In this document: positions 1-64,000 of the stretch, piece by piece
How positions within the stretch are numbered: position 1 is the stretch's first letter
Layout of the letters: each line of letters starts with the position of its first letter
Origin: Pseudomonadota bacterium
Lineage (GTDB): Bacteria > Desulfobacterota > Desulfobulbia > Desulfobulbales > JAHJIY01
Reading direction: 5' to 3'
Length of the DNA stretch: 64,000 nt
Assembly (NCBI GenBank): GCA_018823175.1
Contig: JAHJIY010000027.1
Coordinates: 62,001 to 126,000 of the forward strand
The notes under the pieces: model-generated
What the model saw: only the letters and a program-made list of their open reading frames with translations
The model's database searches: none
Told to the model about the DNA's origin: nothing
Translations under genes and position numbers: made by a program

Positions 1-786
1 GAAAAAGTTGACGTGGTGGTTGGTTTCAGCCACGAAACAATCAATAATATGTTGGGTGGCAGTTTTCGTTCAAGTTATCGCCCGCTCAATGACAATATTA
101 TTAATGGTCGAATTCGTGGAGTTGGGGCAATCGTCGGCTGCGATAATTATAAACTTTCCGATGAGAATCATGAGATCATCGCCCGTGAATTAATCAAGAA
201 CGATGTTCTGGTGCTGGCCACCGGCTGTGCCGCCACCTCCCTTGGTAAAGCAGGCCTTCTTTGCCCGGAAGCGATCAAGTTTGCCGGCCCCGGCTTACGG
301 GAAGTATGTGAGACGGTCGGCATGCCGCCGGTTCTGCACATGGGTTCTTGTGTCGACAACAGCAGGATCCTGATTGCCGCCACCGAGATGGTACGAGAAG
401 GTGGGCTGGGTGACGACATCAGCGATCTGCCGGCAATCGGCACCGCTCCTTTATGGATGAGTGAAAAAGCGGTTGCCATCGGTCAGTATTTTGTGGCCAG
501 CGGTGCCCAGGTTGTGTTCCAGAATTTGGCAACCACCGGTTCTAAAAAATTCCACAATTACTTGTTGGAAGGGATGATGGACTCTTATGGCGCTGTGTGG
601 AATGTAGCAAAAGAACCTCTTGAAATTGCCAGGATCATGATTGAAAGAATTGATGCCAAACGTGAAGCTCTTGGCATAAACAAACAACGCGAACGTGTGC
701 TCTTCGATATGAAAATGCGTCGTGATCTGGATGCAGGGGCCGGGATTGGTGATGTGGGTTGTACCGGACCACAGCATAACACTTAA
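1..786 (+). CDS. cooS: Carbon monoxide dehydrogenase catalytic subunit, C-terminal part (5' truncated by window edge)
   Basis: The reading frame is open from base 1 and stops at 784-786, giving the last 261 residues of a Ni-Fe-S CO dehydrogenase. This enzyme interconverts CO2 and CO and, in the acetyl-CoA pathway, feeds CO to acetyl-CoA synthase. Visible family motifs are GRIRGV followed by GCDN (residues 36-49 of the fragment), TGCAATSLGKAG (75-85) and HMGSCVDNSR (113-122); cysteines in these blocks are C-cluster ligand candidates. The next genes encode AcsD, AcsB and AcsC, so this is very likely the acetogen-type (acsA) partner of acetyl-CoA synthase and not a stand-alone CO oxidase. The N-terminal B/D-cluster region lies outside the window. 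Confidence 0.95.
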   Translation, partial: EKVDVVVGFSHETINNMLGGSFRSSYRPLNDNIINGRIRGVGAIVGCDNYKLSDENHEIIARELIKNDVLVLATGCAATSLGKAGLLCPEAIKFAGPGLREVCETVGMPPVLHMGSCVDNSRILIAATEMVREGGLGDDISDLPAIGTAPLWMSEKAVAIGQYFVASGAQVVFQNLATTGSKKFHNYLLEGMMDSYGAVWNVAKEPLEIARIMIERIDAKREALGINKQRERVLFDMKMRRDLDAGAGIGDVGCTGPQHNT

Positions 787-882
787 TATTAAAATTTCAG
801 GCTGGTGTTGAATATTGTGTCAATGATTTACTGCACCGTTTTGAATAATAAAATTAATCATAAATAAAGGATAATTGAACCG

Positions 883-3465
883 ATGAAATCGGGTAGCCGT
901 TTAGAACGTATATTAACGTCTGGCGCATTCGCTGTTACCGGAGAGCTTGGCCCTCCCAAAAATGGCGACCCGGAAGTTGTGCGGGAGAAAGCCCGCCTGC
1001 TGAAAGGAAACGTCGACGCGGTAAATATAACGGATTGTCAAACCGCCATTGTTAGAATGTCCAGCATCAGCGCCGGGCTATTAACTCTTACAGAAGGGGT
1101 TGAGCCGGTCATCCAGATGACCTGCCGTGATCGCAACCGGATCGGCATGCAAAGTGACATTCTTGGGGCCTCGGCCCTGGGCTTGAAAAACCTGCTCTGC
1201 CTGACCGGTGATCATCAGAAATTCGGCAACCACGCCGGCGCCAAAGGCGTTTTTGACATGGATTCAATCCAGATGCTTGGCATGGTCAGAGGCATGCGGG
1301 ATGATAAAATATTCCAGTGCGGGGAAGCAATCAAAAGCCATGAACCAAGGCTATTTCTGGGCGCTGCGGCCAATCCTTTTGCCGGGCCGGCTGAATACCG
1401 GGCCGCCCGACTTGGCAAAAAAGTAGCCAACGGCGCTGATTTTATTCAGACCCAGATTGTTTATAATGTCGAAAAATTCGCAAAATTCATGGCAATGGTT
1501 CGCGATCTGGGACTGCACGAGAAAGTCTATATCCTGGCCGGTGTCACTCCGCCTAAATCTCTGGGTATGGCCCGTTACATGAAAAATTTTGTGCCGGGCA
1601 TGGATGTGACCGACGATGTAATTAAGCGGATGAAAGATGCCAAGGACAAAGAAAATGAAGGGATTAATATCTGCGTTGATATAATCAAGCAGGTCAAAGC
1701 AATAGAAGGGGTGTCCGGCGTCCATATCATGGCAATCGAATGGGAGAGCGCGGTTCCTGAGATTGTAAAGAGGGCTGGCTTGGCCAGCAGGCCGGTACTT
1801 GACGATATGCCTCTTCCGGCTCCGGTTTCAACCCGGGAAACTATTGTAGTTAGTAGCGGCGATCAGTCAACTGCCATAAATTCCACCCTGGAAGCGGCAA
1901 AAGAAGAGGCCCGAAAGATTGTGGCCGCCGCCCATGAAGAAGCCATTAAATTAAAGTCCGGGGCGTCTGGCGTTCCGGTCAGCTCAGAAATTGATGATGC
2001 GGGAGAACACGAGATGAACGAGAAAGAACGCCAGATGGCGTTAGAATCAATCCAGCTTGGCCTGAATGCTTTGAAAAAAGCTTATGGTTTGTCAGATGAT
2101 CAGTTTGATGCTTTGACAAAATTCGCCGGGGCGGAAGCCATCCTTAAAAGGGAACCGGTAACCGGCGCAAAAACTCCGGTTATGCCAGCCGCTCCGGTTA
2201 TCCCGACGGCACCTGTTGCTCCTGCCGCCCCGAAAGCTCCGGTAGCACCGGCGGCACCGGCAATTGACAAATCAGCTGAAGAAACTAAAAAAGCGGCAGA
2301 GGCCAAAGCGGTAGCGGAAGCCAAGGCCGGGGCGGAAGCCAAAAAAGCTGGAGAGGCAAAAGCGGCCGAGGAAGCCAAAAAGAAAGCCGCCGCAGAGGCC
2401 AAAGCGGCTGAGGATGCCAAGAAGTCGGCCCCGGCAAAAGCAGTGAAATCAACGCCGGCGGCCGGGGCAATTGCCGCCGCCGAGCTTTTGGTTGAAAAAA
2501 CACCTTTGGCCGAACGCGCCAGCAAGATTCCGGCGGACAACTACAAAGTTTCCTATACCGGCGCCATCCGCAAATCAGTTCTGGGAACCGGCGGGAATAC
2601 CGTTAACATCGGCGGTGCTACCACCATGCCATTCCAGTTGTTTGAAGGTACGATGCCCAATAAACCTCTCATCGCGATGGAAGTCCTAGATATTGCGCCG
2701 GAAGATTGGCCGGAGACCCTCAGCCGACATTTTGCCGGAGTCATGAATAACGCGGTGGACTGGGCTCAAAAATGCGTCAATGACTATCAGGCAGAAGCAA
2801 TTTGTCTCTCCCTGGTCAGCACCGATCCCAATGGCTTGAACAAACCATCGGCCGAAGCCGCCAAGATTGCAGCGGATGTTATCAGCAAGGTCGATGTGCC
2901 GATTATTCTCTGGGGTTGCGGCAATGGCGAGAAAGATACCGAGACCTTGCGAGAGATTACCGCCATGATCGGCGATAAAAAAGTTTGTCTGGCGCCGCTT
3001 TCCGATGCCAATTATCGGTCAATCGGTGCCACCGCCATGGCCTTCCAGCACCAGATGGTTGCCGCTTCCCCCATTGATGTCAACCTGGCCAAGCAGCTCA
3101 ATATCTTACTGGAAAATCTCGGCGTTTCCCTTGACTCAGTCCAGATCGACCCGTCGATCGGCGCACTTGGTTACGGCATCGAATACACCTATTCCGTCAT
3201 GGAAAGGATCAGACTTGCCGCCCTGACCCAGAAGGATGAAAAATTGCAGGTTCCTTTCATTTGCAATCTGGGTCGAGAGGTCTGGAAAACCAAGGAAACC
3301 AGAATGCCTTCTGACCAAATGATTGGTGATCAGGAGCGACGCGGGGTATTAATGGAAGCCCTTACAGCTACCTGTATGCTGTTGGCCGGCGGTGAAACGC
3401 TGATCATGAGGCATCCGCACTCGATTGCTCTGACCAAATCGTTAATTAAAGGTCTTACTGAATAA
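883..3465 (+). CDS. Fusion protein: methylenetetrahydrofolate reductase (MetF) joined to corrinoid protein subunit AcsD/CdhD
   Basis: This 860-residue protein has three parts. Residues 1 to about 305 resemble the flavoprotein MetF, which reduces methylene-THF to methyl-THF (VTGELGPPK near the start, LCLTGDH, GAAANPF, ILAGVTPP). Residues of about 330-550 form a low-complexity spacer, with a Pro/Ala-Pro stretch followed by a highly charged Ala/Lys/Glu run (about 465-520) that is probably helical. Residues from about 552 to the end match the delta (small) subunit of the corrinoid iron-sulfur protein (VNIGGATTMPFQLFEG, DIAPEDWP, LWGCGNGEKD, DPSIGALGYGIEYTYS). The start ATG has an AAAGGA-like ribosome site. 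The fusion would tether the methyl-THF-forming enzyme to the methyl carrier used by AcsB. No MetV or AcsE gene is seen in the window. The domain calls are firm; the functional benefit is inference. Confidence 0.9.
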   Translation: MKSGSRLERILTSGAFAVTGELGPPKNGDPEVVREKARLLKGNVDAVNITDCQTAIVRMSSISAGLLTLTEGVEPVIQMTCRDRNRIGMQSDILGASALGLKNLLCLTGDHQKFGNHAGAKGVFDMDSIQMLGMVRGMRDDKIFQCGEAIKSHEPRLFLGAAANPFAGPAEYRAARLGKKVANGADFIQTQIVYNVEKFAKFMAMVRDLGLHEKVYILAGVTPPKSLGMARYMKNFVPGMDVTDDVIKRMKDAKDKENEGINICVDIIKQVKAIEGVSGVHIMAIEWESAVPEIVKRAGLASRPVLDDMPLPAPVSTRETIVVSSGDQSTAINSTLEAAKEEARKIVAAAHEEAIKLKSGASGVPVSSEIDDAGEHEMNEKERQMALESIQLGLNALKKAYGLSDDQFDALTKFAGAEAILKREPVTGAKTPVMPAAPVIPTAPVAPAAPKAPVAPAAPAIDKSAEETKKAAEAKAVAEAKAGAEAKKAGEAKAAEEAKKKAAAEAKAAEDAKKSAPAKAVKSTPAAGAIAAAELLVEKTPLAERASKIPADNYKVSYTGAIRKSVLGTGGNTVNIGGATTMPFQLFEGTMPNKPLIAMEVLDIAPEDWPETLSRHFAGVMNNAVDWAQKCVNDYQAEAICLSLVSTDPNGLNKPSAEAAKIAADVISKVDVPIILWGCGNGEKDTETLREITAMIGDKKVCLAPLSDANYRSIGATAMAFQHQMVAASPIDVNLAKQLNILLENLGVSLDSVQIDPSIGALGYGIEYTYSVMERIRLAALTQKDEKLQVPFICNLGREVWKTKETRMPSDQMIGDQERRGVLMEALTATCMLLAGGETLIMRHPHSIALTKSLIKGLTE

Positions 3466-3539
3466 TATAAATTGAGGTGCGGGTAGCACAGCGTCAAATT
3501 GCTTCCAAAGAACAAGCACTTAATTAGAGGAGTTATGCA

Positions 3540-5744
3540 ATGTCAAAAATAATCTGCTCAGCAGCGATCAGGGGCGCACATAAAATTTTGGACATGGCCG
3601 AAGAGACTTACGAAGCGGCTATCAAAAAATATGGACCTGAACAGGAAGTTTCCTTTCCCAATACCGCCTATTTTCTCCCGGTTATCTATTCAATGTTGGG
3701 AGCCAAGGTTCAGACCCTTGGCGACATGAAGGACATCTTTCAGGAATGCCGCAAGCTGTTGCCGGCGATGGTCAGTAACGACCTCTGGCTTCCATATCTT
3801 GCTCCGGCCCTTGATGCTGGAATGGCTACCTTCTTTGCCGAAGAGATGTATGAGTCGATCCGGTACCTCAATACCCCCGAATTTTACACCAAGACCGAAG
3901 ATCCAACCTCAGGCAATATCTGGCTTGGTGCGGCGGACGACGTTATCTTCAGAAAGCGCGGTGTTGAGTTTGTTGACGGCACCGCCCCGGGCTTTGCCGC
4001 AATCATGGGGGCACCGCCCAGCAAGGAAATAGCCAGCAAGATCGCTCTTGAGCTACAGGAGAAAAACCTCTACATTTTCATGCACGATGAAAACAACGGG
4101 GTCCGCATGGCTGATCAGCTGGTTGAGGGCGGGGTGCAAGTCGGCTGGAATACCCGCCTTGTTCCTTTTGGCCCCACCTACACCTCCGCCGTCTTTGCCA
4201 TTGGTTTTGCCTGTCGGGTCGCTATGGCCTTTGGCGGGATCAAACCAGGCGACTACCGAGGCAACCTGATTTACAATAAAGATCGGACCTTTGCCTTTGT
4301 CATGGCCCTTGGCCCGGTCAGCGACGAATGGTACGCCAACGCGGCCGGTGCTATCAACTGGGGCTTTCCGACCATCTCCGATTATGACATTCCCGAGGTC
4401 CTGCCTACCGGGATCTGCACTTATGAGCACGTAGTCAGCAATGTGCCCCATAAAGAAATCGTCCAGAAGGCGATTGAGGTTCGTGGCCTTAAGGTTAATA
4501 TCGCCAAGATCGATATCCCGATGTCTTTCGGCCCCGCCTTTGAAGGAGAGCGGATCAGAAAGGACGACCTGTTCATGGAGTGCGGCGGCGGTCGGACCAG
4601 CGGCGTCGAAGTCCTTATTTCTAAAGAGATGTCTGAAATTGAAGACGGTCGGGTCACCGTGGAAGGCAAAGACATCAAAGATATCAAACAGGGTGAGAAT
4701 TTACCTCTGGCTATTCTGGTTGAGGTGGCGGGTCGTGAGATGCAATCCGATTTCGAGCCGATCCTTGAGCGTCAATTTCATCACCTGATCAACTATATCC
4801 AGGGCATCATGCATATGGGTCAGCGCAATATCATGTGGGTCCGGATCGGGAAGGCGGCGGTTGAAAAGGGTTTCTCCCTGGCCCATTTCGGTAAGGTGTT
4901 GCATGGCAAATTGCACCAGGAATTCGGGGCTATTGTTGACAAGATTCAGGTCAAAATATATACCGAGCTGGATAAGGTGGAAGAAGTCCAGGAACTCGCT
5001 CGTTCGGTTTATGCCAAACGGGATGAAAGACTCGGTTCGATGGCGGACGACACCGAGGACATTTTCTATTCCTGCACCCTCTGTCAATCATTTGCGCCAA
5101 GTCATGTCTGTATCATCACCCCGGAGAGAGTCGGGATGTGCGGCGCCTATAATTGGCTGGACGGCAAGGCCTCTTATCAGATCAATCCGACCGGACCTAA
5201 TCAGCCTATAGAAAAAGGCGAATGCCTTGATCCGCAACTTGGGGTATTCAAAGGGATTAACGAGTTTATCAATCAGGCCTCCCGTGGCGCGGTAACCGAT
5301 CTGTCCTGCTATTCACTGATGACCGACCCAATGACCGCCTGCGGTTGTTTTGAGGCGATTGCCGCCATGCTGCCCCAATGCAACGGGATCATGGTTGTTA
5401 ATCGCGATTTCCCGGGCATGACCCCTAGTGGTATGAAGTTTACCACCTTGGCCGGCATGGCAGGCGGCGGCGCTCAGACCCCTGGTTTCATGGGAGTGAG
5501 CAAGCATTACATGACCAGTCCAAAATTGTTCATGGCGGAAGGTGGTCTCAAGCGGGTAGTATGGTTACCAAAAATGCTTAAAGAAGAAATTGCCGAAAAG
5601 CTCAAAATGCGCTGCGAAGAGATGGGGATGCCGGAATTTTTCGAGATGATCGCCACCGAAGAAAACGGGACCACGGAAGAAGAAATTCTCGCCTTCATGA
5701 AAGAAAAGGGTCATCCGGCTCTGAGTATGGAAGCAGCCGTTTAA
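3540..5744 (+). CDS. acsB: Acetyl-CoA synthase catalytic subunit (CO-methylating), AcsB
   Basis: AcsB condenses a methyl group from the corrinoid protein, CO from CO dehydrogenase and CoA into acetyl-CoA at the nickel-containing A-cluster. The length of 734 residues is close to the bacterial enzyme (about 730). The A-cluster cysteines are all present with the spacing known from Moorella: C512, C515, C524 and C534 for the Fe4S4 cube, and the C601-G602-C603 motif for the distal nickel. Other family blocks are RGVEFVDGTAPGFAAI, GGGRTSGVE and NRDFPGMTPSGMKFTTLAGM. AGAGGAG just upstream is a strong ribosome site. The gene sits between acsD (fused) and acsC in one operon-like block. Confidence 0.97.
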   Translation: MSKIICSAAIRGAHKILDMAEETYEAAIKKYGPEQEVSFPNTAYFLPVIYSMLGAKVQTLGDMKDIFQECRKLLPAMVSNDLWLPYLAPALDAGMATFFAEEMYESIRYLNTPEFYTKTEDPTSGNIWLGAADDVIFRKRGVEFVDGTAPGFAAIMGAPPSKEIASKIALELQEKNLYIFMHDENNGVRMADQLVEGGVQVGWNTRLVPFGPTYTSAVFAIGFACRVAMAFGGIKPGDYRGNLIYNKDRTFAFVMALGPVSDEWYANAAGAINWGFPTISDYDIPEVLPTGICTYEHVVSNVPHKEIVQKAIEVRGLKVNIAKIDIPMSFGPAFEGERIRKDDLFMECGGGRTSGVEVLISKEMSEIEDGRVTVEGKDIKDIKQGENLPLAILVEVAGREMQSDFEPILERQFHHLINYIQGIMHMGQRNIMWVRIGKAAVEKGFSLAHFGKVLHGKLHQEFGAIVDKIQVKIYTELDKVEEVQELARSVYAKRDERLGSMADDTEDIFYSCTLCQSFAPSHVCIITPERVGMCGAYNWLDGKASYQINPTGPNQPIEKGECLDPQLGVFKGINEFINQASRGAVTDLSCYSLMTDPMTACGCFEAIAAMLPQCNGIMVVNRDFPGMTPSGMKFTTLAGMAGGGAQTPGFMGVSKHYMTSPKLFMAEGGLKRVVWLPKMLKEEIAEKLKMRCEEMGMPEFFEMIATEENGTTEEEILAFMKEKGHPALSMEAAV

Positions 5745-5844
5745 AAGGAAGTGTCCTTGGGTGACCTTGGAAAATAACAGAAACATCTGATTTACATATA
5801 AATTTTTATCAATTTTGTTGTCTATATAGTGGAGGAACAGACAG

Positions 5845-7203
5845 ATGGCTTTAACAGGTATACAAATCCTCAAAATGCTTCCCAAAAAAAATTGTGGGGA
5901 GTGCGGGATTCCAACCTGCCTCGCATTTGCCATGAAGGTGGCAGCCGGCCAGACAGAGATCGGCGAGTGTCCTTATGTAACCGATGAGGTTAAGGAACAA
6001 ATAGGCGAGGCTTCGGCTCCCCCGATCAGGTCCATTAAAATTGGCGCTGGTGCCAGCACTTTCACCACCGGTGGTGAGACTTGTCTGTATCGCCACGAAA
6101 AACGTTTTGAAAATCCGACCGGGATCGGCGTGTTGATCAGCACCGACATGGCAGCAGCCGAGATTGATGGCCGGATCGAACGGTTCAAGTCATTACGATA
6201 CGAACGGGTCGGCGTCTTGCTCAAAGCAGATATCATCGCAATCAAGGACGCCAAGAACGATGAGGCTTCCTTTACCGCTCTGGTCAAAAAGGTGTTGACC
6301 GGCGCCGAGGACGCATCCCTGGTCCTGATCAGCGACAATGCGGCCAATATCACCGCCGCCGCCAAGGCCTGCGGTGAACGCAAGCCTCTTATCTATGGCG
6401 CCACCCAAAACAACAGCAAAGAGTTTGCCGCCGCCGCCAAAGAACTTGGTTGTCCTTTAGGGATCAAGGGCAGCAATCTTGACGATACCGTCGCCCTGAC
6501 CGAGCAACTTGCCGGAGAGGGTCTCAAAGACATGGTGATTGATACCGGTGCGCGGACCATTCGGGCCGCCCTTGAAGACAATGTCGTTGCCAGACGGGCG
6601 GCAGTGAATAAAAAATATAAACCGCTGGGCTTTTCGACCATTACTTTTCCTTGTGAAATGACCACGGATCCGTTGATGGAGGCGATGATCGCTTCGGTTT
6701 TGATTGCCAAGTACGCCGGGATCATCATCCTGTCAGACTTGCAGGGAGATATCTTTTTCCCGTTATTGCTTGAAAGACTCAATATTTTCACCGATCCGCA
6801 GCGGCCGATGGTGGTCGAGGAAAACATCTATCCGATCAACGGACCGGACGAGAACTCGCCGGTTTTGATTACCTGCAACTTTTCTCTTACCTATTTTATT
6901 GTCTCCGGCGAGGTGGAAGGAAGCAAGGTGCCTTCCTGGCTGTTGATCAAAGACACCGAGGGTCTTTCCGTCCTCACGGCCTGGGCGGCCGGTAAATTCG
7001 GCGCTGACATGATTGCCCAGTTCATGAAAAAATCAGGCATTGAAGACAAGGTTAAACACCGCGATCTGATAATTCCAGGTTATCTGGCCTCGATGAAAGG
7101 GGAACTGGAGGAAGAGCTGCCGGGTTGGACCATTACCATTGGTCCCCGGGAAGGTGGTCATCTGCCATCATTCCTGAAGGAATGGAAGCCCGCTGCGGCC
7201 TGA
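5845..7203 (+). CDS. acsC: Corrinoid iron-sulfur protein large (gamma) subunit, AcsC
   Basis: AcsC carries the cobamide that shuttles the methyl group from methyl-THF to AcsB, and an Fe4S4 cluster for reductive activation. The N-terminus shows the cluster motif C17-x2-C20-x4-C25 and C42 (KKNCGECGIPTC, then GECPY). The rest follows the CdhE/AcsC fold, with NIYPINGP and a C-terminal GPREGGHLPSFL. The length of 452 residues is typical. A GGAGGAA ribosome site precedes the ATG. Its partner small subunit is the C-terminal half of the MetF-AcsD fusion two genes upstream. Confidence 0.95.
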   Translation: MALTGIQILKMLPKKNCGECGIPTCLAFAMKVAAGQTEIGECPYVTDEVKEQIGEASAPPIRSIKIGAGASTFTTGGETCLYRHEKRFENPTGIGVLISTDMAAAEIDGRIERFKSLRYERVGVLLKADIIAIKDAKNDEASFTALVKKVLTGAEDASLVLISDNAANITAAAKACGERKPLIYGATQNNSKEFAAAAKELGCPLGIKGSNLDDTVALTEQLAGEGLKDMVIDTGARTIRAALEDNVVARRAAVNKKYKPLGFSTITFPCEMTTDPLMEAMIASVLIAKYAGIIILSDLQGDIFFPLLLERLNIFTDPQRPMVVEENIYPINGPDENSPVLITCNFSLTYFIVSGEVEGSKVPSWLLIKDTEGLSVLTAWAAGKFGADMIAQFMKKSGIEDKVKHRDLIIPGYLASMKGELEEELPGWTITIGPREGGHLPSFLKEWKPAAA

Positions 7204-7233
7204 GCATTTTCAAAAAGTCGTAAAGATATTTTG

Positions 7234-7276
7234 CGCGGTTATTATCCGGAATAAATTGTTTCGTATAATAACCGCG
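7234..7276 (+). terminator. Perfect 12-bp inverted repeat between acsC and fdhA
   Basis: CGCGGTTATTAT (7234-7245) and ATAATAACCGCG (7265-7276) pair perfectly around a 19-nt loop. No T-run follows, so it may act as an RNA stabiliser or attenuator between the Acs and Fdh/Hdr parts of the cluster and not as a full terminator. Confidence 0.5.
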
Positions 7277-7361
7277 ATGAAACTGTCCCTGCCGTAAATG
7301 CTTGGATTTAAGCGGAAAAGAGTCCAGCTTTAATTAAATCAGAAGACCAGAAATACATTTT

Positions 7362-10300
7362 ATGAATATCACCATCAATGGGATGAATATAATTGCCCAA
7401 TCAGGAATCACCATTCTTGAAGCGGCAACCCGTTCGCAAATTTACATTCCCACTCTTTGCCATGTTGCAGGCAAAACTGCTGACGCCCCCTGTGGACTCT
7501 GCGTGGTTGAAATTGAGGGCAGGGAAGGGTTGGTCCGCGCCTGCACCACCCAACTTGCAGAGGGGATGGCTGTTGTTACCGATTCCAGCACGATAAAAAA
7601 ACACCGGATAGAACGACTGTCTTGTTTAGCGGAAACCCACTTCGGTGATTGCAAGGCCCCCTGTAATTTGACCTGTCCCGGGCAAATCAACGTCCAGGGT
7701 TATATTGCCCACGTCAGTAAGGGCGAATATGAAGAAGCATTGCGTCTGGTGATGGAAAGGAATCCTTTTCCCTTTTCAGTAGGCCGGGTATGCCCCCGTT
7801 TTTGTGAGACCAGATGTCGCCGGATTTTAGTCGACGAACCGGTGTCAATAAATCACTTGAAGCGTTTTGTCGCCGACTGGTGCATGACCCACAAAATCGA
7901 TCTGAATATCAGTTGTGAACCAGCTACCGGCAAGCGGGTCGCCATTATCGGCGGCGGACCGTCCGGACTGACCGGCGCTTACTATCTGTCCCGCCGTGGT
8001 CATGATGTAACTGTCTTTGAATCAGAAGCAAAACTTGGCGGCATGCTGCGCTATGGCCTGCCGGAATACAAAATCCCCAAAGATGTGCTGGACTACGAGA
8101 TTTCAGCCATTCTGCGCATGGGGATTTCCGTCCGTCTCAACCAGAAATGGGGTAAAAATTTCACTCTGCAAGATCTGAAAAATCAGGGTTTTGATGCGAT
8201 CATGATCTCAATTGGGGTTCCGATTGATCAGCCCCTTGAGATACCAGGCGCCACTTTACCCAATGTAATTCCAGCCACTAAACTCCTGAAGAATCTTTCT
8301 TCCGGAAAACCAGGCAAATACGGGAACAGGGCGGCAGTGATCGGCGGCAATAATGTCGCAATGGAAACGGCTCGTTCCCTGATCAGGTCCGGAGTGGATG
8401 AGGTTACCATCATCTACCCGCGAGCCAAAACGGAAATGCCGGCCACTCAGCGTAACATCCGAGAAGCGGAGAAAGACGGGGTACGATTTTTGCTCGTATC
8501 CTCACCCGTCCAGATCATGAAAAACGACAGTGGTTGTCTGGATATGGACCTGGTTCGGATGAAACTTGGTGAACCTGACGAAAGAGATGTCCGCCATCCT
8601 GAGGCCATCCCCGGCTCCAACACCATTTTGCAAGTCGACACCGTTGTCTATTCCCAAGGTTTGATGGCCTGCGCCGATAAATTTGAGGGTGGGGAGCTGG
8701 AAAGAACTCTGGAGATAACCCCAAAGAATAATATAAAATCCAATCCCCGAACCTCGCTGACCAATCATCCAGGGATCTATGCCGCCGGAGACGTAACCAG
8801 CGGGCCGCGTTCCGTTATCCAGTCGGTTGTCGCGGCCAGACGCGCGGTGGAAAACATTCACGCCCAGATTATGGATGTTGCCAAAGAAGCAGGAGAAAGC
8901 CGTTTTAATTTTTCCCGTGGTCGCTCTTTTGATGATGTTGACACCAAGATCTTTAAAGGGGTCAAAACCAAGCTGCGCGAAAAAATGCCCGAGCGGGCGC
9001 CTGAAATCAGTACCCAGGATTTCGATGAAATTCGTCTGGGCTTTTCGGAAAAAATGGCCAAAACGGAAGCTGACCGTTGTCTTTCCTGTGGTTGCTCAGC
9101 CTATGATCGCTGCGATCTCAAGGAATTATCCATTGACTACGGCATAGATCCGAACAAAATCGGCTTACGTAAGGTTCCAATCTATGAAAAGGATAAAAGC
9201 CATCCGACGATCATTGTCGATCTAAACAAGTGTATCTTTTGCCAGCGTTGCGTCAACAGCTGTGAGTACGATGCCCTTGAATTATCGGCCACAAGCTTTG
9301 ATCAGAAAGGACGTCCCGAAGGATTGAAGCTGGTTTTCAAAGATAATTGCGTTAACTGCGGTAACTGTGTCGACCATTGTTCAACCGGCACCCTGAACAA
9401 AAGAGACGCTATTGTGCCGGTAATCAACGAGGAAATGCGTGAAGTACGCAGTACCTGTCCTTATTGTGGAGCAGGTTGTCAGTTAATCCTCAAGGTCAAG
9501 GGCGACACCCTGATGGAGGTGACCTCTGACCCGAACCTGGCCCCTAATTACGGCGCTTTATGTGTGAAAGGCAGATACGGCCACAAGTTTGTCCAGCATA
9601 AGGATCGGCTGACCAAACCTCTGATCAGAAAGGGTGGCCAGCTGGTTGAGACCTCCTGGGACGAAGCCCTTAACGAAATTGCCAAACGTTTTTTCGATAT
9701 AAAATCGATGTATGGGGCCGATGCCATCTCGGGATTCAGTTGTGCCCGTGCCACCAATGAAGAAAATTTTCTAATGCAGAAGTTTATGCGGACTGCGATC
9801 GGAACCAACAATATCGATCACTGCGCCCGCCTCTGACACGCTCCCACGGTGGCCAGTTTGGCCCTCACCTTTGGCAGCGGCGCCATGACCAACTCCATTG
9901 CGGATACGGAAAAAACCGACCTGTTTTTAATGATCGGTTCTAATCCTGACACCAGTCATCCAACCATCGGTCTTCGCGTCCATCAGGCCGTGGATCGGGG
10001 CGCTAAGCTTGTGGTCGTCGATCCACGCAAGACAAAACTGGCCGAGCGAGCCGATCTTTGGTTACGGATAAAACCGGGAACAGATGTTGCTTTACTTAAC
10101 GGTTTGATGAGTATCATCATCGAAGAAGATCTCTGGGCCAAAAAGTTTGTTGAAGAGCGGACCGAAGATTTTACTGATCTGGTTAAACTGGCAAAGAAAT
10201 ATACCCCGGAAAAAGTTGCCGAAATTACCGGCCTTCCGGTTGACCAGCTTTTTCAGGCCGCCCGGATGTATGCAGCCGAAGGCCGACACGCCATATTTCA

Positions 10301-11477
10301 CGGGATGGGGATCACCCATTATGTGACCGGCACTGACCGGGTAAAGAGTATTGCCAACCTTGCCATGCTCTGTGGCAAAGTAGGGGTTGAGGGTGGCGGC
10401 TGCAATCCACTGCGCGGCCAAAACAACGTGCAGGGTGCCTGTGACATGGGTGCTTTGTTTAATACTTTGCCTGGCTATGGCGGACTTGAAAACGACGAGT
10501 TGTTCGACCGCTACGAGAAGGTCTGGAAAATCAGACTTCCCAGGCGGCCGGGAAAACCGGCCACCGAGGTCTGGGAAAATGTCTTAAAAGGAGAGATCCG
10601 AGGGGTTTATGTCTTTGGCGAGGATCCGGCGGTGGCGGACCCCAATATCGCCCATGTCCACAAAGCGCTTGAAAAACTCGATTTTCTGGTCGTGCAGGAC
10701 TTGTTTCTCACCGATACTGCAAAAGCGGCCGATGTCGTTTTGCCAGCTGCCTGTTTTGCCGAAAAAGACGGAACTTTTACTAATACGGAAAGACGGGTTC
10801 AAAGAATTCGGAAAGCGGTAAATCCTCCGGGAGACGCAAAGCCTGACTGGGAAATCTTTCGTGATCTATCCAAAAAGATGGGCTACGACATGAATTACAA
10901 TTCGGCGGAAGATGTTTTTGAGGAAATCAGAAGTCTGCTTCCTCAATACGCCGGGATTACCTACGAAAGACTCGAAAAAGTTGGTCTGCAATGGCCGGTT
11001 CCAACCATTGATCATCCGGGAACGGCGGTATTACATACCGAAAAATTCACGCGCGGCAAAGGGCTTTTCATCCCGGAAGATTATATTCCACCGGTCGAAC
11101 TCCCGAACGACGAGTATCCGATGGCTTTTACCACCGGACGCGACCTGGCCCGTTATAACTTCAGCAGCATGACCGGCAAGACCCCGGAGATTGACGTAAT
11201 CAGTCCGGAATGTTTCGCCGAAGTCAACCCGATTGACGCCAAACGGTTAGGAATCACCGAAAAATGCTGGGTTCGCTTGACCTCAAAACGCGGCTCAGTT
11301 GAAATGCGGGCTACTATCACCGACCGTTCGCAGGAAGGAACAATTTTTTCAACATATAACCACCTGGAAGCATTAGTTAACTTTTTGACTCTGGATGCTC
11401 TGGACCGACTGTCCAGGTCACCGGAATACAAACTTTGTGCGATAAAGGTAGAAGTACTGGACGAAAAGGCCGCCTAG
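7362..11477 (+). CDS. fdhA: Selenocysteine-containing formate dehydrogenase alpha subunit with fused GltD-like FAD/NAD(P)H and ferredoxin domains
   Basis: I read this as one 1371-residue protein through the in-frame TGA at 9834-9836, giving Sec825 in the context CARL-U-HAPTV, the known FdhA active-site motif. Domain order: 2Fe-2S ferredoxin (C33, C44, C47, C61); His/Cys cluster site (H81, C88, C97) and a GltD-type Cys-rich N-lobe (C101, C105 and CPRFCETRC); FAD-binding GGGPSG near 195; NAD(P)H-binding GGNN near 326; two Fe4S4 ferredoxin motifs near 623 and 663; Fe4S4 CPYCGAGC near 698; and the molybdo/tungstopterin domain to the end. It should reduce CO2 to formate, or oxidise formate, as the first step of the methyl branch. 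The built-in diaphorase and the following hdrA and mvhD suggest electron exchange with NAD(P)H and a bifurcating Hdr module. Confidence 0.93.
9834..9869 (+). promoter_or_regulatory. Predicted bacterial SECIS element of fdhA
   Basis: The TGA codon at 9834-9836 is followed by a hairpin whose upper stem is GGCC (9851-9854) with GGCC (9860-9863) around loop AGTTT, and whose lower stem is GGT (9848-9850) with ACC (9867-9869). A hairpin with a small G/U-containing loop directly 3' of UGA is what bacterial SelB recognises. The bases just after the TGA also resemble the opening of the Escherichia coli fdhF element. Confidence 0.7.
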
Positions 11478-11541
11478 TTTTAAACCGGCGGTTGATTTGA
11501 TATTTATTAACAAACCAAACTAAAACCTCTTGGAGTCTAAT

Positions 11542-14500
11542 ATGGGACAAAAAGATAAAAAAACAGGGGCCGTCATGGTCGTCGGTGGCGGAGTCGCCGG
11601 CATTCAGGCCGCTCTTGATCTCACCGATTTAGGCTATTACGTCTATCTGGTTGAGAAATCAGCTGCGGTTGGTGGGGCCATGGCCCAGCTCGACAAGACG
11701 TTCCCCACCAATGATTGCTCTCTCTGAATCCTGGCACCTAAGCTGGTAGAGGCCGGTCGGTCTCCAAATATAGAGATACTTTGCAATGCTGATTTACTAT
11801 CAATCAAAGGTAAACCCGGGCAATTCACCGCCCAGCTCAACATGCGGCCCCGGTATATTGATCCGGACAAATGTACCGCCTGTGGCTTATGTAAAACCTA
11901 TTGCCCCAAGCATCTGGTTGATTCATATAATGAAGGTCTGGACCTTACCCGTCCGATCCATATCGACTATCCGCAGGCAGTACCGGCCACCTATTATATT
12001 GATCCGGACTCCTGCCTGCATCTGACCCATGACACCTGTCAGATCTGTGTGCCGACCTGCCGCAGCAATGCGATTGATTTCACCCAGAAGGCCAAGAAAA
12101 AAACGCTGGAAATCGGTGCAATCATCATGTCTCCAGGCTTTGGCCGGGTGCCCGATGAGGCAATGACCAAATACAGCTACGGCAAGCATCCGGACGTTAT
12201 GACCAGTATGGAATTTGAACGGCTCCTTTGTGCCTCCGGTCCTTTCCAGGGTGAGGTCAAATGTCTTTCAGACCGCCGTCATCCTAAAAAACTGGCCTTT
12301 ATTCAATGCGTCGGTTCCAGAGATCTGGGCTGCAACAACGGCTATTGTTCCTCGGTCTGCTGTATGTACGCAATCAAGGAAGCATTGGTGGCCAAGGAAC
12401 ATGATCCCGAGTGCGAAATCACCATATATTATATTGATATGCGGACCCAGGGCAAAGATTTTGACGCGGCCCGAATCAAGGCTGAAAAGATGGGGATCAA
12501 GTTTGTTCGGGCCCGGGTGGCGGATGTAATGCCCTGGAACAATAAGCTCAAGCTTACCTACTCAACCATGGACGGCACCCATTCTTTTGAGCCGTTTGAC
12601 ATGGTTATCCTCTCGGTCGGACTTGATTCGCCGGCCAGTGCCAAAGATCTCAGCAAAATCGGCGGTTTCGAGCTTAATCATTACGATTTTTGCCGGACCA
12701 CCACTTTTGAGCCACTGGTGACCAGTGCTCCCGGCATCTTTGTGGCCGGGGCCTTTCAGGGACCAAAAGATATCCCGGAAAGCGTTACTCAGTCTTCGGC
12801 TGCCGCCGGGATTGCCTCTGCGCTGATCAAAAAGCAACGGGGAAAAGGGGTAGTAATCAAGGAATATCCGTCCGAAGCAGGTCTGGGGGCGGATGAAGAA
12901 CCAAGAATCGGTGTTTTTGTTTGTCATTGCGGGATCAATATCAGCGGTGTGGTCGATGTCCCCGGAGTTGACCAATATGTTGATGGCATGGAAGGAGTGG
13001 TCTACCACGCGGAAAGTCTCTACAGTTGCTCTCAGGATGCCCAGGAAATTCTTAAGGAAAAGATTAAAGAACACAACCTGAACCGGGTAGTGATCGCAGC
13101 CTGTTCGCCCAGAACCCATGAACCACTCTTTCAGGAGACCCTGAAAGATGCCGGTCTTAATCGTTGTCTTATTGAGATGGTCAATATCCGCGATCAATGT
13201 TCCTGGGTCCATGCCAATGAACCGGACAAAGCGACCAATAAGTCAAAAGACCTGATTCGAATGGGGATTGCCAAGGCAAGACATATTAAACCGCTGCCGG
13301 AACAAACTGTACCAGTAACCCCCAAGGCCATTGTGATTGGCGGTGGAGTTGCGGGCATGACGGCTGCTCTTAATATCGCGGAACAGGGTTTTCACTGCTC
13401 ATTGATTGAAAAGTCAGACCAGCTGGGCGGCCATCTCCTGGAACAACGTTCCACTTTGCGCGGAGAAAGTACCACCGATTATCTTAAGAAGCTGATCGGT
13501 CAGGTAAAAGGAAACAAACTGATCGATCTTTTCCTGACCAGCGAACTATTGGCAACCGACGGGTTTGTCGGAAATTTTTCATCCGTCATTAAGGTGAACA
13601 AGGGAAAAGGTAGAAAACCTGTTGAACAGACCATCGATCACGGGGTGATAATCATTGCCACCGGAGGTAAAGAGCATCACCCCCAACAGGTGCTCGGCAA
13701 AAAACTTCCCAAATCAGACAAGATTATCACTCAGCAGGAGTTGGAAGTCAAACTTGATGGCAAGGGTAAAACCAGAGCGCCCAAATCAATAGTCATGATT
13801 CAATGCGCCGGTTCCCGAGGCGACGACCTGGCCTACTGTAGCAAGACCTGTTGTAACCAGGCAGTCAAAAACGCTCTCAAAATCAAGGAGATAAATCAGG
13901 CATCTCAAGTAATTGTTCTCTATCGTGATCTACGGACCTATGGTTTTGCTGAGGATGCCTACCGGGAAGCAAGAGAAAAAGGGGTTATTTTTATTCCATA
14001 CAGCATGGATGAAAAACCTGTTATATCGGCCAAAGGAACCAAAGTTGAAGTTTCATTTGCTGATCCGATCCTGCAGGAAAAAGTCACTTTTTCTCCCGAG
14101 ATGATCGCCCTTAGTGTGGGCATGGTGCCCAATGATACGGAAACCTTAAGTAAGCTGTTGAAGATTCCGGTCAACGAGAATCATTTTTTCTTGGAAGCAC
14201 ATGTTAAACTGCGGCCAGTTGAAATGCCGGTTTCCGGCGTATTTATCTGCGGTCTGGCCCATTCACCAAAACCGGTTGACGAGATCATTGTTCAGGCCCA
14301 GGCCGCAGCGGCCAAGGCGGCCATGCCGCTGGTCAAAGGCAAAGTTTCCGTTGATCCGATTGTTTCCAATGTTAACGAAGATCAATGTATCGGTTGCGGC
14401 CTTTGTGCGAGCCTCTGTCCATACAAGGCGATTGAAATAATTAAAGTAGACAAGACAAGAAAAGCCCGGACCGTTGTTGCAGCCTGTAAAGCCTGTGGAA

Positions 14501-14604
14501 TCTGCGCTTCGCACTGTCCAACTCTGGCTATCACCATGGGCGGTTTTACTAATGAACAAATTTACGCCCAGATCACAGCTTTTGGCGAATCTGAGGAGGG
14601 GTAA
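11542..14604 (+). CDS. hdrA: Selenocysteine-containing heterodisulfide reductase subunit A-like protein with two flavin modules (HdrA)
   Basis: This is 1020 residues when the in-frame TGA at 11725-11727 is read as Sec62 (NDCSL-U-ILAPKLVE; HdrA proteins have Cys or Sec here). ATG 11542 is chosen because TTGGAG lies 6 bases upstream. Features in order: FAD-binding GGGVAG (about 15-20), the DCSL-U cluster-binding site, ferredoxin motifs CTACGLCKTYC (about 111) and a second Cys-rich site, VCHCG, a second FAD module with GGGVAG near 600, and two C-terminal Fe4S4 motifs (CIGCGLC near 949, CKACGIC). HdrA is the flavin-based bifurcating unit that splits electron pairs between ferredoxin and a higher-potential acceptor. 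Its neighbours fdhA and mvhD point to a formate- or NAD(P)H-linked Hdr complex. HdrB and HdrC are not in the window. Confidence 0.92.
11725..11755 (+). promoter_or_regulatory. Predicted SECIS element of hdrA
   Basis: After the TGA at 11725-11727 a weak hairpin can form: CCTGGC with GCCGG as the lower part and ACC with GGT as the upper part around TAAGCT. It is less regular than the mvhD element, so the structure is only suggestive. The Sec call rests mainly on the conserved protein context on both sides of the codon. Confidence 0.5.
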
Positions 14605-14607
14605 TTA

Positions 14608-15216
14608 ATGAGTAAAGACGATTTCAATCCCAAAATACTGGGATTTCTTTGTAACTGGTGTTGTTACGCTGCGGCGGACGCAGCTGGGGTTTCCCGGTAT
14701 CAGTATCCGCCCAATCTGCGGACAATCCGGGTTATGTGTACCGGCCGGATCGATCCGGTTTTTATCCTGCGTGGTTTTGCCGAAGGGGCGGCCGGTATTT
14801 TCTCAGGCGGCTGACAACTCGGCGAATGTCATTACCAGGTTGGTAATTATGATGCAATGGGAGTCAACGGTCTGATCCACAAAGTCTTAAGTGAAGTAGG
14901 GGTTAAACCGGAACGTTACAGTTTGAAATGGGCCTCTGCGGCTGAAGCGCCTCGCTTTGTGAAGCTTATCACAAATTTCACAAATCAGATTAAGGAGTTG
15001 GGTCCGCTTGGTGAAGCAGAAGGTCTGAAACCGGAAGAAATCAAAAAGCGGATCAATAAGGCTTTAGATCTGGTTACCGATCGCAAGTTACGGATGGGTT
15101 TTGGTAATGTAACCAAAGAATTACGTAAAGAAGGAAGCAAGGTTAATGATGAAATAATTGCCGCAGTCATTAACGAAAAACTGACCAAAACCATTAATGC
15201 CGGCCTTATAGGCTGA
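14608..15216 (+). CDS. mvhD: Selenocysteine-containing MvhD/FrhD-type iron-sulfur subunit
   Basis: This is 202 residues with Sec69 encoded by TGA 14812-14814 in the context SGG-U-QLGECHYQVGN, equivalent to the GC-x4-GDCHY motif of MvhD. The upstream FLCNWCCY (residues 12-19) and MCTGRIDP supply the other 2Fe-2S ligand cysteines. MvhD links HdrA to an electron donor such as a hydrogenase or formate dehydrogenase. The ATG is 4 bases past the hdrA stop with GAGGAGGGG as ribosome site, so the two are translationally coupled. The C-terminal tail beyond the MvhD core (about 110-202, charged and helical) resembles the extension in deltaproteobacterial members. Confidence 0.92.
14812..14847 (+). promoter_or_regulatory. 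Predicted SECIS element of mvhD
   Basis: Beginning 16 bases after the TGA at 14812-14814, ATTACC (14831-14836) and GGTAAT (14842-14847) form a perfect 6-bp stem with the loop AGGTT. This stem length, distance and G/U loop fit bacterial SECIS elements closely; it is the cleanest of the three. Confidence 0.75.
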
Positions 15217-15242
15217 ATTTTTTTAAGAAATATCAAAAAAAT

Positions 15243-15304
15243 AGGTCTTGACCTTATAGCGCTAACCGGAGTTAAAATGTTAGTCAAGGTCAAGGCCTGT
15301 TTTT
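15243..15304 (+). terminator. Rho-independent-type terminator after the Wood-Ljungdahl/Hdr block
   Basis: AGGTCTTGACCTT (15243-15255) pairs with AAGGTCAAGGCCT (15286-15298) along 13 bp with one G-U pair, followed by GTTTTTG. It lies 27 bases after the mvhD stop and probably ends the long + strand operon. Confidence 0.75.
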
Positions 15305-15338
15305 GTTTATGGTTCAATCAGGAAAAGAGGGATACGAC

Positions 15339-15710
15339 TTGCCGACCATAATGATAATCGAAGACGATGACCTTGTCCTGGAAACCACCACGGAATTGCT
15401 TGAGATAAAAGGATATGAGATTCTGGGCGCGACCAGCGGCAAGGCGGCACTTGCCATATTAGGGGACCCGGGTCTGCCGAAAATCAAGCTGATCTTGCTC
15501 GATCTTTCCCTGCCCGATACCAATGGCATAGACCTGCTGCCTGATTTGCTGGCGATAGAGCCGCAATTAAAAATTATTATCTGTTCCGGGACAATACTGG
15601 ATGAAGAAACAACCAATAAACTTGCCAGGCAGGGGGTCAAAGATTTTTTGCCCAAACCTTATAATTTCCAGAGACTGATTGATCTGGTCAAAGAGGCGCT
15701 TGCTGACTAA
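15339..15710 (+). CDS. Single-domain response regulator receiver protein
   Basis: This is a receiver domain only, with acidic pair IIEDDD, phosphoacceptor Asp in LLLDLSLPDTNGID and conserved Lys in PKPY. There is no output domain, so it must act by protein contact or in a phosphorelay. I prefer the TTG start at 15339 because AAGAGG lies about 9 bases upstream and the beta-1 strand (TIMIIEDD) begins at once. An ATG at 15309 would add 10 residues but overlaps the terminator tail. No kinase is adjacent; the next genes are on the other strand. Confidence 0.8.
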   Translation: MPTIMIIEDDDLVLETTTELLEIKGYEILGATSGKAALAILGDPGLPKIKLILLDLSLPDTNGIDLLPDLLAIEPQLKIIICSGTILDEETTNKLARQGVKDFLPKPYNFQRLIDLVKEALAD

Positions 15711-15716
15711 TAAAAA

Positions 15717-16787
15717 TTACTGATCATCACCGGCCAATTGTCCGCATGCGGCCGAGATATCTGCGCCCCGGCTGGATCTGATAAAAACCGAATATCCAGC
15801 GTCCCATAATATTTTCTGAAATCTTAAAATCGTCTCGCTTGAAGGCCTCTTGTAATTAAGGTTTGGATTTTCGTTGTATGGTAACAGGTTTATCTTGCAG
15901 CGGATATCCTTCAACTTTTCAGCCAGTTCATGGGCCTCGGCCGGTGAATCATTCAGGTCCTTGATCATAATATATTCCATCATGATCATCCGGCGGGGTG
16001 GCAACGGGAATTGCCGACAGGCATCAAGCAGTACCGCAACGGGATATTTCCGGTTAACCGGCATTAAACGGCTTCTCACCTCATCTCTGATCGAATGCAA
16101 GGAGATGGCCAGGTTGACGCTGGTTTTTTCGCCAAGTTCAATCATTTTGGGGACCAGTCCACAGGTTGATACCGTGATCCGGCGGCTGGAGAAATCAAGC
16201 CCGCGTTGATCCATCAGGATATCAATAGCGGTTACCAGATTATCGAAATTGGCCAGAGGTTCCCCCATCCCCATAAAAACCAGATTATTGATACAACCGC
16301 TGCGCCGAGCTGGCTCCTCACTGTTATGCCGATCGTGGCAGGCCGCTTTCATGACGGCTAAGACCTGATTAACGATCTCAGCCGGAGTCAGATTACGTTT
16401 AAATCCCATGGCGCCGGTCAAACAAAAATCACAACCCATGGCACATCCGGCCTGCGATGAAATACAAAGAGTATTTCTGTCTTCCTCCGGAATAAAAACC
16501 GACTCGATCATTAAGCCATCTTCCAGCCGGAAGCGGAATTTAACCGCCCCATCGGATGATTCTTCTGACTTGTCAGGGGACAAACTACTGAAGAAACTCC
16601 GCTCGGCCAGGGCCTCACGCGCTTTTTTCGAAAGATCGGTCATCTGATTAAAATCGTTAAACCCTGGTCGATACAACCAGGAGAAGATTTGCCGGGCCCG
16701 AAAAGGAGAAAAATCAAGTTCCCGGACAAAATTGGTCAGTTGGGAAATTGAAAAATTTTTCAGATCAACTTTTTTCATAAGATCCAT
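15717..16787 (-). CDS. rlmN: Dual-specificity 23S rRNA A2503 / tRNA A37 C2-methyltransferase RlmN
   Basis: RlmN is a radical SAM enzyme that methylates C2 of A2503 in 23S rRNA and A37 in some tRNAs. The 356 residues contain the radical SAM cluster motif CAMGCDFC (C-x3-C-x2-C), GMGEPLANFDN, STCGLVPKM, LAISLH and the C-terminal methyl-carrier cysteine in ADISAACG. The start is either ATG 16787 or ATG 16778; neither has a strong ribosome site. It ends 7 bases from the convergent receiver gene and follows a radical SAM gene by 14 bases, so the two may be cotranscribed. Confidence 0.95.
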   Translation of the reverse strand: MDLMKKVDLKNFSISQLTNFVRELDFSPFRARQIFSWLYRPGFNDFNQMTDLSKKAREALAERSFFSSLSPDKSEESSDGAVKFRFRLEDGLMIESVFIPEEDRNTLCISSQAGCAMGCDFCLTGAMGFKRNLTPAEIVNQVLAVMKAACHDRHNSEEPARRSGCINNLVFMGMGEPLANFDNLVTAIDILMDQRGLDFSSRRITVSTCGLVPKMIELGEKTSVNLAISLHSIRDEVRSRLMPVNRKYPVAVLLDACRQFPLPPRRMIMMEYIMIKDLNDSPAEAHELAEKLKDIRCKINLLPYNENPNLNYKRPSSETILRFQKILWDAGYSVFIRSSRGADISAACGQLAGDDQ

Positions 16788-16801
16788 TTCACGTGGCCAA
16801 C

Positions 16802-17671
16802 TTATAAGGCCCGCATCCGCTCCGGTTTTAGTTGGACATCACCCTTGATCGCGCTGCCGATCAAGGCCAGAACATCCTGCTTGTCCCGAGATAATCGACA
16901 GTTGATCGGCAGATAATTAGAGGCGTGATTTGATTGAAACATAACCCGGTCCAGCATAATGTTGTCCACCAGACAATATAGTTCCCGTAACATCCCTTGC
17001 GGATCAACCATTGAGAAACGACCAGCCCTCTTGTCCTGATAAAGTATGGTGTTGGGCATGAGCATCAGGGTCAGGGCAGCGATCTGGTTTGGCGCCATCG
17101 CAGTCAACAATCGACCGGTCGCCTCGGCATGGGCCAAAGAACACTCAACCCCGGCAATACCAAGCAAAACGGTGACCGACAGAAAAAGACCGGCCTCCCG
17201 CACTTTTTGGCCGGCCAGCAGCAAGGCCTCGGCATCAGCGCCTTTCTTGATTAAAAGGAGGGTAGGGTCATGACCTGTTTCCAGACCCAGGTAAACCCGG
17301 TCCAGACCAAGTTCCTTTAACTCGGCAAGTTGGCTGCTTGTTTTCTGCCTGATGCTTTTGGCGTTGGCATAAAGACTGATCCGATTTACCCAGGGCAGTT
17401 TGCTCCGTATTCTGCTGAAAATCTCAAGCAATCGGGCCTGGGACAAAACAAGCACATCGCCGTCCGCCAGAAAAACCCGTTTTTGTCTGCGGCAATAACG
17501 GGCCGCAAAATCAAGATCGGCATCAACAATCGATTTATCCTTGATCCTGAATTTTTCATCTTTATATGCCCCGCAAAAGGTACACCTGTTATGGGAGCAG
17601 CCAACCGTAACCTGCAGAATAATACTGTCTGCTTCACTGGGCGGGCGGATTATATTACCTTCGTAATGCAT
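16802..17671 (-). CDS. Radical SAM domain protein of unknown function
   Basis: This 289-residue radical SAM protein has a cluster motif near residue 25 with the spacing C-x4-C-x2-C (CSHNRCTFC), not the classic C-x3-C-x2-C. Further SAM-fold signatures are FLADGDVL, RISLYANAKS and LGLDRVYLGLETG, as in oxygen-independent coproporphyrinogen oxidase-like and Elp3/YgiQ-like families. There is no cobalamin domain. The substrate is not predictable from context. It precedes rlmN on the same strand. Confidence 0.85.
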   Translation of the reverse strand: MHYEGNIIRPPSEADSIILQVTVGCSHNRCTFCGAYKDEKFRIKDKSIVDADLDFAARYCRRQKRVFLADGDVLVLSQARLLEIFSRIRSKLPWVNRISLYANAKSIRQKTSSQLAELKELGLDRVYLGLETGHDPTLLLIKKGADAEALLLAGQKVREAGLFLSVTVLLGIAGVECSLAHAEATGRLLTAMAPNQIAALTLMLMPNTILYQDKRAGRFSMVDPQGMLRELYCLVDNIMLDRVMFQSNHASNYLPINCRLSRDKQDVLALIGSAIKGDVQLKPERMRAL

Positions 17672-17709
17672 TAATCTTTGCGGCCTTCAAATAACAGAGT
17701 GTTAAGCAG

Positions 17710-17765
17710 AAAGGCACAAAAACGCAAAGTGAATCAGAAGATCCGCCTTGCCTCTTTGTGCCTTT
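17710..17765. terminator. Inverted repeat between the radical SAM gene and serC
   Basis: AAAGGCACAAA (17710-17720) and TTTGTGCCTTT (17755-17765) are perfect 11-bp arms separated by 34 bases. The element follows serC on the minus strand and precedes the radical SAM gene, so it may end the serC transcript. Confidence 0.45.
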
Positions 17766-17792
17766 GTAATTTTTGAAAATATGACTAATTAA

Positions 17793-18875
17793 TCAGCCGT
17801 TTTTCCGGGCAAACTCCTTCATGAAAACCACGAGTTTTTCAACTCCCTCACGAGGGAAGGCATTGTAAATGGATGCCCGCACGCCGCCGACCGAGCGATG
17901 ACCCTTCAGGCCATCCAGGCCGAGAGCGGCACCTTCTTTGATAAACTGCGCTTCCAACTCCGGGGTCGGCAAATTAAAGGTGACGTTCATCAATGAGCGG
18001 GAAGAGACTTCGGCGTGTCCGCGATAAAAATCGGTGCTATCGATGGCCTCATAAAGAATGGCCGCTTTTTCCCGGTTCATCTTCGCCATGACCTCAAGTC
18101 CGCCTAAACCTTTAAGCCATTTAAGGACAAGGCCAATGACATAGATGGCGAAGCAGGGCGGGGTATTGAACATTGATCCCTTATCGGCATGGGTCTTGTA
18201 TTTAAACATGGTCGGCACGGTGGCCGGAACCCGGTCTAAAAGATCATCCCTGATGATCACCACGGTACAACCGGCCGGCCCCATATTTTTTTGCGCGCCG
18301 GCAAAGATCAACCCAAAATTGGTGAAATCTATCTTGCGGGAAAGAATATCAGATGACATATCACAAACCAGCAACTTATCAGATTTTGGAAAATCATGAA
18401 ACTGGGTGCCGTAAATCGTATTGTTTGAGACAAAGTATAGATATTCAGCCGCCGGATCAACCTGGTAGTCACCGGACGAGGGGACATGGTTGAAAACGCT
18501 TTTTTCACTGGAATAAGCCACCTGGACATTACCAAACAATTTGGCCTCTTTGATTGCCTTATTGGACCAAGTGCCGGTATTAAGGTAAGATGCGGTCTGG
18601 TCTCTGGCCAGAAGGTTCATGGGAACCATGGCAAACTGGGTCGAAGCTCCCCCCTGCAGGAATAAAACCTTAAAATTATCAGGCACAGAGAGCAGTTCAC
18701 GGACCAGACTTTCAGCCTCATCGGTAACAGCCATAAATTCTTTGCTGCGGTGGCTCAGTTCAATCAGACCAATACCCTTGTTGTTGAAATTTACGATATC
18801 AAGGGCAGCCTGGGCCAGGACTTCCTGGGGCAGGGTAGCGGGACCGGGACTAAAATTATAAATTCTATCAGGCAT
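17793..18875 (-). CDS. serC: Phosphoserine aminotransferase
   Basis: SerC is a PLP enzyme that converts 3-phosphohydroxypyruvate to phosphoserine in serine biosynthesis. The 360 residues show NFSPGPATLP at the start, GGASTQFAM, CDMSSDILSR, the PLP-lysine region AGAQKNMGPAG and the C-terminal HRSVGGVRASIYNA. The frame is open further upstream, but ATG 18875 has a GGAGG site (complement of 18881-18885) and starts at the family's conserved N-terminus, so the 46 extra residues are not coding. Serine supply also feeds one-carbon THF metabolism and Sec synthesis. Confidence 0.96.
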   Translation of the reverse strand: MPDRIYNFSPGPATLPQEVLAQAALDIVNFNNKGIGLIELSHRSKEFMAVTDEAESLVRELLSVPDNFKVLFLQGGASTQFAMVPMNLLARDQTASYLNTGTWSNKAIKEAKLFGNVQVAYSSEKSVFNHVPSSGDYQVDPAAEYLYFVSNNTIYGTQFHDFPKSDKLLVCDMSSDILSRKIDFTNFGLIFAGAQKNMGPAGCTVVIIRDDLLDRVPATVPTMFKYKTHADKGSMFNTPPCFAIYVIGLVLKWLKGLGGLEVMAKMNREKAAILYEAIDSTDFYRGHAEVSSRSLMNVTFNLPTPELEAQFIKEGAALGLDGLKGHRSVGGVRASIYNAFPREGVEKLVVFMKEFARKNG

Positions 18876-19248
18876 ATTATCCTCCAGATTATTACTAAAA
18901 CATAAAACGCATACAAATAACCTATTGCCGAAGGTTTTGCAAAATTTATTTATTAATGTTGATCTATTCGCAATGAGACAGGTATGGGTATTTTGCAATA
19001 ATAAAAAAATCATTTAATAATAAACAAATAAAAATCTGATTATCATCGAAATCCAGCTATTGTCCTGGCGAGACCTTGCAAGTCTTCGATGACTCTTTTT
19101 GTAACTGAAGATTAATGGTAATCAGAAATAAAAACAGATAAATAAACTCTTCTGCTGGACATAATGAGAAAATTATTCCGATAATATTAATGTCAGGATT
19201 CATATACCTGCAAACCAGTATTATTTAACATAAACCTGAGGCAAAGAA
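18876..19248. other. Divergent intergenic region, serC / receiver-kinase gene
   Basis: These 373 A/T-rich bases separate divergent genes and should carry the promoters of both. I see no hairpin terminator, no RNA gene and no convincing ORF; the open frame extending serC upstream lacks coding character. Confidence 0.5.
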
Positions 19249-19929
19249 ATGTTTGACCCTGCATCAATTACCATATTGATTGTCGATGATGATGTCTTTT
19301 TCAGTCAGGAAATAACCCGCCACATCATTGAAAACCAAGGCTATAAAACAATCTGTGCCGCAAGCGGAGAAGAATGCATAAGAAAAACCTTAAGCTCCAA
19401 ACCTGACCTCATCCTCTTGGATATTAATCTGCCGGAGATTAACGGGATTGAAGTCTGCAAAAAACTTCGAAGTGAAGAGAATCTGAAGGATCTGCCGATC
19501 ATATTTGTCACCGGAAATACCGAGGATGAGACTCTGCAAGCCGCTTTTGAAGCGGGCGGCACCGATTATATCAGCAAGCCGATTAATCGAATTGAAATAC
19601 TGGCCAGAGTCAAAAATGCCTTATCGCAAAAAATTATGCAGCAAAACCTTCTGGAGAAAGAAAAATTGACCAGCGTTCTGGAACTGGCCGGTGCCGTGTG
19701 CCATGAACTAAATCAACCTTTGCACGCGATATCCGGTTACTCGGAATTACTTCTTCTGGATGTTGATGAATCTCATCCCAGATATAAGGCGATAAAAACA
19801 ATAAACGATCAGGCTTTACGGATGGGTGAGATAACCGCCAAACTGATGAAAATAACCCGCTATGAAACAAGAAAATATTTGAGCAACACAAATATTATTG
19901 ATATTGACAAATCTTGCGCCGATGACTGA
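19249..19929 (+). CDS. Receiver domain fused to a histidine-kinase dimerisation (HisKA) domain without an ATPase domain
   Basis: Of 226 residues, 1-125 form a receiver domain (VDDD, phosphoacceptor D58 in LLDINLPEING, Lys in SKPI). A coiled linker and a HisKA helix with the H-box CHELNQPL (H152) follow. The protein ends around 226 with no N, G1, F or G2 boxes, so it cannot bind ATP. It may act as a phosphotransfer protein, or dimerise with a complete kinase. The stop is clean, and the ending has no frameshifted continuation in the 150 bases downstream, so this looks like a true short protein. The receiver gene at 20083 is close downstream. Confidence 0.8.
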   Translation: MFDPASITILIVDDDVFFSQEITRHIIENQGYKTICAASGEECIRKTLSSKPDLILLDINLPEINGIEVCKKLRSEENLKDLPIIFVTGNTEDETLQAAFEAGGTDYISKPINRIEILARVKNALSQKIMQQNLLEKEKLTSVLELAGAVCHELNQPLHAISGYSELLLLDVDESHPRYKAIKTINDQALRMGEITAKLMKITRYETRKYLSNTNIIDIDKSCADD

Positions 19930-20082
19930 GAATAATATTTCTCCAGACTATTTTAGGATCAGAACAGAGGTGTTGGGAAATAATCAATTCGGGTGTCGTA
20001 AAACAAGAAGCCAGAAAGCATTGTCCGTCGGGTGAGCGATATTAACTGAGACGACAATCATCACATTGCAGGGAGAAAATAT

Positions 20083-20463
20083 ATGGAAAGGAAGATTCTG
20101 GTTGTTGACGACGAAGTCGTGATCAGGGAGATGCTGAACAAGGCTTTTACCAAGATGGGATACAAGGTCGTCTTGGCGGCATCAGCCGAAGAGGCCTTGG
20201 AGATACTCCAACCAGACACCCAGGTTATGTTCCTCGATCTCAAACTTCCCGGCATGGACGGAATCGAATTATGCCGCCGGATCCGCCAAATACACCCGGT
20301 GGCCTGTATCTTCGCCATTACCGGTTACGCCTCCCTGTTTGAACTTTCGGACTGTCGGGAAGCAGGCTTTGACGATTATTTCACCAAACCGGTAAAGCTT
20401 GAAATGCTTTTCATCGCTGCCCAGACCGCATTTGAGAAAATAGAGCGCTGGAAAAAGAAATGA
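20083..20463 (+). CDS. Single-domain response regulator receiver protein
   Basis: This is a 126-residue receiver with VVDDE, phosphoacceptor Asp in MFLDLKLPGMDGIE, Thr/Ser in ITGYAS and Lys in TKPVK. The basic C-terminus (WKKK) has no DNA-binding domain. AGGGAGAAA precedes the ATG. It follows the REC-HisKA gene by about 150 bases on the same strand and may be its phosphorelay partner (inference). Confidence 0.85.
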   Translation: MERKILVVDDEVVIREMLNKAFTKMGYKVVLAASAEEALEILQPDTQVMFLDLKLPGMDGIELCRRIRQIHPVACIFAITGYASLFELSDCREAGFDDYFTKPVKLEMLFIAAQTAFEKIERWKKK

Positions 20464-20547
20464 TTGGCTTGGGAGACAAAACGCCATTACCAGTTAAAGA
20501 ACTAAAATAAACCATGCGGAATGATTGAAGGGCAGGGCGGTCAACCG

Positions 20548-21177
20548 CTATCCGATCCGATGAGTTTGAGATATTTCATCTAAATTTGTGGTGCAAACAT
20601 CTAAATCTTTTAATATCCCATCTTCAATACTGTATATCCAGCCATGCACCGCCAATTCCTGGCCTGATTTCCAGGCTCTTTGGACAATGGTGGTGTGACA
20701 GATATTTGCGACCTGTTCAACCACATTTAATTCACACAATAAGTCAATCCGGTCTTTTTCCTCGCTAAGTAAATCGATCCTGTCCTGATAAAAACGGTAG
20801 ATGTCCTTGATATTGCGCAGCCAATTATCAATTAAGCCATGGTCGCGATTATCCATAGCCGCCTTGATGCCGCCGCAGCCATAATGACCGCAGACAATAA
20901 TATGTTTCACTTTTAATATTTCAACGGCGTATTGAATTACCGACAGACAGTTGAGATCGGTATGGATGACAAGGTTGGCAATATTTCGATGCACAAATAT
21001 CTCACCAGGCATCATATCAACAATCTCATTGGCCGGCACCCGACTATCCGAGCAGCCAACCCATAAAAACTCAGGATTTTGCTGTTTGGAAAGTTTTGTA
21101 AAAAAATCAGGGTCGAATTCTTTGATCTTACCGGCCCATTGTTTATTTTTTTCAAAAAGATTTTTTAAGACTCGCAT
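20548..21177 (-). CDS. can: Beta-class carbonic anhydrase
   Basis: This zinc enzyme interconverts CO2 and bicarbonate. In 209 residues the zinc and catalytic set is C42, D44, R46 (CSDSR), H98 and C101 (HYGCGG), matching E. coli Can numbering. The blocks FVHRNIANLV and CELNVVEQV are conserved. A short internal duplication (DRIDLL twice, near 132-145) lies in the variable helix. In this genome the enzyme could supply CO2 for CO dehydrogenase and formate dehydrogenase; it is not in their operon. Confidence 0.95.
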   Translation of the reverse strand: MRVLKNLFEKNKQWAGKIKEFDPDFFTKLSKQQNPEFLWVGCSDSRVPANEIVDMMPGEIFVHRNIANLVIHTDLNCLSVIQYAVEILKVKHIIVCGHYGCGGIKAAMDNRDHGLIDNWLRNIKDIYRFYQDRIDLLSEEKDRIDLLCELNVVEQVANICHTTIVQRAWKSGQELAVHGWIYSIEDGILKDLDVCTTNLDEISQTHRIG

Positions 21178-21449
21178 AATTTGTAATTACAGAACTTTCC
21201 TCTCCGACTCAAAATATTGTTATCTGGCAGTAAGAAACATCGGACTTGCGACAAGCCGCAAACACTTGTCATTTCAAGTAAAAACAGTTGGCGGCCGACC
21301 GATTCTTTGATGTTTTGCACATTTATTCAAAATTATTACATTCACTATAACTACCTCAGGTATTTTTTCCATTAAATGTTCAAATAAATATCCGTTTCAA
21401 GCCTTCGCGTATCGTCAAACAATATGATGCGGCCGTCATCTGATTTCTA

Positions 21450-21478
21450 TTGACGTGATTAATTCGGGAATGTATATC
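21450..21478 (+). promoter_or_regulatory. Candidate sigma-70 promoter of the Ehr-operon regulator
   Basis: TTGACG (21450-21455), a 17-bp spacer and TATATC (21473-21478) give a good -35/-10 pair. Transcription would start near 21485, which places the alternative TTG start at 21487 at the very 5' end and favours the GTG start at 21517. The rest of the 21178-21449 gap is A/T-rich with no gene visible. Confidence 0.55.
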
Positions 21479-21516
21479 TAACCTCCTTGGACATTAATGG
21501 ACAAAAGGTGACAAGA

Positions 21517-22236
21517 GTGGACAAAATTTTCATCGGAGTCAAGGAGATGGCCGCCAACATGGGCATTTCTGAGAAGACGATTTATCGAATGCTTAACGAC
21601 AACCAGTTGCCGTTCGCGGTCAAGATTGGCGGCCAGTGGCGCTTTCGAATTGATGCGGTCGACGGTTGGCTGGCGGCTCGGGTCGGTGGCGAGGCAAGTG
21701 TTGGCGCCATCAACCCGGCGGTAACCGTAAGTGCGTCTCTAGCCAGCGGCGCAGTGCTCTACCGGATTCATGGCGAAAACCGGGATGAAACCATCGACGA
21801 ACTACTCTCCACGCTACCCCAGACCGGTAGTCTGGATTTTACCGGTTTCAAGCTCCTGGTGCTGGCTCGCGAGGCACTGGCATCCTCGTCGCTCTGCGGC
21901 GTGGCTTGCATGATGCCGGGCCAGGATCAGCCCATTTATCCCGAAAAATCATTGATTATCCTGGCCTTTCTTGAAACACCCACGGATTTCAAGGCCCTGG
22001 ACGGACAACGGACCGAGGTGGTTTTTCTGCTTCTGGCCGCTAATCCTCTGGAGCAAAGCATTCTTGATACCCGGCTGCGCCGCCTTCTGATGGAACCGGA
22101 ATTCGTGGCCGCTTTACTGCTTCAGCCACCCCGGCGCGAAGTGTTGCAGCTGGTGCAAGAGACCGAGACACGCCTGCTGCCACCTCGCCTGCGATCCGAA
22201 CGCAAGAAAATCCAAACCGCAACAGCTGTCGGTTGA
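21517..22236 (+). CDS. Transcriptional regulator: excisionase-type HTH plus degenerate PTS-IIA-like domain
   Basis: With GTG 21517 (AAAGG about 8 bases upstream) the protein has 239 residues; TTG 21487 would add 10. The first 60 residues are a MerR/excisionase-type winged helix (MAANMGISEKTIYRMLNDNQLPF). The C-terminal 150 residues follow the PtsN/fructose-IIA pattern (LETPTDFKALDGQ, VVFLLLA, then the helical end). The phospho-accepting histidine segment, normally IPHG-like, reads ACMMPGQ, so PTS phosphorylation is unlikely. It lies 25 bases before the first Ehr gene and is the likely local regulator or sensor for that operon (inference). Confidence 0.8.
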   Translation: MDKIFIGVKEMAANMGISEKTIYRMLNDNQLPFAVKIGGQWRFRIDAVDGWLAARVGGEASVGAINPAVTVSASLASGAVLYRIHGENRDETIDELLSTLPQTGSLDFTGFKLLVLAREALASSSLCGVACMMPGQDQPIYPEKSLIILAFLETPTDFKALDGQRTEVVFLLLAANPLEQSILDTRLRRLLMEPEFVAALLLQPPRREVLQLVQETETRLLPPRLRSERKKIQTATAVG

Positions 22237-22261
22237 AACCAGTGGACCTGTTATAACCACC

Positions 22262-24277
22262 ATGCTGAATCTTTCTCCGCAAATTCTCTACCAGGGCGCC
22301 ATCACAATCTTACTGATCGGGGCAATTCTTCCCCTGACGATTGAATTGACTCACCGTCATTCCACCAGCCTGGCCAATGGCCTGGGCGCCGGCGCGGCCC
22401 TGCTCGGCAGCGGGTTAGGTTTGGCCGGTGCTCTTTTACTCCTCTTTGGTCAGTCCTCTGTCGCCTGGCAGATGAGCTGGGCCTCGGCCGGGGTCAATCT
22501 CTGCCTGCGGTTCGACCCTCTGGCCGCATTTTTCCTGGCCCCGGTCTTTCTCCTGACCGGCAGCGGGGCGCTTTTTGCGACCGGCATCCTGGCGTCATCA
22601 AAGCAGCCGGGAAAATCCGGTCGGCACTGGCTCTATTACAATCTTCTGGCGGTCAGCATGGCGCTGGTGGTAGTTGCCGCCGACAGCCTCCTCTTCCTGT
22701 TCGCCTGGGAAGGGATGTCACTTTTCTCCTTTTTTATGGTGATCTACGATCAGGATGAAGAATCGACCCGGCGGGTTGGCTGGATCTATCTGGTCGCCAC
22801 CCATCTGAGCGCCGCCTTTCTGTTCCTGCTATTTTTTCTGATCTATCGCCAAACCGGTTCCACCGAATTTAGTTCCTTCGCAACCCTTAAGGCGTTGCCG
22901 ACTTCTACCGCCGTGCTCTTTTTCTGTTTGGCCTTGATCGGTTTTGGTTCCAAGGCCGGCCTTTTTCCAATGCACAGCTGGCTACCGGAGGCCCATGCCG
23001 CCGCCCCCAGTCATGTTCTGGCCTTGATGGGCGGGGTGATGCTCAAATTACCGGTCTATGCCTTTCTCCGTTTTCTCATCTGCTTGCCGGTACTGCCGGC
23101 CTGGTGCGGACTTCTGGTGACTGGTCTGGGACTGGCCGGGGCGCTGATTTGTATCGCCCTGGCCGCGCTGCAAGGCGATCTGAAACGCTCATTAGCCTAT
23201 TCCTCCGGCGAGAACGTCGGCCTGATTTTTTTCGGTCTGGGGCTTTGGCTTTACTGCCGGGAAGGCCGATTTGACGTCCCGGCCACCCTGTTTCTGGTCG
23301 GGGCGCTCCTGCATGTCTGGAATCACGCCTTTTTTAAGTCTCTGCTTTTTTTCGGGGCCGGCGCCATAATCCATGCCACCGGGGCCAGAGAACTCTCCCG
23401 GATGGGCGGTCTTCTGCGCCGCATGCCGCGTACCGGGCTGTTATTGATAATCGGCGGCGGCGCCATTGCCGCCTTACCGCCCTTAAATGGTCTGATCAGC
23501 GAATGGTTGCTCTATCTTGGCCTTTTCCAGGCGGGGCAGACAAGTATTGGTGGGCAAGCCTTTATTTTCATGCTGTTGCTCGTTTTGCTGGTCATCGTCG
23601 GCACCCTGGTTTTGCTGGCGATGAGCCGAATTCTTGGCATTGCCTTAAGCGGCGAGCCCCGAAGTTTCGAAGCTCGGGAGGCCCATGAGGTCGGTCCGGC
23701 AATGTTCATCGCCATGGCCGTTTCCGCCGGCCTCTGCCTGACGGTGGGGATCGCCCCGGGCTTGGTCTTCCCGCTGATTCTCGGTCCTTTGGCCCTACTT
23801 TCTCCGGAACTTGCGACCGGCGCCCCGGAGATTCTGGCCACGCTACCCTTCGGAGCGGGCTGGAGCTGGACATGCCTGCTCGTTCTCTTATTTCTGGCAG
23901 TCTACGTCTGGTTCTATTATCGTCTTCCTCCAGGCGACAGTCGAAGGCGCAACACCTGGATCGGCGGATTACTACCGTCACCCAGAATGTCATACACGGC
24001 CGGAGGATATGGTCAACTAGCCCAGGAGAATCTATTGTGCAGCTGCCTGCGTCCTCCGATCATCTCAGTTCGTACACCAGTGTTCTTTCCCGGCCACTGG
24101 CAGTGGCGATGCAGGAACATTGACCCAATCATGGCCCTGATCCTTATGCCGCTCTTCAGTCAATTCAGCTCGATGGCCGGTTCCTGGCGGCGGTTGCAGG
24201 GAGGGCAGATGAACATTTACCTGGCCTATTTTTTTCTGACCACCATCCTGCTTCTTGGCTGGGCTTTTTCTTCCTGA
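22262..24277 (+). CDS. hyfB: Proton-conducting NuoL/HyfB-like membrane subunit 1 of the Ehr complex
   Basis: This 671-residue polytopic protein (about 14-16 membrane segments) belongs to the NuoL/MrpA antiporter-like family. Signatures are FAWEGMSLFSFFMV, GFGSKAGLFPMHSWLPEAHAAAPSHV, DLKRSLAYSSGENVG and LPPLNGLISEWLLY. It should form an ion-translocating channel in the membrane arm. The C-terminal cytoplasmic part is divergent: the usual WGCGY motif reads WIGGL, although SPRMSYTA is kept. It is the first gene after the regulator, and the next gene starts 18 bases downstream. Confidence 0.9.
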   Translation: MLNLSPQILYQGAITILLIGAILPLTIELTHRHSTSLANGLGAGAALLGSGLGLAGALLLLFGQSSVAWQMSWASAGVNLCLRFDPLAAFFLAPVFLLTGSGALFATGILASSKQPGKSGRHWLYYNLLAVSMALVVVAADSLLFLFAWEGMSLFSFFMVIYDQDEESTRRVGWIYLVATHLSAAFLFLLFFLIYRQTGSTEFSSFATLKALPTSTAVLFFCLALIGFGSKAGLFPMHSWLPEAHAAAPSHVLALMGGVMLKLPVYAFLRFLICLPVLPAWCGLLVTGLGLAGALICIALAALQGDLKRSLAYSSGENVGLIFFGLGLWLYCREGRFDVPATLFLVGALLHVWNHAFFKSLLFFGAGAIIHATGARELSRMGGLLRRMPRTGLLLIIGGGAIAALPPLNGLISEWLLYLGLFQAGQTSIGGQAFIFMLLLVLLVIVGTLVLLAMSRILGIALSGEPRSFEAREAHEVGPAMFIAMAVSAGLCLTVGIAPGLVFPLILGPLALLSPELATGAPEILATLPFGAGWSWTCLLVLLFLAVYVWFYYRLPPGDSRRRNTWIGGLLPSPRMSYTAGGYGQLAQENLLCSCLRPPIISVRTPVFFPGHWQWRCRNIDPIMALILMPLFSQFSSMAGSWRRLQGGQMNIYLAYFFLTTILLLGWAFSS

Positions 24278-24295
24278 GCGACCGAGGTAAATGAA

Positions 24296-25204
24296 ATGAT
24301 CTTTTCCATATTTTTTCACTTGCTCATTCTCTTTGGTCTGGCGCCGCTTCTGGCCGGCATCATTGCCCGGGTTAAAGCCAAAATCGGCGGTCGGCAAGGA
24401 CAACCGCTGCTCCAGCTCTACTGGGATCTGGGCAAGCTCTTCCGTAAAAGAATGGTCATAAGCACCACCACCACCTGGGTCTTTCGGGCCGGACCGCTGG
24501 TCGGCTTTGTTGTCCCGGTAATGATCTCTCTACTGGTGCCTTTCGGGCCGGTCGCGGCACCGATCTCCTTTTCCGGCGACCTGGTCCTCTTCGCCTACCT
24601 CCTGGCCCTGGCCAGATTTTTTACGGTGCTGGCCGCCCTTGATACCGGTTCCAGCTTCGAGGGCATGGGCGCGGCCCGGGAGGCAACCTTCGCGATCTTA
24701 ATCGAACCGACTATCTTTGTGGTTTTCATCGTTCTGGCCCGTTTGGCCGGTGATTTTTCCTTAAACGGCATGTTCGTGCCGGTCAAGGCCGGTTTTAATA
24801 CCCCGGCCGGGATCGCCACGACCTTGGCGATCATCTGTCTGTTTATTGTAATGCTGGCGGAAAATTGTCGAATCCCCTTTGACGACCCCAACACCCATTT
24901 GGAACTGACCATGATCCACGAGGTCATGGTCCTCGACCACAGTGGTCCTGATCTGGCGCTGATTCTTTACGGCGCCGCCATGAAGTTGATGATTTCCGCG
25001 ATCCTGATCGCCGATCTGCTTAGGCCGGTCACCGCTGATCCGCTTCTGGGCAGCCTGTCCTTCCTGGTCGTTTTAATAATACTCGCCATAATGGTGGGAC
25101 TGGTAGAATCGGCCATGGCCCGCCTCCGGTTGATTCGTATCCCGCAGCTGCTGGTCGGGACGACCCTGCTTTCCTTTTTCGCGCTGATCATGCTGCTTAG
25201 GTGA
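24296..25204 (+). CDS. hyfC: NuoH/HyfC-like membrane subunit of the Ehr complex
   Basis: This 302-residue, about 8-segment protein of the NuoH/HycD/HyfC family anchors the peripheral redox arm to the membrane arm. Family motifs are GIIARVKAKIGGRQGQP, QLYWDLGKLFRK, GSSFEGMGAAREATFAI, NCRIPFDDPNTHLELTMIHE and GLVESAMARLRL. It follows the HyfB-like gene closely and precedes the HyfE-like gene by 4 bases. Confidence 0.93.
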   Translation: MIFSIFFHLLILFGLAPLLAGIIARVKAKIGGRQGQPLLQLYWDLGKLFRKRMVISTTTTWVFRAGPLVGFVVPVMISLLVPFGPVAAPISFSGDLVLFAYLLALARFFTVLAALDTGSSFEGMGAAREATFAILIEPTIFVVFIVLARLAGDFSLNGMFVPVKAGFNTPAGIATTLAIICLFIVMLAENCRIPFDDPNTHLELTMIHEVMVLDHSGPDLALILYGAAMKLMISAILIADLLRPVTADPLLGSLSFLVVLIILAIMVGLVESAMARLRLIRIPQLLVGTTLLSFFALIMLLR

Positions 25205-25208
25205 ATAG

Positions 25209-25847
25209 ATGAACGATCCGGCTACCACCATACTTTTTACCGTAATTCTGCTGAATTTTTTTCTCCTCGGTACCAGCCGACTAGGGGCCTGCATTCGGGT
25301 CGTGGCCGCCCAGGGCGCGCTTATCTCCCTGCTGCCGCCCCTGGTTCATGGGGTTGGTGTTCACACCATGGTCCTGGCAACCGGTGCCCTGACCCTCAAG
25401 GGTTTGGTGATTCCCTGGCTGCTCTTTCGGGCCATCCGCCAGGTCAGGATCAGGCGCGAGATGGAACCGCGTATCGGCTATATCGCCACCTTGATGCTGG
25501 GGGCCTTGACTACGGCCGGCGCCTTTATCTTCGCCGATCGACTGCCGCTGTTGTCCGAGCATCATCATACCATGTTCATTCCGGCCTCTTTGGCGACTCT
25601 GGCCGTGGGCTTTCTTTTGTTGATCACCAGGCGTAAGGCCATCACCCAGGTTCTGGGCTATCTGGTCTTTGAAAACGGTATCTTCATCTTCGGCATCCTG
25701 CTGGCCGAGGCGATGCCGCTTATGGTCGAGGCCGGTGTCCTTCTGGATATGCTGGTCGCCGTCTTTGTTATGGGTATCGTCATGAATCATATTAATCGGG
25801 AATTTTCCTCCATTGACACCGAAAACCTCTGTCTGTTGAAAGAATAA
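25209..25847 (+). CDS. hyfE: HyfE-like membrane subunit of the Ehr complex
   Basis: This 212-residue hydrophobic protein has the pattern of HyfE (NuoK-like plus extra segments): GACIRVVAAQGALISL, LVIPWLLFRAIR, TRRKAITQVLGYLVFENGIFIFGILLAEAMPLMVEAGVLLDML. It probably forms part of the proton path next to the NuoH-like subunit. It lies 3-4 bases from both neighbours, so the genes are cotranscribed. Confidence 0.9.
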   Translation: MNDPATTILFTVILLNFFLLGTSRLGACIRVVAAQGALISLLPPLVHGVGVHTMVLATGALTLKGLVIPWLLFRAIRQVRIRREMEPRIGYIATLMLGALTTAGAFIFADRLPLLSEHHHTMFIPASLATLAVGFLLLITRRKAITQVLGYLVFENGIFIFGILLAEAMPLMVEAGVLLDMLVAVFVMGIVMNHINREFSSIDTENLCLLKE

Positions 25848-25850
25848 ATC

Positions 25851-27305
25851 ATGCTACTGAACATCATCATCATTCTGCCCTTGTTGGCAGCCGCCATCGC
25901 CGCTCTGCTTCCCTCGGAGCGTTGGCGCCCCTGGCTGTTGCCGGCGGCAGCCATCCCACATCTGTTCCTGGTTTGGCGGATTATCACCCAGCCGGCAGCG
26001 CCAACTGACGCGGCGGCGATGCTCGCCCTGGACGCCCTGGGCAGCTTGATCCTGTTGGTGGTCAGTCTGCTGTTTACGATCAGTTCCATCTATGCCCTGG
26101 GCTATTTCAAGACCCATCCAACCTGGTCCAACCGGACCTTTATCGTTTGCTTGCTCCTGTTCCTCGGTGCCATGAGCTTTGCCGCGGCAGCCCGCCACCT
26201 GGGATTACTCTGGGTAGCGGTAGAAGCGACCACCGTGGTCAGCGCCCCGATGATCTATTTCAACCACAACCGTTTTTCCATCGAAGCGACCTGGAAATAT
26301 CTGCTCTTCTGCTCGGTGGGCATCGCCCTGGCCATGCTCGGCATTCTCTTTCTGGCTTATGCCGGGCTGCATAGCGGCGTCGAGCCGATTCTTCAGCTGG
26401 ATTTCCTGCTTCGCGAGGCCCCACATTTCTCCAAACCTTGGCTGCGGGCCGGTTTCGTTTTTCTGTTCGTGGGGTTTGGCACTAAAATGGGATTGGCGCC
26501 GCTCCACACCTGGAAGCCCGATGCCTATGGCGAGGCGCCCGGACTGGTCGGCGGTTTACTGGCCGGTGGTTTAACCTCGGTGGCCTTTCTGGCGGTCCTG
26601 CGGGCGGTGCAGATTGTCAATGCGGCTGGCGAGGCCCAGCTGGCCAGGCAATGTTTGCTGGCACTCGGGGTGTTATCGCTGGTCTTTGCGGCGGTTTTTG
26701 TTATCCGCCAGCGTGATATCAAGCGGATGCTGGCCTATTCCAGCGTCGAGCACATGGGAATCCTGGCCATCGGAGTGGCGGTGGGGGGGCTGGCCACCTA
26801 CGGCGCCATGTTTCATGTCCTGAACAACGCCCTGACCAAGGGCGCTCTGTTCATGAGCGCCGGCAACATCCATCGATATTTCGGCAGTAAAAAAATGTGC
26901 GAGACCCAAGGGGCAATCAGTATCCTGCCCTGGTCGGCCGGCATCTTTCTAGCCGGTTTTCTGGCCGTTGCCGGATCGCCGCCTTTCGGGCCATTTTTAA
27001 GCGAATTCACTATTCTGCGCGGCATCTTCGGGGCCGGACAAACCGGCCTGGGACTTGCCTTCATCTTCCTGCTGACCGTGATCTTCATCGGCATGAGTCA
27101 CACTGTAGTGAACGTCGTTCTGGGGCCGCCCATGGAAGAAACCGAGGAAGAAATCAACGATCGACACGTCTTGAAAGAAGGGGTGTTGACCGTTCTGGGG
27201 CCACTGTTTCTCATGGCTTTAGTGCTGGTTCTGGGGCTCTATGTGCCACCGCCTTTGCGGGACTTGTTTCATCAGGCGGCTGAATTATTGGAGGTGGGCC
27301 GATGA
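25851..27305 (+). CDS. hyfF: HyfF-like proton-conducting (NuoN/NuoM-type) subunit of the Ehr complex
   Basis: This 484-residue member of the NuoM/N-HyfF antiporter-like family contains LWVAVEATTVVSAPMIYFNH, GFGTKMGLAPLHTWKPDAYGEAP, DIKRMLAYSSVEHMGI, FHVLNNALTKGALFMSAGNI and GSPPFGPFLSEF. It is the second of four antiporter-like subunits encoded here. The stop overlaps the start of the large-subunit gene by 4 bases. Confidence 0.92.
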   Translation: MLLNIIIILPLLAAAIAALLPSERWRPWLLPAAAIPHLFLVWRIITQPAAPTDAAAMLALDALGSLILLVVSLLFTISSIYALGYFKTHPTWSNRTFIVCLLLFLGAMSFAAAARHLGLLWVAVEATTVVSAPMIYFNHNRFSIEATWKYLLFCSVGIALAMLGILFLAYAGLHSGVEPILQLDFLLREAPHFSKPWLRAGFVFLFVGFGTKMGLAPLHTWKPDAYGEAPGLVGGLLAGGLTSVAFLAVLRAVQIVNAAGEAQLARQCLLALGVLSLVFAAVFVIRQRDIKRMLAYSSVEHMGILAIGVAVGGLATYGAMFHVLNNALTKGALFMSAGNIHRYFGSKKMCETQGAISILPWSAGIFLAGFLAVAGSPPFGPFLSEFTILRGIFGAGQTGLGLAFIFLLTVIFIGMSHTVVNVVLGPPMEETEEEINDRHVLKEGVLTVLGPLFLMALVLVLGLYVPPPLRDLFHQAAELLEVGR

Positions 27306-28825
27306 GTGCGACCTCGGTCTGCAAAAATGGCGGCATTCTGCCGTTAGCTACCATTCCCCGGCTCACCTCGGCCGAATTTGCGGCTTTAATCAAGACCCGG
27401 TTGACCGAGGGAGCGCGGCTGGCCGCTTGTCTGGCGGTGCCGGAAGGCGACGGTGATGCTTCATTCACTCTTTACGCGGTGCTGGCCGATGATCAGGGCG
27501 GCGATCTCCTGGTGGTCGCCCAAAAGCCGCAACGGCAGTTTGATTCACTGACCCCAACGATCTCCCATGTCCATCTCTTCGAAAGGGAAATCGGCGAACA
27601 ATACGGGGTAAAATTTGCCGGGCATCCCTGGTTCAAACCAGTTCGTTTTCACGCCCCCTGGCCGGGCGGTAGTGACGGCTGGGACCGTGACCCTGAAATC
27701 CACCCTCTGGTCGGCGATATGGACTATTTTACGGTGGAGGGCGAGGAGATTCACGAGGTCGGGGTTGGCCCGGTCCACGCCGGGGTCATCGAACCAGGCC
27801 ATTTCCGTTTCCAGTGCTACGGCGAGCAGGTCCTGCATCTGGAGATTTCACTTGGCTACCAGCATCGGGGCATTGAAAAGATGCTGTTGGGCGGGCCCTG
27901 GCCCCGGACCGCGATGCAGATCGAGACCATGGCCGGCGACACCACCATCGGCCACATGAGCGCTTACAGCATGGTCCTGGAAGGACTGGCCGGCATGGCC
28001 ATCTCGCCTCGGGCCCGGGCCCTGCGCGCCATTGCCCTGGAGTTGGAGCGACTGGCCAATCATGTGGGAGATATCGGTGCCCTGGCCGCAGACATCGGTT
28101 TTCTGCCCACCTCCGCTTATTGCGGCAGACTGCGCGGCGACTATTTGAATTTAAGCGCCCAGCTTTGTGGCAGCCGTTTTGGACGTGGCCTGGTCCGGCC
28201 CGGCGGGGTACTCTTCGATGCCGACAAGGCCCTGTTGACTAAAATGCGCCAGACCCTCGAAGCGGTAGCCCGAAATACCCGCGGCGCCATCGAGCTCTTT
28301 TTTTCAACTCCCTCGGTTCTGGCCCGGCTTGAAGGGACCGGCCGGGTGACGGCCCGGGACGCCTATTATCTCGGCCTGGTCGGAGTGGCCGGCCGGGCCT
28401 GCGGGATTGACGCCGACGTTCGCCGATATCACGGCACCGGAAGCTATCTCCCGGACGAGATTCCGGCCATGATTGAGGAGGGGGGGGATGTCCTGGCCCG
28501 GGCCCAGGTGCGACGGCAAGAGATTGAACATTCGCTGGAGTTCCTCAATCTTCACTTAAGCGAGTTACCGGCCGGCGAACTGCGGCAAGTTCTTCCGCCC
28601 CTGGCACCTGGTTGTCTGGCGGTGGCCATGGTTGAGGGCTGGCGCGGCCCGGTCACCCATGTCGGACTGACCGATGCCGATGGCCGTTTTGTGCGCTACA
28701 AGGCGGTGGATCCTTCTTTTTTCAATTGGAGCGGATTGGCCCTGGCCCTGCGGGATGGACAGATCAGCGACTTCCCTCTCTGTAATAAAAGTTTTAATTT
28801 ATCCTATTGTGGTTTCGACCTCTAG
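27302..28825 (+). CDS. Fused NuoC-NuoD/HyfG-like large subunit lacking NiFe-site cysteines (Ehr type)
   Basis: In 507 residues, the first 150 resemble NuoC (EREIGEQYGVKFAGHPW) and the rest resembles the hydrogenase/NuoD large subunit (GYQHRGIEKML, LELERLANHVGDIGALAADIG). In group 4 hydrogenases the NiFe centre needs an N-terminal CGxC and a C-terminal CxxC. Here the first site reads AGDTTIGH (about 210-217) with no Cys, and the C-terminus has two cysteines 9 apart (C494, C503), not CxxC. A NiFe centre therefore cannot be bound in the usual way. This matches the energy-converting hydrogenase-related (Ehr) family noted in Geobacter. The subunit probably links an electron or quinone-like partner to ion pumping; the true substrate is unknown. 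Confidence 0.9.
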   Translation: MSATSVCKNGGILPLATIPRLTSAEFAALIKTRLTEGARLAACLAVPEGDGDASFTLYAVLADDQGGDLLVVAQKPQRQFDSLTPTISHVHLFEREIGEQYGVKFAGHPWFKPVRFHAPWPGGSDGWDRDPEIHPLVGDMDYFTVEGEEIHEVGVGPVHAGVIEPGHFRFQCYGEQVLHLEISLGYQHRGIEKMLLGGPWPRTAMQIETMAGDTTIGHMSAYSMVLEGLAGMAISPRARALRAIALELERLANHVGDIGALAADIGFLPTSAYCGRLRGDYLNLSAQLCGSRFGRGLVRPGGVLFDADKALLTKMRQTLEAVARNTRGAIELFFSTPSVLARLEGTGRVTARDAYYLGLVGVAGRACGIDADVRRYHGTGSYLPDEIPAMIEEGGDVLARAQVRRQEIEHSLEFLNLHLSELPAGELRQVLPPLAPGCLAVAMVEGWRGPVTHVGLTDADGRFVRYKAVDPSFFNWSGLALALRDGQISDFPLCNKSFNLSYCGFDL

Positions 28826-28841
28826 GAAGTGAACAAAAAAC

Positions 28842-29612
28842 ATGCTACGTATAATTCGTGAACGCTTTCGCCAAGGGTACCGGACGGCCCCATTTCCCAA
28901 GGTTGAGCCGGTATTGCCTGAACGCTTCCGGGGCCTGCCGGTCATTGACCCCAAAAAATGTCCAGCTGGCTGTACAGATTGCGAAGGGAGCTGTCCCTTC
29001 GGAGCAATCACTCGTCCAAACGGTCTACCCAGGATTGATCTGGGACGCTGTCTCTTTTGTGCCGACTGTCCGGCCTGCCCGTACGGGGCGATCACCTTTG
29101 GCAATGATTATCGGCTTGCCACCTGCCAACGGCAGGATTTGTTTTATGATGGCGCCGAGCACCTCCTTGCCCAAAAACTTAAAAAAAAGATGCTCTCGCT
29201 CTTCGGCCGTTCCCTAAAGCTGCGCCAGGTCTCGGCTGGAGGCTGCAATGCCTGTGAAGCGGATGTCAACGTCCTGTCCACCCTGGTCTTTGATCTGGGT
29301 CGCTTCGGCATCCAATTTGTGGCTTCCCCCCGACATGCTGACGGCCTGTTGGTCACCGGACCGGTCACCGAGAACATGCGTTTGGCCCTGCTGACCACCT
29401 ATGAGGCGGTACCGGGACCAAAGATTGTTATTGCCTCCGGGGCATGCGCCATTAGCGGCGGGCCTTTCGTGGACAGCCCAGAGGTTCATAACGGACTGGA
29501 ATCCATTCTGCCGATTGACCTGTATATTCCCGGTTGCCCACCCCATCCCTACACCATTCTGGATGGGCTTTTGCGTTTACTGGACCAACGGAAACAGACG
29601 CAAAAACGATGA
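28842..29612 (+). CDS. Fused NuoI-like ferredoxin and NuoB/HyfI-like subunit of the Ehr complex
   Basis: This 256-residue protein has an N-terminal region with two Fe-S motifs (CPAGCTDCEGSCPFG near 40-55; CLFCADCPACPYG near 68-80, tightly spaced) and a C-terminal NuoB-like domain with the proximal-cluster cysteines in GGCNACE, GACAISGG and PGCPPHP. In most complexes these are two proteins (HyfH and HyfI); fusion has also been seen in Ehr clusters. It should pass electrons from a soluble donor such as ferredoxin to the large-subunit site. A dispersed repeat begins 22 bases after its stop. Confidence 0.9.
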   Translation: MLRIIRERFRQGYRTAPFPKVEPVLPERFRGLPVIDPKKCPAGCTDCEGSCPFGAITRPNGLPRIDLGRCLFCADCPACPYGAITFGNDYRLATCQRQDLFYDGAEHLLAQKLKKKMLSLFGRSLKLRQVSAGGCNACEADVNVLSTLVFDLGRFGIQFVASPRHADGLLVTGPVTENMRLALLTTYEAVPGPKIVIASGACAISGGPFVDSPEVHNGLESILPIDLYIPGCPPHPYTILDGLLRLLDQRKQTQKR

Positions 29613-29634
29613 GATCAAACATGCGGGCCTTGAT

Positions 29635-29769
29635 CATGCAAAGCGAAACGCATTCCCCGCAGCTCGGAGTATCGCAGGCTCCCTTACCTGCTGCGGGGGT
29701 AGTGAGCGAATCTGATGAAAGCAACCTTCTATACGGAGATTCCCCATGGCTTGCCGTGGGGAGCTTCAA
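29635..29769 (+). repeat. Dispersed double-hairpin repeat, copy 1 (135 bp)
   Basis: This copy shares most of its bases with the reverse complement of 52299-52409. It starts CATGCAAAGCGAAACGCATT, contains two GC-rich hairpins (CCCCGCAGC 29655-29663 with GCTGCGGGG 29690-29698; CCCCATGGC 29742-29750 with GCCGTGGGG 29753-29761) separated by AGTGAGCGAATCTGATGAAA, and ends GAGCTTCAA. The first hairpin's loop is 24 bases longer than in copy 2. It resembles REP/BIME elements moved by RAYT (TnpA-REP) transposases; no transposase is in the window. It interrupts the Ehr operon. Confidence 0.8.
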
Positions 29770-29859
29770 TTATTTTTATCGGCGACAGTGAAATTTGACG
29801 ACTTGCTGTCGATCAGGGCAACATAAAAATTTTCACCCCATGGAGGAGAGAAGGGGATC

Positions 29860-31803
29860 ATGACTTTGCTTATCGCCGCCATACTGTTACTCTTGCTCTC
29901 GGGCGGCCTGGCCCTTCCGGGCCGCCGGGTCGGCGGTTTTTTCGCCAGGCTGGCGGTCCTGACCGGACTGGTCGGGGCGGTTCTGGGGTTCATCGCCACC
30001 GCCTTCTGTTTTACCCATTCGTCAACAGCCTTTTTAAGTCTTCCCTGGCCGACGATCGACGGTTTTTTCGTGATAAGACTTGATCCTCTGGCCGCAGTCT
30101 TTCTTTTTCCCCTCTTTTTGATTTCCGGGGCCGGCCAGCTTTACGGTCTGGGCTACCGCCACAGCCGGGCAGTCTGGATCAACTTCTTCTATCCGCTCCT
30201 GACGGCCGGCATGGTTCTGGTAATCATTGCCGGCAATGGTTTGCTCTTTCTGGTCGGCTGGGAAATCATGGCGCTGGCCGGCTACCTGCTGGTAGTCACC
30301 GAGCGGGATGATGAAGAGGCGCAGAAGGCGGGCTTTATCTATCTGGTCGCCACCCACACCGGCACCCTGGCCCTTTTCGGCATGTTCGCCCTGCTGGGCA
30401 GTTCAGCTTGCCTGCTACAATTGCCGGTGGTCGGCAGCCTGCCGGCGGCGGAGGGGACAACGATCTTTCTCCTGGCCCTCTTCGGTTTTGGCTGCAAGGC
30501 CGGTATCATGCCCCTGCACATCTGGCTACCCCGGGCCCATGCCGCAGCCCCCAGCCAGGTCTCGGCCCTGATGAGCGGCGTGATGATTAAAACCGGCATC
30601 TACGGGCTCCTGCGAATCATCTTTATGTTTAAAGATATCCCGGCCTGGTGGGGCTGGCTGCTTCTCGGGCTGGGCTTGATCTCCGGCCTCATGGGTATCA
30701 CCCTGGCCATTGCTCAAACTGACTTGAAACGCCTTCTGGCTTACTCCAGCGTCGAAAATATCGGCATCATCCTGATCGGAATGGGAGGAGGGCTGCTGGG
30801 AGTCACCCACGGGTTTACCGGCCTGGCGCTGCTGGGGCTGGCCGGGGCCCTGTTCCATGTGATCAATCACGGGCTATTCAAGTCCTTGCTGTTTTTAAGT
30901 GGTGGGGCGGTGATCCGAGCCACCCATACCCGTGAAATATCAGCCTACGGCGGATTGTTAAGGCAAATGCCCCTGACCGGCCTGTTCTTCCTGGGCGGGG
31001 CCGTGGCCGTCTGCGGACTGCCGCCCTTAAACGGTTTTGTCAGTGAATGGCTTATTTACCTGGGTCTTTTGCGTGGGGGGCTGCCGACAATCGGGCTGCC
31101 GGGGTTGTTGATCGCGGTAATCGGACTGGCCCTGATCGGCGGTTTGGCGCTGCTTTGTTTCACTAAAGTTTTAGGTCTTAGTTTCTTAGGGGCGCCAAGA
31201 CCGCAAAATCATGAGATAGCCGAGGCGCCGGGATTTATGCTGGCCGCCATGGCCCTGTTGCTGGCCGCCTGTGCCGGAGTCGGCCTGATACCTCAAGGTG
31301 TCTTGCCGCTCCTGTCGGCGGCAGTAGCTCAACTTAATCTGGCCTCGGGGTCCGGCACAGAACTTTCGGCCCTGGCCCCGGCCGGCTTAATCAGTCTCGG
31401 GGCGTTACTCCTTGTTTTGTTGGTGGCCTCGCTAATTGGTCTGAGACGTCTCCGGCCCCAACAGTCCCAGCCTGCCGAAACCTGGGGTTGCGGCTATGCC
31501 TCTTTGCTGCCGAGGGCTCGTTACACCTCTTCGTCTTACGCCGAAATGATTATGCAACTCTGCCGCTGGTCTTTACAAACCAGTCAGATCGGCGGAAAGA
31601 TCACGGGTTTATTCCCGCTCCGGGCCACTTTTGCCAGCCGCACCCCGGACTTCGTGCTGGACCTGCTGATCCTGCCGCTGATTCCACCTCTGGCGGTGAC
31701 GGCCACCATTTTGCGCCGCCAGGTCCAGCGTGGTGTTCTCGGCATCTATCTGCTTTATCTGGCCTTGGTTCTTGGTGGGCTATTAACTTTCGCCCTTTAC
31801 TGA
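29860..31803 (+). CDS. NuoL/HyfB-like proton-conducting subunit 2 of the Ehr cluster
   Basis: This 647-residue polytopic protein of the NuoL family shows FLVGWEIMALAGYLLVVTERDD, GFGCKAGIMPLHIWLPRAHAAAPSQVSALMSGVMIKTGIYG (split here across a long helix), DLKRLLAYSSVENIGI and LPPLNGFVSEWLIYLGLLRGG. The C-terminal part keeps the HyfB motif WGCGY and PRARYTSSSYAEM. GGAGGAGAGA precedes the ATG. It is much closer in sequence to the next gene (32011) than to the first NuoL-like gene, so the pair probably arose by tandem duplication. Confidence 0.9.
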   Translation: MTLLIAAILLLLLSGGLALPGRRVGGFFARLAVLTGLVGAVLGFIATAFCFTHSSTAFLSLPWPTIDGFFVIRLDPLAAVFLFPLFLISGAGQLYGLGYRHSRAVWINFFYPLLTAGMVLVIIAGNGLLFLVGWEIMALAGYLLVVTERDDEEAQKAGFIYLVATHTGTLALFGMFALLGSSACLLQLPVVGSLPAAEGTTIFLLALFGFGCKAGIMPLHIWLPRAHAAAPSQVSALMSGVMIKTGIYGLLRIIFMFKDIPAWWGWLLLGLGLISGLMGITLAIAQTDLKRLLAYSSVENIGIILIGMGGGLLGVTHGFTGLALLGLAGALFHVINHGLFKSLLFLSGGAVIRATHTREISAYGGLLRQMPLTGLFFLGGAVAVCGLPPLNGFVSEWLIYLGLLRGGLPTIGLPGLLIAVIGLALIGGLALLCFTKVLGLSFLGAPRPQNHEIAEAPGFMLAAMALLLAACAGVGLIPQGVLPLLSAAVAQLNLASGSGTELSALAPAGLISLGALLLVLLVASLIGLRRLRPQQSQPAETWGCGYASLLPRARYTSSSYAEMIMQLCRWSLQTSQIGGKITGLFPLRATFASRTPDFVLDLLILPLIPPLAVTATILRRQVQRGVLGIYLLYLALVLGGLLTFALY

Positions 31804-32010
31804 TCTTGAGATGAAAAGTATTGTATCCTCAAATTCCTTTTCATTGAGTAAACTAAAACACCTCAACCTGCTATGGGTAAGGGTGATATCCGGCCAGGGG
31901 GTCCGCCTCATCCTCTATCACTCCGAACAGATTTTATCCGCTCGACAAGCAATTCCATATTTGTCGGCCATCCCGTCTCTGTTAAGTCTTACGGATAGCA
32001 GGAAAGAGCG

Positions 32011-33978
32011 ATGACTATCTTTGTCGCCGCCATTTTTCTGTTACTGCTCTCGGCAATTTTTGCTCCCTTGAGCCGACACGGTTCAGTGTTCTGGGACCGT
32101 CTCTCCCTGTTTTCCGGTTTGGGCGGCACGGTATTGGGCCTTGTGGCCACGATTGTCTGTCTTGTCCGTCCCGAAAACTCAACCTTAAAGCTGGCGTGGC
32201 CGGCGATCAATGGCTTATTCGCCCTGCGGATCGACGGGCTGGCCGGGGTATTTCTGTTACCGGCCTTTATCATTGCCGGGGCCGGTCTATTATACGGCAG
32301 CGGTTATTGGCCCAACTCCGAAAAACCGGCCTCCAGCTCCTGGATTCGCTTTTTTTATCCGATTCTGACCGCCGCCATTACCCTGGTCATTGCCGCCGAC
32401 AACGGCGTGGTCCTTCTGGTTTTCTGGGAGATCATGGCCCTGGCCGGTTATTTTCTGGTAATCACCGAGCGGCAGAAAGAGGAAAATTTCAGGGCCGGAT
32501 ATGTTTACCTCATCGCCACCCACGCCGGGACCTTGGCCCTCTTCGGACTATTTGCCTTACTCGGTGAAAAAAGCTGCCTGGTCAGCCTGCCCGGGGCGGG
32601 CACTTTGGCCGGCGGCAGCGCGACCCTTTTTTTTCTGACCCTGATCGGTTTCGGCTTCAAGGCCGGAATCATGCCGCTTCACATCTGGCTGCCCGGCGCT
32701 CATGCCGCAGCGCCCAGTCATGTCTCGGCCCTGATGAGCGGCGTGATGATCAAGACCGGAATCTACGGCATCCTGCGAGTAATCAGCCTTTTCCATGCCC
32801 CCCCCGCCTGGTGGGGCTGGACGGTGCTCTATCTTGGCATCCTGTCAGGGATCATGGGCGTGGTCTTCGCCATTGCCCAGCATGATATTAAAAAACTGCT
32901 CGCCTATCACAGCATTGAAAACATCGGCATCATTCTAATCGGAATCGGGACCGCGATGCTCGGCAAGAGCCATGGCCTGATGTCGATTGCCTTGCTCGGC
33001 CTGGCCGGTGCGCTTCTGCACGTGGTCAACCATGGGCTTTTCAAGGGACTGCTCTTTCTTTCGGCCGGATCGGTGGTCCAGGCCATGGGGAGCCGGGAGA
33101 TGGCTGGTTACGGCGGCTTGCTGAAAACGATGCCGCTGACCGGGCTTTTTTTTCTGGGTGGGGCGGTGGCGATCTGCGGTCTGCCGCCGCTAAATGGTTT
33201 TATCAGTGAATGGTTTATCTTTCTGGGTCTTCTGCAGGGCGGCATTAATCAGGCCACGGAAATGAATTTTATTATTCTGGCAATTCCGGGGTTGGCGATG
33301 ATCGGCGGCCTGGCGCTCCTCTGTTTCACTAAAGTTTTCGGGCTCTCATTTCTGGGGAGCAGTCGCACTGATCATGCCCCGGGTCGTGAAGCGCCAATTT
33401 CGATGCTGTGCGGGATGGGGCTGCTTCTCGCCTGTTGTTTCTGGATCGGCATCCTGCCCGCTACCACGAGGCCCTTGCTCTCCGGCGCTCTTTTACTATG
33501 GTCCGGTACGGCACTAGAGATAAATCATGTTTATGAGGTCCTGGCGCCCGTTCGTTCGATAACCTTGACGACCATGTTCTTTCTGGCTCTGCTACTGTTG
33601 ATCTCGTTGCTTAGCCGGCAAAATAGGAGTTGGGATAAAAAGGTGTCAACCTGGGGTTGCGGCTATCAAGGCGTGATCCTCCGCGCCCAGTACACAACCT
33701 CGTCATTTGCGGAGATGATTAACTCGTTTTTCAATTGGGCGCTGAAGACCAGGGTGGTCGAAGAGAAAGTTGCGGGCGTTTTCCCGCAAGAGGCGGCCTT
33801 CAAAAGCCGCACCCCTGACGTGGTCCTTGATCTTTTTTTAGTGCCGTCCTACCGCAGATTCGCTGAGCTGGCCACCAAAATAAGACGCAGTGTCCATCAG
33901 GGGATAATCGGCATTTATCTGCTGTATTCCGCCCTCACTCTTTGTCTGTTACTGGCCATCGCGATTTTCCTTCCCTGA
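32011..33978 (+). CDS. NuoL/HyfB-like proton-conducting subunit 3 of the Ehr cluster
   Basis: This 655-residue paralogue of the previous gene has the same order of motifs: VFWEIMALAGYFLVITERQ, FGFKAGIMPLHIWLPGAH, DIKKLLAYHSIENIGI, GLPPLNGFISEWFIFLGLLQGG and the C-terminal WGCGY with AQYTTSSFAEM. One visible difference is YHSIEN in place of YSSVEN in the broken-helix region. AGGAAAGAG lies just before the ATG. The 207 bases between the two paralogues hold no convincing gene or hairpin. It is the last + strand gene before the convergent nhaD. Confidence 0.9.
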   Translation: MTIFVAAIFLLLLSAIFAPLSRHGSVFWDRLSLFSGLGGTVLGLVATIVCLVRPENSTLKLAWPAINGLFALRIDGLAGVFLLPAFIIAGAGLLYGSGYWPNSEKPASSSWIRFFYPILTAAITLVIAADNGVVLLVFWEIMALAGYFLVITERQKEENFRAGYVYLIATHAGTLALFGLFALLGEKSCLVSLPGAGTLAGGSATLFFLTLIGFGFKAGIMPLHIWLPGAHAAAPSHVSALMSGVMIKTGIYGILRVISLFHAPPAWWGWTVLYLGILSGIMGVVFAIAQHDIKKLLAYHSIENIGIILIGIGTAMLGKSHGLMSIALLGLAGALLHVVNHGLFKGLLFLSAGSVVQAMGSREMAGYGGLLKTMPLTGLFFLGGAVAICGLPPLNGFISEWFIFLGLLQGGINQATEMNFIILAIPGLAMIGGLALLCFTKVFGLSFLGSSRTDHAPGREAPISMLCGMGLLLACCFWIGILPATTRPLLSGALLLWSGTALEINHVYEVLAPVRSITLTTMFFLALLLLISLLSRQNRSWDKKVSTWGCGYQGVILRAQYTTSSFAEMINSFFNWALKTRVVEEKVAGVFPQEAAFKSRTPDVVLDLFLVPSYRRFAELATKIRRSVHQGIIGIYLLYSALTLCLLLAIAIFLP

Positions 33979-34025
33979 TCACTCTTACCGTAAATCTATC
34001 TGCTGCACCTGTCCCGGAAAACCTT

Positions 34026-35471
34026 TCAAAACAGTTCGGCATTCAGCAAGAAATGGACATAGATACTGGCCGCATAGCCAAGGGCAATTACCGGCGTCCA
34101 TTTCAGATGACCAAAAAAGGTGTACTTGCCCCGGGCCTGTCCCATTAAGGCTACCCCGGCGGCTGAACCGATGGAGAGCAGACTGCCGCCGACCCCGGCG
34201 GTAAGAGTCACCAGTAGCCACTGGCCCTGGGACATTTCCGGATTCATGGTCAGCACCGCAAACATCACCGGGATATTATCAACAATCGCGGAAAGAACGC
34301 CGACCATGATATTGGCCGAGGTGGCGCCCCAGCCAATGTACATGGTATGCGAGACCATAGTCAGATACCCAATAAAACCCAGGCCGCCAACACAGAGGAT
34401 TACCCCGTAGAAGAACATCAGGGTGTCCCATTCAGCCCGGGCCACACTTTTGAAGATGTCGAATGGAACCGTGTCACCCAATTCCTCATTGATATCTGAA
34501 CTCCGTTTCCTGGGCGCTTCGCCAATTTTCTTGTGAGTTTTCTTAAGATAAAAACCATATATTTTAAGGTAAGCGAGGCCGGTCATCATTCCCATCATCG
34601 GCGGCAGATGCAAGAAATTGTGGAAACTGACGGCGGTGCAGATGGTGAGCAGAAACAAGGCGATGACCACCACGGCGCCCCGTTTCATCTGAAGATTAAT
34701 CTCACAAGTGGCAGGCTGTCCTTTGGGGACCGCCAGGCTCATGATCAGGGCCGGGACCAGCCAGTTAACCAACGAGGGGATGAACAGGGCGAAAAAACTC
34801 CAGAAATCGATGATCCCCTTCTGCCAGACCATCAGGGTGGTGATATCGCCAAATGGCGAGAAGGCGCCACCGGCATTGGCCGCGACCACAATATTGATAC
34901 AAGCCAGACTGATAAATTTGCCATTATCCTTGCCGATCGCCATAACTACCGCACACATCAGCAGGGCGGTGGTAAGATTATCCGCCACCGGTGAAATGAC
35001 AAAGGCCAGGGCGCCGGTGATCCAGAACAGTTTGCGCAGGGAGAAGCCGGCACAGACCAGGCGCACCCGCAGGGCCTCAAAGACCTGGCGTTCTTCCATG
35101 GCATTGATGTAGGTCATCGCCACCAGCAGAAAAAGAAGGAGTTCGGAGTATTCGAGGATATTATGGCGAACTGCAGTCGCGGCGGCATGGGGCAGCCCGT
35201 GGTTGACATAGACATAGGCAATCATCCCCCAGATCAGCCCGGCCGCCAGTAATACCGGCTTTGATTTACGCATGTGGGTGAATTCTTCAGACATGACCAG
35301 CAGATAGGCCACCACAAAGATAGCCAGGGCGGCAAAACCGACCGAATGGGCGGTGAGGTTCATGGTCTCGGTCGGGTCGCCGGAGGCCAAGGCCAGACTG
35401 GGGAATAATATCATTGTCAGGGGGAAAAAGAACAAACCGCGTGCTAAACAAATCAACGTAATACCCTCCAT
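34026..35471 (-). CDS. nhaD: NhaD-type sodium/proton antiporter
   Basis: This 481-residue ion-transporter-superfamily protein exchanges Na+ (or Li+) for H+ at the cytoplasmic membrane. A hydrophobic leader ending near ALASG (about 30) is followed by 10-12 membrane segments. NhaD signatures are SPVADNLTTALLMCAVVMAIG, NIVVAANAGGAFSPFGDITTLMVWQKG and, at the end, VGVLSAIVDNIPVMFAVLTMNP with LTAGVGGSLLSIGSAAGVALMGQA. It lies convergent to the Ehr operon and downstream of a receiver/kinase pair. Together with the antiporter-like Ehr subunits it suggests that sodium cycling matters to this cell (inference). Confidence 0.92.
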   Translation of the reverse strand: MEGITLICLARGLFFFPLTMILFPSLALASGDPTETMNLTAHSVGFAALAIFVVAYLLVMSEEFTHMRKSKPVLLAAGLIWGMIAYVYVNHGLPHAAATAVRHNILEYSELLLFLLVAMTYINAMEERQVFEALRVRLVCAGFSLRKLFWITGALAFVISPVADNLTTALLMCAVVMAIGKDNGKFISLACINIVVAANAGGAFSPFGDITTLMVWQKGIIDFWSFFALFIPSLVNWLVPALIMSLAVPKGQPATCEINLQMKRGAVVVIALFLLTICTAVSFHNFLHLPPMMGMMTGLAYLKIYGFYLKKTHKKIGEAPRKRSSDINEELGDTVPFDIFKSVARAEWDTLMFFYGVILCVGGLGFIGYLTMVSHTMYIGWGATSANIMVGVLSAIVDNIPVMFAVLTMNPEMSQGQWLLVTLTAGVGGSLLSIGSAAGVALMGQARGKYTFFGHLKWTPVIALGYAASIYVHFLLNAELF

Positions 35472-35633
35472 CAGTTTAAAATAATAGCCAATGTCGCCTT
35501 CCTAAACCATTATTCTAAAGGGGTATTTTCATAATAGCCAGAGATTGTTGAAAGATAATCAATATTTGCGCTTGAACCGGAAAAGTGAAGCACTCTCCCG
35601 GGCGAGGACATCTTTAAAGAAAATATACCGCGT

Positions 35634-36047
35634 TTACTTGTTTTTTGAACGCTCCGAGATTGTCCCGCCAGCTTTTTTCGCCGCTTCCTTAATTTTTACG
35701 ATCAGCTCGCCGATATCAATCGGTTTCATTAGATAATCAAACAAACCGTGCTGCATGCCGGCAATGCCGCTGGCCGTTGAACCATGACCGGTAAGGATGA
35801 TGACCTCAATGGCCGGATCGTGCTTTTTAATCAGGTCTAGTGCGGCAAGGCCGTCCAGACCGGGCATTTTCAGATCGAGCAGCACGACATCAGGCTTCCA
35901 GTTTTTTTGCAGCAGGGTCATAGCCTCTTCGCCGCCACCGACTGCTTTGGTTTCAAATTCCCGCAACACAAGACGTTCAGCCAGGGTCACGGCAAACTCC
36001 ATTTCATCATCAATAATCAGTATTTTCGTCTTGCTCATCACTGACAT
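35634..36047 (-). CDS. Response regulator receiver protein, partner of the overlapping histidine kinase
   Basis: This 137-residue receiver domain has IIDDE, phosphoacceptor Asp in VLLDLKMPGLDGL, TGHGST and Lys in MKPIDIGE. It carries a short basic tail (GGTISERSKNK) and no output domain. Its start overlaps the end of the kinase gene by 38 bases, indicating tight coupling. It lies last or next to last in the minus-strand operon running from 39552, with nhaD following after a 160-bp gap. Confidence 0.88.
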   Translation of the reverse strand: MSVMSKTKILIIDDEMEFAVTLAERLVLREFETKAVGGGEEAMTLLQKNWKPDVVLLDLKMPGLDGLAALDLIKKHDPAIEVIILTGHGSTASGIAGMQHGLFDYLMKPIDIGELIVKIKEAAKKAGGTISERSKNK

Positions 36048-37779
36048 TCTCCCGGTTTATTGCCTGTATGGGGAAATTAATTAAGAAAGTCGTACCTTGG
36101 CCGACCACACTGTCGACGGCAACCTGACCGCCCAACTTCTTGATCAGACCGTAAGTTATGGCCAGACCAAGGCCGGTGCCTTTATTGTCATCGCCGATCT
36201 TGGTCGTGAAAAATGGTTCGAAGATCTTTTTTCTTATTTCCGGGGTCATGCCCGGGCCGTTATCCTTAATGCTCACTTCAACCATTTCGTCGGTCAATAG
36301 CTGTGAAGCGATCTGAATCAGACCGCCATCATCAACAGCATCAATCGCATTATTAATGATATTTAAAAAAATCTGCTGCAATTGCCCGGGATCACTATGT
36401 AAAGCAGGCAAATCGTCTTGTAAGGCCAATTCAATCTTTATCTCCCGATACAGCGCCTCTTTATCAAGAAAGCCAAGCACCTCAGTAATCACCTCGTTGA
36501 TCTGCACCGGCCCCAGGGTGACATCCATCCGCCGGGCAAATCCGAGCAACCGATGCGTGATGGTCCTGCTTCTTTGGACCGCTTTTAACAATGAATCAAG
36601 TTGGTCATTGAATTTTTCCCGATACTGGAAATCCGGTGAAAATCCAAGGATATCTTTCATTAACCCTGCCTTTTCATTGATGATCGCCAGAGGGTTGTTG
36701 ATTTCATGGGCGACGCCGGCTGCCAGTCGACCGATTGAGGCAAGTTTGCTGGTGTGCTCGCTCTGCCCGAGAAAAGCTTCACGGGCCTCATCGGTCTCCC
36801 GGATCTTTCTGGCCAGCAGAGTGGCGGTCCGGATCACAATCACGCCGGCCACCAGAATACAGACCGTAAAGATAATCAACAATTTATTCTTGAAGGCCTG
36901 CCAGTTTTTACGCAGGGCATAACTCTGTTGTTCGAGCACCAGGATCCAGGGGGTGCCGCTGATATAGCCGACCGCCCGGAGAATCGGGGTTTCTTTCCGG
37001 TATTGTTCGGAAAGGGTAATGCCTTTTTTTCTGGGGGTATCGCGAGGCAGGACCTGGTTGCCGATTTCACCGTGATAGCGGGAAGAACTCTGCAATTGCC
37101 AGTCGCTGTTGACCAGAAAGATATCGTCGGAAATCTCGGAATCGATGGAGGCGAGAAAGCGGTCCAGGGTGTCGGCGTCAATACTGGCCCGCAAAACCCA
37201 GGACCCTTGGCCTTTTTCAACCTTCTTGCTGACCGCGACCACAAAGTGTGGGACATTGCGAAAGCCCATAAAAACATCACTGACATAGATATTTTTGGCC
37301 AGTGTCTTATTGTACCAGGGGCTGTCGGTATAATCCTTGCCGGACAGATTATATGGCCCGGTATATGCGGTCTGGATGCCGGCCGGGCTGATCACACTCA
37401 GGTCCACCAAACCTTTATGTCTTCTTTTTAATTTTGTGAAAACCTGATCGAGTGTCTCTTGGTGCGACAACTGATCAAAGCTGTAAACATCGGAGATGAC
37501 AAGAATAGCGGCCTGCAATTTTTCAAGAAAGGCCTCGATCGCCTGGCCGGCGGTGGCGGCACTCCAACTGGAATTACTGAAAGTCTCTTCCTGCAGGAGT
37601 TGCCGATACTGAAAATAACTCAAGGTCGCGGTAATACAGACTGGAACAATGGTGATCAGCAGCATGATGACCACCAAACTGCGGCGCAGACAATAATATC
37701 TTTCCCGGACACAAAGATTATGGCCGGATTTCCCGCAGAAAAACATCACATCAGACCAGCGCGGCAAGAATCTTTTCAT
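36010..37779 (-). CDS. Membrane sensor histidine kinase with double-Cache extracytoplasmic domain
   Basis: The 589-residue kinase has membrane segment 1 at about 33-55, a dCache-type sensor (IQTAYTGPYNLSGKDY, NIYVSDVFMGFRNVPHFVVAV), membrane segment 2 at about 297-318, a short coiled linker, HisKA with HEINNPLAII, and a complete ATPase domain (NIINNAIDAVDDGG, DNGPGMTPE, FEPFFTTK, GTGLGLAI). It senses an unknown small molecule outside the membrane. It overlaps its upstream gene by 4 bases and its receiver partner by 38. The sensor closely resembles that of the kinase at 41722. Confidence 0.92.
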   Translation of the reverse strand: MKRFLPRWSDVMFFCGKSGHNLCVRERYYCLRRSLVVIMLLITIVPVCITATLSYFQYRQLLQEETFSNSSWSAATAGQAIEAFLEKLQAAILVISDVYSFDQLSHQETLDQVFTKLKRRHKGLVDLSVISPAGIQTAYTGPYNLSGKDYTDSPWYNKTLAKNIYVSDVFMGFRNVPHFVVAVSKKVEKGQGSWVLRASIDADTLDRFLASIDSEISDDIFLVNSDWQLQSSSRYHGEIGNQVLPRDTPRKKGITLSEQYRKETPILRAVGYISGTPWILVLEQQSYALRKNWQAFKNKLLIIFTVCILVAGVIVIRTATLLARKIRETDEAREAFLGQSEHTSKLASIGRLAAGVAHEINNPLAIINEKAGLMKDILGFSPDFQYREKFNDQLDSLLKAVQRSRTITHRLLGFARRMDVTLGPVQINEVITEVLGFLDKEALYREIKIELALQDDLPALHSDPGQLQQIFLNIINNAIDAVDDGGLIQIASQLLTDEMVEVSIKDNGPGMTPEIRKKIFEPFFTTKIGDDNKGTGLGLAITYGLIKKLGGQVAVDSVVGQGTTFLINFPIQAINRENVSDEQDENTDY

Positions 37780-38129
37780 TTTTCTGACCCTCCATCGACC
37801 TCGCCGCGCACTATGGCGCCGGCCTGTAAATTGCCGGCAAGGGCAAGAGATAAGACATCTGCCGTTTTACCGATCACCCGATCAACCACCTTAATTTTTT
37901 TCCAAACCAGGTACTGATAATGTTCCTCTTCAATGCCGCCGCAAACGATCATATTCGCGTCTTCTTTCAAAATCAAACCGCACAGGTCATCGCCTGATGG
38001 CCCGGGCAGCAATACCGTCCGAGGTTCGCCTTTGGTCCTGCCGGAGATAACTGAATAAATAGTCACCTCAGTCGCCAGGTCAAAACGGGGCGCCACATAT
38101 TCTGCTTTGCTGATAATAACAATTTTCAT
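37776..38129 (-). CDS. NifX/NifB-type (dinitrogenase cofactor-biosynthesis fold) small protein
   Basis: This 117-residue protein starts MKIVIISKAEYVAPRFDLATE and contains LPGPSGDDLCGLIL and CGGIEEEHYQYLVWKKIKVVD, typical of the NifX/NafY-like metal-cluster-binding fold. No nitrogenase genes are in the window. In this position, 10 bases after a sigma-54 activator gene and overlapping a kinase gene, it is more likely a signalling accessory that binds an Fe-S/Mo cluster or metabolite. That role is inference; the family assignment is good. Confidence 0.8.
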   Translation of the reverse strand: MKIVIISKAEYVAPRFDLATEVTIYSVISGRTKGEPRTVLLPGPSGDDLCGLILKEDANMIVCGGIEEEHYQYLVWKKIKVVDRVIGKTADVLSLALAGNLQAGAIVRGEVDGGSEK

Positions 38130-38139
38130 GGGTTGATCG

Positions 38140-39552
38140 TTATGCCAGATTATATTGATTTATTTTCCGCCACAAGGTGCTGCGCCCCCAGCCCAATTCC
38201 TTTGAGGCTTTACTCCGATTGCCCCCGGTCTTCGACAGGGCCGCCAGGATTTTCTTCTTTTCGATTTCACTCCAACTGGTGGCGACAGGTTGACCGGCTG
38301 CCGCCTGTTCTGAAAGAACAAGCGGGGAGAGACCATTAATCTGCCGTTCTTCAATCTGCTGCTCCGGCCGGATGGTTTCGGCAAGGGACTGGCTGGCTTT
38401 AACCGTTACCGAATGAATATAAGTCGGCAGATGCGCCACCTCAATCTTTGCACCAGGACAGATGTTGACCGCGTATTCGACAATATTTCGCAACTCGCGC
38501 ACATTTCCCGGATAATAGTAATGATTTAATATTTCTGCCGCTTCCTGGCCGAACCCTTTTATTTTCTTGCCGAGATTACCGGCCAGCAACTGGACAAAAT
38601 GGTCCCGCAACAGCCGGATATCTCCTTCCCGTTCTCTTAAGGGCGGCAGATGGGCCCTCAGCACATTCAAACGAAAGTACAGATCTTCCCTGAACTTGCC
38701 GTGATCGACTAATTCCTTCAGATTTCGATGAGTGCCGGTAATCAATCGGATATCGACTTTTACCTTTTTGGAACTGCCGACCGGATAAAACTCCCGGTCA
38801 TCCAGAACGGTGAGCAGCTTTACCTGAAGAGGCAAGGGCAGGTCGCCGATCTCGGTAAGAAAAATGGTGCCACCCTGGGCCAACCGGAACAAGCCTGGTT
38901 TATCTGAATGGGCGCCGGTGAATGCGCCCCGGACATGTCCGAAGAGTTCAGATTCAAGTAAATTTTCCGGCAAGGCCCCGCAATTAACCTTGATAAACGA
39001 ATAAGCGGCCCGCTTTGAGGCCTTGTGAATGGCTTCCGCCAGCAGGTCCTTGCCGGTGCCGGTTTCGCCGGTTACCAGCACGGTTGCATCGGTGTGGGCC
39101 AGCACCGGCAGAAGTTCAAAAATTTCCTGCATCCGGGGACTAAACCCCAGAATATCTTTCAGGGCCACCTGATTGTCGGCGCTCAGACCTTTTGCCCGGT
39201 GTAGGGAAATATCCTCTACAACCATCAGTAGCCCGGGTTGAGAGACGGACTGAATCGTAACCGGCGACACCGTGAGCCGGACCGGAATTTTCCGGCGATT
39301 TGCGGTGATCATGTCACCTTCAACCACAGCCATCTCGCCATTTGCCAATACTTCGTGCAACACCTTCTCTTGGTCGGCGAAATTTCCGCGCAGCACATAA
39401 TCCTCCCGGATGCCGCGAACCTCTTCCGAGGCATAGCCGGTTATGACATTCAGGACTTGATTCATCTCCGTGATCCGCAGCTGATCATCAAGCAGGGCAA
39501 TGCCGTGCGGCACGCCGTTTAAGATTTCCAGTATTTCCGGCCAACAAGTCAT
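38140..39552 (-). CDS. PAS-domain sigma-54-dependent transcriptional activator
   Basis: This 470-residue enhancer-binding protein has an N-terminal PAS sensor (about 5-115), an AAA+ domain with Walker A GETGTGKD (162-169), the sigma-54 contact loop GAFTGA (209-214) and Walker B, and a C-terminal Fis-type HTH (NRSKASKELGWGRSTLWRKI). Walker B reads FLTEIGD: the first acidic residue, normally Asp, is Thr233, while the catalytic Glu is kept. It heads a minus-strand operon with the NifX-like, kinase and receiver genes and is divergent from a gene set with a near-perfect sigma-54 promoter at 39864. It may control both directions (inference). Confidence 0.92.
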   Translation of the reverse strand: MTCWPEILEILNGVPHGIALLDDQLRITEMNQVLNVITGYASEEVRGIREDYVLRGNFADQEKVLHEVLANGEMAVVEGDMITANRRKIPVRLTVSPVTIQSVSQPGLLMVVEDISLHRAKGLSADNQVALKDILGFSPRMQEIFELLPVLAHTDATVLVTGETGTGKDLLAEAIHKASKRAAYSFIKVNCGALPENLLESELFGHVRGAFTGAHSDKPGLFRLAQGGTIFLTEIGDLPLPLQVKLLTVLDDREFYPVGSSKKVKVDIRLITGTHRNLKELVDHGKFREDLYFRLNVLRAHLPPLREREGDIRLLRDHFVQLLAGNLGKKIKGFGQEAAEILNHYYYPGNVRELRNIVEYAVNICPGAKIEVAHLPTYIHSVTVKASQSLAETIRPEQQIEERQINGLSPLVLSEQAAAGQPVATSWSEIEKKKILAALSKTGGNRSKASKELGWGRSTLWRKINQYNLA

Positions 39553-39762
39553 TGTTTCTGATTCTCCCTATACTTTACTGTTTCAGGATGTGCTTTGTGC
39601 TAAAACGTTTCCATTTGTTTCAATTTATCCTACCCCAGTGAAATCAAAAAATCAACTGCTAATTCAACTCAACACTAGGTATTACCAGTCCACTTACTAA
39701 AATATAGCTTCATGAAATAAACCAATCATCAATCGACTTACCACGCAACAGAACTTTTACCG

Positions 39763-39791
39763 AACGAAACAACGTGTCAATATGTTTCGTT
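39763..39791. promoter_or_regulatory. Inverted repeat, candidate enhancer/operator in the divergent control region
   Basis: AACGAAACA (39763-39771) and TGTTTCGTT (39783-39791) are perfect 9-bp arms with an 11-bp spacer, so arm centres are 20 bp (two helical turns) apart. The site lies about 75-100 bp upstream of the sigma-54 promoter, a suitable place for an activator such as the PAS regulator encoded next door. The half-site GAAACA/TGTTTC recurs in the control region at 52109-52213. Confidence 0.6.
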
Positions 39792-39863
39792 ATGTCTCGA
39801 CAACTATTGCCTTCAAAGTAACTGCTAACGATAACATCTCGTTATTACTGGATTTATGTTCAA

Positions 39864-39879
39864 TGGCACAGATGTTGCT
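39864..39879 (+). promoter_or_regulatory. Sigma-54 (RpoN) promoter, -24/-12 element
   Basis: TGGCACAGATGTTGCT matches the consensus TGGCAC-N5-TTGCW exactly. It lies 62 bases before the ATG at 39942 and should drive the + strand operon of the FAEAGE-motif protein, receivers, Fis-domain protein and kinase. The remaining bases of the 39553-39941 gap hold no ORF. Confidence 0.85.
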
Positions 39880-39941
39880 CAAGTAAATGTCAACATTGAG
39901 GTTGAGACGAAAGTGAAGACCAAAAACAAAGGAGGTTCACC

Positions 39942-40241
39942 ATGAGAAGGCATGCAAACACGACAAAAAGCTGGATGAATGCGATCACCTTTGCCGAGGC
40001 CGGAGAATGGGATACGGCCCGAGAAATGGTCCCTGAATCAGCAAACAATCGGGAGATCAGTTGGCTGCAGAAAATTTTTATGGCCGTCAGTTTTGCCGAG
40101 GCGGGGATGCCGGAGGAGGCCTTGCGAATCACGGAAAATCCGCAGATATCGAACCGGTTTTCCGATGATTTCATGGCTACTATCGGTTTGCGGGGCATCA
40201 GAATGACTTATGGTGTTCTGGCAATTGAATCCGGCCAATAA
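39942..40241 (+). CDS. Small protein with two FAEAG (TPR-like) repeats, unknown function
   Basis: This 99-residue protein follows AAAGGAGG and is the first gene after the sigma-54 promoter. Two similar helices occur: ITFAEAGEWDTAREMV (about 15-30) and VSFAEAGMPEEALRIT (about 48-63). Both resemble TPR helix pairs (hydrophobic, A-G-E, A at fixed spacing). The same FA(E/Q)AGE(W/F/Y)(D/E)TA motif closes the proteins of the next two genes. No known enzyme family is recognised; a scaffold or adaptor for the receivers is possible. Confidence 0.75.
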   Translation: MRRHANTTKSWMNAITFAEAGEWDTAREMVPESANNREISWLQKIFMAVSFAEAGMPEEALRITENPQISNRFSDDFMATIGLRGIRMTYGVLAIESGQ

Positions 40242-40298
40242 TTTGGCTGATAATTCAACTGATTGATAATAATTAACTGCCCATAGCAGCCGCGCCAG

Positions 40299-40823
40299 AT
40301 GGAATCAATAATATATCTCGCAACTTCCGACGAAAGTTTCGCCCTGACCCTCTGTCAAATTGTGGCGAAATGGGGATTCATCATTTTGCGCGACATTCCA
40401 CCGGAAACTACGATCTTTGAGCAATCTCTCGGCCGGCGGATATCGGTAGTACTGCTTGATATCAGACAGCATGAACAGGCAGCCCTGCAACTCCTGCAGA
40501 ACATAAAAGAGAAAATGCCGGAGATCGAGGCCATTCTCATCAACCGCTCGGAAAATGTCCGGGGGGCCATGACCGGCATGCAGGCGGGGGCCGAAGACGA
40601 GATCATCGCCCCTTTCGACACGGCTGAGTTAAAAAAGAAAATCATGGCGGCTTGCCGCCGTCATAAAAAACGGAGTCACAAAAAAGAAAGCCGCTCTCTT
40701 TTTGACCGATTCAGCGATTCGATGGCTGCCGCTACCTTTGCTCAGGCCGGCGAATTTGAAACGGCGGTCGATTTTTTAGATGGGCCGGAACCAGGCCGCA
40801 AACAAAAAAAGAAAAGTGATTAA
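40299..40823 (+). CDS. Pseudo-receiver protein with C-terminal FAQAGE motif
   Basis: Of 174 residues, 1-120 have the receiver fold (VVLLDIRQHEQAALQLLQNI; LINRSENVRGAMTGMQAGAEDEII). The acidic pair at the end of beta-1 reads ATSDES, and the conserved Lys of the KP motif is replaced (IAPFD), so phosphorylation may be lost or altered. A strongly basic linker (RRHKKRSHKKESR) leads to AAATFAQAGEFETAVDFL at about 147-164, the motif shared with both neighbouring genes. The ribosome site is weak. Confidence 0.78.
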   Translation: MESIIYLATSDESFALTLCQIVAKWGFIILRDIPPETTIFEQSLGRRISVVLLDIRQHEQAALQLLQNIKEKMPEIEAILINRSENVRGAMTGMQAGAEDEIIAPFDTAELKKKIMAACRRHKKRSHKKESRSLFDRFSDSMAAATFAQAGEFETAVDFLDGPEPGRKQKKKSD

Positions 40824-40876
40824 TCAGACAAAACCAACAGGCCGGGGACTGACTCGGGCCGGGCAGGAGGCAACAG

Positions 40877-41338
40877 ATGGGCGACATTAAAATATTGCTG
40901 GTTGATGATGAGGAAGATTTTATCAGAACCCTTTCCGAACGTCTTGAATTACGGGATCTTGCCGGGCAGACCGCCCTGGACGGAGAGCAGGCTTTGCAGT
41001 TTGTCGGCGACAAGGAACCGGATGTCATGGTCCTTGATTTAAAAATGCCCGGGATTGACGGCATGGAGGTCCTGCGCCGGATCCGGCAGGTATATCCCCA
41101 CATTCAGGTAATCATTCAGACCGGCCATGGCAACGATCTTGATGAAGCGGAAGCCAGACGACTTGGAGTCTTTGATTATCTAAAAAAACCGGTTGATATT
41201 GACCTGCTGGTTGAGCGGATCAAGGCCGCCTATCAGGTTAAAAGAAGTTCATTGCTGGATAGCGCATCCGCCGCAGCCTTTGCCGAAGCGGGAGAATATG
41301 ACACGGCCAGGGAAATAATGAAAAATGAGATACCGTAA
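40877..41338 (+). CDS. Response regulator receiver protein with C-terminal FAEAGE motif
   Basis: This 153-residue protein has a complete receiver domain (VDDEED, phosphoacceptor Asp in VLDLKMPGIDGME, Lys in KKPVD) followed after residue 125 by SASAAAFAEAGEYDTAREIM. The tail is the shared FAEAGE motif. It is likely a phosphorylation target of the kinase at 41722. Its last 14 bases overlap the start of the Fis-domain gene. Confidence 0.85.
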   Translation: MGDIKILLVDDEEDFIRTLSERLELRDLAGQTALDGEQALQFVGDKEPDVMVLDLKMPGIDGMEVLRRIRQVYPHIQVIIQTGHGNDLDEAEARRLGVFDYLKKPVDIDLLVERIKAAYQVKRSSLLDSASAAAFAEAGEYDTAREIMKNEIP

Positions 41339-41717
41339 TAAAAACAACGGGCATCAGAGTACGAAACAGCCGACCGTCTCGCCTCAAAAAATGGCTGACC
41401 CTGAAATCCTCGCCCCGAGTGATCGGACTGAAGATCAGACCATGATCAACGATAAGGAATTAAATATTCGAGAGCGGGTGAAGGATATCAGTCCGTGGCC
41501 TAAACAAGGGCCGGAGTGCTGGCCGACCCTGCGGGAAGTCAAATGCAAGCATATTAAAAATGTTCTGCTCCATGTGGAGGGCAACCGGACCAAAGCCGCT
41601 GAGATTCTGGGGATTGATCGCGTTTCTCTGTGGCGTCAGCTGAAAAATCTTGAAATTAGCTGGTCCGGATCGTCTGCAGCCGAACAGGAATTCCCGCCGG
41701 AAGCGGGTCGCGAATAG
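41325..41717 (+). CDS. Stand-alone Fis-type helix-turn-helix protein
   Basis: This 130-residue protein has an apparently disordered N-terminus of about 70 residues and a C-terminal Fis-family HTH (LLHVEGNRTKAAEILGIDRV, then SLWRQLKNLEI). Sigma-54 activators normally end with this domain, but no AAA+ domain is present here. The HTH is almost identical to that of the NtrC-type regulator at 62861 (GNKTKAAEILGIDRVSLWRK). It may bind the same sites as such activators and modulate them. It overlaps the upstream receiver gene by 14 bases and sits 4 bases from the kinase gene. Confidence 0.82.
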   Translation: MRYRNKNNGHQSTKQPTVSPQKMADPEILAPSDRTEDQTMINDKELNIRERVKDISPWPKQGPECWPTLREVKCKHIKNVLLHVEGNRTKAAEILGIDRVSLWRQLKNLEISWSGSSAAEQEFPPEAGRE

Positions 41718-41721
41718 CGCC

Positions 41722-43395
41722 ATGAAAATGTATACCGCCACGATCTCCGGAGACTTTTTGAAAATCAAGTCTCGCCCGGCGTATTACGCCAGACAAAAGC
41801 ATCTTTTTGTCACGGTTGTCATTCTGGTTTCAGTTTTACCATTGCTGATCATCAGTTGGACTTCATCATATTATTATCAGGCTTCCTGGCTAAGAAAGAC
41901 CTCGACTGAACTGAAAAGTCTGGCCGATAGCCGACGGGAGATCATCGATCTTTTCCTGGAAAACCAGGAAAACCTGCTGGCCGGTTTCGCCGAACTCTAT
42001 GACCTGGATACCTTGAGTCGCAAAGCAAATCTTGAAATGATCTTCACCGCGATCAACCGAAGCGGGGTCATTACCGACCTCGGGGTCATTGATCGGCAGG
42101 GGAATCATATCGCCTATGTCGGTCCTTATCATCAGCAACTAACCGGTAAGAATTACGCCGGGAGCGAGTGGTTCAAGGAAGTTATCCGAAACGGCAGATA
42201 TATCAGTGATGTCTTTAGCGGCTATCGGAATGTCCCCCATTTTGTGGTGGCGGTGACCAGTCCCGATAAAACCTGGCTGCTGCGGGCAACGATCAATTCA
42301 GAATTATTTAACGCCTTACTCGCCAGCGCCGAGGTCGGCCCCGGCGGCGATGCGTACATCGTTAACCAGAAGGGTGAAGCACAAACCCCAAGTCGCCTCG
42401 GTTCTCCGGAAATCCCCGGGTCGTTGATCGCCGAGTCGGCGCTACCGCACGAGCCCGTGGTTAAACAACAAGATGGATTTATTTATGTGACGACCGGCAT
42501 GAAGGGCGGCGACTGGTTTCTGGTCCTGAAAACACAGATCAGAACATCTCTGGTTGAATATTACCGGGCCAGAAACCGGGATATTTTCATTATCGGCTGT
42601 TCAGCCTTGTTGATTTTATTTGTCGCCACTCTTCTGGTGCGCTCGATGGTCGGGAAGCTCGAAAAAGCCGACCAGCAAAGAATGGGTTTGAATGACCGGA
42701 TCAGACAATCAGAAAAAATGGCCCTGATTGGCCGGCTGGCCGCCAGCGTGGCGCACGAGATCAATAATCCGTTACAGATTATCGGCGACCAGGCCGGTTG
42801 GCTTGGCGAACTTCTTGATGAGGAAAACCAGACCTCGCTCAACAATTTAGGCGAATACCGTCAGGCGATCCAAAAAATCAGGACCCATGTAAAACGGGCC
42901 AGTTCAATAACCCATAAGCTGCTGGGTTTTTCCCGGAGCAACGACAACACCAGAACCGCCACCGACCTTAACCGTCTGACGGATGACGCCATCTCGTTTC
43001 TGGAAAATGAGGCCAAAAACCACCAGATTACGATCAGACGCGATCTGCAACCGGACCTGCCGCAGGTCACAACCGATGCCGCCCAGCTACAACAGGTTTT
43101 CCTTAATATTTTAAACAACGCCATCGATGCGATCGGTCAGGACGGCGCCATTACCGTGAGCAGCAAGGCCAACGATCGGATCGTGATTGAATTTGCCGAT
43201 TCAGGCCCGGGCCTGCCGGCCGGAGACCCGAAAAAGATCTTTGATCCTTTTTTTACGACTAAAAATCAGGGAAAAGGGACCGGCCTTGGTCTTTCAATTT
43301 CCTACAATATCATGCAGCGGCTTGGCGGCAACATCGAGGCTAGGAATGGTCGGCAGGGCGGCAGTGTTTTTTCGATCACCCTGCCGGTCACTTGA
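41722..43395 (+). CDS. Membrane sensor histidine kinase with double-Cache sensor
   Basis: ATG 41722 gives 557 residues; an upstream extension in frame overlaps the Fis gene and is not needed. Membrane segment 1 lies at about 28-50, the dCache sensor has YVGPYHQQLTGKNYAGSEW and YISDVFSGYRNVPHFVVAV, membrane segment 2 is near 290-308, HisKA has HEINNPLQII, and the ATPase domain is complete (NILNNAIDAIGQDG, DSGPGLPA, FDPFFTTK, GTGLGLSI). It is paralogous to the kinase at 36010 and probably detects a related ligand. The receiver at 43469 follows. Confidence 0.92.
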   Translation: MKMYTATISGDFLKIKSRPAYYARQKHLFVTVVILVSVLPLLIISWTSSYYYQASWLRKTSTELKSLADSRREIIDLFLENQENLLAGFAELYDLDTLSRKANLEMIFTAINRSGVITDLGVIDRQGNHIAYVGPYHQQLTGKNYAGSEWFKEVIRNGRYISDVFSGYRNVPHFVVAVTSPDKTWLLRATINSELFNALLASAEVGPGGDAYIVNQKGEAQTPSRLGSPEIPGSLIAESALPHEPVVKQQDGFIYVTTGMKGGDWFLVLKTQIRTSLVEYYRARNRDIFIIGCSALLILFVATLLVRSMVGKLEKADQQRMGLNDRIRQSEKMALIGRLAASVAHEINNPLQIIGDQAGWLGELLDEENQTSLNNLGEYRQAIQKIRTHVKRASSITHKLLGFSRSNDNTRTATDLNRLTDDAISFLENEAKNHQITIRRDLQPDLPQVTTDAAQLQQVFLNILNNAIDAIGQDGAITVSSKANDRIVIEFADSGPGLPAGDPKKIFDPFFTTKNQGKGTGLGLSISYNIMQRLGGNIEARNGRQGGSVFSITLPVT

Positions 43396-43468
43396 TAAAT
43401 AAATTTTACAGAATAAGAACCACCGGCGGCATTACGGTCGGCCTATAAACAAAGGACAGCCAATTAAA

Positions 43469-43876
43469 ATGAAATCATTCCGTGTCCTGATAGTAGATGA
43501 CGAGCAGGAGTTTGTCGTAACCCTGGTAAAAAGGCTGCAAAAAAGAGGTGTTTGCTGTGCCGGAACATTCTCCGGAATCGCGGCCCTGGAGTTGGTGAAG
43601 GAGCAGTATTTCGATGTGGTTCTGCTCGACATGAAGATGCCTGACCTGGATGGCAACAAGGTCTTACAGTGCATAAAAACCATCAAACCGGACCTGCCGG
43701 TCGTCATTCTCTCCGGGCATGCCTCAGTAGCCGACGGCAAGGCAGGGCTGGCAAACGGGGCCTATGACTACCTGATGAAACCGGTGGAATTTGATTCTCT
43801 TCTGGAAAAGCTGCTGGCCACCAGGGAAAAATCATCCAGGGGATCACCTGACCCTGAGGTGATTAATATTTTTTAA
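43469..43876 (+). CDS. Response regulator receiver protein
   Basis: This 135-residue receiver-only protein has IVDDEQEF, phosphoacceptor Asp in VLLDMKMPDLDGN, SGHAS and Lys in MKPVEFD. It follows the dCache kinase by 73 bases and precedes the TauE/SafE exporter. The mirror-image system at 35634-37779 also has a kinase followed by a single receiver and then a transporter (nhaD). Confidence 0.88.
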   Translation: MKSFRVLIVDDEQEFVVTLVKRLQKRGVCCAGTFSGIAALELVKEQYFDVVLLDMKMPDLDGNKVLQCIKTIKPDLPVVILSGHASVADGKAGLANGAYDYLMKPVEFDSLLEKLLATREKSSRGSPDPEVINIF

Positions 43877-43939
43877 TTCATTTTTTGTTAACAACCGTAG
43901 TCCTTATTAAAATCTGTTTTGAGCAGGGGGAAAGATATT

Positions 43940-45241
43940 ATGCAATTTTTTAATCAATTGGGCCATTTCATGATAATGGGCGCCCGCGCCCACGCGAAAT
44001 GGGAAATCGAAGTTTCACTGCGGATCATGGGAGACCGCAAGAGGCTGGCCATCCTTGGCCTGCTGCTGATCCCCATCATCCTGGGCGGCATCGCCTTTGC
44101 CGATGAAATAGCCGGGGCGCTGCCGATGGTCCTGGGCGGCAAGAAGGCCTATAGTCCGGCTTTTTACACCAACACTATCTTTTTTGCCTCCATCGGCGTC
44201 GGACTTGGCGCCGGTCTGATCACCGGCTGCATCGGCGCCGGTGGCGGCTTTATCATCGCCCCGGCCCTGATGAGCGCAGGGGTTAAGGGTATTCTGGCGG
44301 TGGGCACCGATCTTTTTCATATCTTTGCCAAGGCGATCATGGGCAGCGTGCTGCACCGAAAACTGGGCAACATCTCGGTGTCTCTGGCCGGTACCTTTCT
44401 GATCGGCTCGATCGGCGGCGCCACCCTCGGCGGCTATATCAACCGCACCCTTTATGAACTTAATCCGGTCTTAAGTGACGCCTTCATCACCTCGGTCTAT
44501 GTCCTGATGCTTGGTTTTCTGGGGACTTATGCCCTCCTTGATTTTCTCAAATCCCGCAAGCCGGCCAAGGCCACATTCTCACCTGAAAGCAAGCAGGTCA
44601 AATCAAAAAAAGGCGAAGAATCCATGACCGGCCTTTCCCAGAAGCTGCAGGCAATGAACATCCCGCCCATGCTCCATTTTGACCAGGGCGTAGTGCCGGG
44701 CGGCCGCAAGATCTCGGCGATTTTTCTGGTGATCAGCGGCGCGATTGTCGGTCTGGCTGCAGCCATCATGGGAGTCGGCGGCGGCTTTCTGACCTTTCCG
44801 ATCTTTGTCTACGGACTGGGAGTCTCCTCAGCCACTACAGTAGGCACCGATATCTTCCAGATCATCTTCACCGCCGGTTATGCCGGACTTGGCCAATACG
44901 CAATCTATGGTTTTATCTTCTACACCCTGGCCATCGGCATGCTGCTCGGTTCCCTGATCGGCATCCAGATCGGCTCATTGGTCACCAAGGTCGTTTCCGG
45001 GACCACCATCCGTGGTTTTTATGCGATGGCCGTACTGGCCGGGTTCATCAACCGGGTCTTTGCCTTGCCCGGTAAACTCGCCAAGATGGATGTCATTGCC
45101 ATGTCGGACAAAACCGCCAAATTTCTTGAACAGATCGGGGTCTATCTGTTTTTCGTGGTCATTTTAATCTTCGCGGTCTGGGTCATCGCGACTTTCCTGA
45201 AAAACATCAAAGTATTGAAAGGCGAGGGGGTGCACGCATGA
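43940..45241 (+). CDS. TauE/SafE family anion exporter, long form
   Basis: ATG 43940 (GGGGGAAAG upstream) gives 433 residues. An N-terminal amphipathic region and a membrane segment ending with FADE precede two TauE repeats: GLITGCIGAGGGFIIAPALMSAGVKGILAVGTD near 95-125 and GLAAAIMGVGGGFLTFPIFVYGLGVSSATTVGTD near 270-305. A charged cytoplasmic loop (SRKPAKATFSPESKQ) separates them. The family exports sulfite, sulfoacetate or other organic anions; the substrate here is unknown. The ORF ends 4 bases into the next gene. An extracellular stimulus sensed by the upstream kinase may control it. Confidence 0.87.
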   Translation: MQFFNQLGHFMIMGARAHAKWEIEVSLRIMGDRKRLAILGLLLIPIILGGIAFADEIAGALPMVLGGKKAYSPAFYTNTIFFASIGVGLGAGLITGCIGAGGGFIIAPALMSAGVKGILAVGTDLFHIFAKAIMGSVLHRKLGNISVSLAGTFLIGSIGGATLGGYINRTLYELNPVLSDAFITSVYVLMLGFLGTYALLDFLKSRKPAKATFSPESKQVKSKKGEESMTGLSQKLQAMNIPPMLHFDQGVVPGGRKISAIFLVISGAIVGLAAAIMGVGGGFLTFPIFVYGLGVSSATTVGTDIFQIIFTAGYAGLGQYAIYGFIFYTLAIGMLLGSLIGIQIGSLVTKVVSGTTIRGFYAMAVLAGFINRVFALPGKLAKMDVIAMSDKTAKFLEQIGVYLFFVVILIFAVWVIATFLKNIKVLKGEGVHA

Positions 45242-45927
45242 TTGCGCATAAAAAAGAATTCACCGGCGGCCTGCTGCTGTTTATCGCTTTCTGGATCGTT
45301 TTTGTCATCGGCATGTCGCCGATCTTTGGCGACGGCAAGAATATCCTGAATTATATGGATAATCTCTACAACACCATTTCCAAAAAGTCGGCTTATTATA
45401 TTCCGGCCGTCAAGGAAAAAACTGTTGCTTACCAGGGTAAAATGGTTTCCTTCACCGTTAAGGGGAAAAACCCGGAACAGGCCGCAAGCATGGCCAAACT
45501 GTTTACCGCAGGCCAGGCTAAAGTCAGTCTCAAAGACGAGATTGTTAAGGTTGAAGGTGATTTCGGCCTGATCCTTGATAATATCATCAATGACGCGGAA
45601 GTGATGTTTGCCAATGACGGCAAGATGATCAGGGCCAAATACGGCTTACCGGAAAAACAGGCCTTGTATGATCTGTGGAACGCCATGAAATCGGCGGAAA
45701 AGGACTTGAACAAGCAAAAGAAGTTCAAGGAAGCCAAGATCATCAACCAGGTCCAGACCAAGGCGGTGGAACCGGCCTATAATTACTACGGGATCGAGGC
45801 CGAAGATATCAAATCCAAACTGGGGATTGTGGTTGCCTCGTTGGCCGGATACGTCATTTACACCCTGTGGTTCGGATTCTCCATCCTCTTTATGTTTGAA
45901 GGGTGGGGTCTGAAGCTTGAACACTAA
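45238..45927 (+). CDS. Membrane protein of unknown function coupled to the TauE exporter
   Basis: This 229-residue protein has an N-terminal membrane segment (about 10-28), a soluble region of about 150 residues (YQGKMVSFTVKGKNPEQA, NDAEVMFANDGKMIRAKYGLPEKQALYDLWNAM) with a Lys-rich helix, and a C-terminal membrane segment (about 197-220). It is not recognised as a known family. The 4-base overlap with the TauE gene makes it a likely exporter partner with a domain facing the periplasm. Confidence 0.8.
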   Translation: MIAHKKEFTGGLLLFIAFWIVFVIGMSPIFGDGKNILNYMDNLYNTISKKSAYYIPAVKEKTVAYQGKMVSFTVKGKNPEQAASMAKLFTAGQAKVSLKDEIVKVEGDFGLILDNIINDAEVMFANDGKMIRAKYGLPEKQALYDLWNAMKSAEKDLNKQKKFKEAKIINQVQTKAVEPAYNYYGIEAEDIKSKLGIVVASLAGYVIYTLWFGFSILFMFEGWGLKLEH

Positions 45928-45960
45928 GACTATTTATTATTGATTTACAGACGTTGTTTT

Positions 45961-45998
45961 GACAACAGGGCCGGCGGTAAAATGCCGGGCCTGTTGTC
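45961..45998 (+). terminator. Hairpin terminator after the TauE operon
   Basis: GACAACAGGGCCGGC (45961-45975) pairs with GCCGGGCCTGTTGTC (45984-45998) with one mismatch around an 8-base loop. TCTTCC follows, a weak T-run. It separates the TauE pair from the ATP-grasp/phosphohistidine protein gene. Confidence 0.6.
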
Positions 45999-46124
45999 TC
46001 TTCCAGGTTCCTGAAATGAATTGAACAATTCCCTGATAAATCGTAGAATTCAGTGAATTGACAGCAACTTTCTTCTATAGAGAGTTTGTCGCCTGCCGAC
46101 CAGAGACCAGGATGATCCGATCTT

Positions 46125-48689
46125 ATGAATATTCTGCCTGAATTTATTAAAAACATCTTTACCCGACCATTAAGATCGGAGGCGGAATATTCAACCCTGC
46201 GCGAGTCCTTCCGCAAACATTACAATAGTTTCCGAGCCCTGCTGACCGCCAACAACACCGCCCTGGAGCTGATGGCCGAACTGGAGCAGACCTTGCAAGC
46301 CGGGCAACCTTTCAGCATGGCCTTTGTCCGTGGCCACTGTACCGCTTTAACCGTCAATGTTTACAAGATGATTCAACAGCTGCAGGAACTGGCGGACGGC
46401 AGATATCTGCAACTTACCCCGGTTTTCAAGGAAATAGCCGCTAGACTGGAAACGACCCTGGCCCGGGAGCCGGAAACGGTAAAAGGGAAACACATCCTGT
46501 CCATGGCTGAGATTGACCGGCATGCCGCTGATCAGGTCGGCGAAAAAATGGCTAACCTGGGAGAGGTGCGTAACCAGGTCGGCCTGCATGTTCCGGACGG
46601 CTTTGTGATCACGGCGACCGCCACCCGATTTTTTATCGAGCACAATAAACTGAAAGATGAGATCAATCGGCGCCTGAAAACCCTTGATCATGATAATCTG
46701 GAAGAACTTTATACGACCAGCGCCGCCATCCAGCAACTGATCAGCAATGCCCCCTTGCCAAGGGAACTCGCGGCGCAGATCAGCCAACACTACCGGCTTC
46801 TGGCTAGCCGAACAGATGCGCCACCCCTTGTCTCCTTACGTTCCAGCGCGCTCGGGGAAGACCGCGACAATATCTCTTTTGCCGGCCAGTACCGGACCCA
46901 ATTAAATGTCAGTGAAGAATTTATCGGACAAACCTATAAGGAAATTGTCGCCAGCAAATATAAAAGTCAGGCCTTGATTTATCGTTTGCAGCGGGGCTTC
47001 CGGCATCAGGATGTGACCATGTGTGTTGGTTGCCTGACCATGATTGACGGGATATGCAGCGGGGTTATCTATAGCCGCTCGCCCGATAATCCGCGCAGTT
47101 CATGGGTTTTGATCAGCGCCGCTCCCGGTCTCGCCGACCAGGTGGTGGACGGCACCGGCGCCACCGACTTTTTCCAGGTGGAGAGAAGCAGTCCCAATCT
47201 CATCCGAAAGAAAGAACTGCAAACCCGAATGATTGAGAATGATCATGCCCGGAACGCGAATCAAACTACCCTTAGCGATGAGCAGGCCGGAGAACTGACC
47301 CGGATCGCGGTGCGACTGGAAGAACATTTCGGCACTCCCCAGGATATCGAATGGTCGATAGAGCGAGACGGCAGGATCGTTATCCTGCAAAGCCGGCCGC
47401 TGGGCGGAACAACTCTGTCCGCTTTAGCGGCGCCGACCAATTTCCTGGCAGATCCTGGCCGATCAACGTTACTGACCGGCGGAGTTACCGCCAGTCGGGG
47501 TGTAGCCTGCGGCCCGGTATATATCGTCAAGTCAAATATCGACCTCTTGCAGTTTCCTAAAGGTGCGGTCCTGGTGGTCTGCCACCCCCTACCGGAATGG
47601 GCCACCCTGTTAAGTCGGGCGGTGGCGGTGATCAGTGAAACCGGCCAGGTGGCGGCGCATTTGGCCACGGTTGCCCGCGAATTAGGGATCCCGGCGATCT
47701 TTGCCATGACTGAGGCGACCGGTAAACTGGTTAATGGTCAATCGATCACGATCGATGCCACCGGCGGTTGCGTATATGAAGGGCGGGTCGAGGAGATTCT
47801 GGCCCAGGCGGCGCCGCCAAAAAATCTGATGGCGGGCAGTCCGCTCCATAATTTGCTCGCTGCGGCTTTAAAGATCATCGCGCCGCTTAACCTCACCAAC
47901 CCGGCCTCGCCTTATTTCAGGGCCTCTTCCTGTGAAACTCTTCATGACCTGACTCGTTTTTGTCATGAAAAGGCGGTGACCGAAATGTTTTCTTTCGGTT
48001 CAAGACACGGTTTTTCGGAAAAGGATGGCAAACGGCTGGTCGGGGAATCGCCTTTTGACTGGTGGGTGATCAATCTCGATGACGGCTTTCGGGAAGGATT
48101 TGACCGCCGGGAAAAATTCATCAATATCAACGATATCGTCTCAACACCGATGCTGGCCATCTGGCAGGGCATGACCGCCGTTCCCTGGCAGGGACCGCCG
48201 CCGGTCAGCCTTAAAGGTTTCGGCTCTATCCTTTTTCAATCAACCATGAACCCCAATCTTGATCCGGCGGTCCGTTCCACCCTGACCGCCAGAAATTATT
48301 TTCTGGTCTCGAAAAACTTCTGTAATCTGAGCGTCCGGCTTGGCTACCATTTTTCTCTGGTCGAAGCGCATTTAAGCGACCTTCTGACCGAAAACTATGT
48401 CAGTTTTCAGTTTAAGGGGGGGGCTGCCGATGAAAACCGCCGCCTGCAAAGAGTATTTCTGCTCAAAGACATTCTGCAGCAATTTGATTTCCGGGTGGAA
48501 CAAAAAGGCGATGCCCTGACCGCCCGAATCGAGAAAAAAACAGCCTCTTATCTCATGGCCCATTTAACCATTATCGGCTACCTGCTGATTCACACCCGCC
48601 AGATCGATATGGTCATGGATGATCAAGAGATGATCCAACATTACCGGAAAAAGATACTTGCCGATCTTAATGAGATTTTGGTCCGGTAA
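46125..48689 (+). CDS. PEP-synthase-like ATP-grasp/phosphohistidine protein with a novel C-terminal domain, paralogue 1
   Basis: The 854 residues contain an N-terminal helical region (1-135), a PEP/pyruvate-kinase ATP-grasp domain (ANLGEV, LRSSALGEDRDNISFAGQY, QDIEWSIERDG and ILQSRP), and a swivelling phosphohistidine domain (ISETGQVAAHLATVARELGIPA, H512). True PEP synthase or pyruvate phosphate dikinase would continue with a TIM barrel binding PEP; here the final 290 residues are different (CETLHDLTRFCHEKAV, NLSVRLGYHFSLVEAHLSD, FDFRVEQKGDALTARI). I read it as a phosphotransferase acting on an unknown substrate. The receiver gene at 48716 follows at once. A close paralogue is encoded at 54477. 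Confidence 0.8.
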   Translation: MNILPEFIKNIFTRPLRSEAEYSTLRESFRKHYNSFRALLTANNTALELMAELEQTLQAGQPFSMAFVRGHCTALTVNVYKMIQQLQELADGRYLQLTPVFKEIAARLETTLAREPETVKGKHILSMAEIDRHAADQVGEKMANLGEVRNQVGLHVPDGFVITATATRFFIEHNKLKDEINRRLKTLDHDNLEELYTTSAAIQQLISNAPLPRELAAQISQHYRLLASRTDAPPLVSLRSSALGEDRDNISFAGQYRTQLNVSEEFIGQTYKEIVASKYKSQALIYRLQRGFRHQDVTMCVGCLTMIDGICSGVIYSRSPDNPRSSWVLISAAPGLADQVVDGTGATDFFQVERSSPNLIRKKELQTRMIENDHARNANQTTLSDEQAGELTRIAVRLEEHFGTPQDIEWSIERDGRIVILQSRPLGGTTLSALAAPTNFLADPGRSTLLTGGVTASRGVACGPVYIVKSNIDLLQFPKGAVLVVCHPLPEWATLLSRAVAVISETGQVAAHLATVARELGIPAIFAMTEATGKLVNGQSITIDATGGCVYEGRVEEILAQAAPPKNLMAGSPLHNLLAAALKIIAPLNLTNPASPYFRASSCETLHDLTRFCHEKAVTEMFSFGSRHGFSEKDGKRLVGESPFDWWVINLDDGFREGFDRREKFININDIVSTPMLAIWQGMTAVPWQGPPPVSLKGFGSILFQSTMNPNLDPAVRSTLTARNYFLVSKNFCNLSVRLGYHFSLVEAHLSDLLTENYVSFQFKGGAADENRRLQRVFLLKDILQQFDFRVEQKGDALTARIEKKTASYLMAHLTIIGYLLIHTRQIDMVMDDQEMIQHYRKKILADLNEILVR

Positions 48690-48715
48690 AATCTAATCTT
48701 TACGGAGAACTGATC

Positions 48716-49087
48716 ATGGGTGAAAAAATTAAAATCCTGCTGGTTGATGACGAAGTTGATTTTCTGGAAACAACCAGTAAAAGGTTGTCTCGCCGCGGCT
48801 ATCCGGTGCAAAGCGCGACGAATTGCGTCGAGGCCATGAAAATCATCGTTAGTGGCTGGCCCGAAGTGGTAGTTCTTGATGTTATGCTGCCCGACAAGGA
48901 CGGGCTCCAATTTCTGCGGGAAATCAAACAACAATGGCCGGCCATAACAGTCATCCTGCTTACCGGACATGCCTCAATGCAGGTGGGCATACAAAGCCTT
49001 GATTACGGGGCAAGCGACTACTGCTTAAAACCAATCGAGCTTGATGAATTGATTGAAAAAATCACAATCGCCTATCATGAAAAATAA
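48716..49087 (+). CDS. Response regulator receiver protein
   Basis: This 123-residue receiver-only protein has LVDDEVDF, phosphoacceptor Asp in VLDVMLPDKDGL, TGHASM and Lys in LKPIELDE. It lies 26 bases after the ATP-grasp paralogue; the other paralogue also has a receiver gene at its 3' end. The histidine kinase at 49274 is the obvious partner. Confidence 0.87.
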   Translation: MGEKIKILLVDDEVDFLETTSKRLSRRGYPVQSATNCVEAMKIIVSGWPEVVVLDVMLPDKDGLQFLREIKQQWPAITVILLTGHASMQVGIQSLDYGASDYCLKPIELDELIEKITIAYHEK

Positions 49088-49273
49088 GTGAGCTCATCGA
49101 AATAATCACATTTTTTTATGTAATGAATAAGATGTCCGGTTGAGTTTTTTAGTTTATCTTGGATCAGTCATCTTTTAGGAAGGTCATATTGACCGAAAAA
49201 CAATTATATATTATTGAAGCGACTTCAAAGTTTCGCGAACAGACAATCACCTAAAATTGCCAGAGATAGTCAG

Positions 49274-50704
49274 ATGATAATGAAAAAACAAGAATATACC
49301 ATCCGCCAGCGGATCATTACCCTGTATGTCGTGGTTTTCGGCTTCATCGCTATTCTTGCCAGCAGCTACTCCTGGCAGATCTACTCCCTGGAAAATAAAC
49401 TGGTTGCCCTGGAAAACTTCCATGACTTCTTCGATAACGTGCTTGAACTGCGGCGTTATGAGAAAAACCTGCTTTTTGATGTCGGCTCCGACAACTTGAA
49501 AGATATCCTTTTTTATCTGGGGAATATCGAAGAAGAGGCTAATAAGCTGTATCCGGATATTGAACAGGTGGTCGGCAAAGAAAAATTTGCGAATTTCAGG
49601 AGTAATCTGGCCAGTTATAAAAGTATTTTTGAGCCGGGTCGATCTTTAGTAAAACTCGATGCTGAAGCTGTTCGTTATCATGGCAAGGCGATGGTCGATT
49701 TCAGTCGTGATCTCCTTACCCTCAAACAAGCCCGCATCAGAAAGGGTCTGAAATTAATTCTTTACAGCTTTATCGGTCTGACCGCCGGATTCTTCTTTTT
49801 TATCCTGCTGGTTTTTCAGCTCCAGGCTAAAAGTGTTATCGGCCGGCTCGCTTTTGTCCAACAGGCTACCAAGGATCTGCTCCAAGGCAAATTCATGCCG
49901 ATCATTGATAATGCCATAAAAAATGATGAGGTATCCAACCTGATCCTGGCTTTTAATAAAATGGGGACCGAGATCGAGATCAAACAGGAACAGCTTGTCC
50001 AATCCAGAAAGCTGGCCGCAATCGGTACCTTTTCTTCCGGAATTGCCCATGAGCTCAACAATCCTTTAAATAATATTTCCCTCTCCGCCGATGCCCTGCA
50101 TGTAGAATATGACGAACTGTCGGCCGAAGAGGCCAAGGAGATCATCAACGATATAATTCTGCAAACCGAACGGGCCAGCGAGGTAGTCAAGGACCTGCTC
50201 GATTTTTGTCGGGACAAAACGCCGACCTCTTCCCGGCTTAATATCAAAAACGTGATCAGGGCCACGATTAAACTGATTGCCAACCAGTTACGCTTGAACG
50301 CAATCTGGCTGGAAGATTACATTCCTGACAATCTGCCGCTGGTGGTCGGCGATCACCAGAAACTGCAACAAGTTTTTCTGAATTTGTTTGTCAACGCCAT
50401 CCAAGTCATGCCGGAAGGCGGGTTGATTCATCTGGATGCCAAACTGGAACCGGAAGGATACTTACGGATAGATGTCAATGATACCGGAATCGGCATTCCC
50501 CCGGAGAAAATAGAAGACATTTTTGACCCTTTTTACACAACTAAACCGGTAGGGCAGGGGACAGGGCTGGGGCTGTCGATCGTTTACGGGATTGTCAAAA
50601 AACATGGCGGTTATATCGAGGTTAACAGCAAAATCAACATCGGCACCACTTTTTCAATCTTTCTGCCAATCAAGACCGAGAACGATCCCGAGGAAAAACC
50701 ATGA
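49274..50704 (+). CDS. Membrane sensor histidine kinase
   Basis: With ATG 49274 the protein has 476 residues (TTG 49214 would add 20 non-conserved residues). Two membrane segments (about 15-35 and 165-185) flank an extracytoplasmic helical domain with no recognisable ligand fold. A HAMP-like linker leads to HisKA with HELNNPLNNI and a full ATPase domain (NLFVNAIQVMPEGG, DTGIGIPPE, FDPFYTTK, GTGLGLSIVYG). The stop overlaps the NtrC-type regulator start by 4 bases (ATGA), so they form a pair. Confidence 0.92.
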   Translation: MIMKKQEYTIRQRIITLYVVVFGFIAILASSYSWQIYSLENKLVALENFHDFFDNVLELRRYEKNLLFDVGSDNLKDILFYLGNIEEEANKLYPDIEQVVGKEKFANFRSNLASYKSIFEPGRSLVKLDAEAVRYHGKAMVDFSRDLLTLKQARIRKGLKLILYSFIGLTAGFFFFILLVFQLQAKSVIGRLAFVQQATKDLLQGKFMPIIDNAIKNDEVSNLILAFNKMGTEIEIKQEQLVQSRKLAAIGTFSSGIAHELNNPLNNISLSADALHVEYDELSAEEAKEIINDIILQTERASEVVKDLLDFCRDKTPTSSRLNIKNVIRATIKLIANQLRLNAIWLEDYIPDNLPLVVGDHQKLQQVFLNLFVNAIQVMPEGGLIHLDAKLEPEGYLRIDVNDTGIGIPPEKIEDIFDPFYTTKPVGQGTGLGLSIVYGIVKKHGGYIEVNSKINIGTTFSIFLPIKTENDPEEKP

Positions 50705-52056
50705 AGATGATCCGGGTAGCGATAATTGATGATGAGGAGACCGCCGGCAGTATGATCAAAAGGATTCTCGACAAGGAAGGATTTGAAGTTGAAACCTTTC
50801 TGGCCGGCCAGCCTTTTCTGAACCGGATGCGCCAGAATCCTTTCCAGTTGGCTTTTATTGACCTGAATCTGCCGGATATTGACGGCATGGAGATCCTGCG
50901 TCTGCTCAAACAGACCGATGAGGAAACCGAGGCGATCATCATTACCGGCCATGCCTCCATTGAGTCGGCGATCGAGGCCACCCGTCAGGGGGCGTTCCAC
51001 TACCTGACCAAGCCGAGCCGCCGCCACGACATTCTGCTTCTGGCCAATAGGGCCCGGGAGAAAATCGCCCTGCGCGAGGAAAACAAAAAGCTCAAACTGG
51101 CGATGGGCAAAGACAATCTGGTCGCCGGTTTTGTCGGATCAAGCCCGGCCATGCAAGAGGTCTTCGCCATGGTCAAAAAGGTGGCAATGGTCAATTGCAA
51201 CGTCCTGCTCCAAGCGGAAACCGGCACCGGCAAACAACTGGTCGCCCGGGCCATTCATGCTCTCAGCCCCAGAAAAGACCAGCCCTTTGTCTACTTCAAC
51301 TGCGGAGGGTTCACCGAAGAACTGATCTGCAGCGAGTTGTTCGGCCACGAAAAAGGATCTTTTACCGGGGCCTCATCAACCAAGATCGGGTTATTCGAAT
51401 CGGCGGCCGGCGGCACGGTGCTTCTTGATGAAATTGGCGAAATGCCCCTGTCGATGCAGATCAAACTTCTCCATGTTCTCCAGGAGCGGGAGGTCTTGCG
51501 GGTTGGCGGCACCAAGCCTATTGAACTGGACATCAGAATCATCGCCGCCACCAACAAAGACCTGAAACAGGCCATCCTGAAAGGTAGCTTCCGCGACGAT
51601 CTGTTTTACCGGTTAAATGTGGTTGGTCTCCACCTGCCGCGTCTGACCGAAAGGCGTGACGATATCCCTTTGCTCATCTCCCATTTTATCGAAAAATTCA
51701 ATCTGGCCTTCAACAAGGAGATCAAACGAATCTCGCCCCACGCCATGGAACTGCTGATGTCCTACAATTTCCCCGGCAATGTCAGGGAACTGGAAAATAT
51801 CATCCAGCGAGGGGTGGCCCTGGCCGAAAACGACGAATTGAAGGTCGTCGACCTACCGGCATCCTTGCGCGAACTTGCGATGCGCGGGTTTAACGGCGAA
51901 GGGATGCCGACCCTGGCCGAGATGGAAAAACACCATATCACCAAGGTTCTCAAACTTACCGGCTACAATAAGCCCCAGGCCGCCGCCATTCTCGACATTC
52001 CCCGCACCACCCTCTGGCGCCGGATGCGGACCTACAATCTGACCGATGAGAGTTAA
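50701..52056 (+). CDS. NtrC-family sigma-54-dependent response regulator
   Basis: The 451 residues comprise a receiver domain (phosphoacceptor D54, Lys104), AAA+ with Walker A AETGTGKQ (172-179), the sigma-54 contact loop GSFTGA (219-224; Ser in place of the usual Ala), Walker B LLDEIGE (241-247), and a Fis-type HTH (NKPQAAAILDIPRTTLWRRM). It is coupled to the kinase at 49274. Palindromes at 52109 and 52189 and a sigma-54 promoter at 52551 lie directly downstream, before a TauE gene, so that gene is the likely target. Confidence 0.94.
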   Translation: MKMIRVAIIDDEETAGSMIKRILDKEGFEVETFLAGQPFLNRMRQNPFQLAFIDLNLPDIDGMEILRLLKQTDEETEAIIITGHASIESAIEATRQGAFHYLTKPSRRHDILLLANRAREKIALREENKKLKLAMGKDNLVAGFVGSSPAMQEVFAMVKKVAMVNCNVLLQAETGTGKQLVARAIHALSPRKDQPFVYFNCGGFTEELICSELFGHEKGSFTGASSTKIGLFESAAGGTVLLDEIGEMPLSMQIKLLHVLQEREVLRVGGTKPIELDIRIIAATNKDLKQAILKGSFRDDLFYRLNVVGLHLPRLTERRDDIPLLISHFIEKFNLAFNKEIKRISPHAMELLMSYNFPGNVRELENIIQRGVALAENDELKVVDLPASLRELAMRGFNGEGMPTLAEMEKHHITKVLKLTGYNKPQAAAILDIPRTTLWRRMRTYNLTDES

Positions 52057-52108
52057 AAATAACCGGCTCCCTTTTTTAATGATCGTCAACTCTGCTCCTG
52101 GCCGACCC

Positions 52109-52135
52109 ATTCTTGTTTCATCTTGAAACAAGAAT
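52109..52135. promoter_or_regulatory. Perfect palindrome, candidate enhancer site 1
   Basis: ATTCTTGTTTCA (52109-52120) and TGAAACAAGAAT (52124-52135) are perfect 12-bp arms with a 3-bp spacer. The site lies about 430 bases before a sigma-54 promoter and 53 bases after the NtrC-type gene. Without a T-run it is unlikely to be the terminator of that gene, though it could serve both roles. Confidence 0.65.
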
Positions 52136-52188
52136 ATTGATTTACAGTTTTTATCCCAGTCCCCACAATGGTTTAACACCCATCCCAT

Positions 52189-52213
52189 CTTTTGTTCCAT
52201 TCTGAAACAGAAA
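52189..52213. promoter_or_regulatory. Imperfect palindrome, candidate enhancer site 2
   Basis: TTTTGTTCCA (to 52199) and TGAAACAGAAA (52203-52213) repeat the geometry of site 1 (TGTTyCA-N3-TGAAACA), with centres 79 bp apart. Paired sites are typical for NtrC-type activators. Confidence 0.55.
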
Positions 52214-52298
52214 CGTTATCCGGTTCAATTTGAAAAGAGCATTATTTTAGCCGGAATCAGCGAACAAACCCTTTACTGTTAAAGATCAGGAAAAATAA

Positions 52299-52409
52299 TT
52301 GAAGCTCCCCGCGGCAAGCCACGGGGAATCTCCGTATGGAAGGATACTTTCATCAGATTCGCTCACTTACCCCGCAGCAAGCTGCGGGGAATGCGTTTCG
52401 CTTTGCATG
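52299..52409 (-). repeat. Dispersed double-hairpin repeat, copy 2 (111 bp, inverted relative to copy 1)
   Basis: Reverse complement of the element at 29635-29769. Hairpins are CCCCGCGGC (52307-52315) with GCCACGGGG (52318-52326), and CCCCGCAGC (52370-52378) with GCTGCGGGG (52381-52389), each with loop AA. The joining segment and ends (TTGAAGC and TTTGCATG) are conserved. It lies between the enhancer-like palindromes and the sigma-54 promoter. Confidence 0.8.
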
Positions 52410-52550
52410 TTCAATAGTAACCAGCCACATTCAACCACTCATTTGAAAGTTAGCGACCCTACTTCCTTTAAATTTCATCTGCTCGGTAACACCCCGAAAT
52501 AAAAGAGTTTATCAAAAAACATTCGATATTTTTCCCCTTTGACAACGGCC

Positions 52551-52566
52551 TGGCATCACCATTGCA
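52551..52566 (+). promoter_or_regulatory. Sigma-54 promoter of the second TauE operon
   Basis: TGGCATCACCATTGCA matches TGGCAC-N5-TTGCW at all but one position. It lies 119 bases before the ATG at 52686. The 629-bp gap 52057-52685 is thus a control region with two palindromes, the repeat and this promoter, and no gene. Confidence 0.8.
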
Positions 52567-52685
52567 AAAGTAGCCGACCAAACGGGATCTGCCGGTTCCG
52601 TTAGCCTTTGTTGATCAGAAACTGAGTTTCAGGACTGAAAAACTTAAAACCAATTTAATACTAAACTGGAGGAGCAATAAAAATC

Positions 52686-53612
52686 ATGTGGCATATGTAT
52701 CTTCCCATCGCGGGAAACAGCGTAAATATTGTAACGATTTTCGGGATGGGGGGCTTTGTCGGTCTTCTGTCCGGAATTTTCGGAGTTGGGGGGGGCTTTC
52801 TCTTGACCCCTTTGCTGATTATGTTCGGTATCCCACCGACCGTGGCGGCAGCTTCCGACTCCAATCAGATTGTCGGCGCCTCAACTTCAGGCACCCTGGC
52901 CCATTGGCGCCTGGGTAATGTCGATTTCAAAATGGGCTTATTGCTGCTGATCGGCGGTATCATCGGCGGCACCCTGGGGGTTCAGGTGATCAAGGTCCTG
53001 CGGGCCATGGGCAATGCCGATTTCCTGATCAACATCACCTATGTTTTAATGTTGGGCGGGGTTGGCGCCTATATGTTTATTGAAGGCATTCAGAGCTTCA
53101 AGAACAAGGACAAGGTTGTCGATACCCAGAGCACCAAGAAAGAATCTGTTTATGCCAAGATGCTCAATAGTCTGCCTCTGCAGAGCAAGTTTGAAAAATC
53201 CCGGGTCGAAATCTCAATGATTCTGCCCCTGTTTTTTGGCACCCTGGTAGGTGTACTCGCTGCGATCATGGGTGTTGGTGGCGGTTTTATTATGGTACCG
53301 GTTATGGTTTACCTTTTGAGAATGCCGATGCATGTTGTGGTAGGCACCAGCCTTTTTCAAATTCTTTTTACCTGTATCAACGTTACGGTAATGCAAGCTT
53401 ACAGCAATCATACCGTGGATTTTGTTCTGGCCTTGCTGCTGATGCTTGGCTCAGCAATCGGAGTTCAGATTGGATCTAAAATTGGCAAAAAACTCCATGG
53501 TGATCAGTTGAAAATTTTTCTTGCCGCCCTGGTTCTTTTGGTCTGTGTCAAGATGCTCGTTGGCCTGCTGATGGCACCCGACATCATGATCGCTCTGGCT
53601 GGAGGACATTGA
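52686..53612 (+). CDS. TauE/SafE family anion exporter
   Basis: This 308-residue protein has 7-8 membrane segments and two internal repeats: GLLSGIFGVGGGFLLTPLLIMFGI (about 22-45) and GVLAAIMGVGGGFIMVPVMVYLL (about 183-205). A charged loop between the halves is near 130-160. GGAGG lies just before the ATG. The sigma-54 promoter at 52551 should drive it. The next gene encodes a TIGR02186-type protein, a frequent neighbour of TauE proteins. The substrate (sulfite, organic sulfonate or other anion) cannot be told from sequence. Confidence 0.88.
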   Translation: MWHMYLPIAGNSVNIVTIFGMGGFVGLLSGIFGVGGGFLLTPLLIMFGIPPTVAAASDSNQIVGASTSGTLAHWRLGNVDFKMGLLLLIGGIIGGTLGVQVIKVLRAMGNADFLINITYVLMLGGVGAYMFIEGIQSFKNKDKVVDTQSTKKESVYAKMLNSLPLQSKFEKSRVEISMILPLFFGTLVGVLAAIMGVGGGFIMVPVMVYLLRMPMHVVVGTSLFQILFTCINVTVMQAYSNHTVDFVLALLLMLGSAIGVQIGSKIGKKLHGDQLKIFLAALVLLVCVKMLVGLLMAPDIMIALAGGH

Positions 53613-53613
53613 G

Positions 53614-54384
53614 ATGATTAAAAATATACTTATAACCATATCATTAGTTCTGACGGCTCTAATCTCTCTGCCCCAGACAGGTTCTGCTGCTGAGATTTCT
53701 TTGAATATCGCGCCAACGACCGTTGAGATTACCACCTTCTATAATGGCAGTACCATAGAGGTGAAGGGAGATGTCGCGGCCGATGCCGAGGTGCTGGTTC
53801 TGGTCAGCGGTAGTGGTGAAGAACTACATGTTAAGAAAAAGGGCAAAGTTGGCGGACTGTTCTGGATGAACGTTGGCGACATGACCTTTGAGAATGTCCC
53901 TCGCGTCTACATGATTTACACCGGCAAGGAGCTGGCTGATAAACTCGAGAACAAATCAATGGGTCTTGGTTTTAATGCCCTTGAGGGGGTAGTGGAAATC
54001 AAGCCGGAAAGTGAAGATAACAGCTTCTACTTTAAAGAATTTGTTCGTCTGAAGGAGAGTCAGGGACTGTACAGCAAAAGTGGTGAAGCTGTCACCTATG
54101 GTGCCACCAGTAACGGTGTCAGATCTTTTCAGGCTACTCTGACCATTCCGCCCCAGATGAAACAGGATTCATACACGGTTGCCGCATATGCCGTTAAAGA
54201 CAACCATGTCCTGGCTAATTCCACCGCCAAGCTCGAATTGAAGATGGTCAGCTTTCCCGCCCAGTTGTCCCGTCTGGCCTTTAACCATTCCCTGATGTAT
54301 GGGATAATGGCAGTAATTATTGCAATTCTTGCCGGCCTGATTATCAGTGCGATTTTCAAGAGCAAGGGTGACGGAGCCCATTAA
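53614..54384 (+). CDS. TIGR02186 / Alph_Pro_TM-type exported protein with C-terminal membrane anchor
   Basis: This 256-residue protein has a signal peptide (cleavage near GSAAE, about 27), an extracytoplasmic beta-rich domain (TTFYNGSTIEVKGDVAADAEVLVLVSG, GGLFWMNVGDMTFENVPRVYMIY) and one membrane helix near the C-terminus (about 228-248). The pattern fits the TIGR02186 family, which usually sits beside TauE/SafE exporters. One base separates it from the TauE stop. It is probably a periplasmic partner of the exporter. Confidence 0.8.
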   Translation: MIKNILITISLVLTALISLPQTGSAAEISLNIAPTTVEITTFYNGSTIEVKGDVAADAEVLVLVSGSGEELHVKKKGKVGGLFWMNVGDMTFENVPRVYMIYTGKELADKLENKSMGLGFNALEGVVEIKPESEDNSFYFKEFVRLKESQGLYSKSGEAVTYGATSNGVRSFQATLTIPPQMKQDSYTVAAYAVKDNHVLANSTAKLELKMVSFPAQLSRLAFNHSLMYGIMAVIIAILAGLIISAIFKSKGDGAH

Positions 54385-54409
54385 TATCTAGTTGTAACAA
54401 AAATAACCT

Positions 54410-54441
54410 GGGTGGTTCAGGGGCCAAATCCTGAACCACCC
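54410..54441 (+). terminator. Perfect 12-bp hairpin after the TauE/TIGR02186 pair
   Basis: GGGTGGTTCAGG (54410-54421) pairs with CCTGAACCACCC (54430-54441) around an 8-base loop. No T-run follows, so it may be a partial terminator or a processing site before the next gene 35 bases on. Confidence 0.55.
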
Positions 54442-54476
54442 TCCCCGAACAGAAAAGGCAATAGAGTAGAGAAACA

Positions 54477-57059
54477 ATGATGATGCAAAGATTTTCAGAT
54501 TGGATAAAGCAGAGAATTCCGGGTTATACCCGGCGTAGTACCACTCTGCCGTTCTCGATGCTGTTCTCGAGATTCCAGGAGATCCTTGCCCTGAACAATC
54601 AGGTGCTGGAGACTATTGCCGGCGCCAATGACAAGTTGAGCGGAGACTACGTCTTTGACCAACATTATATCCACGTTACCTGTGGACAATTGATAGAAAT
54701 GGTCCAGAAACTGATTAATAATCTGGACGTAATTGCCCCGGGCAAATACCCGGACCTGAATAGAAGCTTCCAGGAAATTGAGAGTGAAATAAGAGCGACT
54801 CTCGCCGGAAAGATGCATGGCCCCGAGTCTGAGTTTGTTATCCCCTATAAGATGATTACCAAAGATTTAAGTGAAACGGTTGGGGGTAAAAATGCGAATC
54901 TGGGTGAACTGAAAACCTATCTCGGCACCACCATTCCCAACGGATTTGCGATCAGCTGCAGCGCCTTCTGGGCCTTTATGGAATATAACGGCCTGGAACC
55001 CTATATTAAGAAAATTACCGATGCCTGGCTTGATGGCTCCCTGGAGCTTGAGCCGGCCTCGAAACAGATAACTGAAAAAATTCTGGCGGGCCGGTTGCCG
55101 GCTCGTCTGGAAAAAGAGCTGGCCAAAGCGATATCGAACCTGGCCGGCAACTCAAAAGAAAGAGATCTTTTCCTGGCGGTACGTAGTAGCGCCCTGGGTG
55201 AAGACAGTAAACTGACTTTTGCCGGTCAGTACCTGAGTCTGATTAATGAACCAGCTGCCAACCTGCGCAAAGCCTACATCATGGTTCTGGCCAGCGCCTA
55301 CAGTAGCACCGCGATGGAATATCGGCGCCGCAAAGGATTCAAGGAGGTAGAAGTTGCGATGGCGGTTGCCTGCCAGAAGATGGCAAAACCGAAGGCCAGT
55401 GGGGTTATGTATACCCTTGACCCGCTCAACCCGGAAAAGGACACCATGTTATTGAGCGCCACCTGGGGTCTTGGTGGACCGGTAGTTTCCGGGCGCGCCA
55501 CTGCGGATCATTTTGTGGTAGACCGGACTTCACCCCATCGTGGCCTGGAAGTGAAGGTGGTTCGGAAGGAATCAATGCTGACCGGACTTCCTCAAGGCGG
55601 TACGGGTCTTAGACCTGTAGAAGAAGAACTGCAGACCAGCCCTGCTCTTAATAATGGCCAGATCACCCGCCTGGCGGCAACCGGTCTGGCCATCGAAAAA
55701 TACTTCAACCGACCGCAGGATATTGAATTCGCGGTTAGTGAAACGGGTGAAATCACCATCCTTCAGAGCCGGCAGCTCACGGTGCGACCCCATAAAACTC
55801 CCCATGCCGCTGAACTTGCCGACTTATCGGCCAGGTATCCGGTAATTTTCCGGGATCGGGGTGTCATCGCCCAGCGCGGCATTGCCAGTGGTCCGGTTTT
55901 TCTGGTCAGGAATGAAGATGATTTAAAGGATTTTCCGGTCGGCTCAATTCTGGTCACCAGGTTGGCTTCACCGCTTCTGGCCAAGGTGATAATGAAAGCC
56001 TCCGCAATTATTACCGACGTTGGTTCGGCCACCGGCCATCTGGCTACCATTGCCCGGGAATTTAGGGTTCCGGCCCTGTTTGATACCGGGATCGGCACGA
56101 CGGAACTTAGCCAGGGCCGGGAGATCACCCTCGATGCTGAAGAAAATGTGATCTACCAGGGAGTGGTCAAAGAGTTGTGTTATTACAATCTGGTCGAGGA
56201 TAGTATCGAGGAAACCTTTGAATATCGGCTGTTGCGCCGAGTTCTCAAAAAGATAGAACCACTGCGGCTGCTTGATCCCTCGGAGCAGAATTTTACCGCC
56301 CGGAATTGCCGAAGTCTCCACGACATTACCCGCTTCATCCATGAAAAAGCGGTGGATGCGCTTATTGATCTTAATTACTACCAACATCATGATCTTAAGA
56401 CGATGGCCGGTAAATTAAAGTGGGACATTCCGCTTGATCTGGTCATGATCGATATCGGTGGCGGTCTCTGCAAACCGACCGCCCAACCGGCAGTGATTGT
56501 GCCGGAAGATATCTGTTCGGTGCCGATGCAGTCCTTGCTCAAGGGTTTGAAGCACCCCGGCGCCTGGGACAATGAACCGATGTCGGTTGATTTCGGCAGC
56601 TTCATGTCCAGTCTGACCAGAACCAGTCCGGCCGAACTTTCCAGTCCCCGCCAGATCGGCCAGAACCTGGCGGTGATCTCCAAAGAATATGCCAATGTAA
56701 GTTTACGCCTCGGTTATCACTTTACGATGATCGATTCATATATAAGCGCCAATCTCAATGACAATTACGCCTATTTCCGCTTTTTTGGCGGGGTCACCGA
56801 TTTAAACCGTCGGTCGCGCCGGGCAAAGTTTCTCGGAGAGGTCCTGGCACACTACGATTTTCGGGTTGAACTGCATGGTGATCTTGTGGTGGCCCGACTA
56901 AAAAAACTCGACGAGCACAGCATGCGGCAGCGGCTGTATCTGCTCGGCCTTCTGGTCGGCTTTACCCGACAGCTGGATGTAAAAATGATCAGCGAAGGGC
57001 AGGTCGATGTGTATGTCAAAAAACTTAAAAACTTATTGGAGGAAAACCATGAGCAATAA
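54477..57059 (+). CDS. PEP-synthase-like ATP-grasp/phosphohistidine protein with a novel C-terminal domain, paralogue 2
   Basis: The 860 residues share the architecture of the protein at 46125: N-terminal helical region, ATP-grasp domain (VGGKNANLGELKTY, VRSSALGEDSKLTFAGQY, QDIEFAVSETGE), phosphohistidine domain (ITDVGSATGHLATIAREFRVPA, H521) and the same distinctive C-terminal domain (CRSLHDITRFIHEKAV, NVSLRLGYHFTMIDSYISA, YDFRVELHGDLVVARL). There is no PEP-binding barrel. It follows the second TauE operon; its last 11 bases overlap a receiver gene. Substrate unknown. The ATP-binding motif GGKNANLGEL is better preserved than in paralogue 1. Confidence 0.8.
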   Translation: MMMQRFSDWIKQRIPGYTRRSTTLPFSMLFSRFQEILALNNQVLETIAGANDKLSGDYVFDQHYIHVTCGQLIEMVQKLINNLDVIAPGKYPDLNRSFQEIESEIRATLAGKMHGPESEFVIPYKMITKDLSETVGGKNANLGELKTYLGTTIPNGFAISCSAFWAFMEYNGLEPYIKKITDAWLDGSLELEPASKQITEKILAGRLPARLEKELAKAISNLAGNSKERDLFLAVRSSALGEDSKLTFAGQYLSLINEPAANLRKAYIMVLASAYSSTAMEYRRRKGFKEVEVAMAVACQKMAKPKASGVMYTLDPLNPEKDTMLLSATWGLGGPVVSGRATADHFVVDRTSPHRGLEVKVVRKESMLTGLPQGGTGLRPVEEELQTSPALNNGQITRLAATGLAIEKYFNRPQDIEFAVSETGEITILQSRQLTVRPHKTPHAAELADLSARYPVIFRDRGVIAQRGIASGPVFLVRNEDDLKDFPVGSILVTRLASPLLAKVIMKASAIITDVGSATGHLATIAREFRVPALFDTGIGTTELSQGREITLDAEENVIYQGVVKELCYYNLVEDSIEETFEYRLLRRVLKKIEPLRLLDPSEQNFTARNCRSLHDITRFIHEKAVDALIDLNYYQHHDLKTMAGKLKWDIPLDLVMIDIGGGLCKPTAQPAVIVPEDICSVPMQSLLKGLKHPGAWDNEPMSVDFGSFMSSLTRTSPAELSSPRQIGQNLAVISKEYANVSLRLGYHFTMIDSYISANLNDNYAYFRFFGGVTDLNRRSRRAKFLGEVLAHYDFRVELHGDLVVARLKKLDEHSMRQRLYLLGLLVGFTRQLDVKMISEGQVDVYVKKLKNLLEENHEQ

Positions 57060-57435
57060 TAAACAAACCAACATCCTGATCCTCGACGACGAACCAATCG
57101 TCGGCAAACGACTAAAACCATCCCTGGAGAAAAAAGGCTACCTGGTGGAAACCTTTACTGAAAGTCTCGAGGCGTTAAAACGGATCAGGGAACATAATTT
57201 CGATATCGTAATTACCGATCTGAAGATGGAAGGAATCGACGGCATGCAATTTCTTTCCGAGGTTAAAGAACGATCACCCCGGACCGAGGTGATTGTTATC
57301 ACCGGTTTTGCCACCATGGAAACCGCCAAGGAATCATTCCAGAAAGGGGTGTTCGATTTCCTGGCCAAACCTTTCAAACTTGGCGAAATCACTGAGGTCA
57401 TCCGAAAGGCTGAGAGTAAACAACAGAACATATAA
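57049..57435 (+). CDS. Response regulator receiver protein
   Basis: ATG 57049 (TTGGAGGAAAA upstream) gives 128 residues. It is receiver only: LDDEP, phosphoacceptor Asp in VITDLKMEGIDGMQ, TGFATM, Lys in AKPFKLGE. The 11-base overlap with the ATP-grasp paralogue couples their translation, as in the first copy where a receiver gene also follows. Confidence 0.87.
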   Translation: MSNNKQTNILILDDEPIVGKRLKPSLEKKGYLVETFTESLEALKRIREHNFDIVITDLKMEGIDGMQFLSEVKERSPRTEVIVITGFATMETAKESFQKGVFDFLAKPFKLGEITEVIRKAESKQQNI

Positions 57436-57476
57436 TAATCCGTCACCGACGGTTCAGAGGAATTGAGGTAATAACC

Positions 57477-58274
57477 ATGATTAAAACTCTCGTTGATTTA
57501 AATGAAAACCTGGCATCAAGTATTGCCCTCAGATACGCGTCCCATCTTAGTAAACTTGTCGAATTGCAGATGCAGATCATTCATGTGGAAGAAGTTGACC
57601 ATGAGCAGCGGGCCGGTGGTTCAGGCTGGGTACGGAAAACCTGGGAAAGAGGGGTCAAGGACGCGGGTGCGGCCGCCATCAGCCGACTGCTGAAAACCGA
57701 AAAAGTTGATTGCACCTTCGCGGTCGCTCCGCGGATCGGGATCGGCGATCATGACTCTGAGATCCTGGAAGAGCTTATTGTCTCCGGTCATGAACTGTTC
57801 ATCGAAGGAATTATCAGTACATCGAAGATTGGCGATTTTTACAAACTGATCACCAACAAACTCTTTAGCAAAGCACCATGTCCAATGTTGATCGTTAAAA
57901 ACCTGATTATCAATAACAAAGTGACCCTGATCTGCGGCGATGGAGTTGATCACCAGAGCATGATCACCCAATTCAGCAAAATTTTTCGGGGCGCTAAACT
58001 GGACCTGGAACTGATCTATTACAAATTTCAGGAAAGTAAAGAGTTGCTTTTTCTGGACAAAAGTGAGGCCGGCAGTGTGTTGACCGAAGCAGAGACCATT
58101 CTTGCAGCGGCCGGACTGATGGTTGGCAACAGCACAGTGGTCTGCGGCTCGCCGGAACAGGGCGGGGATTATCTTGGCAATTGCGGGTTGGTCGTTTCGA
58201 CCTTTCCGACCAGAAAAGGCCCTCGCATGGAGCTCCTGGCCAATTCCCCGGCGCCGCTCTTGCTTTGCAGATAA
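57477..58274 (+). CDS. Universal stress protein-like protein (tandem domains, divergent)
   Basis: This 265-residue soluble protein has two alpha/beta halves of the UspA type: the first starts IKTLVDLNENLASSIALRYASHL and ends CPMLIVKN; the second contains VTLICGDGVDHQSM and ends APLLLCR. The nucleotide-binding glycine motif is not well preserved. It is the first of three genes (with 58310 and 59268) that look like a stress/transport operon. Assignment rests on fold pattern and context. Confidence 0.65.
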   Translation: MIKTLVDLNENLASSIALRYASHLSKLVELQMQIIHVEEVDHEQRAGGSGWVRKTWERGVKDAGAAAISRLLKTEKVDCTFAVAPRIGIGDHDSEILEELIVSGHELFIEGIISTSKIGDFYKLITNKLFSKAPCPMLIVKNLIINNKVTLICGDGVDHQSMITQFSKIFRGAKLDLELIYYKFQESKELLFLDKSEAGSVLTEAETILAAAGLMVGNSTVVCGSPEQGGDYLGNCGLVVSTFPTRKGPRMELLANSPAPLLLCR

Positions 58275-58309
58275 AATAAAATTTAGAACTAAGTTCGGGA
58301 GGACTTATC

Positions 58310-59164
58310 ATGAGAATATTAGTTGCAATGGACACCAATAAATATAGCGCCGAAATCATTAGTGACGTAACTCAACTGGCGGCCAATACCTGGGCCGATA
58401 TTACCTTGCTGGCCGTACAAGCCGGTGGCGGTAATGACCAACCCGACCCGGACCTGGTCAAGGCGCTCAGTCAAAATCAGCAAAACTTTTTCGGCCAATT
58501 CCAGGCAGGGGAACTGCCCCACGGGGAAGCTGATCCGCAAAGATTTAATAAGGTTACGGCCGGAACCTGGCAGACCAGCGGCACGGGCCGCAAAGAATTC
58601 ACCCTGAAGATCAGGACCGGGGCGCCGATCAAGGAGATCCTGGCCGAGGCTACCGAACAACAATGCGACCTGATCATCCTCGGTTGCAGTAAGGACAACG
58701 GCTGTCAATGGGACACCGAAATCGACCTGCCACAGAAAATTGCCCGGGATGCAGGGTGCTCGGTGCTGGTAATCAAGGAGGGGCAGATCCCCAAAAAAAT
58801 CACTTGCTGCCTTGACCAGAATCAGGTTAGTCAAGATTCTTTAGAGATGGTCAATCAGATCGTTAACCTGCATCAAGCAGATTTGAAAATTGTCGGTCTG
58901 ACCGGTCCCAAGGGACTGCCGGGGAAAGGGGAGGTCGAAAAGAAAATGCAGGAGATCCTCCATTATTATTCGGCCCGCAAAGTCAACACCCTGATCAAGC
59001 TGGTTGACAACGAAGATCTGGAAGAATTTGTCGAGCGCGCCACCCGCGAGGGGATGATCGCCCTATGGATGGGCAAAAAATCTCTGCTGGGTAAAATATT
59101 TTCCAAAGACCTGGTCGGTAAACTGGTAGCTACCAGTAATTCTTCGGCTCTGATCTTAAGATAA
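58310..59164 (+). CDS. Universal stress protein (UspA family), tandem
   Basis: This 284-residue protein starts MRILVAMDTNKYSAEIISDVTQLA and reaches the typical Usp core IRTGAPIKEILAEATEQQCDLIILGCSKDN and CSVLVIKEGQ near residues 100-160. A second, less canonical half follows (ITCCLDQNQVSQDSLEMV, ending SSALILR). It is separated from the previous Usp-like gene by 35 bases with a GGGAGG ribosome site. Usp proteins bind nucleotides and respond to starvation or stress. Confidence 0.8.
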   Translation: MRILVAMDTNKYSAEIISDVTQLAANTWADITLLAVQAGGGNDQPDPDLVKALSQNQQNFFGQFQAGELPHGEADPQRFNKVTAGTWQTSGTGRKEFTLKIRTGAPIKEILAEATEQQCDLIILGCSKDNGCQWDTEIDLPQKIARDAGCSVLVIKEGQIPKKITCCLDQNQVSQDSLEMVNQIVNLHQADLKIVGLTGPKGLPGKGEVEKKMQEILHYYSARKVNTLIKLVDNEDLEEFVERATREGMIALWMGKKSLLGKIFSKDLVGKLVATSNSSALILR

Positions 59165-59207
59165 TTGCAACGAAGAATGAAATTTAATCACGGCTCTTAA
59201 AACCGAT

Positions 59208-59240
59208 CGCCTGCCGGCTTAATCTGATTAAGGGCAGGCG
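59208..59240 (+). terminator. Two-part hairpin between the Usp genes and the APC transporter gene
   Basis: CGCCTGCC (59208-59215) with GGCAGGCG (59233-59240), and inside it CTTAAT (59218-59223) with ATTAAG (59227-59232), form a long hairpin with a 2-base bulge. There is no T-run, so it may attenuate and not end transcription. Confidence 0.5.
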
Positions 59241-59267
59241 GTTCGGGGTTAATTTTATGGAAAAGCA

Positions 59268-61034
59268 ATGAGCAAAATCCGCAAACCCGCAAAGCTCGGG
59301 GAACTGCCGGCCACCGCGATCTGTGGGAACGATATCTCATCGTCGGTGCTCTACGTTTCAGCCCTGGCGATTATCGCCGCTGGCCAATATGCCTGGATTG
59401 CCCTGCTGATCGTCGCCGGTGTTCTGCACCTGTTTCGTAAGATCTATGGGGAAGTGGTAGGGGCGCTACCCTTGAATGGCGGGGCATACAATGCTCTGCT
59501 CAATACGACCAGCAAATCAATGGCCTCACTGGCCGCCACTCTGACTTTGCTCTCCTACATGGCAACTGCGGTAATTTCCGCTTCCGAGGCCATGCATTAC
59601 CTGCATGGGATTATCCCGGCCCTGCCGGTGATTTTCGCCACCATCTTGCTGCTCGCCATCTTTCTAGGGATCAGTATTCTCGGGATTGGTGAATCGTCAA
59701 TCGTGGCCCAGATTATCTTTATCTTTCATCTTCTGTCGCTGGTTTTACTGACCGGGGCAGTCATCATGTTTCTGTTTCACAACGGACTACAAATTTTCCA
59801 TAGCAACAATCAATTGCCATCGCCACACGGCAGTATAAAAATGGCAATATTCTGGGGTTTTGCCGCAGCGATGCTGGGGATCTCCGGATTTGAGAGCTCG
59901 GCAAATTTCGTTGAAGAACAACAGGACGGAGTCTTCCCCAAAACCTTGCGCAATATGTGGATTGTGGTCAGTATCTTCAATCCACTGATGGCTTTTCTGG
60001 CCCTGACGATTATACCGATCCCGGAAGTAAGCCTGCATGAAACCAATCTACTCTCATATATGGGCCAAATATCCGGCGGCGACTGGCTGGCCTCCCTGAT
60101 TTCCATTGATGCGGTGGTAGTCTTAAGTGGAGCGGTACTTACGGCCTATGTCGGGGTCACTGGTCTGCTTGAGCGGATGACCCTGGATCGGATCCTGCCG
60201 GGATATCTGCTGCGGAAAAACAACCGGGGCAGCTCATACCGGATCACCATTGTTTTCTTTCTGCTAAGTGTCTCTATTCTGCTGATCACCGGCGGAGCGG
60301 TAGAGGCCCTGGCCGGAGTTTACACCATCTCTTTTCTGCTGGTCATGGGCCTTTTTGGGATCGGCAATATCCTGCTCAAGGTCAAACGAGAAAAATTGCC
60401 CCGGCCGGAACGGGCCTCCTGGCTTGCGGTACTGGTTGCGATTTTAGCGGTGGCCTGCGCCCTGTGGGGTAACATCCTGAAAGAACCATTGCCGGGCGAA
60501 CCTTCCAATGTGGCGATCTTTGCCGAATATTTTATTCCGGCCATGATTTTTGTCGCGATCATGCTTAACCGCATCGCCCTGATGGATATTCTGATGCGGT
60601 TTATTGAATATCTTTTTGTGCCGATCCTTAAACTGGTAACCATAACCAACGAAGGAATCCGGACAACCATCGATCGGATCCAGGCCCAGGAGTTTGTTTT
60701 TTTCACCAGGGGCGATAATCTGTCAAATCTGAATAAAGTTCTGCTCTATATTCAGGACAATGAACATACCCGCAAAATCAAGATTGTAACGGTCAATCAG
60801 AATGGTGATAACGAAATAGCTGAAAAACTTGATAAAGATATCGAGTTTCTTGATCGCGAGTATCCGGAAATAGATATCGAGTTTGTCAGTATCAAGGGTA
60901 AGTTCGGACCTGAACTGATCCAGAAGCTTTCAAAACAGTGGCATATTCCGGTCAACTTCATGTTCATCGGCTCGCCCGGCGATCATTTCCCCTATCGGGT
61001 TGAAGAACTTGGCGGAGTCAGGTTGATCATTTAG
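59268..61034 (+). CDS. APC-superfamily permease with C-terminal Usp-like cytoplasmic domain
   Basis: This 588-residue protein starts with an APC-type helix (ATAICGNDISSSVLYVSALAI) and has 12 membrane segments to about residue 430, including GALPLNGGAYNALLN and FGIGNILLKV. The final 130 residues are soluble with an alpha/beta pattern (EFVFFTRGDNLSNLNKVLLYI, KIVTVNQNGDN, PVNFMFIGSPG), similar to regulatory Usp-like domains of some APC transporters. The substrate is probably an amino acid or amine; this is not resolved. Two Usp genes precede it. Confidence 0.82.
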   Translation: MSKIRKPAKLGELPATAICGNDISSSVLYVSALAIIAAGQYAWIALLIVAGVLHLFRKIYGEVVGALPLNGGAYNALLNTTSKSMASLAATLTLLSYMATAVISASEAMHYLHGIIPALPVIFATILLLAIFLGISILGIGESSIVAQIIFIFHLLSLVLLTGAVIMFLFHNGLQIFHSNNQLPSPHGSIKMAIFWGFAAAMLGISGFESSANFVEEQQDGVFPKTLRNMWIVVSIFNPLMAFLALTIIPIPEVSLHETNLLSYMGQISGGDWLASLISIDAVVVLSGAVLTAYVGVTGLLERMTLDRILPGYLLRKNNRGSSYRITIVFFLLSVSILLITGGAVEALAGVYTISFLLVMGLFGIGNILLKVKREKLPRPERASWLAVLVAILAVACALWGNILKEPLPGEPSNVAIFAEYFIPAMIFVAIMLNRIALMDILMRFIEYLFVPILKLVTITNEGIRTTIDRIQAQEFVFFTRGDNLSNLNKVLLYIQDNEHTRKIKIVTVNQNGDNEIAEKLDKDIEFLDREYPEIDIEFVSIKGKFGPELIQKLSKQWHIPVNFMFIGSPGDHFPYRVEELGGVRLII

Positions 61035-61111
61035 CTGCGGCTGTTCATCTGTCTAACGGAAAAATGAAATTCAGCAAACCCACTCAGAAATCATCAGCAA
61101 AAAATAAATAA

Positions 61112-61142
61112 AAGGGAACAGCGGTAAAACCGATGTTCCCTT
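61112..61142. terminator. Bidirectional terminator between convergent genes
   Basis: AAGGGAACA (61112-61120) pairs with TGTTCCCTT (61134-61142), with an inner GGT/ACC pair and A/T-rich flanks on both sides. It sits between the APC gene (+) and the membrane-protein gene (-). Confidence 0.7.
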
Positions 61143-61173
61143 AAACAAACTTATTACATTTTTTTATGTGCTA

Positions 61174-61617
61174 TCAATGTCCTACTGCCAGCAAACCGCT
61201 GGCGGCCAGGGCCAGAATAACCACTTCGGCAACAGCCATAATGCCCATTGCCTTATCCCCACGTTTAAAAAGACCAGGCGCAATTACTGAATAACAAACG
61301 ATGGTCACGCCGGACAGGATCGCAATCGGCAGAAAGTTCAGGAAATCCCCTTTACCGAGCAAAGGCATCCAGGCCCAGCCGGTGATCAGATGATCGCCAT
61401 GCAGAAAATTTTCGTTAACCGCCACCAGATACTCATGGACCGGCTGCCCCCACATACTGGCCACCTTGTCGAGCGGCACCGCCGGGGTCATGATTCCGAA
61501 AACATAGAGCGCAAAGGTAACGAACATCATCACCAGGCCGATCAACATGCCTTTTTCCAGAATATTTGCGTAGAGCACCTGCTCCTGAGTCGCTTGTAAA
61601 GTTGGTTCATTTGTCAT
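61174..61617 (-). CDS. Small membrane protein, DUF1634-like, partner of TauE
   Basis: This 147-residue protein has about four membrane segments (near 22-45, 68-80 short, 92-115 and 123-145) and a loop with WGQPVHEYLVAVNENFLHGDHLITGW. The topology and position, 18 bases after a TauE gene on the same strand, fit the DUF1634 proteins often paired with TauE/SafE exporters. Family membership is tentative. Confidence 0.7.
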   Translation of the reverse strand: MTNEPTLQATQEQVLYANILEKGMLIGLVMMFVTFALYVFGIMTPAVPLDKVASMWGQPVHEYLVAVNENFLHGDHLITGWAWMPLLGKGDFLNFLPIAILSGVTIVCYSVIAPGLFKRGDKAMGIMAVAEVVILALAASGLLAVGH

Positions 61618-61635
61618 GATAGTATCCCTCCGGTA

Positions 61636-62616
61636 TTACATGATGCCCATTGAGCTCAGGCCTTTGGTAACGGCTTTGACTCCGGCGAAAAGCAGGATGG
61701 CAATAACCATCCAGCGAATAAAAGTAGGTTTAGCGATCTTGAGTAACCGGACTCCGACAAAGGAGCCCAGCATGATGCCGATCAGCGAAGGAACAACCAT
61801 CATCGGGATAACACAACCCTTATTCAGATAAATCCAGGCGGCGGAAGTGTCGGTGATTGAAAGGAGAAATTTACTGGTGGCGACACTTATTTTAAGCGGC
61901 GCTCCCATCATTAAATTCAGGACCGGGACATTGGCCCAGCCGGCGCCAAGACCGAACATGCCGGCCATGAAACCGATAATGATAAAGGTCAACAGACCGG
62001 GAATAGTGCGATGGATCTTCCAGTTAATAGTCTGGTTGGTTGCCTGATCGTGATATATCCCGCAGATTCTAAGGGCTGAAGAAAGGGCATCGGCATGAGG
62101 AACATCCGGTACTGCCGACTTTTTGGCAGTCAGCATGATCGCGACAATACCAAGGATAGTGCCGCCGAGAGAAAGCTGAACAATATGAGTCGGCAGGGCC
62201 AGACCAACCATTGCGCCGACTATAGCCATGGTGGAAGCGATCAGGGCAACCGGTAAGGCCAGACGCAAACTGGCCAGATTAGCCTTGAGCAAACCGGGAC
62301 CGGCCGCAAGGGCGCCACAGAGAGCGACCAACAGACCGGTGCCGCGGACAAAGTCAAGATGAAACGGGAAGAACCCACTGATGATCGGCACGAACAATAC
62401 GCCGCCACCAACGCCGCCAAGCACGGCGACAATGCCCATAAAAAAGGTTACAACCAGAAGAATCAACGGCCAGTGCCACCAGTCGCCTGAGGCGCTGATC
62501 GGCACCGGCGATTCGGCAGTCGCCTCACTGGCCCAGACCATAGCTGGGCAGAGCATAATTGTCAACATGAGTGACATGAGACCCCCCCAGGCTCTTCCCT
62601 TCATTTCTTCAAACAT
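61636..62616 (-). CDS. TauE/SafE family anion exporter
   Basis: This 326-residue protein has a hydrophobic leader, then two repeat halves: GIVAVLGGVGGGVLFVPIISGFFPFHLDFVRGTG near 60-95, and GFMAGMFGLGAGWANVPVLNLMMGAPLKISVATS near 215-250. A loop of about 40 residues with KSAVPDVPHADALSS lies between. GAGGAGG precedes the start. It follows a sigma-54 regulator gene on the same strand and is the third TauE-type exporter in 19 kb. Confidence 0.88.
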   Translation of the reverse strand: MFEEMKGRAWGGLMSLMLTIMLCPAMVWASEATAESPVPISASGDWWHWPLILLVVTFFMGIVAVLGGVGGGVLFVPIISGFFPFHLDFVRGTGLLVALCGALAAGPGLLKANLASLRLALPVALIASTMAIVGAMVGLALPTHIVQLSLGGTILGIVAIMLTAKKSAVPDVPHADALSSALRICGIYHDQATNQTINWKIHRTIPGLLTFIIIGFMAGMFGLGAGWANVPVLNLMMGAPLKISVATSKFLLSITDTSAAWIYLNKGCVIPMMVVPSLIGIMLGSFVGVRLLKIAKPTFIRWMVIAILLFAGVKAVTKGLSSMGIM

Positions 62617-62766
62617 TTAATTCCTCCTCTTATAATTTTGTGAATCAACAAAAATACGGGACACCACCAAACGCAAACAATAAAACAACGCATTTACAAC
62701 ACGATAACTAAATAATCAGATATAAAATATTATTCACCAGACCAAACTGGGGATTTCTTAATGCTC

Positions 62767-62826
62767 CAAACAATGTTTGTCTAGTAATTTTTAAACTATT
62801 TGCAACAATTAAGTTTCAAATTGCAA
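62767..62826. promoter_or_regulatory. Palindrome and TTGCAA repeat in the control region of the third TauE gene
   Basis: CAAACA-A-TGTTTG (62767-62779) is a perfect short palindrome. TTGCAA occurs at 62800-62805 and 62821-62826, two helical turns apart. These lie 150-210 bases upstream of the minus-strand TauE start and could be activator sites for the regulator at 62861. I found no convincing -24/-12 element on the minus strand here. Confidence 0.45.
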
Positions 62827-62860
62827 CGTTAGTACAGAAAAATGACCCCGGCAATATTTT

Positions 62861-64000
62861 TCAGTCGAGCAGATACTTCTTTAGTTTGCGCCAAAGAGAA
62901 ACCCGATCAATCCCAAGTATTTCAGCTGCCTTGGTTTTATTTCCCTGAGTCTGCTCCAGAACCAACTCAATATAAGATCGCTCCTGTTCATCCAAAGACG
63001 GCAAGCCCCCCTTGTTCTGACGAAAGGTATGGACCGCCATCTCCGGCAAATGTTCAAACTCAATGGTTTCGCTACGGGTAAGAACGACGGCACGTTCAAC
63101 AATATTCTCCAACTCACGGACATTACCGGGAAAATCATAGTCTTGTAGCTGTCGTATGGCATCGGCTGAAATATCGGTGACAATTTTCCCCATTCTTGAG
63201 CTGTATTTGTCGACAAAATGTCTGGTCAACAAGGGAATATCCTTGCGCCGATCAGCGAGGGGAGGGAGATGAATATTCATCACATTGATCCTGAAATAGA
63301 GATCCTGGCGGAAACTACCATCTTGCACCATTTTCAGAATATCCCGGTTGGTAGCAGCGACAAAACGAACATTAATCTTGATCGGCATGGTTGCCCCTAA
63401 AGGCTGAATCTCCTTTTCCTGTAAAGCCCGCAATAATTTCACCTGCATACCGAGTGACATCTCGGTGATTTCGTCCAGAAAAAGGGTGCCGCCACCGGCT
63501 GATTCAATCAGACCGATTTTTTTGCGGTCCGCACCGGTAAAAGATCCTTTTTCATGGCCGAAAAGTTCATTGGACAACAGTTCTTCGGTAAACACTCCGC
63601 AGTTCACCGCGACAAATGGTCCGGAAGATCGAAGGCTGTTTTCATGAACATAACGGGCCATGAGTTCTTTACCGGTCCCGGATTCTCCGGTAATCAAAAT
63701 GCTTACCTCTCCCTGGGCAATATGTCTGGCAGTCCTTAAAAGGTCTCGCATCTGAGGATCGTCGGTAATAATCGACACCCCATGGACCTTGGCAAGTTTT
63801 TCTTTAAGCTGTCGATTTTCTCTTTTCAGTTCCTGCTTTTCTAAAGCCTCCTTCACTACTCGCCGGACTTCATCAAGTTTAAAAGGCTTGGCCAGATAAT
63901 GATAGGCGCCGGCCTTCAGGGCGTCTATCGCCGAATCCACCGTGGCGTAACCGGTTATCATAATAACTTCAGTCTCGGGGTACATCAGTTGGGTCTTGGC
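62861..64000 (-). CDS. NtrC-family sigma-54-dependent response regulator (5' end beyond the window)
   Basis: The visible 379 residues contain the second half of a receiver domain (VIMITGYATVDSAIDALKAG, AKPFKLDE), AAA+ with GESGTGKE, the contact loop GSFTGA (Ser variant), FLDEITEM, and a Fis-type HTH (NKTKAAEILGIDRVSLWRKL). The frame stays open to base 64000, so the N-terminal third of the receiver lies outside. It precedes the TauE gene and is its likely activator. The HTH is nearly identical to that of the stand-alone protein at 41325. Confidence 0.93.
   Translation of the reverse strand, partial: AKTQLMYPETEVIMITGYATVDSAIDALKAGAYHYLAKPFKLDEVRRVVKEALEKQELKRENRQLKEKLAKVHGVSIITDDPQMRDLLRTARHIAQGEVSILITGESGTGKELMARYVHENSLRSSGPFVAVNCGVFTEELLSNELFGHEKGSFTGADRKKIGLIESAGGGTLFLDEITEMSLGMQVKLLRALQEKEIQPLGATMPIKINVRFVAATNRDILKMVQDGSFRQDLYFRINVMNIHLPPLADRRKDIPLLTRHFVDKYSSRMGKIVTDISADAIRQLQDYDFPGNVRELENIVERAVVLTRSETIEFEHLPEMAVHTFRQNKGGLPSLDEQERSYIELVLEQTQGNKTKAAEILGIDRVSLWRKLKKYLLD

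Follow-up and report, generated by a model that had tools for sequence, protein, structure and literature searches.

A genuine metF-acsD gene fusion in Desulfobulbales and its probable role in the methyl branch of the Wood-Ljungdahl pathway

Introduction

The locus described here raises the question of whether a single reading frame encodes both MetF, a methylene-tetrahydrofolate (methylene-THF) reductase, and AcsD, the small subunit of the corrinoid iron-sulfur protein, and what such a union could mean for the passage of a methyl group from one to the other. The window analyzed is a stretch of 64,000 nucleotides from a Desulfobulbales assembly (GCA_018823175.1; contig JAHJIY010000027.1, positions 62,001 to 126,000), with the frame in question close to its start. 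An original prediction, made from the letters of this window, described a frame with a MetF-like N-terminus, a linker and a C-terminal AcsD, and held that the two proteins are separate in described organisms. This last statement is refuted by the 2016 genome paper on Desulfurivibrio alkaliphilus AHT2, which includes an "mthfr/acsD fusion" in its abbreviations, modelled on strain MLMS-1 (PMC5016858). That fusion unites the same two domains in a member of the same order, Desulfobulbales, and its cluster shares fhs, a pulE-like gene, folD, acsA, acsB, acsC and formate dehydrogenase with the one reported here.

In the same paper we found no analysis of the linker, of a MetV partner, or of the distribution or origin of the fusion (PMC5016858). 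A 2026 study of pathway evolution in Desulfobacterota does not mention the fusion (PMC12827605), and no mention of it was found in genome papers of Thermosulfurimonas and Dissulfurimicrobium (PMC4911364, PMC8780430). The fusion has been recorded before; the present contribution consists of a tree bearing on its single origin, its partnership with MetV, the retention of AcsE, and the structured nature of its linker. Among open-licence papers, the single origin, the metV partner and the structured linker seem to be unreported.

Results

One open frame encodes two enzyme domains

The fusion gene and its parts are as follows; conservation values refer to an alignment of fusion proteins.

883..3465, + strand: metF-acsD fusion gene; ATG-to-stop frame of 860 residues, its full-length form kept in relatives
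883..1797, + strand: MetF domain, residues 1-305; Pfam PF02219, alignment and MTHFR fold match; conservation 0.88
1798..1995, + strand: linker part 1, residues 306-371; variable, conservation 0.45; predicted helix 329-360
1996..2157, + strand: helical hairpin, residues 372-425; conservation 0.79; AlphaFold2 model and alignment
2158..2517, + strand: Ala/Lys/Pro/Glu-rich stretch, residues 426-545; conservation 0.56; predicted long helix 465-510
2539..3462, + strand: AcsD domain, residues 553-860, corrinoid iron-sulfur protein small subunit; PF03599, NF003376, PDB 2h9a/4djd/9fzy; conservation 0.82

The single frame originally predicted was borne out: 860 codons run uninterrupted from ATG to stop at 883-3465 (+) of the window, and Pfam domain prediction places an MTHFR domain at the N-terminus of the product and a CdhD domain at its C-terminus. 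When the same domain order was sought in other genomes, full-length fusions were retrieved from about 100 loci, several of them in single-contig genomes. Linkers of related genomes contain no frameshift or stop accident, and the single stop present in each of two draft genomes falls within an enzyme domain. Apart from these two drafts nothing favors a sequencing or assembly error, which, set against the same frame in so many loci, we consider a practically negligible explanation. Chance is excluded because the same one-frame domain order recurs across genomes of the order and in ten other families, and the metF-acsD fusion is confirmed as genuine. Automatic annotation in this group can label the gene as a reductase only, or as AcsD only.

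The MTHFR domain (PF02219) occupies residues 6-299 and matches the entire profile (positions 1-287 of 287; E 1.8e-36; 126.4 bits against a cut-off of 24), placing the N-terminus within the MetF family and not outside it, the contrary outcome named beforehand. Sequence and fold searches of the PDB retrieved the MTHFR enzymes of T. thermophilus, human and E. coli. In the alignment, E21, D110 and Q191 of the fusion correspond to E28, D120 and Q183 of E. coli MetF and are invariant in 50 fusions; they are also present in unfused MetF. The importance of E28 and D120 rests on recorded E. coli mutants, and Q183 we take to be an active-site residue that matters. Conservation of these active-site residues ruled out a degenerate, non-catalytic folate-binding domain, and by the same alignment the fused MetF domain looks catalytic. 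Its identity to other aligned fused or Wood-Ljungdahl pathway (WLP)-type MetF proteins is 57-76%, as against just 22-23% to E. coli MetF and to the canonical MetF of its own genome; from these values the domain is assigned to the Wood-Ljungdahl type and not to the biosynthetic one.

At the other end, the CdhD domain (PF03599) covers residues 566-805 (E 3.1e-41; 141.9 bits against a cut-off of 24.8), NCBIfam model NF003376 covers residues 553-859 (366 bits against 280), and PDB sequence and fold searches matched the corrinoid protein small subunits 2h9a, 4djd and 9fzy. Foldseek, run on an AlphaFold2 model, returned the same two identities, MTHFR and AcsD. The fused AcsD misses the cut-off of the NCBIfam exception model WLP_AcsD (NF040759; 298 against 430 bits), but an unfused AcsD from Desulfobacterota likewise falls below it (322 bits), so that this model marks a narrower lineage and not AcsD as such. 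Solved AcsD structures (PDB 2h9a, 4djd, 2ycl, 9fzy) have the same fold, with 35-42% identity across the full domain, and the fused AcsD, like AcsD proper, is encoded beside acsB and acsC. The distinction lies in context: AcsD in these structures is free-standing and lacks a long extension, whereas here it is joined to MetF.

Many unfused AcsD proteins of other Desulfobacterota (loci L159-L181, for example L177:886-2436 (-)) bear a C-terminal tail of ~200 residues, rich in Ala, Pro, Lys and Glu, that terminates in a short conserved motif, for example TAAAIQKTEQQKILEMLNRFHKR. Fused AcsD proteins are without this tail, which is possibly a docking tail.

The middle region is partly structured

A 200-residue Ala/Pro/Lys linker had been predicted between the domains. 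That description fits only the low-complexity stretch at about residues 426-545 (37% Ala, 16% Lys, 11% Pro, 11% Glu); the middle region proper spans ~246 residues (306-551), includes a conserved hairpin, and is partly structured rather than a plain flexible linker. In the AlphaFold2 model, residues 329-360 form a helix, 380-421 a hairpin and 465-510 a long helix, separated by disordered segments. The overall confidence of the model is low (pLDDT 67.5, pTM 0.43), and the domain arrangement that it depicts was discarded, the pTM being too low.

The hairpin at residues 372-425 is recognizable by alignment in long fusions from other families, which measure about 960-1070 residues counted from the MetF start and which carry TPR repeats after the hairpin, significant in several (best E 2.3e-12). 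Fusions of 880-890 residues (L146, L151) have TPR repeats too, with a less similar middle. No TPR repeats occur in the window protein or its own group; of the 50 alignment members one has them, L087, which is a long fusion and the sole member of that other type. A MetV domain as the source of the extra 300 residues of the long fusions was rejected, since Pfam identifies TPR repeats there instead of PF12225 and metV stands upstream as a gene of its own. A conserved element, LPPCPxxxxxEEWxxKWVxR, follows the hairpin and precedes the last TPR repeat in most of the long fusions (L137-L148).

Gene neighborhood and partnership with MetV

Genes of the window surrounding the fusion are listed below.

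1..786, + strand: acsA (CO dehydrogenase), 3' part; gene start upstream of the window
3540..5744, + strand: acsB (acetyl-CoA synthase); NF040764, 1086 bits
5845..7203, + strand: acsC (corrinoid protein large subunit); NF003195, 595 bits; expected partner of the AcsD domain
7362..11477, + strand: formate dehydrogenase fused to a GltD-like module; in-frame TGA at 9834-9836, probable selenocysteine
11542..14604, + strand: hdrA-like gene; in-frame TGA at 11725-11727
14608..15216, + strand: mvhD-like gene; in-frame TGA at 14812-14814

On the 5' side, the series extends beyond the window and comprises fhs, a gspE/pulE-like ATPase gene, folD and acsA. Two further components of the methyl branch are encoded elsewhere, so that metV, acsE and metF-acsD are unlinked in this genome. 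The acsE gene lies on another contig, its product related to the Moorella enzyme (E 2e-46), and near it is a gene for a 643-residue protein resembling, by inspection only, the corrinoid-activating protein RACo. The metV gene is part of an overlapping hdrC-mvhD-metV trio on contig C20, and the MetV that it encodes has an NGPCGG motif.

In MetFV reductases, which have a MetV with an NGPCGG motif, metV as a rule lies ahead of metF (PMC8515935). We observed this arrangement in all 20 loci taken from ten other Desulfobacterota families (19 fused, one split), where metV is directly upstream of metF-acsD and the usual operon reads hdrA-mvhD-hdrC-mvhD-metV-[metF-acsD]-acsB-acsC-acsE-fdhA. Among the unfused WLP-type metF loci fetched from the phylum, metV adjoins metF in 19 of 20. 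Stand-alone MetV was detected in each of the 47 pathway-carrying genomes among 50 tested and in none of the three that lack the pathway. The original interpretation, right about the frame and both termini, had missed this likely functional partner; judged by the gene pairing with metV, the fused MetF is predicted to be a MetFV-type reductase.

The MetFV subtypes that have been described include MetFV-HdrABC-MvhD (6S type, Moorella thermoacetica; PMC8515935). The system reported here resembles it in having a WLP-type MetF, a MetV with NGPCGG, and hdrA, hdrC and mvhD genes, and differs in that the Moorella MetF is free-standing whereas here MetF carries AcsD. From the gene set of the 6S subtype, hdrA, hdrC-like and mvhD genes were found; no HdrB was identified in the hdrC-mvhD-metV trio.

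Distribution and origin of the fusion

The same one-frame order, at about 66-75% identity, is present in most pathway-carrying genomes of the order Desulfobulbales, and a Desulfobacterota sample revealed fusions of lower identity in ten further families. Named matches are mostly from Desulfobulbaceae, Desulfocapsa, Desulfobulbus and Desulfurivibrio, and include the cable bacterium Electronema aureum. Of 115 genomes sampled from the class, 18 yielded no match of any kind, and the fusion is present in most of those that carry the pathway; in one family (f12), MetF and AcsD are separate proteins in several genera.

The one split case among the 20 loci of other families, L155 (8177-10321, - strand), has metF and acsD adjacent and nearly touching as separate genes within an otherwise similar operon. 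Its AcsD bears a 98-residue N-terminal extension, as expected of a linker remnant, and the locus probably arose by natural splitting of the fusion. The AcsD domain tree groups the fusions in one clade (100/100), within which the split L155 is nested. The simplest history would be one fusion followed by one later split. These two changes are required by the MetF tree as well, but its root is uncertain owing to the very long branches of two distant paralogues. The fusion is an old one among these sulfur bacteria.

Discussion

What the fusion may do

We consider it probable that the fusion is a bifunctional subunit by which the MetFV reductase is tethered to the corrinoid protein, the methyl transfer remaining the task of AcsE. 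The N-terminal domain would act as the catalytic, flavin-dependent subunit of a MetFV-type methylene-THF reductase, in cooperation with MetV from its separate gene and with electrons probably supplied through MvhD, HdrC and HdrA. The C-terminal domain would join AcsC in the corrinoid iron-sulfur protein. The tether of ~246 residues, partly structured, would hold the two domains together, and methyl-THF that the MetF domain produces (or uses up) would be linked to the corrinoid via AcsE; the fusion would in this way co-localize the steps on either side of AcsE and set MetF and AcsD at 1:1. The fusion would, we infer, assemble with MetV and AcsC. With AcsE retained, transfer of the methyl group must still involve a separate protein. 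The tether is not strictly essential, the L155 lineage having its genes split. We hold a real channelling or local-concentration effect of the tether to be somewhat less likely than not; fused, split and unfused relatives would allow a direct test of it.

A serious rival to any benefit from tethering is simple production of the two domains at 1:1. The fusion, arising by read-through of adjacent genes, would merely fix their ratio and common assembly and have no effect on methyl flow. The nearly touching genes of L155, in an otherwise similar operon, are in keeping with this view, as are the persistence of that split lineage and the separate carrier step implied by the retained AcsE. Retention of the fusion in most pathway carriers of the clade, over well more than a dozen families, argues in the other direction, as does a conserved hairpin, accompanied in places by TPR repeats, for which a pure ratio device has no need. 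We regard this account as somewhat less than likely.

The linker could instead serve as a scaffold, its hairpin (and, in relatives, the TPR repeats) docking the CODH/ACS core, AcsE or further enzymes of the pathway; the fusion would in that case organize a larger assembly. Conservation of the hairpin in the alignment, the highly significant TPR repeats of the long fusions, and the Ala/Pro/Lys-rich C-terminal tail with its conserved end motif, frequent in unfused AcsD of the phylum, are compatible with docking; the confinement of TPR repeats to L087 in the alignment weighs against it, and the docking partner is only putative. We judge a scaffold of this kind unlikely.

To a broader scheme we give slightly less credence still. 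The fusion would be the covalent backbone of a methyl-branch complex, with MetV, Hdr and MvhD at its MetF end, AcsC and CODH/ACS at its AcsD end, and a hairpin/TPR linker recruiting AcsE; the Ala/Pro/Lys-rich tail of unfused AcsD would accomplish the same non-covalently. If so, electron-fed formation of methyl-THF and synthesis of acetyl-CoA would take place in one assembly.

That the MetF domain supplants AcsE and hands the methyl group directly to the corrinoid is highly improbable and was rejected: both MetF and AcsE are presumably folate-binding TIM barrels and a tether would permit contact, but the reductase catalytic residues are retained, and AcsE, whose retention speaks against the fusion standing in for it, is encoded in all pathway-carrying genomes tested but the draft G005 (in G007 as a contig-end fragment only) and, in all 20 loci from the ten other families, lies downstream within the operon.

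Other genes of this genome

The genome encodes two further MetF proteins, a canonical MetF (contig C93) and a 519-residue MetF-MetV protein (contig C20), and the fused MetF therefore need not be the sole reductase. The MetF-MetV gene (L005, 5187-6746 (-)) lies near the metV-mvhD-hdrC trio, and proteins of similar size with a MetV domain are present in most pathway-carrying relatives of this genome. With their in-frame TGA codons read as selenocysteine, the fdhA, hdrA and mvhD products contain ARLUHAPT, CSLUILAPK and GGUQLGEC, respectively. The gspE/pulE gene (type II secretion/pilus ATPase-like; L004, 13244-15454), with no evident tie to carbon fixation, is situated between fhs and folD, and is found also in L031.

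Follow-up and report, generated by a model that had tools for sequence, protein, structure and literature searches.

Ehr complexes are widespread across bacteria. The one of Geobacter sulfurreducens is encoded by GSU0739-45, EhrA-1, EhrC, EhrL, and EhrS being the named components, and its proteins reach higher levels on formate than under hydrogen-containing conditions (PMC7894505). Among the related enzymes, FHL has a HycC subunit whose C-terminal extension is ND3-like, with Cys537 pocketed by Phe122 of HycD and His188 of HycE, and which has no Lys in TM7 (PMC9474812). In complex I with extra pump subunits, the lateral helix is reported to be lengthened (PMC9040806).

On gene content and phylogeny, positions 22262-33978 of the window (the whole stretch of DNA analysed, 64,000 nucleotides) encode an Ehr (energy-converting-hydrogenase-related) complex, a member of the complex I superfamily. 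The list of open reading frames of the window gives eight genes in this interval, all on the + strand, and Pfam and NCBIfam assign them to three HyfB/NuoL-like proteins (A1, A2, and A3), NuoH-, HyfE-, and HyfF-like subunits, a large subunit, and an Fe-S subunit. The three genes at 22262-24277, 29860-31803, and 32011-33978 are hydrogenase-4 subunit B-like, scoring 480-521 bits with NF005086, under its 667-bit cut-off; the other matches are to NADHdh, HyfE-like, HyfF-like, Complex1_30kDa plus 49kDa, and Oxidored_q6 plus Fer4. The HyfB-, NuoH-, HyfE-, and HyfF-like membrane subunits and the NuoB/ferredoxin Fe-S subunit thus share one operon, the combination that marks an Ehr locus, and in the trees its proteins fall together with those of Ehr-type loci in named genomes of Geobacter and Geomonas. 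The first-pass annotation had read the locus as an Ehr complex with four antiporter-like subunits (three NuoL-like, one HyfF-like) and no NiFe site, and had proposed a comparison with Geobacter loci; the families found, the subunit types shared with Geobacter, and the residue alignments described below agree with that reading. The features of the locus are the following.

21487..22236, + strand: regulator-like protein with HTH_17 and PTS EIIA-2 domains, phospho-acceptor His missing, directly before A1
22262..24277, + strand: EhrA of N1 type (A1), HyfB/NuoL-like, with TWIGG in place of TWGCG (ND3-loop motif)
24296..25204, + strand: EhrB, NuoH/HycD-like membrane anchor with conserved E-channel acids
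25209..25847, + strand: EhrC, HyfE-like (NuoK-like) membrane subunit
25851..27305, + strand: EhrD, HyfF-like antiporter-like subunit, 484 aa
27302..28825, + strand: EhrL, NuoC+NuoD / HycE-like large subunit lacking the NiFe cysteines
28842..29612, + strand: EhrS, two-cluster ferredoxin domain fused to a NuoB/HycG-like part, with proximal [4Fe-4S] cysteines
29630..29775, + strand: one of the dispersed repeats of about 140 bp that bear a hairpin, between ehrS and A2
29860..31803, + strand: EhrA of N2 type (A2), native trailing NuoL-like subunit
32011..33978, + strand: EhrA of N2 type (A3), additional NuoL-like subunit of separate ancestry

A regulator with HTH and PTS EIIA-like domains adjoins 85 of 150 Ehr loci; its phospho-acceptor His (GIAIPH) is retained in most lineages and missing from the clade of the window's order. 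Beyond the regulator, a carbonic anhydrase gene lies on the opposite strand. Promoter-like sites occur at chance level in the scans, and most terminator-like sites fall within coding regions.

To place the residues of the large subunit, a profile of 17 EhrL-type proteins was aligned with HycE of the solved FHL (7z0s), MbhL, and Nqo4 of complex I. In the alignment to 7z0s, the CGIC motif that carries the first NiFe cysteine pair in HycE corresponds to AGDT in EhrL, and the DPCYSC motif of the second pair to NLSYCG. Among 147 EhrL homologues, position 214 is never Cys (0/147), position 501 is Ser in 146 and Ala in one, and position 504 is Gly in all, which means that none of them has Cys at either position of the second pair or at the later position of the first. 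We take this loss to be a trait of the family rather than a peculiarity of the present locus. The CxxC ... CxxC signature of the large subunit of Group 4 [NiFe] hydrogenases is lacking, and with a NiFe ligand pair in none of the 147 homologues a hydrogenase identity is rejected, as the first-pass annotation had concluded from the absence of both pairs.

The predicted fold of EhrL (pLDDT 92) has HycE as its top structural match. Cys172, His108, His159, Glu164, Gly212, and Asp213 are invariant in the 147 homologues, while Cys494 and Cys503 are almost so. Cys172, located in an FRFQCxGE motif, is not common to the aligned HycE, MbhL, and Nqo4 and is Ehr-specific. Cys172, Cys494, and Cys503 are candidates for a site that may take the place of the NiFe center, Cys172 being a lead. 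The quinone-site residues of complex I, His38 and Tyr87 of Nqo4, align with Ile163 and Gly212 of EhrL; the quinone site is thus not retained, which makes a quinone acceptor doubtful. NuoEFG, the NADH module of complex I, is encoded neither in the Ehr operon nor among the adjacent neighbours that were scanned.

The remaining electron- and ion-transfer parts are well preserved. In EhrS, the proximal-cluster cysteines C135, C138, C202, and C232 are present in 141-142 of 143 homologues; of the two ferredoxin-type Cys sets, C51, C70, C73, and C76 are invariant, and C40, C44, C47, and C79 are kept in 124-135. All tested E-channel acids of the NuoH-like EhrB are invariant or nearly so in the homologue alignment. 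The Fe-S subunit and the membrane anchor are accordingly intact, as had been annotated. A1, A2, and A3 each carry the TM5 Glu, TM7 Lys, Lys290, His333/337 (the two His of an FHxxNH motif), Lys341, and the TM12 Glu, all nearly invariant in about 180 homologues, so that the inspection of channel lysines suggested in the first pass finds them in every NuoL copy. EhrD matches at the TM5, TM7, and TM12 positions and also has the DIK-motif Lys, the second His being replaced by Asn. Every antiporter-like subunit, like the NuoH-like one, hence has charged channel residues, as in complex I-type ion pumps.

We have also considered that A2 and A3, or A3 alone, could form a separate ion transporter rather than Ehr subunits. 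The gaps of 247 bp before A2 and 207 bp before A3 exceed those of the core operon, and the element preceding A2 is a genome-wide hairpin repeat, both of which would suit such an arrangement. However, A2 and A3 both fall within the Ehr NuoL clade, related loci of the order place an N2-type gene after ehrS (mostly within about 150 bp), the gap upstream of A2 consists largely of a single repeat copy, and partner genes of another transporter do not flank the pair. A separate transporter is thus improbable, and the family membership of the two genes together with the position of N2-type NuoL behind ehrS in related loci supports their assignment to the Ehr complex. An inorganic-carbon transporter, considered because of the nearby carbonic anhydrase, was rejected, since no DUF2309 partner was found among the scanned window proteins and A2 and A3 belong to the Ehr family. 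As for the repeat itself, which is about 140 bp long, the window contains copies at 29630-29775 and 52291-52414, and the genome gives 41 matches including the former, the others being 70-97% identical and many of them partial.

The number of NuoL genes was compared with the neighbourhoods of about 130 other Ehr loci, taken from the same order, the same phylum, and named genomes representing many phyla. NuoL sequences split deeply in the tree into two groups, N1, which holds A1, and N2, which holds A2 and A3. Among complete loci, N1-B-C-D-L-S is the most frequent of the orders recorded (44), followed by N1-B-C-D-L-S-N2 (13, the pattern of the window's order), N2-B-C-D-L-S (11), N2-N2-B-C-D-L-S (9), a divergent N2 ahead of N2-B-C-D-L-S (7), and N1-N2-B-C-D-L-S (6); a single NuoL, whether N1 or N2, is a common arrangement. 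Three intact NuoL genes occur in the window only, the other loci carrying one or two, and a search with A2 found no second three-NuoL cluster among 146 genomes of the order. One apparent case (L046) turned out to consist of one intact and one fragmented gene. The three-NuoL Ehr is real and rare, a departure in gene content from a complex that ordinarily has one or two copies. The first-pass annotation had spoken of an extra NuoL pair; an extra copy does exist, but as two NuoL-like genes are usual in the order and A2 is native, the surplus is one gene, A3.

The two trailing genes differ in their ancestry. In the tree of the core subunits (B, D, L, and S), the window joins genome G408 with support of 100/100 and a core identity of 78%, and A2 is likewise sister to the G408 gene (100/100), thus tracking the core. 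A3 instead joins a gene of genome G456 (99/97), the core of which falls in another group. G408 reads A1-B-C-D-L-S-A2 with nothing A3-like after A2, in a genome that is 89% complete and whose Ehr locus is divided between two contigs that join inside A2. A recent tandem duplication within the window's lineage could be imagined, given that A2 and A3 are neighbours of the same orientation and family and are 56% identical. Each of them is closer to a gene of another genome (69% for A2, 66% for A3), and their sisterhood is rejected by the AU test (p 1.3e-5) under the model used, which leaves such a duplication a very small chance indeed, namely that gene conversion or an error of the model has distorted the tree. 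These relationships point to A3 as most likely a lateral acquisition from an Ehr relative in another lineage of the window's order; an old duplication followed by repeated losses could possibly mimic this pattern.

The regulator and Ehr genes (21487-33978) have a higher GC and mostly a higher GC3 than the genes around them and the complex I genes of this genome. GC3 is 0.67-0.71 for most Ehr genes, 0.58 for ehrS, and 0.62 for the regulator, compared to 0.43-0.70 for other window genes and 0.47-0.56 for complex I. Judging by this composition, the complete Ehr cluster may be of foreign origin. The complex I in question (L193, G000:C59:76000-92500) has four antiporter-like genes of 492, 611, 508, and 476 aa, in a 2M-like arrangement that is also present in other genomes of the order.

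Taken as a whole, the locus is best explained as a membrane-bound redox enzyme without H2 chemistry that would deliver ferredoxin-level electrons to the EhrL pocket and move ions, with A3 added laterally, a reading to which we assign a probability of roughly 0.55. The parts for electron entry, the pocket, and the channels can all be recognized from their residues. Electrons of low potential, for which reduced ferredoxin is the likeliest source, would enter the two EhrS clusters and move on to the proximal cluster, opposite what was once the NiFe pocket of EhrL, where an acceptor would be reduced; the change would be relayed via EhrB to the antiporter-like subunits, which would move ions across the membrane. 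We infer the donor from two features, the ferredoxin-type domain in EhrS and the window's Wood-Ljungdahl genes, which are accompanied by a Sec-formate dehydrogenase; the nature of the acceptor, the direction, and the stoichiometry are similarly putative. With A2 as the native trailing NuoL and A3 presumably added behind it, the locus would supply four antiporter-like proteins.

No partner enzyme is encoded in the Ehr operon, a point that speaks against this reading. The Wood-Ljungdahl cluster of the window (13-14604) comprises CODH/ACS subunits, an HdrA-like protein, and the formate dehydrogenase at 7362-11477, whose in-frame TGA at 9834-9836 is read as selenocysteine (ARLUHAPT). This cluster and the formate response of the G. 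sulfurreducens proteins would fit, without proving, a role near formate/CO2 chemistry. A specific link of Ehr to Wood-Ljungdahl carbon fixation was considered and dropped, since acsB is common across the order (116 of 146 genomes) and missing from some Ehr-bearing genomes, so that the association is weak.

The ND3-like tail bears on how the NuoL copies may be arranged. The ND3-loop Cys (TWGCG) is found in all of the 180 Ehr NuoL homologues that were counted in the alignment, and so in both copies where a locus has two; it is kept in A2 and A3 and lost in A1, which reads TWIGG (23951-23970), either as a genuine loss or as a local sequence error. If the sequence is right, the pocket would be filled by A2 or A3, with A1 located elsewhere. 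The putative docking partners, EhrL His159 and EhrB Phe121, are invariant and match the residues that pocket Cys537 in FHL. With one such pocket per complex, the tailed copies would be exchangeable, or just one of them would dock. The three NuoL proteins might therefore be alternative isoforms, one (or two) per complex at once, which the frequency of single-NuoL loci of either type and the short predicted lateral helix of A2 (residues 598-622, about 25 residues) would also favour. That helix model is of low confidence, however (pLDDT about 60-70), and many lineages keep two copies in one operon, as expected for separate positions in one complex; we consider the isoform explanation plausible, though less likely than not. 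It is likewise only tentatively that we suggest a complex that would unite the three NuoL-type antiporter-like subunits with the HyfF-type one, all four working jointly, and whose ion-to-electron ratio lateral gene transfer would have raised. As to the earlier proposal of unusually many ion channels per electron pair, the four subunits have intact channel residues, but each NuoL carries an ND3-like tail and the docking place is single, so that more ions per electron pair are a possibility only, with isoforms as a competing one.

The interest of the variant is moderate and lies in the NuoL series and in the constraint set by the ND3-like tail. Ehr loci with one, two, and three NuoL genes form a natural series in which antiporter-like subunits may have been added like beads or may be exchangeable parts, and the docking Cys, present in all copies examined except A1 of the window, makes these two ideas separable.

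Compared to the known systems, the window shares with the Ehr of Geobacter sulfurreducens and other bacteria the HyfB-, NuoH-, HyfE-, and HyfF-like subunits, the NiFe-less large subunit, and the Fe-S small subunit. It differs from them in having three NuoL genes instead of the usual one or two, in the order N1-B-C-D-L-S-N2-N2, and in an A1 without the ND3-loop Cys. The nearest solved relatives of EhrA, EhrB, and EhrL are found in Hyc/FHL (7z0s) and Hyf/FHL-2, both with a NuoL carrying a fused ND3-like tail; FHL has a NiFe site, a formate dehydrogenase module, and one HycC, whereas the operon of the window lacks the NiFe ligands and FdhF. Antiporter-like subunits have likewise been added to one enzyme in 2M complex I and in the five-pump Complex_I_3 of Manganitrophaceae (PMC9040806). 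Those additions are of the NuoM or MrpD type and come with a longer lateral helix on the end subunit, whereas the extra copies in the window are of the NuoL type, and every one brings a short helix and an ND3-like tail of its own.

Follow-up and report, generated by a model that had tools for sequence, protein, structure and literature searches.

The window (the whole 64-kb stretch of DNA analysed here) encodes two proteins, P0001 and P0002, which by their sequences appear to belong to the dikinase (PEP synthase/PPDK) superfamily and to carry an acceptor domain that is new to it. This C-terminal domain (CTD), common to both proteins and ~290 residues long, is a previously undescribed protein domain, and among the sampled genomes it is found almost only in those that bear DsrA. 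With modest confidence, we read P0001 and P0002 as ATP-dependent phosphohistidine enzymes whose acceptor domain has been replaced, and which act in a conserved sulfur-oxyanion transport module with TauE.

The ORF list places the two proteins in a tandem pair of cassettes, each with a TauE, a PEP-synthase-like protein and a receiver; gene calls are mechanical ORF picks. TauE-1 and TauE-2 each sit two genes upstream of P0001 and P0002, respectively. The kinase and activator genes at 49214-52056 are assigned to cassette 2 because loci L039 and L040 keep the same order. The features are as follows.

41650-43395, + strand: histidine kinase with two TM segments, upstream of cassette 1 (ORF and TM estimate; kinase identity by sequence reading, without a Pfam scan)
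43469-43876, + strand: single-domain receiver upstream of TauE-1 (ORF; groups with receivers REC16)
43919-45241, + strand: TauE-1, TSUP transporter of cassette 1 (Pfam PF01925, E 2.1e-34)
45238-45927, + strand: TauE-1 partner, 229 aa, two predicted TM segments and a 164-residue loop (ORF; TM estimate)
46125-48689, + strand: P0001, 854 aa, PEP2 type (Pfam, alignment of relatives, tree); N-terminal helical extension, ATP-grasp 136-427, phosphohistidine domain 477-548 (H512), CTD ~560-854
48716-49087, + strand: single-domain receiver after P0001 (groups with DVU0247-like receivers; 5/5 catalytic residues present)
49214-50704, + strand: histidine kinase of cassette 2 (HisKA and HATPase_c by Pfam)
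50701-52056, + strand: NtrC-type sigma-54-dependent response regulator of cassette 2 (ORF; position matches an L062 gene with Pfam-verified Sigma54_activat/Response_reg)
52551-52566, + strand: putative sigma-54-type promoter TGGCATCACCATTGCA upstream of TauE-2 (motif match)
52686-53612, + strand: TauE-2, TSUP transporter (Pfam PF01925, E 8.8e-52)
53614-54384, + strand: Alph_Pro_TM protein, PF09608/TIGR02186, with an N-terminal hydrophobic segment and a C-terminal TM segment (Pfam E 5.6e-49; TM estimate)
54477-57059, + strand: P0002, 860 aa, PEP1 type (Pfam, AlphaFold, alignment of relatives, tree); helical extension ~26-110, ATP-grasp 133-445, phosphohistidine domain 487-556 (H521), CTD ~570-860
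57049-57435, + strand: single-domain receiver overlapping the end of P0002 (listed ORF 57007-57435)
57477-58274, + strand: diverged universal-stress-type protein (cluster relative L106 matches Usp, E 6.9e-6; no Pfam match of its own)
58310-59164, + strand: universal stress protein (Usp, E 5.5e-10)

For the second receiver, the ATG at 57049, which lies 11 bases within P0002, is a likelier start than the listed 57007. Both transporters score well above the PF01925 cut-off of 32.6 bits (TauE-1 119.7, TauE-2 176.6), and the 229-aa partner of TauE-1 matched no family in the Pfam scan. The initial annotation had described a repeated layout of TauE with a partner, the ATP-grasp/histidine protein, a receiver, and a kinase or Usp. 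TauE, the CTD protein and the receiver do recur in both cassettes; the partner of TauE-2 turned out to belong to the known family PF09608/TIGR02186, and while a Usp is present at 58310, the gene that directly follows the second receiver encodes a universal-stress protein that has diverged. On the minus strand, 61174-63985 contains another TauE gene, the third (61636-62616), beside a small gene and one for an NtrC-type regulator, and lacks a PEP-synthase-like protein.

Domain architecture of P0001 and P0002

The initial annotation had read the two as PEP-synthase-like paralogues that keep the ATP-grasp motifs and the phosphohistidine; their ORFs lie where it had put them, the CTD motifs it quoted are in place, and the domain reading holds. 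PPDK_N is matched by P0001 (E 2.5e-80) and P0002 (E 4.1e-78), Pfam finds the PEP-utilizers phosphohistidine domain in both, and H512 and H521 occupy aligned positions. The two share 34% identity overall and 35% in the CTD, and each retains all ATP-grasp catalytic residues and the histidine. Conservation is similar across the 83 full-length relatives, in which the phosphohistidine is kept in 82, the ATP-grasp lysine in 76, the arginine, glutamate and glutamine in 78 each, and the second arginine in 76. Domain architecture is fixed across the long-frame loci, where the helical N-terminal extension is common to all examined relatives except cut ones; fusions of the CTD protein to a receiver, kinase or TauE were absent from 15 such loci. 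Six CTD proteins have degenerate ATP-grasp residues and an intact histidine (L059:4096-6786, L061:458-3007, L068:89-2770, L080:11332-13737, L083:3481-6186 and L096:8228-10858). Since these copies have lost ATP-grasp residues and mostly adjoin an intact paralogue, their sequences suggest non-catalytic, pseudo-enzyme partners in some lineages; the loss of these residues in some tandem copies weighs against our preferred explanation.

In known members of the superfamily, the same catalytic domains are combined with other acceptor domains. PEP synthase is the best NCBIfam match (TIGR01418, 311 and 305.9 bits for P0001 and P0002), and it has the same order of ATP-grasp followed by a swivelling phosphohistidine domain; however, its barrel is replaced by the CTD, the proteins carry an extra helical N-terminus of ~120 residues, and the scores are less than half of the 739.75-bit cut-off. 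Rifampin phosphotransferase (NF041857; PDB 5hv1) likewise shares the ATP-grasp and histidine domains and differs in its acceptor domain (201.6 and 197.1 bits, below the 999-bit cut-off). In that enzyme the acceptor domain lies between the ATP-grasp and histidine domains, whereas in P0001 and P0002 the CTD comes last, and its sequence and predicted fold differ.

The CTD itself had been proposed to be distinct from the PEP/pyruvate barrel, and every comparison agreed. It has no Pfam match even at E<=10, PEP-utilizers_C (the barrel, PF02896) is absent from both proteins in the Pfam scan, a PDB sequence search with the CTD found no credible relative, and the CTD profile gave no score against the barrel of the genome's true PEP synthase. 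In that true PEP synthase (contig C55), the same kind of Pfam scan found the barrel at E 1.2e-55, and its absence from P0001 and P0002 is therefore no failure of method. AlphaFold models were confident (mean pLDDT 87 for P0002 and 86 for the CTD alone) and predict the CTD to be a mixed alpha/beta fold with no eightfold barrel. Foldseek searches with the modelled CTD against the PDB and viral models found nothing at E<=0.001; the weak leads were an 80-column match (E 0.05) to the arginine-kinase catalytic domain and matches to small YbjN/secretion-chaperone-like folds, of which YbjN gave no match when profiles were compared. On the Pfam, profile and fold evidence, we reject a PEP/pyruvate barrel as the identity of the CTD. 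One could still read the proteins as variant PEP synthases or pyruvate-binding enzymes whose barrel has diverged beyond recognition, as their N-terminal two thirds are closest to PEP synthase (TIGR01418; 2ols). Yet barrel similarity is missing in sequence, profile and fold alike, the predicted secondary structure has no eightfold beta/alpha barrel, the score is well below the PEP synthase cut-off and the genome owns a true PEP synthase. We consider this reading largely refuted and very improbable.

Eight CTD residues are invariant (H615, D616, H622, E623, H748, G771, R782 and D834 in P0002 numbering), and the charged ones among them, all but G771, may line a pocket. These residues would suit a small-molecule kinase, in which the CTD would bind a metabolite, to be moved or used once phosphorylated, while the receiver and kinase genes would regulate expression only. 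The superfamily has many acceptor domains, such as those of rifampin phosphotransferase and phenylphosphate synthase, and a Desulfovibrionaceae-type subgroup (L189, L191-L197) carries an extra lectin/laminin-G-like domain of ~215 residues after the CTD (weak Pfam matches, best E 3.4e-6), which also fits. On the other hand, a metabolic enzyme would not usually be paired so constantly with single-domain receivers, and we saw no biosynthetic or catabolic genes travelling with the CTD gene. We regard a small-molecule kinase as a possible but unlikely account. Elsewhere in the window's genome (L183, contig C45), two neighbouring bacterial genes at 151-3717 and 3717-7229 code for phosphohistidine and ATP-grasp domains of the glucan water dikinase type, and the product of the second gene is a fusion with a xylose-isomerase-like barrel.

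The conserved neighbourhood and its Desulfovibrio counterpart

The initial annotation had suggested that the CTD is linked to TauE and receiver genes, a link that proved to be conserved. Neighbours were counted up to four genes and 5 kb away from the CTD gene in 68 loci whose upstream flank reached 4.5 kb or more; these loci were chosen by CTD similarity and not by their neighbours, and the sample favours the P0002 type. A receiver is present near 58 (85%), TauE near 52 (76%), a histidine kinase near 41 (60%), Alph_Pro_TM near 39 and Usp near 32, and in 34 of the 68 loci TauE lies exactly two genes upstream of the CTD gene. The window's genome has eight TauE genes in 4.1 Mb, from which we estimate a chance of ~2% that TauE falls within 5 kb of a random gene; set against 76% of relatives, the link between CTD and TauE is beyond chance. 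The contigs of the genome's other five PPDK_N genes carry no TauE. About a quarter of the 68 relatives are without a nearby TauE, which counts against our preferred explanation. In the receivers of 62 operons, the phosphoacceptor aspartate, the lysine and the acidic pair are conserved throughout, and the fifth position is threonine in 61 and serine in one. The receiver gene often overlaps the neighbouring CTD gene. A phosphatase often accompanies P0001's half of the family, either a calcineurin-like phosphoesterase convergent to several PEP2-type genes (L064, L080, L082, L083, L095 and L096) or, in Desulfovibrio clusters, a dual-specificity phosphatase.

Strong sigma-54-type elements were found upstream in 25 of 69 TauE operons, as compared to a mean of 0.95 in mononucleotide shuffles. 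In the window, the site at 52551-52566 is found together with a gene for an NtrC-type activator, although a single match in 64 kb is unremarkable. From this candidate -24/-12 element upstream of TauE-2, cassette 2 may be under sigma-54 control.

The proposal that the module is a wholly undescribed system did not survive, as a counterpart exists in Desulfovibrio. Insertions in DVU0251-DVU0245 give nitrate resistance, and transposon mutants of the cluster have been phenotyped (Korte et al. 2014, PMC4001038). Disruption of the cluster also causes a mild defect on thiosulfate, and a leaky thiosulfate transporter was proposed, with uptake suggested (PMC4001038). The cluster (DVU0251-DVU0245/Dde_0597-Dde_0605) shares with the CTD module a TauE, a small protein, a PAS histidine kinase, a 119-aa receiver and a PPDK-like protein. 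DVU0246, at 2235 bp and 744 aa, has listed domains and a length that fit ATP-grasp, histidine domain and CTD (PMC4001038). In a genome family reached through locus L076, L164 and L172 follow the published gene order, with TauE, a 194-224-aa protein, a phosphonate-binding protein, a PAS kinase, a 119-120-aa receiver and a CTD protein, and L172 also has a dual-specificity phosphatase. Relatives at the place of DVU0246 in several genomes, these two included, have the CTD and fall into the half of the tree to which P0001 belongs; judging from synteny and length, DVU0246 itself probably has the CTD as well.

The two settings also differ. The nitrate cluster adds a phosphonate-type (PtxB-like) binding protein and a dual-specificity phosphatase, neither of which adjoins P0001, its receiver comes before the PPDK-like gene rather than after it as in the window, and its small partner is non-homologous to the window's: the 229-aa TauE-1 partner and the DVU0250-like protein are not alignable. 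The setting of the P0001-type module is thus already partly known genetically, and because the gene sets are similar and not identical, the nitrate phenotype is transferable to P0001 only with care. The CTD, its breadth and the chemistry of the protein are not described in the nitrate-cluster study (PMC4001038), and in the literature available to us we found nothing on TIGR02186, or on the CTD module beyond that study.

Mutants of the receiver, the kinase and the dikinase-like protein have the same nitrate phenotype (PMC4001038), which favours a reading in which the CTD protein would act as phosphodonor to the aspartate of the neighbouring receiver. Driven by ATP and releasing AMP, it would take the part of a histidine kinase and sense the cell's energy charge. 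The adjacency of the receiver, its conserved catalytic residues and the frequent gene overlap described above fit such a role. Sulfate reducers make much AMP, which would also be in keeping with it. However, the modules often include an ordinary histidine kinase able to serve the receiver, and we know of no dikinase histidine that phosphorylates a receiver. This reading seems to us quite unlikely.

Distribution, dissimilatory sulfite reductase and proposed role

A profile search had been suggested as a check on whether the domain is known; it showed the CTD to be common in the window's phylum and to belong to no known Pfam family. It is present in 107 of 297 sampled genomes of that phylum, across 38 family codes (a hand count) and often in multiple copies, and in 41 of 59 genomes of the family reached through L076. 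At least 562 relatives occur across the species genomes scanned. These extend to at least five other phyla, with MAGs of Nitrospirae, Gemmatimonadetes, Myxococcota, Terriglobia and Ignavibacteria among the matches listed. The family tree has two deep halves, one of the P0002 type with TauE and Alph_Pro_TM, the other with P0001 and the Desulfovibrio type. A role in anti-phage defence was also considered and rejected, as there was no PADLOC match.

The distribution of the CTD follows that of dissimilatory sulfite reductase. In the same 297 genomes, dsrA (called at E<=1e-100) is present in 144, and in 102 of the 107 genomes with the CTD (Fisher p 3e-38, not corrected for ancestry); the five exceptions are 62-80% complete, and the window's genome carries dsrA. 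Within one phylum, this co-occurrence is partly shared ancestry. Outside it, dsrA was found in 12 of 12 tested genomes behind other CTD loci, mostly of other phyla, and in Gemmatimonadota only 6 of 395 genomes have dsrA and the CTD is found only in the seed genome. Because of these two results, shared ancestry alone is no ready explanation of the tie. There are also 42 dsrA genomes without the CTD, several with shorter dsrA matches and from few families, which perhaps have another sulfur physiology.

Under our preferred reading of P0001 and P0002 as phosphohistidine enzymes of a transport module, we infer ATP use, the direction of transport, the oxyanion, the acceptor and a regulatory role for the CTD module. 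A sensor kinase and a sigma-54 activator would turn on an operon of TauE/TSUP, its membrane-anchored partner, the phosphohistidine protein, the receiver and universal-stress proteins. The ATP-grasp part would phosphorylate the swivelling histidine (H512/H521) with release of AMP, and the phosphorylated histidine would then swing to the CTD, where the phosphate could be handed to an acceptor that the CTD chooses, for which the receiver, the membrane partner and a metabolite are candidates. Phosphorylation of this acceptor would control how a sulfur oxyanion, be it sulfite, thiosulfate or sulfate, is taken up or released via TauE, and nitrate might leak through TauE or pass for its substrate. 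As transporters of the TauE/TSUP family may work in either direction, the export proposed in the initial annotation is one of two possibilities, and the phosphorelay it proposed would be a further inference. The TauE/SafE (TSUP) and TIGR02186 families that adjoin P0002 as a pair would here be tied to a phosphohistidine protein and a receiver.

Our findings describe an undescribed domain, often in several copies per genome, that is tied to transporters and signalling in DsrA-bearing genomes. Why sulfate reducers become resistant to nitrate when a poorly annotated cluster is disrupted, a matter relevant to souring control in oil fields, can now be put as a testable question that concerns a single enzyme and the acceptor it serves. 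More broadly, and tentatively since we think it unlikely, microbes with DsrA may use a new form of signalling, in which a phosphohistidine protein that is driven by ATP, forms AMP and has an acceptor domain of its own would pass phosphate to a dedicated receiver or to the transporter partner, such that the energy state of the cell would set sulfur-oxyanion transport.
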